From: an uncultured Clostridia bacterium
GTDB lineage: Bacteria > Bacillota > Clostridia > Christensenellales > DTU072
Assembly: GCA_944371785.1 (NCBI GenBank)
Contig: CALVXZ010000008.1
Location: 1 to 32,178 of the forward strand
DNA: 32,178 nucleotides
Reading direction: 5' to 3'
Of the stretch, positions 1-32,178 are shown piece by piece. Under the pieces are notes generated by a model. That model made no database searches. It saw only the letters and a program-made list of their open reading frames with translations, and was not told the DNA's origin. Every line of letters starts with the position of its first letter. The first letter of the stretch is position 1. Both the position numbers and the translations under genes were made by a program.

Positions 1-748
<748 letters not shown>

Positions 749-777
749 AAAGCCCATACGTTTGTATGGGCTTTTTT
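749..777. terminator. Bidirectional intrinsic terminator between 16S and the minus-strand gene
   Basis: GCCCATAC at 752-759 pairs with GTATGGGC at 764-771 around a GTTT loop. The stem is followed by a T run (772-777) and preceded by an A run, so it can end transcription from both sides: the 16S transcript on the plus strand and the gene at 799-1344 on the minus strand. Confidence 0.9.
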
Positions 778-798
778 GATGCATTTTTTCGTAAAAGG

Positions 799-1344
799 TT
801 ATTTGTTTCTGGATCTTATCGCCGTCACCGCTTTGTTCGCGATTATCATGGCGCCTGCCGCCAATACGAATACGCCTGCCGCGATAAAGATCTCGGAACC
901 TACCGAAGCGGCGTAGGCGACTATCAAAAGTATTCCCGCTACCAACGCAAAGACTATCATCAAAGCGATTATTACTTTTCTGGCGGTGGGGCTGCCTTTG
1001 GAAAATGCTTTCAGATTGATCACGAAATAGAAAACCGCATAGAGTATCAAAGCAATACCGAGTATCAGCACCGCGTATTGTTGCGCTACCGCGGCAAGCA
1101 CTATCAGCAGTATTCCGACGATTATTTCGCAAAGCGACACGACGAAGGATTGCTTTCCGGCAATAGAGTTGATAAGTTCCAACACGCCTAAAGTCAATAA
1201 TGCCGCGCCGAATACTATCAGAGCGAGTTTTACTATGGACATCGATCTTTCGGCGACCAGAATGGTGCCTAAAATTACGAACGCCAGCGCCGCCATTACT
1301 GTGTCGCTGGAAGTGTTTACTGTTACGGTTTTGGATTTAGCCAT
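799..1344 (-). CDS. Six-helix membrane protein, HdeD/DUF308-like
   Basis: This 181-residue protein is almost wholly hydrophobic after a short polar N-terminus (MAKSKTVTVNTSSD). About six membrane helices can be drawn near residues 16-32, 37-58, 67-86, 89-110, 123-145 and 150-172, ending in a basic tail (IRSRNK). That layout of paired short helices fits the HdeD/DUF308 family, whose biochemical role is mostly unknown apart from acid-stress links in enterobacteria. I have no motif proving membership. The start at 1344 is chosen because GGAGGT lies seven bases upstream (1352-1357). A longer frame open to 1410 would begin on the promoter -35 box. The gene is monocistronic, convergent with 16S and divergent from the kinase-like gene. 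Confidence 0.75.
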   Translation of the reverse strand: MAKSKTVTVNTSSDTVMAALAFVILGTILVAERSMSIVKLALIVFGAALLTLGVLELINSIAGKQSFVVSLCEIIVGILLIVLAAVAQQYAVLILGIALILYAVFYFVINLKAFSKGSPTARKVIIALMIVFALVAGILLIVAYAASVGSEIFIAAGVFVLAAGAMIIANKAVTAIRSRNK

Positions 1345-1381
1345 ATTCTTTACCTCCGAGGGAACAATTTTTCCCGAATAT

Positions 1382-1410
1382 ATTATAAACGCTTTTCGGA
1401 AAAAGTTCAA
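1382..1410 (-). promoter_or_regulatory. Promoter of the HdeD/DUF308-like gene
   Basis: On the minus strand, TTGAAC (1405-1410) and a perfect TATAAT (1382-1387) are separated by 17 bases. The leader that follows contains a small inverted repeat, GGGAA/TTCCC (1360-1375), just before the ribosome binding site. This is a strong sigma-A-type match and supports the start at 1344. Confidence 0.8.
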
Positions 1411-1473
1411 TAGTAAAGCATAATTTTGTGGCAGTCGTGACGCCGCGTTCGCAGTCCGCGACCGCCATGCGTA

Positions 1474-1502
1474 TTGACAATCCGATCAAATAGTTATATG
1501 CT
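1474..1502 (+). promoter_or_regulatory. Promoter of the cytidylate-kinase-like gene
   Basis: A consensus TTGACA (1474-1479) is followed after 17 bases by TATGCT (1497-1502), a four-of-six match to the -10 box. A start near 1509 would leave a leader of about 25 bases containing the GGGAGG ribosome binding site. Confidence 0.7.
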
Positions 1503-1533
1503 ATATTTGTAAATAAACGATCGGGAGGCGACA

Positions 1534-2142
1534 ATGCGCATCATTACAATCAGCCGTGAATTCGCAAGCGGCGGCAGAGAATTGGGCAAAAGACTTGCGG
1601 ACGCATTGGGGTTTAAATATTACGATTCCGAAATAATCAACGAGATAGTGCGTCATACCGATTTTGACGCCGGGTTCATAGACAAAGTGTCCGACGGCGA
1701 GGTAAGTTTTAACTTCCATTTCGGCAGGAGCTTCGGTTTTTCCGTAAACCAGCCGGCAATAGACGTTCTGGCGGCACAGCACAAGGTGATATCGGAGCTT
1801 GCCGACAAAAAAGATTGCGTCATCGTCGGCAGGATGTCGGATATCATTCTGGACAAGAAATTGCCGCTGAAGATCTTTGTTTATTCCGACCGCGATCACA
1901 AGATAGCAAGGTGCAGGGAACGGGGCGAACTGCACCCGGAAGCTTCCGACAGACAGATCATCAGAAAGTGCCGTCAGATCGATTCTTTCAGGCGCAGGAC
2001 CCACGACACGTTTGCCCCTTACAGGTGGGGCGACAGGCGCGGTTACAATCTGTGCGTAAACACCGCCGGCGTCGATATAAAAAAACTTATCCCCGGATTG
2101 AAAGAGTACGCCCTGGCTTTCTTCGACAGCCAGAAACAATAA
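1534..2142 (+). CDS. Cytidylate kinase-like family protein
   Basis: This 202-residue protein opens with RIITISREFASGGRELGKRL (residues 2-21). That is the nucleotide-binding start typical of the cytidylate-kinase-like family (Cytidylate_kin2), with glycines at 13-14. It continues with a KYYDSEII segment, a central CVIVGRMSDIIL strand (usual form GRCAD) and a basic lid region rich in Arg, RCRERGE to RRRTHD, about residues 128-155. Family members resemble CMP kinases but their true substrate is generally not known, so I do not call it cmk. The start has GGGAGG upstream. The lipoprotein gene begins seven bases after its stop, so the two are probably co-transcribed. Confidence 0.85.
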   Translation: MRIITISREFASGGRELGKRLADALGFKYYDSEIINEIVRHTDFDAGFIDKVSDGEVSFNFHFGRSFGFSVNQPAIDVLAAQHKVISELADKKDCVIVGRMSDIILDKKLPLKIFVYSDRDHKIARCRERGELHPEASDRQIIRKCRQIDSFRRRTHDTFAPYRWGDRRGYNLCVNTAGVDIKKLIPGLKEYALAFFDSQKQ

Positions 2143-2149
2143 TTTAAGT

Positions 2150-2689
2150 ATGCCCGAAACCAAAAAACGGGAACCCAAAACCCGCATAAAGAAAATAATG
2201 AAAATATTGGCGGTCGCGCTTTCTGTCTTTGCCGCGGTTGCCAATATGTTCGGATGCACCGATAACGGGGACGATTCGTCAGAAGATCCGCAGGTGTGCG
2301 AACACACCTTCGTTCCGATGGATTCCGTCTCCAACAGACCTGCCGACTACGGCGTGGAAGGCAGGCAGTATATGGTCTGCTCGAAGTGCGGATTTTCGAT
2401 GCTGGAAACCATTCCCGCGCTAAGTCTGAACGCCGCCGAAGACGCTCCGGATTATTTTCCGCTGTTGGCGGAATATTCCGTTCCGGAGCCCATGAGTTAT
2501 GAGGAATTCGCCGCGTTGTTTCTGCCGTCGGCGTGGTCGTTTACCGTTGTTCCGGATGAAGGCGGCGACGGCGGGGAAGACGGGGAAAGCGAACCTATGC
2601 TGAGTTCCGGCAGCTACATTATGCGCTTCGAATCAGCTTTCGAAGGCTACGAAAGCGTGGAAACGACGATAAAGATAGTCGTCGGTTAA
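2150..2689 (+). CDS. Small lipoprotein with a Cys-rich H/CxxC motif
   Basis: This 179-residue protein has a basic N-terminus, a hydrophobic stretch (ILAVALSVFAAVANMFGC) and a likely lipidated cysteine at residue 36. The lipobox MFGC is imperfect because of the Phe. A shorter start at 2198 would give a more usual lipoprotein signal; neither start has a strong ribosome binding site. The mature part has CEH at 50-52 and VCSKCG at 76-81, followed by METIPAL-like residues. This resembles the short H...CxxCG...TIPA module repeated in many Clostridia surface proteins, which may bind metal. The acidic C-terminal half (GGDGGEDGESE) is low in complexity. Function is unknown; the location is likely the outer face of the membrane. 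Confidence 0.75.
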   Translation: MPETKKREPKTRIKKIMKILAVALSVFAAVANMFGCTDNGDDSSEDPQVCEHTFVPMDSVSNRPADYGVEGRQYMVCSKCGFSMLETIPALSLNAAEDAPDYFPLLAEYSVPEPMSYEEFAALFLPSAWSFTVVPDEGGDGGEDGESEPMLSSGSYIMRFESAFEGYESVETTIKIVVG

Positions 2690-2716
2690 AAGGGTTTGCG
2701 GTACGGGGATTTTCGA

Positions 2717-2741
2717 TCGCGGCGGACGCCGCGGTTTTTTT
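2717..2741 (+). terminator. Intrinsic terminator after the lipoprotein gene
   Basis: CGCGGC (2718-2723) pairs with GCCGCG (2728-2733) around a GGAC loop and is followed by seven T at 2735-2741. It closes the two-gene unit that begins at 1534. Confidence 0.85.
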
Positions 2742-2745
2742 ACGG

Positions 2746-2757
2746 GCGCGATCGCGC
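2746..2757. repeat. 12-bp perfect palindrome
   Basis: GCGCGATCGCGC is a perfect palindrome followed by TTTTAT. It lies just after the terminator and about 75 bases before ileS. It may be a backup terminator or an operator; the sequence alone does not decide. Confidence 0.5.
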
Positions 2758-2815
2758 TTTTATATGTAAACGAGTTCGCCGAAGTTAATTATTTTAATTT
2801 ACTTTGCGCGCGCGA

Positions 2816-2821
2816 TATGAT
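2816..2821 (+). promoter_or_regulatory. Possible -10 box of ileS
   Basis: TATGAT lies eleven bases before the ileS ATG. There is no convincing -35 box at the right distance and no Shine-Dalgarno sequence between it and the start codon. If used, it would give an mRNA with only a few untranslated bases. The 2690-2832 gap shows no T-box riboswitch: no specifier stem and no TGGNACCGCG-type element. Confidence 0.35.
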
Positions 2822-2832
2822 AAACTAGCGGC

Positions 2833-5800
2833 ATGAGAAAAGAAAACGCAAAAACCGATTTCGTGGAAATCGAAAAGGAAATGTTGAAGTTTTGGGAGGA
2901 TAACTCCTGTTTTGAAAAGCTCGTAAAGCAAAACGCGAACGGCGAACGCTTCCGTTTTCTGGACGGACCGATCACTGCCAACAACCCCATGGGCATCCAC
3001 CACGCCTGGGGCAGGACGATGAAGGATATGTATATCCGTTACAACGCCATGTTGGGTAAAAGCTGTCAGTACCAGAACGGATTCGATTCCCAGGGCTTGT
3101 GGGTGGAAGTCGAGACCGAAAAGGATCTCGGATTCAAGGTAAAATCCGATATCGTCCATTACGGCATAGACAAATTCACCGAAAAGTGCATGGAACGCGT
3201 GCAGAAGTTCGCCGGTATCATCACCGAACAATCCAAACGCCTGGGACAATGGATGGATTGGGAACACAGCTATTTCACCAACACCGATCTGAACATAACT
3301 TCGATATGGCATTTTCTGAAGGTTTGCGCCGAACGCGGCTGGATCAAAAAGTCGCATCGTCCGATGCCGTGGTGCCCGCGTTGCGGAACCAGCCTTTCCG
3401 ATCACGAAATGAGCGGCTCCTATGCCGAAATGGAGCATCTTTCCATATTCGCAAAGCTTCCGATAAAGGGAACGGACGATAAAATCATACTGTGGACGAC
3501 CACTCCGTGGACGCTGACGGCGAACGCCGCGTTGGCGGTAAACCCCGAAATCGAATACGTCCGCGTGAAAGTCAAATCCGATCCGGCGAACCTGATAGTC
3601 GGAAAGGGCGCTTTGAAGCATCTGAAAGGCGATATCGTCGACGTCGGCGAGCCTTTCAAGGGCGAAGAATTGGTCGGTAAAGAATACGAAACCTGCTTCC
3701 CCGATTTTGAAGCGCAGAATTTCGTGCACAAGATCTACCCGTGGGAAGACGTCGACGCGGAAGAAGGTACCGGAGTCGTTCATATCGCTCCCGGATGCGG
3801 CGCGGAGGACTTTGAATTGGGCAAGAGGCACGGCATTCCCGCGATCTGCCCGATAGACGACGAAGGAGTCATCACAGAAGGTTTCGGAAAGTTTTCCGGA
3901 ATGAAGACGACGGACCTGGTAGACGACGTCGTGGAAGCGTTGAGGGCGCAAAACAAGCTGTACAAAACTCAGATGTACACTCACTCCTATCCTAAATGCT
4001 GGAGGTGCAAAACGCCCGTCGTTTTCAAATTGGTGGACGAATGGAATATCGATACTTCCGAAATCCGCCCGATGATGATAGAAGCCGCAAAGTCCGTGAA
4101 ATGGGAACCCGAATATGCGGGAAAGAGGATGCTGGACTGGCTGAACAATATGGGCGATTGGAATATTTCCAGAAAGCGTTTCTACGGTCTGCCGCTGCCC
4201 TTCTACGTCTGCAAAAAGTGCGGCCACGTCACCGTTATCGGCAGCAAGGAAGAATTGATCGCGCGTTCCGAACACGGCAACATCGACGGAGTTCCTCACC
4301 TGCATAAACCGTATATCGACAAGATCAAAATACATTGCGAAAACTGCGGAGAATTGGTAGAGCGTATCCCCGAAGTCGGAGATTGTTGGCTGGACGCCGG
4401 TATAACTCCGTTCTCGACGAAAAAATATTTCGAAGACAAAGAATATTTCAACAACAATTTCCCCTCCGATCTCGTTATCGAGATGAAGGAGCAGATCCGT
4501 CTGTGGTTCTATTCGCTGTTGTTTATGTCCGTCGCGCTGACGGGCAAGGCGCCTTACAAACAGGTCGTCGCGCACTCCTCCGTGATAAAGGAAGACGGCG
4601 GAAAGTTTTCAAAGACCGGGTATATGATCCGTTTCGACGAAGCCGCCGAAAAGATGGGCGCCGATACCGTCAGATACCTGTTTATGTCCAATCCGATAGC
4701 TTCGGACGTCAGATTCGGATACTCGCTTGCCGACGAAGCCAGGAGAAAGATCCTTGGGTTCTGGAACATCTATGTGTTCTTTAACCTGTACGCTTCCATA
4801 GACAACCCGGATATCGCCTCGCACAAGATAGATTATTCTACGCTGAAACATTCCGACAAGTGGCTGTTGCAGCGCACGAACGCGTTTATAAAATTCGCCT
4901 CGAATTCCATGGAAACCTTCCGTCATCCCGCGTTGGTAAAGGAATTCGAAGTGTTCGTGGACGACGTTTCCAATTGGTATATCCGTATCAACAGAAAACG
5001 TTTCTGGAAGTCCACCGATAAGGCGGATCAGATGAACGCTTATCACGTTCTGTATTCGGCGATAAAGGCGGTGTTGGGCATAATGGCTCCGATCACCCCG
5101 TTCCTTACCGATTATATCTATCAGAACACGGTGCGCGAAATAGAAAAAGACGCTCCGGAATCGGTACATCTCAGCCGCTATCCCGTGCCTATGGACATTC
5201 CCGAGGACGAAAACGTCCTGAAAGAAACCGAAGTGGCGCGCAGGATCATCGCCGCCGCGCAGAGGATGCGCAACGAGGCGCAGATCAAGGTCAAACAGCC
5301 GCTGAAGCTTCTGTACGTCAACGCTCCGGAATCCGTAGTGGCTGCCGCCGCTCCGCTGACGGAGATAATAAAGGACGAACTGAACATAAAGGAATTGGTT
5401 TTCACCGCCGACGAATCGTTGTATAACGACGCGTACTTTACCGTCAATTTCCGCGTTGCCGGCGCCAGACTGAAGGGCGAAGCTCAGCGTCTGAAGACTT
5501 TGGTGGACGCATTGGACGCTGCCGGACACGCCGCTCTGAACGCGATGCGCGAAGCCGGAGCCGTGGATATAGGCGATTTCAAAGCATTGGGCGCGGAATT
5601 GTTCGATAAACATTTCCGTCCGAAGGATTCTTTCGTCGTCGCTGCCGACGCGGAGATCACTTTGGCGTTGGATACTTCGTTGGACGAAGAATTGCAGGCA
5701 GAAGGTCTGATAAGGGAGCTGATCCGTCTTATCCAGGTGCTGCGTAAAGACGCCGGATTCGCCGTGGAACAGCGCATATATGCCGAAATATCCACCGACG

Positions 5801-5955
5801 ACGCATTCGCCGCCGCGGCGATCGAAAAATATTCCGACAAGATCGCGCAGGATATCCTGGCGTCGAAACTCGGTAAAGTTTCCGATCCCGACGCCGAAAA
5901 CGTGTACGAGATCCGCGACGCAAAGATAACGGTCAGATTAAAAGCCGGAAAGTAA
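2833..5955 (+). CDS. ileS: Isoleucyl-tRNA synthetase, divergent form
   Basis: This 1040-residue cytoplasmic class I synthetase charges tRNA-Ile with isoleucine. Its order fits IleS: an N-terminal catalytic block with DGPITANNPMGIHHAWGR (HIGH region, residues 52-60), a WCPRCG zinc-type motif, the CP1 editing domain starting at WTTTPWTLTANAALAVNPE, paired cysteines (CWRCKTP, CKKCG, CENCG), the KMSKS region as GGKFSKTGY (KFSKT at 591-595), and an anticodon-binding C-terminal half. The length fits the longer, eukaryote-like IleS type. The HIGH box reads HHAWG and the KMSKS loop KFSKT, both off consensus but recalling a branch with PMG(I/V)HHAWGR seen in some other phyla. It stands alone, with terminators on both sides. 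No ribosome binding site is visible before the ATG. Confidence 0.95.
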   Translation: MRKENAKTDFVEIEKEMLKFWEDNSCFEKLVKQNANGERFRFLDGPITANNPMGIHHAWGRTMKDMYIRYNAMLGKSCQYQNGFDSQGLWVEVETEKDLGFKVKSDIVHYGIDKFTEKCMERVQKFAGIITEQSKRLGQWMDWEHSYFTNTDLNITSIWHFLKVCAERGWIKKSHRPMPWCPRCGTSLSDHEMSGSYAEMEHLSIFAKLPIKGTDDKIILWTTTPWTLTANAALAVNPEIEYVRVKVKSDPANLIVGKGALKHLKGDIVDVGEPFKGEELVGKEYETCFPDFEAQNFVHKIYPWEDVDAEEGTGVVHIAPGCGAEDFELGKRHGIPAICPIDDEGVITEGFGKFSGMKTTDLVDDVVEALRAQNKLYKTQMYTHSYPKCWRCKTPVVFKLVDEWNIDTSEIRPMMIEAAKSVKWEPEYAGKRMLDWLNNMGDWNISRKRFYGLPLPFYVCKKCGHVTVIGSKEELIARSEHGNIDGVPHLHKPYIDKIKIHCENCGELVERIPEVGDCWLDAGITPFSTKKYFEDKEYFNNNFPSDLVIEMKEQIRLWFYSLLFMSVALTGKAPYKQVVAHSSVIKEDGGKFSKTGYMIRFDEAAEKMGADTVRYLFMSNPIASDVRFGYSLADEARRKILGFWNIYVFFNLYASIDNPDIASHKIDYSTLKHSDKWLLQRTNAFIKFASNSMETFRHPALVKEFEVFVDDVSNWYIRINRKRFWKSTDKADQMNAYHVLYSAIKAVLGIMAPITPFLTDYIYQNTVREIEKDAPESVHLSRYPVPMDIPEDENVLKETEVARRIIAAAQRMRNEAQIKVKQPLKLLYVNAPESVVAAAAPLTEIIKDELNIKELVFTADESLYNDAYFTVNFRVAGARLKGEAQRLKTLVDALDAAGHAALNAMREAGAVDIGDFKALGAELFDKHFRPKDSFVVAADAEITLALDTSLDEELQAEGLIRELIRLIQVLRKDAGFAVEQRIYAEISTDDAFAAAAIEKYSDKIAQDILASKLGKVSDPDAENVYEIRDAKITVRLKAGK

Positions 5956-5971
5956 AAGGCGGAGCCTTTTT
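5954..5971 (+). terminator. Intrinsic terminator overlapping the ileS stop codon
   Basis: AAAAGGC (5954-5960) pairs with GCCTTTT (5964-5970) around a GGA loop, and the T run continues to 5971. The stem begins inside the ileS TAA stop codon. Confidence 0.65.
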
Positions 5972-5995
5972 CGGATCCGTTTCACCGACATAAAA

Positions 5996-6022
5996 AAGCG
6001 CCCCCGGAGGGGCGCTTCGTTT
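5996..6022. terminator. Bidirectional terminator between ileS and the SipL-like gene
   Basis: AAGCGCCCC (5996-6004) pairs with GGGGCGCTT (6009-6017). An A run precedes it, which becomes a T run for the minus strand, and CGTTTTT follows it on the plus strand. It mainly serves the minus-strand veg/sipL-like unit and backs up the ileS terminator. Confidence 0.9.
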
Positions 6023-6031
6023 TTGCGGTAT

Positions 6032-7474
6032 TTAATTTTCGTAATATATTATCTTGTCGCCTTCGGATATATCGTCGCCAAGTTCGGGGTTCAATTCCTT
6101 TAAACGCTCCGCATCGGCATTCAGAGCCTTCGCGACGTCGAACAGCGTTTCTCCCTTGCCGGCTATGTACAGGGTGACTACGGGCGGATCGGACAGTTCC
6201 TTGTCGGCTGCTTCCTCGAAAGAGGAAAGGTATCTGATAGCCGCGGTGGATTCGGAAAGCACGCAAACCGCGATCTCTCCCGAAAGTTCTATCGTGCCGC
6301 CTTGCCTCAGCCGCGCCGCATAATCGGAAATGCCTGCGTAAACGCTGATCGCGCCGGGACATTCGTCCGAAGGATAAGATTCCATACGGAACGGGATCTC
6401 CGCCTGAATGCCCATAGGTTCGCCGTTGCCGTCTTCCGCTATCAGCTGTGCGCCGACGATGCCTTCCGTCTTTACGGGCTTCATCCCGGAATAGTTCAGA
6501 GCCGAAATGCTCGGAGCCGCCAAAGCCGCTATGCACGACGGGGCGAATCTGTCCTCCCTGACGGATCCGAAGAATTTGGATTTGTCGGCGGCTACGCAGA
6601 TGTTTTCTTTTATTTCTGCTTCGCCGAATTGCAGATCCAATTCCTTTGTCAGCGAGTATGCGTCGGTCACCACCGAATATTTTTCGGGGATATACGCAAA
6701 TCCCGTTACGGATATTACTCCTTCCGTGGTCACTTCGCCGTCTTTCAGGGAGGTAACTTCGCCCTGAGGTTCCGCGAAAGCCACCGCGACGGCTTCTTCC
6801 GTCATACCCTTTGCCAAAACCTCTTCGTCAAAGCGGCTGTTTATGACGCCGCCCATGATCTTACCGTCTTTCAGGTATTGGACGTAAGTGTTGACTGTGC
6901 CCGAAATATGAATCAAATCTGTAGCTGTAGAAACAGAATCAATATTAATTGTTGATTGCGAAGCGATTATCTCCGATATAGAGGTATCCAATGCCGCGCC
7001 GCCCGAAAAAACGATTTCGGTATTGGGGACGGGTATTGCGGAAAACACGGTGACGTCTTCGCGTTTTACCTCCAGCCCTTCCGCGTTCGCCGTGTCGAAT
7101 CCTGACGGTACGATAGCGTAGCCGTTCAGTTCCGGCATTACGCGTATCTTCAGTTTTTCGGTCCCCACGTATTCGCTGCCGACCACGACCGGACGGACGA
7201 AAGTGAACCAATCTTCTTTGACCCCGCCGAAAGGAATCCTGACGCTTTCGGACTTATGGTCTTTCAGAGTTTGGACTCCTGCGTCCGTAATATAGACCAC
7301 GGTATATTCGATATTAAGTGTGGTCACTATTTCGTTCGGGCGAGTAAAAGGTGATTCCGCCCACGCTTTTACCAGGACGGAAACGATGCTTTTTGCGCCC
7401 GCAGGTTCGATTTCAGTATCGATATACAGCTGGACGGGCTCGGATTTTAAGACGCTGTCGCATTTGACGTACAT
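6032..7474 (-). CDS. SipL-like protein: SPOCS (DUF3794) region plus C-terminal LysM
   Basis: This 480-residue protein has no signal peptide or membrane helix. Most of it consists of beta-rich segments with the feel of SPOCS/DUF3794 domains (for example VSVLVKAWAES, VISVTGFAYIPEKYSVVTDA, TIELSGEIAVCVL). The last 50 residues form a clear LysM domain: LYIAGKGETLFDVAKALNAD, then LKELNPELGDDISEGDKIIY. This architecture matches SipL of Clostridioides difficile, a cytoplasmic mother-cell protein whose LysM domain binds SpoIVA during spore coat assembly. The role here is inferred from architecture. A poly-G ribosome binding site (GAGGGGG) precedes the ATG. It lies 63 bases downstream of veg on the same strand, and the pair probably form one unit. 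The organism therefore probably sporulates or descends from spore formers. Confidence 0.85.
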   Translation of the reverse strand: MYVKCDSVLKSEPVQLYIDTEIEPAGAKSIVSVLVKAWAESPFTRPNEIVTTLNIEYTVVYITDAGVQTLKDHKSESVRIPFGGVKEDWFTFVRPVVVGSEYVGTEKLKIRVMPELNGYAIVPSGFDTANAEGLEVKREDVTVFSAIPVPNTEIVFSGGAALDTSISEIIASQSTINIDSVSTATDLIHISGTVNTYVQYLKDGKIMGGVINSRFDEEVLAKGMTEEAVAVAFAEPQGEVTSLKDGEVTTEGVISVTGFAYIPEKYSVVTDAYSLTKELDLQFGEAEIKENICVAADKSKFFGSVREDRFAPSCIAALAAPSISALNYSGMKPVKTEGIVGAQLIAEDGNGEPMGIQAEIPFRMESYPSDECPGAISVYAGISDYAARLRQGGTIELSGEIAVCVLSESTAAIRYLSSFEEAADKELSDPPVVTLYIAGKGETLFDVAKALNADAERLKELNPELGDDISEGDKIIYYEN

Positions 7475-7537
7475 TCGAAAACCCCCTCGAGTTTTATACC
7501 TAATGATATTCCTTGTTTCGGGGGTATATTCCGAAAA

Positions 7538-7852
7538 TCAAATTTTTCTTTTCAGGAACAGGATGTTTTTCGCCAATACGTCCGCATAGCTGAAACTTGA
7601 CAGTCCTCCGTCGGTCAGGCGGACGGTGAACACTTTCGGATACGTCGATTCTATCTCGCCTTCGTAGCGTTCGATCTTATTTCTGCCGCGGTTTACTTTT
7701 ACGATCAGGGGATGACCTTTCAACTTGTTCAATCTTTCCATGGTCAGGGCGGTGGAGCCCGCGTTTTCGGCGCTTCTCATAAGCCTATTATTGCCATAGG
7801 TGCGGCGTTTATTCTTTTTTCCGGTGCCGAAATGAGTAAAATCCGTCCTCAT
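7538..7852 (-). CDS. veg: Veg family protein
   Basis: The core GHPLIVKVNRGRNKIERYEG (residues 46-65), then YPKVFTVRL and SFSYADVLAKNI, is characteristic of Veg (DUF1021). Veg is a small Bacillota protein of about 80-90 residues linked in Bacillus subtilis to biofilm regulation and spore outgrowth. The open frame gives 104 residues, longer than usual because of a basic extension (KKNKRRTYGNNR). A start at 7780 (MRSAENAG) would give 80 residues, closer to the family. Neither start has a well-placed Shine-Dalgarno sequence; a GAGG sits 16 bases before the 7852 ATG. In B. subtilis veg lies near ispE, and in clostridia also near sipL. Here those neighbours are kept, but ispE faces the other way. 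Confidence 0.85.
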   Translation of the reverse strand: MRTDFTHFGTGKKNKRRTYGNNRLMRSAENAGSTALTMERLNKLKGHPLIVKVNRGRNKIERYEGEIESTYPKVFTVRLTDGGLSSFSYADVLAKNILFLKRKI

Positions 7853-7881
7853 AATTTTTTTGCTTGCGCCTCTATTGCATA

Positions 7882-7910
7882 TTGATTTATTTTTTCAATT
7901 AATATATAAT
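7882..7910 (+). promoter_or_regulatory. Strong promoter of ispE, predicted leaderless
   Basis: TTGATT (7882-7887), a 17-base spacer and a perfect TATAAT (7905-7910) make a near-consensus promoter in a 64-base AT-rich divergent gap. Only six bases separate the -10 box from the ispE ATG at 7917, so the expected first transcribed base is the A of the start codon. It may drive ispE, glgB, glgC, glgD and glgA. Confidence 0.8.
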
Positions 7911-7916
7911 TAGAGT

Positions 7917-8744
7917 ATGGAAAAAAATTCCGGTTGTGTTACCGAAAGAGGATGGGCAAAAATCAATCTCGCTTTAAATATTACGGGCAGGAGATCGGGG
8001 TACCATACTCTGGAGAGCATACTGATGCGCGTGCCGCTGTGCGACGAAGTCGAAGTTTCCTTTTCGGATGAGGATTCGGTCGAATATTCGGACGGAGCAA
8101 AGTACAGCCGGGATAATGTGATCAGGGCTTTGGACGCCGTCAGAAAAACCGTCGGAAGCGACGCGCGTTTTGCCGTAAAGGTCACCAGGCGCATTCCTTC
8201 CGGCAAAGGGTTGGGGGCGTCTTCGGCGGCGGCTGCCGCCGCGGCGAACGCGGCGATGAAACTTATCGGCGTCCGCGACCCCGAAGTATTGTCCGAAGCC
8301 GGCGCGGACTGCGCATTTCAGGCGTCGGGCGAGGATACGGCGCTGGCGACGGGATTGGGGGAGAAACTCGAACCGGTGAAACTGCCGAAGCTGTACGCGG
8401 CGTTTTGTTCGACGTCGGACGAATCCGATTCGGGCAAAGTATACGCGATATACGATATCACCGGAGGCGTGGGCGGTTCCGTGGCGCGGTTTACGGAGGA
8501 TCTGCTTCCGTTCAATTCGCTGGAAGCCGCCGCCGTCGCTTTGAATCCCGGGATACTTGCCGCAAGGCGCGCGCTGACCGACGCGGGCTACGACAGGGTG
8601 GTCATGACGGGTTCGGGCGCCGGGTACATAGGATTTACCTCCGACAAGGAAAGCTACCGTAAAAATTTTTCCGCGCTGAAAATCATCGCCGCGGAAAGGG
8701 GATTGAACATATACGATTTTACCGAGGTAGAAAATGGACGATAA
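7917..8744 (+). CDS. ispE: 4-diphosphocytidyl-2-C-methyl-D-erythritol kinase
   Basis: This 275-residue GHMP kinase of the MEP isoprenoid pathway phosphorylates CDP-methylerythritol at the 2-hydroxyl using ATP. The N-terminus AKINLALNITGRRSGYHTLE (14-33) is diagnostic for IspE and supplies the catalytic Lys15. GADCAF holds Asp131, matching the catalytic Asp of the usual GADVPF. MTGSGAGYIGF near the C-terminus is GHMP motif 3. Motif 2 is odd: IPSGKGLGASSAAAA (93-107) instead of GLGGGSS(D/N)AA, so it is one residue shorter and lacks the Asp/Asn. The ATG is the only plausible start, yet no ribosome binding site precedes it. The stop overlaps glgB by 11 bases, which couples the kinase to the glycogen genes. 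Confidence 0.92.
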   Translation: MEKNSGCVTERGWAKINLALNITGRRSGYHTLESILMRVPLCDEVEVSFSDEDSVEYSDGAKYSRDNVIRALDAVRKTVGSDARFAVKVTRRIPSGKGLGASSAAAAAAANAAMKLIGVRDPEVLSEAGADCAFQASGEDTALATGLGEKLEPVKLPKLYAAFCSTSDESDSGKVYAIYDITGGVGGSVARFTEDLLPFNSLEAAAVALNPGILAARRALTDAGYDRVVMTGSGAGYIGFTSDKESYRKNFSALKIIAAERGLNIYDFTEVENGR

Positions 8745-10641
8745 CAAAAAACGAAAAAAGCCGGTCTCTCACGAGAACGTAAACGAATTGGATTATCCCG
8801 TTTATCTTTTCAACGAGGGTACCAATTCCGAAGCGTTCAGGCTGCTGTCGCCTAAGAATCTGGGCGACAGGTGGCGTTTCAGAGTATGGGCGCCGAACGC
8901 GAAGTCCGTATCGGTCGCCGGCGATTTCAACGGTTGGGACCGTTTTAAAAACCCGATGCACCCTATAGGCGGCGGTATCTGGGAAACCGAGATAGCGGGG
9001 CTGAAGGTGTTCGACGTATATAAATTCAGCGTTGAAGGCGCCGACGGCGAAATTCATATGAAAGCCGATCCTTATTGTCCGCATACGGAAACTCCTCCGG
9101 GAAACGCGTCGAAACTTTTCGATATTTCCGGTTTCGGATGGACGGACGCCGAATATCTTGCCGCCCAGAACGGCAGGAACCGCGTGAAAGAGCCGATGAA
9201 TATTTACGAAGTCCATCTGGGCTCGTGGTCCAGGCACGACGACGGCAATCCGCTGTCTTACCGCGATCTTGCCGACAGGCTGGTGGGCTATGTAAAGGAT
9301 ATGGGCTACACTCACGTCGAATTGATGCCGGTCACCGAACATCCTTTGGAGATGAGCTGGGGCTATCAGACGGGCGACTTTTTCGCACCCACGTCGCGTT
9401 TCGGAACGCCGCACGATTTTATGTATCTGATAGACCGTTTCCACGCCGAAGGTATCGGAGTGATATTGGATTTGGTGCTGTCGCACTTCCCGAAGGACGA
9501 ATTCGGCTTGTTCCGTTTCGACGGCACCGCCGCATACGAATATTCCGATCCGCTGAAAGCCGAACACAAGACGTGGGGTACAATGGTGTTCGATTACGGG
9601 AAGGGCGCAGTCAGATCGTTTTTGATATCCTGCGCGGCATATTGGATAGAATATTACCATATCGACGGTTTGCGTCTGGACGCCGTAGCAAGTATGCTTT
9701 ATTTGGATTACGACAGGCGCGGCGGAGAGTGGCGTCCCAACAAATACGGCGGAAATTATAATCTGGAAGCCATTTCTTTCCTGCAGGATATGAACAAAAC
9801 GGTATTGTCGCGTTTTCCGCGCGCTTTCACCGTGGCGGAAGAATCGACGGCTTTCCCGATGGTCACGATGCCTCCGTCGGCAGGCGGGCTGGGATTCAAT
9901 TTCAAATGGAACATGGGTTGGATGAACGACATATTGGATTACGTCGGCACCGATCCGTTCTTCAGGAAAGGCAATCACAACAAGCTGACTTTCGGCATCT
10001 CCTACGCTTTCAGCGAAAATTACATTCTGCCGTTTTCCCACGACGAAGTCGTGCACGGTAAATGTTCGATGCTGTCCAAACTCCCCGGCGATTACCGCGA
10101 AAAGTTCAGGGCTTTGAAGGCGCTGTACGCTTATCAGTACGCGCATCCCGGGAAAAAGCTGAACTTTATGGGCAACGAGATAGCGCAGTTCATCGAATGG
10201 AACTACGAAAGACCTCTGGATTGGTTCCTGTTGGATTACGACAGCCACAGAGGCGTTCAGAGTTTCGTGAAAAAGCTAAACGAAATTTATAAAAATTATC
10301 CGGCGCTGTACGAACAGGACAACAGCTACGACGGGTTCAAATGGATAGTGGTGGACGACAACGTGCAAAACGTCGTGGCGTTCTACCGCGAAGCCGCAAA
10401 CGGCGACAGGGTGGCGGTGATAGTCAACTTTTCCGACGTCACAAGGAGGAATTATACCTTCGGAGTGCCCGATAAAGGTACCTATCACGTCATTTTGAAC
10501 AGCAACGACCCGGCTTTTTCCGGAGATACGGAGCTGAAAAAGAGCTTCCGCACCAAACAGAAACCTTCTCACGGCTATAAACAGAGCCTTACCCTGGATC
10601 TGGAGGGGAACACGGCGCTGTATCTTGCGGTGAAAAAATAA
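8734..10641 (+). CDS. glgB: 1,4-alpha-glucan branching enzyme (GH13 with CBM48)
   Basis: This 635-residue enzyme cuts alpha-1,4 chains and re-attaches them through alpha-1,6 bonds to branch glycogen. An N-terminal CBM48 is visible around residues 35-115 ([19 protein letters not shown]). The GH13 barrel shows [19 protein letters not shown], region I as [14 protein letters not shown], region [10 protein letters not shown] with nucleophile Asp316, region III AEES near 368-371 with the acid/base Glu, and region IV FSHDEV with Asp437. It is shorter than the 728-residue E. coli enzyme because the extra N-terminal domain is missing, as in many Bacillota. Its GAGGT ribosome binding site and start lie inside the end of ispE, and glgC follows after 31 bases. 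Confidence 0.97.
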
Positions 10642-10672
10642 TCGGAACGAAATAAACAGGAGGAATCGTCCA

Positions 10673-11875
10673 ATGCGAGTAAAGAAGGAATGCGTAGCAA
10701 TGCTTTTGGCAGGCGGACAGGGCACCAGGCTCGGAGCTTTGACGCAAAAGATTGCAAAACCCGCCGTGCCGTTCGGCGGCAAGTACAGGATAATCGACTT
10801 TACTTTGTCCAACACAATCAATTCCGGCATCGATACGATAGGCATCCTGACTCAATACCAACCGTTCGACCTTAACCAATACATAGGCAACGGTCAACCT
10901 TGGGATCTGGACAGGCTGGAAGGAGGCGCTTTCGTTTTGCCGCCTTACCAAAAAGCCAAATCGGGAGAATGGTATAAGGGGACTGCGAACGCCATTTATC
11001 AGAACATTGATTTCGTGGACAGATACGACGCCGATTATGTGCTGATACTTTCCGGCGACCACATCTATAAAATGGATTATTCGAAGATGCTGGAAGCGCA
11101 CATCGCCAAAGGGGCGGCTTGTACGATCGCCGTATTGAACGTGCCGATCTCGGAAGCTTCCCGTTTCGGCATAATGAACGCGAAAGAAGACGGCGAAATT
11201 TATGAATTCGAAGAAAAACCCAAACACCCCAAATCCACAAAAGCCAGCATGGGTATTTATATCTTTACCTGGGCAAAGCTGAAAGAATACCTGATTGCCG
11301 ACGAAGCCGACAAGAATTCCCACAACGATTTCGGCAAGAACATAATCCCGAATATGTTGGGCGCGGGCGAAAAAATGTACACCTACGATTTCAAGGGGTA
11401 TTGGAAGGACGTCGGTACGATTTCCTCGCTTTGGGAAGCCAATATGGACTTATTGGATTCCGGAAGCGGGCTGGATCTGGACGATCCGGATTGGAAGATC
11501 TATGCCAGGAACATGGCGGAACCGCCTCATTACGTCGGCGACAACGCCATTATCAGGAATTCGGTGGTCACCGAAGGTTGCGAAATAGACGGCGAAGTCG
11601 TCAATTCGGTGATCTTCCGCGGCGCCGTCGTCGAAAGGGGAACGGTGATCCACGATTCCATAATCATGCCCGACGCGGTTATAAGGGCGGGCGCAAAGAT
11701 CGAGCATTCGATAGTCGGTTGGTCCGCAACCGTTTCGGAGGGCGCGAAAATCGGTAAGAAACAGGCTCAGGCAGACGCCGGAGAATGGAAGATCGCGGTT
11801 GTGGCTCCGGAATCCACGATAAAGGCGGGTTCCGTGGTAGACGCAGGCGAAATGGTCGGAGAGGAGGGCAAGTAA
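10673..11875 (+). CDS. glgC: Glucose-1-phosphate adenylyltransferase, catalytic subunit
   Basis: This 400-residue protein makes ADP-glucose from glucose-1-phosphate and ATP, the committed step of glycogen synthesis. The nucleotide site [15 protein letters not shown] (10-24), [20 protein letters not shown], the [12 protein letters not shown] segment, a [10 protein letters not shown] metal-binding turn and [19 protein letters not shown] are all intact. The C-terminal part is a left-handed beta helix with hexapeptide-like repeats ([20 protein letters not shown]). AGGAGG lies upstream of the ATG. One base separates its stop from glgD, as expected for subunits made together; GlgC/GlgD heteromers are known in Bacillota. 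Confidence 0.97.
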
Positions 11876-11876
11876 G

Positions 11877-12992
11877 ATGAACACCAAGATGGTAGGAATA
11901 TTGTTTGCGGCGGCAAACGAAACAAAGCTCAACGAGCTGACTATTCACAGAACCACGGCTTCTTTGCCGTTTGCGGGCAGGTACAGGCTCATCGACTTTG
12001 CGCTGAGTTCTCTGGTAAATTCCGGCGTCACCAGGATCGGGATCATAACTAGGAACAATTACTCATCGCTTATGGACCACATCCGAATGGGCAGAGATTG
12101 GGATCTGAACCGTAAAAACGGCGGTATATCCGTATTCCCGCCTTTCGTTCTGAATACTTCCAGGGAAGTTTATAAAGGCAAGATCGAGGCGTTGTATACC
12201 GTTCTGGATTATCTGAAAAAGGCTCCCGAAGATTATGTATGCATGGCAAATTGCAACGTGGCGGCGAATATCAAGGTGGACGACATTCTGGACGAACACA
12301 TTAAACGCGACGCCGATATCACGATACTTTGCCATAAGGCTTCGGTAAACAGCAGCAAACGCGTGCTGATCACCAAAAACGACGACGGATTGGTCACCGA
12401 CCTCAGCGCGTCCGAAATTCCTTCCGACAAGGAACACCTGGTATCGCTGAACATCTACATAGCCAAAAAGGATTTCCTTATCGCAAAGGTGGAACAATCC
12501 TATGCCAGAGGCTACGTCGAATTCGAAAAGGACATACTTTTCAAGGAAGTCGAGAACGGCAAGATCTACGCGCACGAACTCGAAGGGCACGCCGCGATAA
12601 TAGACGACGTAAAGACCTATTACAACGAATCCATGAAAGTATTGGATATGTCGGTGCGCGAAGAACTGTTCGGCAGCCTCAGAAAAATCTATACGAAGGT
12701 CAAGGACTCCGTCCCGACGATGTATATGAACGACGCAAAGGTCAAAAACTCATTGATAGCCGACGGCTGCGTCATCAACGGAACGGTTGAAAACAGTATC
12801 CTGTTCCGTAGCGTCAGGATAGAAGAAGGCGCTGTGGTCCGCAACAGCATAATTATGGAAAACGGCATAGTAATGAGGGGCGGAAAGATCTCCTATACCA
12901 TTACCGACAAACAGGTGGTGATCGGCGCGGGAAGGCAGATCTCCGGTTCGGAAACTTATCCGATAGTCATCGTAAAGAACAAAATCGTTTAA
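11877..12992 (+). CDS. glgD: GlgD, non-catalytic subunit of ADP-glucose pyrophosphorylase
   Basis: This 371-residue protein is homologous to GlgC, but the GGxGTRL nucleotide loop is replaced by AAANETKLNELTIHR (11-25). It keeps the flanking fold (ASLPFAGRYRLIDFALSSLV) and the C-terminal beta helix (DGCVINGTVENSILFRSVRI). The lost loop residues mark it as the GlgD type, which supports or tunes the GlgC subunit. Its GGAGGG ribosome binding site lies within the last codons of glgC, so the two are translationally linked. It lacks part of the GlgC C-terminus and ends shortly after SGSETYPIVIVKNKIV. Confidence 0.96.
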   Translation: MNTKMVGILFAAANETKLNELTIHRTTASLPFAGRYRLIDFALSSLVNSGVTRIGIITRNNYSSLMDHIRMGRDWDLNRKNGGISVFPPFVLNTSREVYKGKIEALYTVLDYLKKAPEDYVCMANCNVAANIKVDDILDEHIKRDADITILCHKASVNSSKRVLITKNDDGLVTDLSASEIPSDKEHLVSLNIYIAKKDFLIAKVEQSYARGYVEFEKDILFKEVENGKIYAHELEGHAAIIDDVKTYYNESMKVLDMSVREELFGSLRKIYTKVKDSVPTMYMNDAKVKNSLIADGCVINGTVENSILFRSVRIEEGAVVRNSIIMENGIVMRGGKISYTITDKQVVIGAGRQISGSETYPIVIVKNKIV

Positions 12993-13073
12993 TTTTACGG
13001 CGTTCGGGGCGGTTGTCGACCTTAAAAAAGTTTTGACGTAACTGCCCGGACGCGCATACCTTAAGGAGGTAAT

Positions 13074-14492
13074 ATGAAAGTACTATTCGCAACCAGCGAG
13101 GCTTCGCCGTTCATCAGGACGGGAGGACTCGGAGACGTTATGGGAGCGTTACCGCAGGCGCTCGGAAAGCTCGGTGTGGAAACGGCAGTCGTGCTGCCGT
13201 TGTATTCCGATATGAAATCCGAATACAGGAATTCTTTGAAATATATCGGAAACACTACCGTATTCCTGGGCTGGCGGCAACAATACGCCGGCGTTTTCAT
13301 GAGCCGCGTAAACGACGTCGACTACTATTTCATAGACAACGAATACTATTTCAAAAGAAACGGCATTTACGGACACTTCGACGACGGGGAACGCTTTGCG
13401 TTCTTCTCCAAAGCGGTGTTGGAAACAATGCAGGTCACCGGCTTTTACCCCGACGTTTTGCAATGCAACGATTGGCAGACGGGTCTGACGCCGCTGTATC
13501 TGAACTGCTTCTACAGGCTTGTGGACGGTTACAAGACCATGAAAACGGTGATGACCATTCACAACATAGAATTCCAGGGCAGAATGGATAAATACGTCAT
13601 CGACAACGTCTTCGGCATACCGCGCGAATTTTATCAGGTCGCCGAATACAAAGGCGACGCGAATATGCTGAAAGCCGGTATCGAGGCGGCAAATAAAGTC
13701 GTTACGGTATCGCCCACCTATGCAAAGGAAATACTCGATCCGTATTTCGCATACGGTCTGGACGGGATACTGAACGCAAGAAGCTTTAAACTTACCGGTA
13801 TCGTGAACGGCATCGACACCGATTTGTACAATCCGAAAACCGACAAGGCGCTGTTTGCCAATTTCGATTACAAGAGCTTCAAAAAGAAAACCGAAAACAA
13901 AAAAGGTTTGCAGGAATTGCTGGGACTTCCCGTTTCCGACAGACCGCTTATCGGAATGGTCACAAGGCTGACTCCGCAAAAGGGCATAGATCTGGTGCTG
14001 AACGTGATACGCGAGATCCTGTCGATGGATCTGCAGCTTGTGATATTGGGCACCGGCGACGGCAAATACGAAAACGCCTTAAGGGAGATCGGGAAACAGT
14101 TCCCGACCAAACTTGCGACGGCGATATATTTTTCCGGCGACATCGCCAGCAAAATTTACGGCGCTTCGGATATGTTCCTGATGCCGTCCAAGTACGAACC
14201 TTGCGGATTGTCGCAGATGATAGCCATGCGCTACGGCTCCGTGCCGATAGTGCGCGAAACGGGCGGACTGAGAGATACCGTTCCAGCTTTCGATCCGACT
14301 ACGGGGAAAGGACTCGGCTTTACGTTCAAAACGTACAACGCGCACGATATGCTGGGCGCAATCCGGCGCGCAGTGGAAGCGTATTATAACCCCGAACTCT
14401 GGCAAAAGGGCGTCGTGAAAAACGCCATGGCGGCGGACTTTTCCTGGAAAAGATCGGCGGAGGATTATCTGAATCTTTACAAGAGCATTTAA
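13074..14492 (+). CDS. glgA: Glycogen synthase (ADP-glucose, GT5)
   Basis: This 472-residue GT-B glycosyltransferase adds glucose from ADP-glucose to glycogen chains. N-terminal FATSEASPFIRTGGLGDVMG (5-24) is the family signature, but the usual Lys of KxGGL is Arg15 here (codon AGG). Other expected elements are present: CNDWQTGL, MTIHNIEFQGRM, VNGIDTDLYNP, MVTRLTPQKGIDL, LGTGDGKYE, MPSKYEPCGLSQM with the conserved Glu, and RETGGLRDTV. The start follows a perfect AAGGAGG with ideal spacing. The 81-base gap after glgD holds no clear terminator, so read-through from glgD is likely. A possible TTGACG at 13033-13038 has only a poor -10 partner. Confidence 0.97.
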   Translation: MKVLFATSEASPFIRTGGLGDVMGALPQALGKLGVETAVVLPLYSDMKSEYRNSLKYIGNTTVFLGWRQQYAGVFMSRVNDVDYYFIDNEYYFKRNGIYGHFDDGERFAFFSKAVLETMQVTGFYPDVLQCNDWQTGLTPLYLNCFYRLVDGYKTMKTVMTIHNIEFQGRMDKYVIDNVFGIPREFYQVAEYKGDANMLKAGIEAANKVVTVSPTYAKEILDPYFAYGLDGILNARSFKLTGIVNGIDTDLYNPKTDKALFANFDYKSFKKKTENKKGLQELLGLPVSDRPLIGMVTRLTPQKGIDLVLNVIREILSMDLQLVILGTGDGKYENALREIGKQFPTKLATAIYFSGDIASKIYGASDMFLMPSKYEPCGLSQMIAMRYGSVPIVRETGGLRDTVPAFDPTTGKGLGFTFKTYNAHDMLGAIRRAVEAYYNPELWQKGVVKNAMAADFSWKRSAEDYLNLYKSI

Positions 14493-14549
14493 TCTTCCGA
14501 ACGGCTTTGCCGCGTCGCGAAAACTTTACCGAAAGTTGGATCAAAATTC

Positions 14550-14578
14550 TTGATTTCGGCTTAGGTATTATGTAAAAT
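14550..14578 (+). promoter_or_regulatory. Promoter of glgP
   Basis: TTGATT (14550-14555), a 17-base spacer and TAAAAT (14573-14578) form a good sigma-A-type promoter in the 179-base glgA-glgP gap. The expected start near 14585 would put a large hairpin at the beginning of the leader. Confidence 0.7.
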
Positions 14579-14590
14579 AAAAATTCCGAA

Positions 14591-14631
14591 CATATCCCGT
14601 GTGTGCGCGCACGAGGCGCCGGCGGGATATG
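14591..14631 (+). promoter_or_regulatory. Leader hairpin upstream of glgP
   Basis: CATATCCCG (14591-14599) pairs perfectly with CGGGATATG (14623-14631). The 23-base interior contains the palindromes GTGCGCGCAC (14603-14612) and GGCGCC (14616-14621), so further folding is likely. No T run follows, so it is a poor terminator. It sits about six bases after the predicted transcription start and about 40 bases before the glgP ATG. An RNA element or a DNA operator are both possible. Confidence 0.6.
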
Positions 14632-14671
14632 ATTTGTGTTTAAAACCATATAAAACCACTACGGAGGATCA

Positions 14672-17089
14672 ATGGCAAATATTTCTAAATCTGAAATCAA
14701 AAGGCTGATGGAGCTGACTCTGGCGAAAAATTTCGGCGTGCGCTCCGACGAAGCCAACGACAACATGGCATACCGCGCTCTGTGCACGGTCGTAAAAGAT
14801 ATATTGACGCAAAAACGCCTGGAATACAAAAACAAAGTGCGTTCCAAAGGATACAAGCAGGTGTATTATATGTCGATGGAATTCCTGCTGGGCAGGAGCC
14901 TTAGGAACCATCTTTACAACATCGGGCTTTTGGACGAAGCGCGCGCCGCGGTGAAAGAACTCGGATACGATATAGATAAACTGATGTCGATAGAACCCGA
15001 CGCAGGTTTGGGAAACGGCGGTCTGGGCAGGCTGGCGGCGGCTTATTTGGATTCGCTGACTTCCCTGGGGTATCCCGCCGGCGGTTTCAGCATCCGCTAC
15101 GATTACGGTATCTTCGAACAGAAGATAGTGGACGGTTGGCAGATGGAGATGCCCGACAATTGGCTGCAGGACGGCGACGTCTGGCTGAATAAACGCGACG
15201 AAGTTTTCGAAGTTAAATTCGGCGGCAGGATAGAAGAACATTGGGAAAACAACAGGCTGATATGCGAACAAAAGGGGCATACCACGATTTTGGCGGTGCC
15301 TTACGATATGAATATTTCCGGCTACGGTTCCGACGCGGTAAACGTGCTGAGGCTGTGGAGCGCGAAATCTCCCGTTGAATTGGATATGAATATGTTCTCC
15401 CGCGGGGAGTACGTAAAAGCCATAGAATCGCAGGCGATGGCGGAATCGATCAGCAAGGTGCTGTATCCCGCCGACAACCATATCGAAGGTAAGTCGCTGC
15501 GTCTGAAACAACAGTATTTCTTTGTTTCGGCTTCGATTCAGTCGATTTTGTACAAGCATCTGAAATATAACAAGGACTTATCCAATCTTTCCGAAAAGAT
15601 CGCCATTCACATCAACGATACGCACCCGACTTTGTGTATCCCCGAACTGATGCGTATCCTTTTGGACGATTACGGATGGAGTTGGGATAACGCCTGGAAG
15701 ACCGTTACGGAAGTCATCAGCTATACCAACCACACCGTAATGCAGGAGGCTTTGGAACGTTGGCCGCAGGCACTGTTCAAGAGTCTGCTTCCGCGTATCT
15801 ACCAGATCATAAAGGAAATAAACCAACGCTACTGCGCCGATCTGTGGAACGTCTTCCCCGGGGATTGGCAACGTATCAGCGCGAACGCGATTTTGTCCGA
15901 TACCGAGATCCGTATGGCGAATCTCTGCCTCGTGGCGTCGCATACGGTAAACGGCGTTTCCGCACTGCACAGCGAAATACTTAAAAACGACGTTTTCAAA
16001 GACTATTACAAGGTCGCGCCCGAAAAATTCACAAACGTAACCAACGGAATAACGCACCGCCGCTGGCTGTGCGAGGCAAATCCGCTGCTGGCGGACCTGA
16101 TAAAGGATCTGATAGGCGATAAGTTTATCGTCAAAGCCGACGAGTTGGAAAAGCTTTTGGCGTTCCAGGGCAACACCGACGTTTTGGATAAGCTGTTTGA
16201 AATCAAACGGCAGAACAAAGCGCGTCTGGCAAACTATATCAAACAGACCACCAATATTTCCGTGGATCCGGATTCCATATTCGACGTGCAGGTAAAGCGT
16301 CTGCACGAATACAAACGCCAGCTGTTGAACGCGTTGCACATTCTGCACCTGTACAACAAGTTAAAGGAAAATCCGAATTTGGATATCTGTCCCAGGACCT
16401 TCATTTTCGGGGCAAAGGCGGCAAGTTCGTATTATATGGCAAAGCTGATCATACGCCTGATTTATATGATCGGGAAGATGGTCAACGACGATCCCGCGGT
16501 GAACAAGAAACTGAAAGTCGTATTCCTTGAAAACTACCGCGTATCCCTGGCGGAAATAATTATGCCCGCCAGCGAAATAAGCGAACAGATCTCCACCGCC
16601 GGAAAAGAAGCTTCCGGTACGGGGAATATGAAGTTTATGATAAACGGCGCGGTGACGATAGGGACCATGGACGGCGCCAACGTAGAGATACACGAAAGAG
16701 TAGGCGACGAGAACATATTCATTTTCGGCCTGTTGGCGGAGGAAGTGGAAAAGCTGAGGAGCCATTACAATCCCACGTCCTATTACAATTCCGATCCCAG
16801 GATCAAAGCCATCATCGATCTGCTGAGGCGCGGCATTGCCGGGACCTCCTTCCAGGAGATCGCCGATTCGCTGACGGTAGGCAGAGGCTCCTCTCCGGAT
16901 CCGTATATGGTGCTTGCCGATTTCGGATCCTATGTGGACGCGCAGTCCGCCGTCGATCAGGCTTACCGCGACAAACACCGTTTCGAAAAGATGTCCCTGG
17001 TGAACATCGCGCGTTCCGGTTTCTTTGCCGCCGACAGGAGCGTGGAAGAATACGCACGCCGCATTTGGCGTCTTAAAAAAGTTAAATAG
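14672..17089 (+). CDS. glgP: Glycogen/alpha-glucan phosphorylase (GT35)
   Basis: This 805-residue enzyme releases glucose-1-phosphate from glycogen with inorganic phosphate and pyridoxal phosphate. Typical segments are seen in order: YYMSMEFLLGRSLRNHL, EPDAGLGNGGLGRLAA, YGIFEQKI, INDTHPTLCIPELMRI, TNVTNGITHRRW, DVQVKRLHEYKRQLLN, and the cofactor site EASGTGNMKFMINGA with the PLP lysine at 654. The length is normal for the family. GGAGG precedes the ATG. It has its own promoter, so breakdown can be set apart from synthesis. The GH13 gene starts 19 bases after its stop and probably shares its transcript. Confidence 0.98.
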   Translation: MANISKSEIKRLMELTLAKNFGVRSDEANDNMAYRALCTVVKDILTQKRLEYKNKVRSKGYKQVYYMSMEFLLGRSLRNHLYNIGLLDEARAAVKELGYDIDKLMSIEPDAGLGNGGLGRLAAAYLDSLTSLGYPAGGFSIRYDYGIFEQKIVDGWQMEMPDNWLQDGDVWLNKRDEVFEVKFGGRIEEHWENNRLICEQKGHTTILAVPYDMNISGYGSDAVNVLRLWSAKSPVELDMNMFSRGEYVKAIESQAMAESISKVLYPADNHIEGKSLRLKQQYFFVSASIQSILYKHLKYNKDLSNLSEKIAIHINDTHPTLCIPELMRILLDDYGWSWDNAWKTVTEVISYTNHTVMQEALERWPQALFKSLLPRIYQIIKEINQRYCADLWNVFPGDWQRISANAILSDTEIRMANLCLVASHTVNGVSALHSEILKNDVFKDYYKVAPEKFTNVTNGITHRRWLCEANPLLADLIKDLIGDKFIVKADELEKLLAFQGNTDVLDKLFEIKRQNKARLANYIKQTTNISVDPDSIFDVQVKRLHEYKRQLLNALHILHLYNKLKENPNLDICPRTFIFGAKAASSYYMAKLIIRLIYMIGKMVNDDPAVNKKLKVVFLENYRVSLAEIIMPASEISEQISTAGKEASGTGNMKFMINGAVTIGTMDGANVEIHERVGDENIFIFGLLAEEVEKLRSHYNPTSYYNSDPRIKAIIDLLRRGIAGTSFQEIADSLTVGRGSSPDPYMVLADFGSYVDAQSAVDQAYRDKHRFEKMSLVNIARSGFFAADRSVEEYARRIWRLKKVK

Positions 17090-17107
17090 GGAGCCCGAAA
17101 CGCATTA

Positions 17108-18820
17108 ATGCTGAAATTTGACTCCCGTAATACGCGTTATAAAAAGCCGTTCGGAGCAGTTGCCGCAGGCAATACGGTTTACTTTAAATTCCCCGTTTCC
17201 GAAGACGTCGCCGCCACGGGCGCGGCGTTGGTTTACCGCGGAGCGGAGGAAGGTAAACTGTCATTGACCAAATTCGGCGACGCCGACGGCTTTACCGTAT
17301 TCACGGGGGCGGCGGTGTTCAACACCCCCGGCATTTATTATTACCGTTTCGAAATATACCGAGGCGGAGAAACCCTATACGCCGGGCGCGCCGGCGCGGA
17401 CGGCAGGGCGACTATAGGCGAATGGCTGAAAGAATGGCAGCTGACGGTATACGACCCTTCTTTCAAATCCGCCGAATGGTTGAAAGGACGGATAATATAT
17501 CATATATTTCCCGACAGATTCTGCCGCGTGGAGGACGGCAAACGTCCTATGTACGGGCGCTTCAAAAGCTGGGGAAAGGAATTGACGATATTCGATCCCG
17601 ACGGGGTCTATCGCGCCAACGACTTTTACGGCGGAAACATAAAGGGCGTGCTGACCAGGCTGAAGTACCTGAAGTCTTTGGGCGTGGGCGCAATATATTT
17701 CAGCCCCGTGTTCGATTCGCATTCCAATCACAGATACGATACCGGCGATTATATGCGCATAGATCCGCTTTTCGGCAGCGAAGAAGAATTCAAAATGCTG
17801 ATTTCCGAATGTGAAAAGCTGGATATCGGCATTATTTTGGACGGAGTTTTCAACCATACCGGCGCGGACAGCCTGTATTTCAACAAATTCGGCAGGTATC
17901 CCGGGATCGGCGCATATCAATCGAAGAACAGCTTCTATTACCCGTGGTATACTTTCATCAACTACCCCGACGAGTATGTGTGTTGGTGGGGCGTGACCGT
18001 GGTGCCCACCGTCAGAAGGGACTGCGAGGAGTTCCAGAATTTCATCGCGGGAGAGGGCGGAGTCATCGAAAAATGGACCGAACTCGGCGTAAAAGGCTGG
18101 CGTCTGGACGTCGCCGACGAGCTTTCGACTCCGTTTTTGGAAAAAATACGGAAAAAGGTCAAGTCCATGGGGGACGTCGCTTTGATAGGCGAGGTGTGGG
18201 AGGACGCCAGCACAAAGGTGAGCTACGGCGAAAAGCGCAGCTATCTGTTCGGGCACCAGCTGGACGGCACGATGAACTACCCTTTCCGCACGGCGATATT
18301 GGCTCTTTTCAAAGACAGAAACGGCGCGGAGTTCGTGAATTCCGTTATGACCATAGCCGAAAACTATCCTCACGACGCTCTGTATCAGTCGATGATCCTT
18401 TTGGGAACGCACGACACCGTCAGGATAATTACCGCCTTGGGCGGCGATCACACCATGCGTACCAAGACCGAACGGCTCAGGTACAGAATGCCTCACGGCG
18501 AATACAAAGAGGCGCAGAGAAAGCTGAAGACGGCTTCGGCGATACAATATTTTCTGCCCGGACTTCCCACGATATATTACGGCGACGAAATAGGTATGCA
18601 AGGTTACGAAGATCCCATAAACAGACGTCCTTACGCATACGGATACGAAGACGTCGAATTATTGGCGCATTACCGGTATCTTGGCAAGATCCACGCCGAT
18701 TTCCCGGAAGAATTTTCGATAGAGTACCGCCGCAATTATATTTCCATTACACGCGGACGTTACACTTTGCAGGTGTCCACGGACGATCTGTCTTATAAGA
18801 TAATCGAAGTCGGCGTCTGA
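17108..18820 (+). CDS. GH13 alpha-glucan hydrolase (neopullulanase/alpha-amylase type)
   Basis: This 570-residue protein has no signal peptide and so acts in the cytoplasm. An N-terminal beta domain of about 115 residues precedes RIIYHIFPDRF, the usual start of the catalytic barrel. The four GH13 regions are present: DGVFNHTG, GWRLDVADE (nucleophile Asp334), IGEVWED (Glu362) and LGTHDT (Asp436). YGDEIGMQGYEDP resembles maltogenic amylases and neopullulanases. The exact substrate cannot be read from sequence; maltodextrins or branched limit dextrins are likely. It follows glgP directly, and no glgX or pullulanase gene is visible, so it may finish the chains that phosphorylase leaves. The GGGAG upstream is about 14 bases from the ATG, longer than ideal. 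Confidence 0.92.
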   Translation: MLKFDSRNTRYKKPFGAVAAGNTVYFKFPVSEDVAATGAALVYRGAEEGKLSLTKFGDADGFTVFTGAAVFNTPGIYYYRFEIYRGGETLYAGRAGADGRATIGEWLKEWQLTVYDPSFKSAEWLKGRIIYHIFPDRFCRVEDGKRPMYGRFKSWGKELTIFDPDGVYRANDFYGGNIKGVLTRLKYLKSLGVGAIYFSPVFDSHSNHRYDTGDYMRIDPLFGSEEEFKMLISECEKLDIGIILDGVFNHTGADSLYFNKFGRYPGIGAYQSKNSFYYPWYTFINYPDEYVCWWGVTVVPTVRRDCEEFQNFIAGEGGVIEKWTELGVKGWRLDVADELSTPFLEKIRKKVKSMGDVALIGEVWEDASTKVSYGEKRSYLFGHQLDGTMNYPFRTAILALFKDRNGAEFVNSVMTIAENYPHDALYQSMILLGTHDTVRIITALGGDHTMRTKTERLRYRMPHGEYKEAQRKLKTASAIQYFLPGLPTIYYGDEIGMQGYEDPINRRPYAYGYEDVELLAHYRYLGKIHADFPEEFSIEYRRNYISITRGRYTLQVSTDDLSYKIIEVGV

Positions 18821-18848
18821 TTTTTGAATAACGCAGGCAATAAAAAAC

Positions 18849-18879
18849 AAAAACAAGTCCGCGCCGCGGACTTGTTTTT
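18849..18879. terminator. Bidirectional terminator between the glycogen locus and the acyl-CoA synthetase gene
   Basis: AAAAACAAGTCCGC (18849-18862) pairs perfectly with GCGGACTTGTTTTT (18866-18879) around a GCC loop. A and T runs on both sides allow it to stop the converging transcripts of the GH13 gene and the minus-strand operon. Confidence 0.93.
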
Positions 18880-18906
18880 AATTCGTATGATCTGTTACGA
18901 TCGCGG

Positions 18907-20595
18907 TTAACGTTCCTGATCGTCTTTGAAGACGAAGGAGCTTTCGCGGTTGAGTTTGGCTTTTGCCATATCCCTCAGAACGAATTTCTGAATTTTTCCG
19001 GAAGCCGTCATCGGCAATTGGTCGATAAATTCGACGTAGGAAGGTACTTTGTGGCGCGCCATATTGTTCGCGACGTAAGTCTGGATATCCTTTTCGGTGA
19101 CGTTGCTGCCGGCGCGCTTGATAACGAACGCATACGCTTCTTCGCCGTATTTTTCGGAAGGAACGCCGACGATCTGTACGTCCACGACGTCGGGATGCGT
19201 GTAGATGAAATCTTCGATCTCTTTCGGGAAGATGTTTTCGCCGCCGCGGATGATCATATCCTTTATTCTGCCGGTGATGCGGTAGTATCCGTTCGGATCG
19301 CGGATGGCAAGGTCGCCGGTATGCAGCCAACCGTCTTTGTCGATAGCCGCAGCGGTAGCTTCGGGCATCTTGTAATATCCCTTCATAACGTTGTATCCGC
19401 GGACTACGAATTCGCCGGGCTGACCGTCGGGAAGGTCTTCTCCGGTATCCGGATCGACGATTTTGGTTTCCATAAACGGCATTTCTTTGCCGACGGTATT
19501 GACCCTGATCTCCAACGGATCGTCCACAGTGGTCATCGTGCAGGCGGGCGAAGCCTCGGTCTGTCCGTAAGTGATGGTGATCTCCGGCATGTGCATTTTG
19601 TCTATGACGTCGCGCATGACTTTTACGGGGCAGGGGGAACCAGCCATGATGCCCGTCCTGAGGCTTGAAAAATCGTACCTGGAAAAGTCGCGGTGTTCCA
19701 GCACCCTGATGAACATAGTCGGAACGCCGTGTACCGCGGTACATTTTTCGTACTCTACGGCGTGCATGACCTTCATGGGCGTGTACCACAGCAGAGGTAC
19801 CATTGCCGCGCCGTGAGTGACCGCCGCCATTATCGCCAACACCATACCGAAGCAGTGGAAGAAGGGGACGGGAATGCAAAGTTTGTCCTTTGCGGTGAAC
19901 TTCATGCAGTCGCCGATGGCTTTGCCGTTGTTGACGATGTTGTTGTGCGTCAGCATGACTCCTTTCGGGAAGCCCGTGGTGCCGGAGGTGTACTGCATAT
20001 TTACGACGTCGTCCGGGTCTATGGAATGTTTCAGGGCGTTGTATTCGTCGTTGCTGACCAATACTCCGAAATAAGGTATCTGCGACCAGTTGTACATTCC
20101 GTCGTACCAATTGTCCAACGAAACGACGTACCTTAAGAAGGGAAGCCTTTCGTTGCGGAGCTCGCCGGGTTTGGAAGTTTTCAATTCGGGGCAGACGGAA
20201 TATATGATTTTTTCGCAGTCGATATCCTTTATGCCGTCGCAGATGAACAGCGCTTTGGAATCGGAGTTCGACAGCAGGTATTCCAATTCGGCTTCCTTGT
20301 AGTTCGTGTTGACGGTCACCAGCACGGCGCCGATACGGGCGGTGGCGAAAAACAGCACCAGCCATTCGGGATAGTTGGTAGCCCATATCGCGACGTGGTC
20401 GCCTTTGCAAATGCCCATGCCCAACAGACCTTTCGCGTATTTATCGACTTCTTTGTTGAATTCGTAATAAGTCCTGGTATAGTTGACTTCTATGTACTTT
20501 ACCGCCAGCTTGGTAGGGTACTTTTTCGCGATATTGCTTAACATATCGCCAACGGTGATGTTCATTAATTTTTCAGCAGTCTTTTCTTTTTCCAT
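18907..20595 (-). CDS. Acyl-CoA synthetase (AMP-binding, FadD-like)
   Basis: This 562-residue adenylate-forming enzyme activates a carboxylic acid with ATP to an acyl-AMP and then an acyl-CoA. The phosphate loop YTSGTTGFPKG lies at 202-212. YGQTEASP, WLHTGDLA, the hinge region YRITGRIKDMIIRGGENIFP and the C-terminal PMTASGKIQK with catalytic Lys534 are all present. The overall pattern is that of FadD/medium-to-long-chain fatty acyl-CoA synthetases. Chain length cannot be read. AGGT lies seven bases before the ATG at 20595; a second start at Met11 is possible. It is the last gene of a three-gene minus-strand cluster, 41 bases after the phosphatase gene, and ends at the strong terminator at 18849-18879. 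Confidence 0.93.
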   Translation of the reverse strand: MEKEKTAEKLMNITVGDMLSNIAKKYPTKLAVKYIEVNYTRTYYEFNKEVDKYAKGLLGMGICKGDHVAIWATNYPEWLVLFFATARIGAVLVTVNTNYKEAELEYLLSNSDSKALFICDGIKDIDCEKIIYSVCPELKTSKPGELRNERLPFLRYVVSLDNWYDGMYNWSQIPYFGVLVSNDEYNALKHSIDPDDVVNMQYTSGTTGFPKGVMLTHNNIVNNGKAIGDCMKFTAKDKLCIPVPFFHCFGMVLAIMAAVTHGAAMVPLLWYTPMKVMHAVEYEKCTAVHGVPTMFIRVLEHRDFSRYDFSSLRTGIMAGSPCPVKVMRDVIDKMHMPEITITYGQTEASPACTMTTVDDPLEIRVNTVGKEMPFMETKIVDPDTGEDLPDGQPGEFVVRGYNVMKGYYKMPEATAAAIDKDGWLHTGDLAIRDPNGYYRITGRIKDMIIRGGENIFPKEIEDFIYTHPDVVDVQIVGVPSEKYGEEAYAFVIKRAGSNVTEKDIQTYVANNMARHKVPSYVEFIDQLPMTASGKIQKFVLRDMAKAKLNRESSFVFKDDQER

Positions 20596-20636
20596 ATTTT
20601 ATACCTGCGAATTTAATATAGTTTTTTGGGGAAAAG

Positions 20637-21872
20637 TTACAGCGACAGCCATTGACATATCAGCCGGAAGATATCCGTGTTGTCGATCTCTTCGGGTATA
20701 TTCATCTGTTCGCTGTAGTTGATTTCCAGGTACTCGCTCGCGCCGGAGGCGTCGCTTTCGTCCGCAGCGGCATTCTGCGCCTTTACGGTACCGGTCGCGT
20801 ATATGAAATAATTGACGTTATCGGAAGTGTGACCGGTCCTTTTGAACCAGCCGTCGCTGGATTCGTAATCGATCAGAGCTTCTCTGGCTTCCTGTTTTGC
20901 CATATTGGCGTCGGCGTTGTCGAAATCGGGAATTTCCAATCCGCCCGTTTCGTGATCCGCGGTGACCATTACCACCGTGTTTCCGTTGGCTTGCGCCCAA
21001 TCGCGGCAGGTCTTTACTGCGGCGTCGAAGGCGTTCAGTTCCGCAAGCATCGATTCCATATCGTTATCGTGCGAAGCCGAATCTATCTTGCTGCCTTCCA
21101 CTACAAGCAGGAAACCGTTGTCGTTGTCTTCGGACAGTTTTTCCAAAGCCGACGAGGTCAGGTAGCTGAGCGTGTCCGTGCCGGCGGTCCGGATCGAACC
21201 GTCTTCCAACAATCCGTAGATCTTTTCCGAATCGGATGCGGCAATTTCATCGAAAGTAGTGCACAGCGCACGGTTTTCGGTGGCGATCTCGGACTTCAGA
21301 GCGTTCATCGAATCGTCGGTCAGTCCGTACAGTACGTCCAGATCGAAATCGACGATCTGCCTGGCTATCGAATCGGTTTCGCCGCGGTCCTTGGCGTGGG
21401 AAAGGAACGCCGCGGGCGTGGCGTCGGTGACGGGTTTGGTCACGACGACTCCGACTTTCTTGCCGGCTTCTTTTGCCATTTCCGCAACGGTTTCCAAATT
21501 TTTGCCGTCCTTATAGGATATCCTGCCGTTGTATGTTTTGGTGCCCGTCGCCATTGCCGTGGCGGCAGCCGCCGAATCGGTGGCTCCCGGGGTCAGCGAA
21601 CGCGTCATCACTTCGCCGATCACGGCGAAACGTTCCATATTCAGCTTGTTGCTGCGATAAATATTGCCTGCTTCGATATGGTTTTCTCCCATACCGTCGC
21701 CGATCAGCAATATGACGTTCTGAGGACGGGCGCCGGATTCCGGGTATACGCCGGAATCGACGTAATTCAGCGCGAACAGCACTGCGGCGGTAGCCAAAGT
21801 AACTACCAGGATTATCGCTATGATGATCAGCAAAAATCGGTTTTGTTTTTTTCTGTCGACAGCCTTAGCCAT
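20637..21872 (-). CDS. Membrane-anchored alkaline phosphatase (PhoA family)
   Basis: This 411-residue protein has a short basic N-terminus and one membrane helix at about 12-36, with no lipobox or obvious cleavage site, so the enzyme is probably tethered outside the cell. Catalytic features match alkaline phosphatase: LLIGDGMG (metal ligand Asp59), ATDSAAAATAMATG with nucleophile Ser100, TKPVTDATPAAFLSHAKDRG, VVEGSKIDSASHDND (Glu259, Asp264, His268), TADHETGGLE (Asp306, His307) and GHTSDNV (His348). It releases phosphate from external phosphomonoesters. AAGGAG lies before the start. It is the middle gene of the cluster, 45 bases after the acetyltransferase gene; the gap has a small GTCC/GGAC hairpin at 21905-21916. 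Confidence 0.94.
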   Translation of the reverse strand: MAKAVDRKKQNRFLLIIIAIILVVTLATAAVLFALNYVDSGVYPESGARPQNVILLIGDGMGENHIEAGNIYRSNKLNMERFAVIGEVMTRSLTPGATDSAAAATAMATGTKTYNGRISYKDGKNLETVAEMAKEAGKKVGVVVTKPVTDATPAAFLSHAKDRGETDSIARQIVDFDLDVLYGLTDDSMNALKSEIATENRALCTTFDEIAASDSEKIYGLLEDGSIRTAGTDTLSYLTSSALEKLSEDNDNGFLLVVEGSKIDSASHDNDMESMLAELNAFDAAVKTCRDWAQANGNTVVMVTADHETGGLEIPDFDNADANMAKQEAREALIDYESSDGWFKRTGHTSDNVNYFIYATGTVKAQNAAADESDASGASEYLEINYSEQMNIPEEIDNTDIFRLICQWLSL

Positions 21873-21917
21873 ATTTTTCTCCTTATTCCTTTACGCGCCC
21901 GTGCGTCCGTGCGGACA

Positions 21918-22889
21918 TCAATATTTTTCGTATAGCGCGAGGTTGTATTCCGGGAAAAGCTCCTTCAGCGGGCTGAACGGATACTCCTTCCCGTGACCCA
22001 GGACAGTCCTCAGAAGTTCGCCTTCCGTCATGAAATACGCAAAGCCTTCGCTTTCTTCAAACCTCGTCGTCTGTCCGTCGTTTACTTCAAGTTCATACGT
22101 CTTACCGCTTACGGAAAAGCGCGCGTTTAAAGTCACTCCCCTCATGGGGAGAAGTCGTAGCAACGCGGAAAGATTCAACGTCTTTCCCATCGAGTAGGGG
22201 TCGCCGCCTGAAGCGGGCAGCGGCACTCTTTTGTTTGCAAGTTCCTTTACGCCGTCGAACGCGTCGTCGGCAGCGGACATCGCCTCCGCGATATTTCCGT
22301 TGTCTATCAAAACATAAGCGTTCGGGGTACCGTTTCTATAAATAATGTATCCCGAATCGCATACTGTTGTAAACATATCGACGACTGCCTGTTGTTCCGA
22401 AGCGGAACGGAAAACGTGCGCCGGAAAGCGTTTTGCCCATTCCGTGTACACGAAATAAGTATCCGCCCACAGATCTTTCGTCAGCGGTTTCAGCGTATAT
22501 TCCGCGCCGTACGGAGATGGGTAAAACCCTTTTGTTTCGTTGATCGTGACGTACCCCAGACGCGAATAAAAATCGTGGTTGAACGGGTGCAGCATCACGA
22601 AAGGAAAGCCTTCCTCCTTCAACGCCGCTTCGACGTCCGCCAGCAGCGATCTGCAGTTTCCGCGGTTGCGTGCGTCGGGTCTTGTGGCTACTCCCGTCAC
22701 GAACGGTATGCGGACGGTCTTGCCGTAAATCCGTGCGGCAACGATTTTGACGTAAGCCGCCGCGGCTACTCCTTTTCCGTCGCTTAGCGTAAAAGGACGC
22801 GCGCCGACGTTGTCGAAAAAGTAGTCGACGTAAGCTTCGTCGCCCGGGAAACAGGCTATATGCAGATTTTTCAGTTCCTGAATATGCAT
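21918..22889 (-). CDS. Eis-like GNAT N-acetyltransferase
   Basis: This 323-residue cytoplasmic protein carries the acetyl-CoA-binding motif VTGVATRPDARNRGNCRSLL (64-83), a variant of the V-x-P-x-x-R-x-x-G pattern, followed by LHPFNHDFYSRLGYV, which is typical of the Eis-type GNAT family. The remainder has a second GNAT-like half and a C-terminal SCP2-like region (GVTLNARFSVSGKTYELEVN, then EGFAYFMTEGELLRTVLG). It is shorter than Mycobacterium Eis (about 400 residues). Substrates of such proteins range from amines and aminoglycosides to lysines; nothing here picks one. The ATG lies eight bases from a -10 box with no Shine-Dalgarno sequence. It leads the minus-strand cluster. Confidence 0.85.
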   Translation of the reverse strand: MHIQELKNLHIACFPGDEAYVDYFFDNVGARPFTLSDGKGVAAAAYVKIVAARIYGKTVRIPFVTGVATRPDARNRGNCRSLLADVEAALKEEGFPFVMLHPFNHDFYSRLGYVTINETKGFYPSPYGAEYTLKPLTKDLWADTYFVYTEWAKRFPAHVFRSASEQQAVVDMFTTVCDSGYIIYRNGTPNAYVLIDNGNIAEAMSAADDAFDGVKELANKRVPLPASGGDPYSMGKTLNLSALLRLLPMRGVTLNARFSVSGKTYELEVNDGQTTRFEESEGFAYFMTEGELLRTVLGHGKEYPFSPLKELFPEYNLALYEKY

Positions 22890-22897
22890 ACATCGTT

Positions 22898-22926
22898 ATT
22901 TTAACAAAAGCCCCCGGCTTTGACAA
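22898..22926 (-). promoter_or_regulatory. Promoter of the acetyltransferase-led operon, predicted leaderless
   Basis: On the minus strand, TTGTCA (22921-22926), a 17-base spacer and TAAAAT (22898-22903) form a good promoter. Eight bases separate the -10 box from the ATG at 22889, so the mRNA should have almost no untranslated leader. The spacer contains a small GCC-GGG-GGC inverted repeat. Confidence 0.7.
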
Positions 22927-23109
22927 GTAATTTGACCCCTTTTATGCGTCCGCCGCCGTCCGATACCGCCGTTAAGCGGCGAAAATACCGGAAAAATCCG
23001 CTTTTGCGGTCGGAACGGGCATTTCGCGGCGCGCCGCGAAAGCCTGCGATCGTCGTTTTTTTTGCGCGCGTCCGCCCGATAAATATATAGTAAAAAGCCG
23101 AAGCCGCTA
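22927..23109. other. Gene-free divergent intergenic region rich in inverted repeats
   Basis: Between the divergent promoters I see no credible gene. The stretch is GC-rich with several short hairpins: CGCCG/CGGCG around 22968, CCGC-TTTT-GCGG around 22998, and a 20-base perfect palindrome at 23022-23041. A minus-strand open frame of 75 codons (22896-23123) has no family features, overlaps both promoters and is rejected. Confidence 0.6.
23022..23041. repeat. 20-bp perfect palindrome
   Basis: TTTCGCGGCG at 23022-23031 is followed immediately by its exact reverse complement at 23032-23041, with no loop. A perfect palindrome without spacer fits a dimeric protein-binding site better than an RNA hairpin. 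It lies about 70 bases before the -35 box of the giant lipoprotein gene and about 95 bases upstream of the acetyltransferase promoter. Confidence 0.7.
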
Positions 23110-23137
23110 TTGCATTGGCGCAAGGGTCTGCTATAAT
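23110..23137 (+). promoter_or_regulatory. Promoter of the giant lipoprotein gene (extended -10)
   Basis: TATAAT (23132-23137) is preceded by TG at 23129-23130 in the TGnTATAAT arrangement, an extended -10. TTGCAT (23110-23115) lies 16 bases before it as a partial -35 box. Transcription should begin near 23144, leaving about 50 bases of leader. Confidence 0.75.
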
Positions 23138-23146
23138 AAATGTGTA

Positions 23147-23172
23147 TATATATTGCGGGCGCGTAATATATA
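23147..23172 (+). promoter_or_regulatory. Stem-loop at the 5' end of the giant lipoprotein mRNA
   Basis: TATATATT (23147-23154) pairs with AATATATA (23165-23172), with further GCG/CGC pairing inside. It begins within a few bases of the predicted transcription start. It may protect the mRNA 5' end or serve as an operator; this is inference from position and pairing. Confidence 0.5.
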
Positions 23173-23194
23173 AATAAATTCCGGAAGTAATTCG

Positions 23195-26100
23195 ATGAAA
23201 AAAAAGTGCGCGTTGATCTTAATGATAATTCTTGCGGGGCTTGCGGTGCTGACCGCCTGTAACGATCCCGTAGAGATAGAATCCATTTCCATTTCTGAAA
23301 AAGCCGAAGATTTCAAAACAGATTACATAGTCGGCGAAGAATTAGATCTGACCGGCATTCTGCTGACCGTCACGCGCACGGACGGCAGCTCTTACGACGT
23401 ATACGCCGAAGACATCCGTCAGGATCTGAGGATACTCAACTTTTCCACGTCGCGTCCCGCGGAAAAGCTGACGGTGATCCTTGAATACAAAGAAGTCAGA
23501 ACCTCTTTCGACATAGTTGTCAGAACCGACGAAGAGGGGGCTTTGAGGTATACGGTCACTTTCGATTCCATGGGCGGCAGCGCGGTGGAACCGCAATCGG
23601 TGCCCGCTTATTCGATGGCTGTGGAGCCGGCTGCCCCGGTGCTGGAAGGGTACGCTTTCAAAGGCTGGTATACCGAAACCACCTATAACAACATTTTCAA
23701 TTTCTCCACCACGAACATAACATCCGAAATCACCTTGTATGCAAGGTGGGCGGAACTGCACACCGTATCGTTCTATGAGCTGAAAGAAGGCGTCGATCCC
23801 GAAACCGCCGATCCCGACGTCAATCCCGACGATTACGTCCTGTTGCAATACAGCGAAGTACCCGACGGGGACTCTCTGTCGGCGGCGCCCGCCGTCCCCA
23901 CAAAGGAAGGCTTTAACGGAGTATGGGACAGGACGGTGTTTTCGTCCATAGCCGGGGATCTGAAGGTCTACCCGGTTTATTCCGCGATCTATTACACCGT
24001 CACTTTCGTCGCTGAGGGCGAGGAAGGCGAAAATTTATTGGGAACTTTGGTCAACGTCCGCAAAGGCACGGTGTTGCAGGACGAGGACGGCAATCTGCAC
24101 CCCGATTTTGCCGAACAGATAAATGAATTCATCAGACTTGCGAAAGAACTGTCGATACCGGGGCAGGAATTTTCGGGCGATTGGTATCCGGGGCTGTCCG
24201 ATCCGATAGAATCGAATCTTACGTTGGTAGCCAATTTCGGCGCCGTATACCTTACCGTCAGCCTGATGATGAACGACGGCACCGACAAGGCGTTCGCCGA
24301 GATCCCGGTACAATACAATCTGACGCTTTCTCAAAACGACATCCCGGACGAGCCCCCCCGCAGGGACGGTTATGCGTTCGACGGTTGGTATTCCGACAAA
24401 GACTGCACTTCGCCCTGGAACTTTACGACGTCGATAACTTCCGAAAGGAAGATCTATGCGGGCTGGAGAGAATTGTTGGAAGTTTCCTTCTACATACCCG
24501 TGAACGCCGGGCTGGAATATGTGACTCCCCCGGAATACGACGACGATATGGGCTTCGAGGCGGGCGGCGTCGAATACAGATTATATACGACGGTGTTAGT
24601 GCCCTCGGGCGGCAGGGTGGAAGCTTCCGCGGCCGCGGTCCCGCAGGCAGTCGGGCATACGGGAAAGTGGGTGTACCGCGATTCCGGTCAGACTTTCAAC
24701 GGAGCCGAATCCTTGGGAATCGACGTTGATATACGCGCTTCGTACGAAGCCATCGATTATCTGGTCCGTTTCATATCCGACAACGTGGCGGTATATTCCG
24801 TCGAAGTGCCTTACGGCGGCTTCGTGGATCCGCCCGCGGATCCTTCTTTGGCAGGGCATTCGTTCGTTTATTGGACGATGAGCGGCGAAGAAGTTACCGA
24901 TTTTTCGACGCTGAAAATAACTTCCAACGTCGATTTTACGGCGGCGTTCGAAGCCAATACCTACAGAGTGGAATTCTATTATTACACTTCCAGCCAGGCC
25001 GCCGACAGCTCCGTCGCGGTTCAATACGGCTATTCGTTCACTTTCCCCGAAGCGCAGAACACTTCTTCCAGGCTGACGGGCTGGTACGCCTCCGCGGACT
25101 ATGCCACGTCTTCGCAATGGGAAGCCGGAGTGCCGCTGACGGATGCGAACATAGAATCGCGCACCGGAAAGACGATCGACTTTGACGATATCGGCGAAGG
25201 CTCCACGGTGCTGACGCTGTATGCCGGTTGGGTGAGGCAGTACACCTTGGTGTTCCAGGACGAAAAAGGAGCGGCGCTGGGTTCGTCGCGCACGTTGGAT
25301 CAAGGCACCGCCGTCACCGAAGATATGGCTCCCGAAGTCGCGGAGCGCGAAGGCTTCGAACTGAATTGGGTCATAATCGAGAACGGTCAGACGGGCGGCG
25401 AATTCAAATTCGGCACCGAAATTTCCACCGATCTGACTTTGCGCGCGCAGTTTGTGCCGCTGGATTACGAAGTCAGCTTCGAAATCGAATTCAGATACTC
25501 CGACAACACCGTAAAGAGCAGTTACGTCTTTACGGAGCGCACGACGCTTATCGCTCACGGCAGCATTATCGGCGAAGCCAACATTCCTACGGCGGACGAC
25601 CTTTCCGCCGCCGAAGAGAAAGCCATTGCGGCGGGAACGGGGCATACCGTACTTCCGGAAGATTTCGGTTTTGAATGGACTTCCGGCGATTATAACACGA
25701 TATCCAACACAAAGATCGATGCCGCCGACGTCAGGTTCGTGGCGTATTGCTACGTCAGGACGTTTACGGTGAATTGGTATTCCACCGAATCGGGAGAACT
25801 GACGGAAGACGCCGTGATTTATTCCGCCGAAGTCGAATTCGGCAGGCGCGCCCCGGAATTCGGCGGCGAAACTCCCGTTAAACCGGGCAGCACGTTCAAC
25901 GGATTCTTCGTTTACACTCCCGAAGGAGAAATTCCCGGTTCCACCACCAACGTGACGAAGGACCTTGCGTTAAGGCCGTCGTTTACTCCCATACAATACA
26001 AAATCGCATTCATCGGTCCCGGAAACGTCATTTATAGACAATACGATTTCAACAACCAGGAAAAGCCGTTGAATGCCGACAACGAGGCTTCGTACAGTTA

Positions 26101-29100
26101 CGGCGACATCATCCGCCTGACCGAAGGCATCGCCAATTTGCCTTCCAGCGTGCGCTATTCCGACATAGCGGTGACCGGATACGACATTACCGGTTGGAAC
26201 GTTACTGACGGCAACAACTTGTATTTCGACGCCGATGCCGGCAAATGGTATCTGCCGGCATCCGCTCCCGCGGGGGAAGATACGGACAGTTACATTCTGA
26301 TATCGATGGGCGGAAATTATTATAAAGTGTCCGCCGCAGCCGGGATCTATGCCGCGGTGCAGGGATGGTCGCCCGACAAAACCGATAACGAACTGTTCAC
26401 CGATTTCGACGCCGACGGCGAATACAGATATTATTTCGACGCCGTATTCGTTTACGTTACGGAGGACGTGGATTTCACTTTGCAAAGGAAGGTAACGGAA
26501 TACGACGTCACGTTGCATTATTCCGAAACGCAGACGGAAACCTACGTTATTTCCCACAATTCGCAGGTGCCGGAGCCCGCAAACGTCGTAGCGGAAGGTA
26601 AAGTGTTCATCGGTTGGTACACCGACGAATCTTATTCCGTAAGATACGATTTCTGTCTGCCCGTCACTTCAAGTTTCGATTTGTGGGCAAGGTGGGATGA
26701 ATACGTCGAAGGTTCCGCCGGCATAACGTACGAAGTCGACGAAGAAAACGGTTTGTCCGCCATAGCGATAGGCTATGACGAAAGCTTATTGGATACCGAA
26801 GAAATAACCGCTTCGCAAGGCAAATTGCAGATAGCGAACTATTATCTGCCGGAAGACGGCGGCGCCGGCGTGCCCGTTACCAGGATAGGTACGGGAGCGT
26901 TTGCGAACCTGCCCGACATGGTCACCGAGATCGTCATTCCCGATTCCGTTACGGCTTTCGGCGACAACGCTTTCGAAGGCAGCGGTCTGGTCAGGATAGT
27001 GCTGCCGGAGGCGCTGACGTCCATTCCCGTGAACTGTTTCAAAAACGCCGACAAATTGGAAACCGTAGTCTTCCGTTCGGCGGGATCGCTGACCTCGATA
27101 GGCAACTATGCGTTCTTCGGGTGCGTTTCGCTGAAATTGGACGTATTGTATACCGCGTCGGATTACGAAGGCGAAAACATAATTTCCGACGGCGGTCTTT
27201 CCTTGCCGGAAGGGCTTTCCGTCATAGGAAAAGGCGCGTTCCTTAACGATTCTTCCGTGACGGTAGTCAGATTCCCGTCCACCGTTACCGTTATCGGCGC
27301 AGACGCGTTTATGGGTACCGAACTTAAATTCGTGGTCACCTCCTCCGATTATATCGAGTTGGGAGCGAACGCTTTCGAAAACACCGCCGATTGGCACGAA
27401 GCGTTCAGAGTGTTCGTGCCCGACGTAGGAACTTACGGCGGAATGGGCTGGGAACAGCTTGCCGGAAAGATTTACCGCAAGGACGATATCTCGAACGATT
27501 GGGCGTACGTATTGCAGGAAAATTCCAATCTGGTGACGGCGGTCCAATACCTCGGCAACGACTCCGAAGTGACCGTTCCCGAAACGCTGGCAGGCAGAAA
27601 CGTCGGCGCGATAGGCGATCACGCTTTCGGAAAGGGAGTGACAAAGGTCACGTTCTCCGCCGATATCAAATTGAGCGATCTGACTTTCGCGGCGGCTACG
27701 GAAATAGCCGAAATAGTCGTCAAACGCGACGACGGCGATTATTACGCCGACAACGGCGCCGCGCTGACGAACGCTTTCCAACGCGGACTGTACGATCTGA
27801 AGACTCTTTCGTTCATAAATCCGGATCAGAGCGTAGTATCGATCCTGGGCGGCAGAACTTTGCCGAATTCCGTACAAACGGTAAAAATCGAAATTTCGGG
27901 AACGTATTGGGCGGAGGTGCCCGAATCATTCCTCAGCGGCGCCGCCAACGTCACCGAAGTGATAATTTCCGGCGCAAACGTCCTGTCGATAGGCGACAGA
28001 GCGTTCTACGGTATGACAAGGCTGAAAAAGGTCAGCTTTAACGGCACTACTGCGTTGACGGGAATAGGCGTTTCTGCCTTCGAAGGCGACAAGGCGCTTA
28101 ACGATGTTTATTCGAACGGCAGTCCCGGGTTGCCCGATTCCTTGACGGAAATAGGCGAAAACGCGTTCGGATCGGTGCCGTGGATAGCTTCGTTCTCCGA
28201 GGGCGGATTCACCATTGTAGGTAACGGAATACTTTATGCTTATTCCGGAAATTCGGAAATAGTCCGTATCCCGAAGGAAATAACTTCTGTATCCCCCGGC
28301 GCGTTCGGCGGCCGCAACGGGATAAAGACGATATTGATCCCCGTGGCCTCCGGCGTGACGTTGGAAATAGGCATAGGGGCTTTCGAGGAAATGCCCGCCC
28401 TGGAAGCCGTTTATATAGACGGTTCCGCCGATATAGCTTCGGGCGCATTCACCGATTCCTCTAAATTCGTGGCTTTGGTCGTCAACGGAACGTTGAATAT
28501 CGAATCGGGAGCGTTGGACGGCACGTTGTACGGCGACGGCGCTTACGAGCCCGGTTCGGGCGACAAGTCGCCGTTGAGCATATATACCGTCGGCGACATC
28601 TCGACGGAAGATTCCAAATATTCGTCGCTGAACGTTTCCGGCAGAAGTATCGGTATCGGCGAAGACGGCTGGCTGTATTTGGAAGACGTCAACAGTAATT
28701 ATACGGCGATAAAATACATCGGAAACGGGGATTCCTATGCGTATAACGAACGTATCACGTTGTCCGACACATACCGTTATGTGGCGGGATACGCTTTCCC
28801 GCGCGGTGCCGCAGACGTGGAAATCTATACGTCGCTGCAACCGTCCAATTCGTTCTCGCCTTTCGGCGGACTGACAGAAACGACTACGCTGACGCTGATG
28901 GTCAACGTTTCAGGAAACGACGGCACCGGCAGCGTCCGCAGCGGTACGGGTGCCGACAACTTGTTGTATGCGTTGGTGAACGCTTCGAAAGCCGGCGGAG
29001 TACAGGTCAGGATCAACGCGGCTCCCGCAGGGTACGGGATCAGCCTCAAAACGGTATTCGGATTGGACGAAAACGCTGCTCTTTCGTCAAAGATAAACTC

Positions 29101-31684
29101 TTTGGAAATTATCGTTTCGGACGCTTCGGAGGAAATTTCCGACGATTTCGTATACGGACTCGGCGGCATAGACGTAATCACCGTGACCAACGGGGCGGAA
29201 ACGCTGCCGTTGAAATCGGCAGAAAGCCTGTTGGAGGGCATTTCGATAGGGCAGCGCGCCTTCAGAGATACCGGCTGGATGGCAACCCAGAGCGACCTCG
29301 TAATGATAGGCGGCACGCTGATAGACGCAAAGAGCCTGTCCCCCGTAATAAAGCTGGGTTCGAACGTGACTGCGATAGCCGGCTACGCTTTCGCGGAACG
29401 TCCGATAGAAACTTTGGTGATAGAAAAAGGCGAAGGCACGATCAAATTGGATCCTTACGCTCTGTTCGGAGCCGAAAACATAATGCGCGTGTATGTGTCT
29501 TCCGGCACGGTCACCGTCGGCGGTAACGGTAATCTGACCCTCAGCGGAGGCAGAAGGCTGACGCTGTTCGACGACGCGACTTGGGGCGGCGTGCAGGCGA
29601 TCAACGAAACCGTGCCCGTGACCGACGTCAGACTTATGGAGATCGCAGGCGATTCCGGCGTCGTTCAATATATCGTCAGTCAGTCCGGAAAATTGTACAT
29701 GTACCGCGAATTCACCGAAGAAGACGGCGTTTATATCGGCGATTCCACCGATATAGTCATTCCCGAAAAATTGGAATACGTCATCGACTCCGGTTCGCCA
29801 GTCATACACACCAAATACGCCGTGACTTCCTTCGGTTCCAACATCTTGTATTCCGAAACGGTCAAAGTAGGCATACCTTACGGCGCATATGGCGCCGCGG
29901 CAAGCGCTTTCGGCAACCTCGGGTCGTTAAGCGAATTGGAAATCGTCATTTCGGGCGACGGCACAGGCGGCAGCGTATCCGGACAGGAGATCCGCAACAT
30001 AATTTCCGCACATTCGGTATCCCGTCTGGTATATAACGGTTCCGTCACGTTACAGGAACTGTTGGGCAGCAACGAAAGCGATTCCGGTATCAGCGGCAGG
30101 ATCACCGAAATCGAGATTACCTACGGCACCGTGGAAACGACGGACAACCTGTTGAGCGGTTGGGATTCGATCTCGTCGGTCATATTCCCGGACACGATCC
30201 GCAAAGTCGGCGTCAATTCGTTGGAAAACACCGTTTATTATCGGAGCATATTAAGCAACCACGTGATTTTGGGCGGAGTATTGTATTACCGTTACATTCC
30301 GCCTACCGGCACGGGACAGACCGAGATAACCATTCCTAAGCAAGTCCTGGTGGTAAATACGGACGCGTTCGCCGATCTGGGTCTGCCCGTCCGCACCATA
30401 AACTTCGAAAGCGGTTCGGTGGCGGAACAGATCCTCGACGGCGCGTTCCGCAACTGCACGGAGCTGACGAACGTGCGTCTGCCCGCCTCTTTGACTAAGG
30501 TCAGCGAAAGCGCCTTCGAATTCACGGGTATCGTCGCCGAAAACGGCTTGTTGACTACCGGCTACTACGACGGCGGCAGGGTAATTATAAAATACACCGG
30601 CACCGCTACGGAACTCGTTATGGATCAGGATATCAAAGTCATAGCCGCCGAAGCTTTTGCTGGCAACACGAATTTGGAATCGATAACCTTTATGGGCGAT
30701 TCGGCTATCATTTCCATAGGCGAAAGCGCGTTCGAAGGCTGCACGAAATTGTCCGAGATCAGCGGAATAGTATCTTCGTCCTCGATACGCTATGTCGGCA
30801 CAAACGCCTTCGAAGGCACGGCGTGGCTGAATTCGCAGCCCGAAGGGGCGGTATACATCGGCGTCGAAGGCGTAGACAGAGTGTTGTACCGTTACGGCGG
30901 AGAATCGGAATTCATCGTATATTCGGATCTGTATTCGATAACCGAAAGCGAGATCGAAAAGATGGCGGGTTCCGTAACCGCATTGGTGTTCCAGAACAAT
31001 TCCAGAGTTATCGGAGAACAGATGCTGAATCGGTTGGCTTCGCTGCCGGGAGTTTACAAAGTGAGCGTAACGGGCGAGGAGAAACTTTCCGATGTATTGG
31101 GCGGCATTCACGCCAACATAACCGACGTCGATCTGACCACCGAAAACGCGATCGTCGCGGAGGCGTTGGCAGGTTGGAGCTCCGTATACAACGTATTTAT
31201 ATATAACGCAACTGCGATCGGCGAGAACGCTTTTGCCGGCACGGCGTGGCTGGGATCGCTGAGCCACGACGCAAACGGAATAATCTTTTCCGGCAAATAT
31301 ATTCTGGACGTCGAAAACGTGGACGTGACCGAGATATCTTATACCGACGATCCCGGGTACGAATACGTCGCGGCGGATGCGTTCGGCGGTGCGGATTGGC
31401 TGATCACGATAGATTTTTCGTCCTTACAATCGTTAAAACGGCTTCCCGAAAACGTATTTTCGGGATGCGAAAACTTGGAATACGTCATATTGCCTTCGGG
31501 TATCGAAGTGCTGACGGCGATGTTCTCGCCTGACGTTCAAATAACGCTGGAACTGACCGGTGCGCCCGACGCTCTGGAAATCACCGAAGCGGCGGTTACG
31601 GGAGTGCAATACATTAAAGTGCCCGAAATAAATTTGGAAGCATACCGTTCGAAGTTCAAGGACATCGCCGCGCTGTTTATATAA
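23195..31684 (+). CDS. Giant surface lipoprotein with InlB-type and BspA-type leucine-rich repeats
   Basis: This 2829-residue protein starts with a lipoprotein signal (MKKKCALILMIILAGLAVL, lipobox LTAC, Cys22), so it should be lipid-anchored on the outer membrane face. Residues of about 25-110 look like a bacterial Ig-like (Big_3) domain. From about 115 to 1170 comes a series of InlB_B-type repeats, clearest as GYAFKGWYTETTYNNIFNF (about 153), GYAFDGWYSDKDCTSPWNF (about 393), and GKVFIGWYTDESYSVRYDF (about 1135). From about 1226 to 2780 come BspA-type leucine-rich repeats (VTRIGTGAFANLP, ITEIGENAFG, VTAIAGYAFAERP). No sortase signal or catalytic domain is seen. Proteins of this build usually mediate adhesion or binding to host, matrix or glycans; that role is inference. 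A weak GGAAG ribosome binding site precedes the ATG. Confidence 0.95.
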   Translation: MKKKCALILMIILAGLAVLTACNDPVEIESISISEKAEDFKTDYIVGEELDLTGILLTVTRTDGSSYDVYAEDIRQDLRILNFSTSRPAEKLTVILEYKEVRTSFDIVVRTDEEGALRYTVTFDSMGGSAVEPQSVPAYSMAVEPAAPVLEGYAFKGWYTETTYNNIFNFSTTNITSEITLYARWAELHTVSFYELKEGVDPETADPDVNPDDYVLLQYSEVPDGDSLSAAPAVPTKEGFNGVWDRTVFSSIAGDLKVYPVYSAIYYTVTFVAEGEEGENLLGTLVNVRKGTVLQDEDGNLHPDFAEQINEFIRLAKELSIPGQEFSGDWYPGLSDPIESNLTLVANFGAVYLTVSLMMNDGTDKAFAEIPVQYNLTLSQNDIPDEPPRRDGYAFDGWYSDKDCTSPWNFTTSITSERKIYAGWRELLEVSFYIPVNAGLEYVTPPEYDDDMGFEAGGVEYRLYTTVLVPSGGRVEASAAAVPQAVGHTGKWVYRDSGQTFNGAESLGIDVDIRASYEAIDYLVRFISDNVAVYSVEVPYGGFVDPPADPSLAGHSFVYWTMSGEEVTDFSTLKITSNVDFTAAFEANTYRVEFYYYTSSQAADSSVAVQYGYSFTFPEAQNTSSRLTGWYASADYATSSQWEAGVPLTDANIESRTGKTIDFDDIGEGSTVLTLYAGWVRQYTLVFQDEKGAALGSSRTLDQGTAVTEDMAPEVAEREGFELNWVIIENGQTGGEFKFGTEISTDLTLRAQFVPLDYEVSFEIEFRYSDNTVKSSYVFTERTTLIAHGSIIGEANIPTADDLSAAEEKAIAAGTGHTVLPEDFGFEWTSGDYNTISNTKIDAADVRFVAYCYVRTFTVNWYSTESGELTEDAVIYSAEVEFGRRAPEFGGETPVKPGSTFNGFFVYTPEGEIPGSTTNVTKDLALRPSFTPIQYKIAFIGPGNVIYRQYDFNNQEKPLNADNEASYSYGDIIRLTEGIANLPSSVRYSDIAVTGYDITGWNVTDGNNLYFDADAGKWYLPASAPAGEDTDSYILISMGGNYYKVSAAAGIYAAVQGWSPDKTDNELFTDFDADGEYRYYFDAVFVYVTEDVDFTLQRKVTEYDVTLHYSETQTETYVISHNSQVPEPANVVAEGKVFIGWYTDESYSVRYDFCLPVTSSFDLWARWDEYVEGSAGITYEVDEENGLSAIAIGYDESLLDTEEITASQGKLQIANYYLPEDGGAGVPVTRIGTGAFANLPDMVTEIVIPDSVTAFGDNAFEGSGLVRIVLPEALTSIPVNCFKNADKLETVVFRSAGSLTSIGNYAFFGCVSLKLDVLYTASDYEGENIISDGGLSLPEGLSVIGKGAFLNDSSVTVVRFPSTVTVIGADAFMGTELKFVVTSSDYIELGANAFENTADWHEAFRVFVPDVGTYGGMGWEQLAGKIYRKDDISNDWAYVLQENSNLVTAVQYLGNDSEVTVPETLAGRNVGAIGDHAFGKGVTKVTFSADIKLSDLTFAAATEIAEIVVKRDDGDYYADNGAALTNAFQRGLYDLKTLSFINPDQSVVSILGGRTLPNSVQTVKIEISGTYWAEVPESFLSGAANVTEVIISGANVLSIGDRAFYGMTRLKKVSFNGTTALTGIGVSAFEGDKALNDVYSNGSPGLPDSLTEIGENAFGSVPWIASFSEGGFTIVGNGILYAYSGNSEIVRIPKEITSVSPGAFGGRNGIKTILIPVASGVTLEIGIGAFEEMPALEAVYIDGSADIASGAFTDSSKFVALVVNGTLNIESGALDGTLYGDGAYEPGSGDKSPLSIYTVGDISTEDSKYSSLNVSGRSIGIGEDGWLYLEDVNSNYTAIKYIGNGDSYAYNERITLSDTYRYVAGYAFPRGAADVEIYTSLQPSNSFSPFGGLTETTTLTLMVNVSGNDGTGSVRSGTGADNLLYALVNASKAGGVQVRINAAPAGYGISLKTVFGLDENAALSSKINSLEIIVSDASEEISDDFVYGLGGIDVITVTNGAETLPLKSAESLLEGISIGQRAFRDTGWMATQSDLVMIGGTLIDAKSLSPVIKLGSNVTAIAGYAFAERPIETLVIEKGEGTIKLDPYALFGAENIMRVYVSSGTVTVGGNGNLTLSGGRRLTLFDDATWGGVQAINETVPVTDVRLMEIAGDSGVVQYIVSQSGKLYMYREFTEEDGVYIGDSTDIVIPEKLEYVIDSGSPVIHTKYAVTSFGSNILYSETVKVGIPYGAYGAAASAFGNLGSLSELEIVISGDGTGGSVSGQEIRNIISAHSVSRLVYNGSVTLQELLGSNESDSGISGRITEIEITYGTVETTDNLLSGWDSISSVIFPDTIRKVGVNSLENTVYYRSILSNHVILGGVLYYRYIPPTGTGQTEITIPKQVLVVNTDAFADLGLPVRTINFESGSVAEQILDGAFRNCTELTNVRLPASLTKVSESAFEFTGIVAENGLLTTGYYDGGRVIIKYTGTATELVMDQDIKVIAAEAFAGNTNLESITFMGDSAIISIGESAFEGCTKLSEISGIVSSSSIRYVGTNAFEGTAWLNSQPEGAVYIGVEGVDRVLYRYGGESEFIVYSDLYSITESEIEKMAGSVTALVFQNNSRVIGEQMLNRLASLPGVYKVSVTGEEKLSDVLGGIHANITDVDLTTENAIVAEALAGWSSVYNVFIYNATAIGENAFAGTAWLGSLSHDANGIIFSGKYILDVENVDVTEISYTDDPGYEYVAADAFGGADWLITIDFSSLQSLKRLPENVFSGCENLEYVILPSGIEVLTAMFSPDVQITLELTGAPDALEITEAAVTGVQYIKVPEINLEAYRSKFKDIAALFI
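23560..26700 (+). repeat. InlB_B-type repeat region within the giant lipoprotein
   Basis: Units of roughly 70-120 residues recur with a pattern of beta strand (YxVxF), then G-x-x-F-x-G-W-Y, then a closing strand such as ITLYARW, KIYAGW or FDLWARW. At least six units can be recognised, starting near residues 115, 355, 520, 690, 860 and 1100. They have drifted strongly at DNA level, so this is an old array rather than a recent tandem expansion. Confidence 0.75.
26870..31560 (+). repeat. BspA-type leucine-rich repeat region with higher-order modules
   Basis: Short repeats of about 23 residues with the core I-x-x-I-G-x-x-A-F recur through this half. They are interrupted by longer inserts that themselves repeat: a segment with ILGG/LLGS/VLGG leading to a strand and an FLSG/LLSGW/ALAGW turn begins near residues 1546, 1952, 2285 and 2629. 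Each copy is followed by an AF-x-x-T-x-W cap and a strand with GG-x-LY. Confidence 0.7.
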
Positions 31685-31722
31685 AAAGAAAGGTTAAACG
31701 ACTATCTTTTTTAAATAGCGCG

Positions 31723-31731
31723 TGTTATAAT
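31723..31731 (+). promoter_or_regulatory. Extended -10 promoter of the last lipoprotein gene
   Basis: TGTTATAAT matches the extended -10 form TGnTATAAT. The -35 position shows only TATCTT. The leader after the expected start near 31738 has a small TCGG/CCGA hairpin (31743-31755) and then the AGGAG ribosome binding site. The rest of the 102-base gap after the giant gene has no clear terminator. Confidence 0.7.
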
Positions 31732-31786
31732 ATAAAATAAGATCGGCAAACCCGACTTGTATAATGCAAATAAAAGGAGAACCGAA

Positions 31787-32178
31787 ATGAAGCGCAAAAT
31801 TTTCAAAGTATTGGCATGCGTTTTGGTATTGTCCGTTGTTATGGTGTGGCTGGTGGCTTGCAACGGCACGACCGACAAGGATAACGACAAGAACAACAAC
31901 AACAAAAGCAATACTGTCAATATAACGATATTGCCGGATATGACCGACTACGGTCAATCCGCATATTACAACGTGGCGAAAGTCGAGTATTCGTCGTCGA
32001 AGATGACTGATTGGACGGGGAAGCTGAACGACAAGCTCCACGAAGAACACGAAAATTGGCGGTTGCCTGGCGAAGAAGAGTGGAATAATGATAATTATTA
32101 CAGTTTCGGCGCTATAACGGGCGAGGACAACAACAAAAAGCGCGAACACAGATTCGGATATCTGACTACGGACAGCGA
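31787..32178 (+). CDS. Lipoprotein, partial (runs off the window end)
   Basis: An open frame of 130 codons starts at ATG 31787 with AGGAG eight bases upstream, and it is still open at the window edge. The N-terminus MKRKIFKVLACVLVLSVVMV ends in the lipobox LVAC with Cys25, followed by a linker rich in Asn, Asp and Lys (TTDKDNDKNNNNKSN). After that comes NITILPDMTDYGQ and a hydrophilic segment with no family I recognise. It is a secreted lipid-anchored protein of unknown function. It has the same promoter type and orientation as the giant lipoprotein gene and may belong to the same surface locus. Confidence 0.85.
   Translation, partial: MKRKIFKVLACVLVLSVVMVWLVACNGTTDKDNDKNNNNKSNTVNITILPDMTDYGQSAYYNVAKVEYSSSKMTDWTGKLNDKLHEEHENWRLPGEEEWNNDNYYSFGAITGEDNNKKREHRFGYLTTDS

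What the first reader, a model, noticed from the sequence alone, without database searches (positions are those of the whole stretch)
27831..31480. Higher-order repeat of several hundred residues inside the giant lipoprotein
Beyond the short leucine-rich repeats, a composite module recurs four times, starting near residues 1546, 1952, 2285 and 2629 (spacing about 405, 335 and 345). Each has a (I/L/V)LGG/S turn, a strand such as ITEIEI or ITDVDL, an LSGW/LAGW-like turn, an IG-x-x-AF unit, an AF-x-x-T-x-W cap and a strand with GG-x-LY. This points to growth by duplication of whole modules, perhaps giving four equivalent binding platforms.
Basis: seen in the sequence. Interest (0 to 1): 0.55.

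Follow-up and report, generated by a model that had tools for sequence, protein, structure and literature searches.

The report
Nested repeats in giant surface lipoprotein
A very large protein, probably lipid-anchored on the surface of a gut Clostridia lineage, carries four old, unequal copies of a larger repeat built from smaller leucine-rich repeats; it belongs to a known adhesin-like class, and its lineage seems to have shortened the repeat array rather than grown it.

Summary
The 2829-residue ORF (23195-31684, +) is an LRR_5 (BspA/TpLRR-type) lipoprotein with an InlB-B-repeat stalk. The common core is larger than reported: it begins 52-80 residues upstream and spans 183-274 aligned columns, in register for all six pairs and never reached by 100 block shuffles each. 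Beyond the core the modules differ: M1 and M2 match to their ends, M3 holds three ~98-residue cap units, M4 is short. The duplications are old: caps group by position across 24 proteins of eight genera, F elements less cleanly. Relatives carry a ten-unit, ~94-residue array conserved unit by unit between two genera; the window's clade nests among them and most simply lost about nine units. So growth by duplication is right only for deep history, and four equivalent platforms are not supported. Caps also occur in other families' LRR_5 proteins. Verdict: new member of a known kind; adhesion is inferred.

The parts
23195..31684 (+). ORF of 2829 aa: giant LRR_5 lipoprotein
   Evidence: Pfam LRR_5 245.5 bits (cut-off 27.7), Flg_new 131.9 (27), Big_3 24.7 (21.2); hydrophobic leader ending VLTAC (seen in the sequence)
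23312..23521 (+). Big_3 Ig-like domain (residues 40-109)
23534..26704 (+). stalk region with InlB B-repeat (Flg_new) units (residues ~114-1170; limits approximate)
26705..27829 (+). first LRR_5 block (residues ~1171-1545; limits approximate)
27638..28426 (+). common core of copy 1 (residues 1482-1744)
28808..29506 (+). common core of copy 2 (residues 1872-2104)
29819..30529 (+). common core of copy 3 (residues 2209-2445)
30881..31519 (+). common core of copy 4 (residues 2563-2775)
27830..29047 (+).
29048..30046 (+).
30047..31078 (+).
31079..31681 (+). M4 and C-terminal tail (residues 2629-2829); probably unit U1 of the relatives' array plus a tail
27830..28000 (+). F element 1 (residues 1546-1602)
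   Evidence: HMM start 1549, 26 bits
28151..28309 (+). cap 1 (residues 1653-1705)
   Evidence: 52 bits; helix, hairpin, strand in the model
29045..29203 (+). F element 2 (residues 1951-2003)
   Evidence: 10 bits, weak; profile alignment in register
29246..29404 (+). cap 2 (residues 2018-2070)
   Evidence: 39 bits
30047..30211 (+). F element 3 (residues 2285-2339)
   Evidence: 44 bits; source of the seed
30206..30391 (+). cap 3a (residues 2338-2399)
   Evidence: 27 bits; source of the seed; model less sure here
30500..30661 (+). cap 3b (residues 2436-2489)
   Evidence: 28 bits
30794..30946 (+). cap 3c (residues 2534-2584)
   Evidence: 36 bits
31079..31222 (+). F element 4 (residues 2629-2676)
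   Evidence: HMM start 2630, 29 bits
31217..31399 (+). cap 4 (residues 2675-2735)
   Evidence: 19 bits over 2675-2708

Best explanation
This is probably the distal, ligand-facing part of a fibrillar, lipid-anchored surface protein. A larger unit (some LRR sequence + F + cap + LRRs) was duplicated; copies 1-3 are in the same order in the proteins of eight genera examined. Relatives have a further fixed array of ten ~94-residue units, of which the window's clade has about one. Inferred: the clade lost the other nine. Inferred too: the caps divide the solenoid into segments of about four LRRs and stiffen or bend it, and each segment offers its own face for binding host, mucus or neighbouring-cell ligands, as in BspA-like adhesins.
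For: Domains. Module homology above an LRR background. Caps group by position (7 changes for 6 groups, minimum 5, shuffled mean 71.5), F elements too, less cleanly (7 for 4 groups, minimum 3, shuffled 46.6). AF2 models (pLDDT 82.5 for M1-M2, 87.8 for M3-M4) with a hairpin and following strand in 6 of 6 caps and the helix at the TxW site in 5 of 6. Nearest solved proteins by sequence are BspA/TpLRR-type, also near the top by fold. Ten-unit array grouped by position in two genera; short clade nested among array bearers; M4 mostly closest to U1. Same locus: GNAT-gene matches in the flanks of 15 of 24 genomes, alkaline-phosphatase-like in 12 of 24.
Against: No binding or localisation data. In the F tree the M1 and M2 rows do not form single groups (5 and 6 changes; a single origin in 0% of 200 bootstrap trees), and few columns (53, 67) carry the trees. 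M4 = U1 is clear for L036 and L037, by small margins for the window protein (cap 22.6 v. 21.7), and in L035 cap and tail fit other units better. The stretch before F is, taken alone, no more alike than an ordinary LRR control in most pairs. The gene tree uses this protein (residues 1170-2500), not species markers, and is rooted at its midpoint. Foldseek TM-scores to solved chains are low (query-normalised 0.11-0.19 in the listed rows). Bending was not measured: no coordinates were at hand.
Confidence: 0.72

Rival explanations
1. The apparent modules are only recurring stock LRR_5 units (F and cap types) that a long BspA-type array accumulates, with no duplication of whole modules.
For: Caps occur in other proteins and families (L107 in f3, 51.8 and 41.4 bits; L104 in f2, 42.4 bits without the W site). 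F elements recur in another giant LRR protein of the same bacterial family, two of seven pattern matches being followed by a cap (L068). The pre-F stretches alone are not above an LRR control in most pairs.
Against: All six pairs align best in register over 183-274 columns, more than F + cap. M1-M2 continue to the end of the module. The stretches after caps 1, 2, 3b and 4 align with that after cap 3a over 84-93 columns, caps included. I lowered this rival from 0.25 to 0.15.
Confidence: 0.15
2. Recent growth by duplication in the window lineage, giving four equivalent binding platforms.
For: Four in-register modules.
Against: No tandem DNA repeat with a period up to 500 bases, and only direct repeats of 20-44 bases, 62-95% identical. 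Grouping by position across genera. The window clade is shorter than array-bearing relatives among which it nests. Modules differ in size and conservation.
Confidence: 0.05
3. The LRR part is mainly structural (spacer or envelope scaffold), not a receptor; fixed unit order reflects packing or self-assembly.
For: Fixed ten-unit array in eight proteins of two genera; conserved cap residues; very large size.
Against: BspA, of the same LRR type, binds fibronectin and fibrinogen (PMC2843621, passages); absence of about nine units is tolerated in one clade.
Confidence: 0.2

Closest known systems
BspA-type / TpLRR leucine-rich repeat proteins (Pfam LRR_5; Tannerella BspA, Treponema LrrA, TpLRR)
   Same: LRR_5 profile far above cut-off; solved relatives by sequence 4fs7, 4gt6, 6mlx (TpLRR), 4h09, 4cp6 (PcpA); 6mlx Z 14.6, rmsd 2.0 over 96 residues
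   Different: 2829 residues, an InlB-B-repeat stalk, and nested modules in the same order in eight genera
Fibrillar adhesins (stalk + adhesive domain; Flg_new named as stalk in PMC9210967, passages)
   Same: Long repetitive stalk plus another domain at one end
   Different: Likely N-terminal lipid anchor, so the LRR part is C-terminal; no adhesion shown
Class 1 internalins (InlA) and HupY/LrrG
   Same: LRR and/or B-repeats; NCBIfam matches of 51.0 and 56.6 bits
   Different: Far below the curated cut-offs (1600 and 1250). That InlA has the LRRs first and the B-repeats after them is recalled, not from a call
Other giant LRR proteins of the same bacterial family (L067, L068 from G024)
   Same: F elements (ten HMM matches with the start in L068, 6-38 bits) and caps
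   Different: Other number and order of F elements and caps

Membership tests
LRR_5 / BspA-type LRR proteins | Pfam LRR_5 above the gathering score | tested here: met
   245.5 bits, cut-off 27.7
LRR_5 / BspA-type LRR proteins | TpLRR-type LRR fold | tested here: met
   AF2 models: 6mlx Z 14.6, rmsd 2.0 over 96 residues; 4oju Z 13.9, rmsd 3.3 over 125. Other LRR types follow lower down, and whole-model TM-scores are low
LRR_5 / BspA-type LRR proteins | Surface exposure | not testable with these tools
   Leader ending VLTAC suggests lipidation; no localisation data
LRR_5 / BspA-type LRR proteins | Binds host proteins or other bacteria | not testable with these tools
   Shown for BspA and LrrA by others (PMC2843621, passages)
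Fibrillar adhesin | Known stalk domains | tested here: met
   Flg_new 131.9 bits, Big_3 24.7 bits
Fibrillar adhesin | Adhesive domain distal to the anchor | tested here: inconclusive
   The LRR region would be distal to an N-terminal lipid; adhesion untested
Class 1 internalin InlA | NCBIfam curated score | tested here: not met
   51.0 bits v. 1600
HupY/LrrG adhesin | NCBIfam curated score | tested here: not met
   56.6 bits v. 1250

The most novel reading that the evidence does not exclude
The protein is a segmented solenoid in which each F/cap-bounded unit has its own, non-interchangeable job. The relatives' array keeps unit number (ten) and unit identity between two genera, where one would expect LRR arrays to expand and contract (general expectation, recalled), and the window's clade dropped about nine specific units, perhaps on losing a ligand or host.
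Probability: 0.3. Interest if true: 0.5.

Novelty: new member of a known kind. Interest (0 to 1): 0.32.

Why it matters
It gives a traceable case of higher-order evolution inside a bacterial LRR adhesin-like protein: old duplication of a large unit, then a fixed ten-unit array, then probable loss in one clade. It also gives module boundaries for expression and binding tests in an uncultured gut lineage. The protein class itself is well known.

Tried and rejected
Single-sequence alignment was not enough for M2-M3 and M2-M4; profiles were needed. The stretch before F, compared alone, lines up in register in 6 of 6 pairs but scores only 18.7-56.2, against 27.9-43.9 for the same stretches v. an ordinary LRR block, so I do not call it a separate element.

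A tblastn-type search of one 63-residue cap found nothing in 398 genomes of the phylum, in phages or in plasmids; with no positive control this shows nothing. The phylum-wide F + cap profile (22 of 299 genomes) gave, among the loci I read, ordinary LRRs or "DGVLYDK"-type hairpin islands; I do not count these as caps. In the order 138 of 200 genomes match, ordinary LRRs included; of the three loci outside the family that I read, one has the full cap (L107), one a variant (L104), one none (L105). Fold rows such as plant NRG1C/ADR1, LGR4 and TLRs share the general LRR arrangement and are not taken as relatives. That M4 is a U1/U10 fusion left by a deletion was not borne out: the tail prefers U1 to U10 in the window protein, L036 and L037.

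Literature: the titles and abstract starts listed by searches (top 10-25 of 126, 184, 18, 18 and 415 papers) showed none on this module; one search was uninformative, as one term swamped it. PMC2216083 (LRR concatenation in Protochlamydia) was seen as outline and abstract only.

Rows left out: L042 (5'-open), L059 and L060 were not in the 24-row alignment. The unit tree used 8 of 10 array-bearing proteins (not L042; not L051, where eight caps were found in that stretch, two of them weak), with unit starts taken by me from the HMM hits. L051 was still labelled array-bearing, where 6 of 24 rows bore no label (two interrupted frames, four with other C-termini). M4 had 14 F rows and 4 cap rows. 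hhalign blocks kept only rows covering over 60% of the block.

Full report
What is there. The interval lies in one ORF, window 23195-31684 (+), 2829 residues. From the N-terminus: a hydrophobic leader ending VLTAC, a Big_3 domain (40-109), a stalk with InlB-B-repeat/Flg_new units, and from about residue 1170 on an LRR_5 region. The genome is a 1.54-Mb, 117-contig assembly, 93% complete. Eight same-genus contigs have the lengths of named records of uncultured Clostridia, one of them Candidatus Stercoripulliclostridium pullicola. With the F + cap profile of the third copy the window's genome gives, outside this gene, only weak matches (29.5 and 21 bits).

Is the higher-order repeat real? Yes. 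As every block is made of LRRs, I shuffled 23-column blocks of one partner 100 times per pair; no shuffle reached the observed score, though M1-M4 and M3-M4 pass narrowly. With 80 more residues in front, all six best hits start 52-80 residues earlier in both partners, in the same register. With non-overlapping blocks cut 80 residues earlier, 6 of 6 are in register over 183-274 columns (scores 137-300), 0 of 100 shuffles each, the nearest being copies 1 and 4 (145.3 v. 136.8). So the unit is longer than F + cap, and LGG is a landmark inside it. An iterated HMM of F has matches including its LGG/LFG start at 1549, 1951, 2285 and 2630 only; 1951 is weak (10 bits).

What the unit is. F (~52 residues) reads as LFGG, a loop, LttVxI, a second strand and LL-gW. 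The cap is an LRR into which a short helix and a beta-hairpin are inserted (AFxxTxW...ivGG-LYkYkG...vtIP). AlphaFold2 models from 8-row alignments have mean pLDDT 82.5 (M1-M2) and 87.8 (M3-M4). Read off the DSSP strings, 6 of 6 caps have the hairpin and following strand; 5 of 6 have the helix at the TxW site, while in cap 3b a helix lies on AF; 4 of 4 F elements have a short helix and then strands. Just before F, three of the three modelled copies have a helix (1923-1930, 2263-2272, 2608-2615). The hairpin of cap 3a is modelled with low confidence (63-73, under 50 for three residues).

Modules are not equal. M1 and M2 match to their ends; their second halves alone score 101 v. shuffled maximum 63, 0 of 40. 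M3 has three cap units ~98 residues apart (starts 2338, 2436, 2534). Of nine comparisons of ~90-100-residue units against 40 block shuffles, the observed score was never reached in four, equalled once in four (the tie has the observed score and may be the unshuffled order, since there are only about five blocks) and reached in 6 of 40 for 3c v. M4. Mean identity of relatives to the window is highest in M3 (35.8%, n=22; others 25.0-28.5%).

Age and direction. The C-terminal part matched in 48 of 58 related genomes. I took long regions for 26 of them and aligned 23 with the window: eight genera of the eleven seen in that family. In element trees, 115 cap rows need 7 changes for 6 position groups (minimum 5; shuffled mean 71.5) and 85 F rows need 7 for 4 groups (minimum 3; shuffled 46.6). 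The cap tree is the cleaner; F rows of M1 and M2 do not form single groups. Copies 1-3 thus seem older than the split of these eight genera; M4 F rows exist only for g1, g4, g10 and g11. There is no tandem DNA repeat of period up to 500 bases. Proteins of 2470-2494 residues (g2, g3, g6) show two or three F elements with their start (a further match of 1 bit apart) and none after M3; in the window clade four were found in two proteins and three in the other two, the M2 copy being missed. Eight proteins of 3526-3634 residues (five in g1, three in g10) carry, from the M4 cap on, ten caps at 87-104 residue spacing; their 80 units group by array position (10 changes, minimum 9, shuffled 59.8). So the array was inherited, not grown twice. 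In the gene tree the window clade (window, G006, G001, G009) is sister to array-bearing G008/G012/G003 (96/95), within a 15-row group (100/99) whose nine other labelled rows bear the array; two rows there are unlabelled. Loss of about nine units is the simplest reading. The segment before the M4 cap fits U1 best in 4 of 4 short proteins; cap and tail do so in 3 of 4, narrowly in the window protein, and not in L035. It is the same locus: a GNAT-gene match lies in the fetched flanks of 15 of 24 genomes and an alkaline-phosphatase-like match in 12 of 24 (32 loci searched, eight genomes twice; flanks differ in length).

Known or new? Solved proteins nearest by sequence are 4fs7, 4gt6, TpLRR, 4h09 and PcpA. 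By fold they are TpLRR (Z 14.6, rmsd 2.0 over 96 residues) and 4oju (Z 13.9, rmsd 3.3 over 125), then TpLRR again, PcpA, 4gt6 and 4fd0, the last three with large rmsd. Caps of the same make-up occur outside the family: L107 (f3), twice, and a variant without the W site in L104 (f2). L068, another giant LRR protein of the same bacterial family, has seven pattern matches to F, two of them followed by a cap. These are stock parts; particular here is their fixed order. BspA binds fibronectin and fibrinogen, BspA and LrrA promote co-aggregation and adhesion to epithelial cells, and BspA-like proteins are mostly found in mucosal microbes (PMC2843621, passages). Flg_new is named as a stalk domain in PMC9210967 (passages).

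Mechanism. Shown: architecture, module homology, grouping by position, the array in relatives and its lack here. Inferred: lipid anchoring, projection by the stalk, loss of units, segmentation of the solenoid by F/cap elements, and ligand binding by one or more segments. Four equivalent platforms are unlikely given unequal size, content and conservation.

Noticed in passing
window 23540-24274 and 24242-24985: The stalk has its own higher-order repeat: residues 116-360 align with 350-597 (offset ~234 residues, perhaps three B-repeats; score 292 v. 245 for the best LRR module pair in the same call, no shuffled control).
   Followed up: no
window 10673-18820: Glycogen/starch gene cluster: two nucleotidyltransferase (GlgC-like) genes, starch synthase, phosphorylase and an alpha-amylase-family gene.
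   Followed up: no
window 18907-22889 (-): AMP-binding enzyme, alkaline-phosphatase-like and GNAT genes lie divergently upstream of the lipoprotein; matches to them lie in the flanks of many relatives.
   Followed up: partly
L039 / L076 (G007) and L045 (G011): In two relatives the reading frame of the orthologue is interrupted (a TAA in one; two separate open frames in the other): decay or assembly error.
   Followed up: no
L068: A second kind of giant LRR protein (3875 aa, G024) with repeated LFG...YYIPxxL elements, the last four only 81-152 residues apart.
   Followed up: partly
window 30251-31267 (-), 26786-27877 (-): Long open frames on the strand opposite the lipoprotein gene (338 and 363 aa), most likely a by-product of codon composition.
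   Followed up: no
phage records MT836325, MT836206: Two unannotated phage records from human faeces hold distant tblastn matches to the LRR part (22.5% identity, E 2e-6).
   Followed up: no
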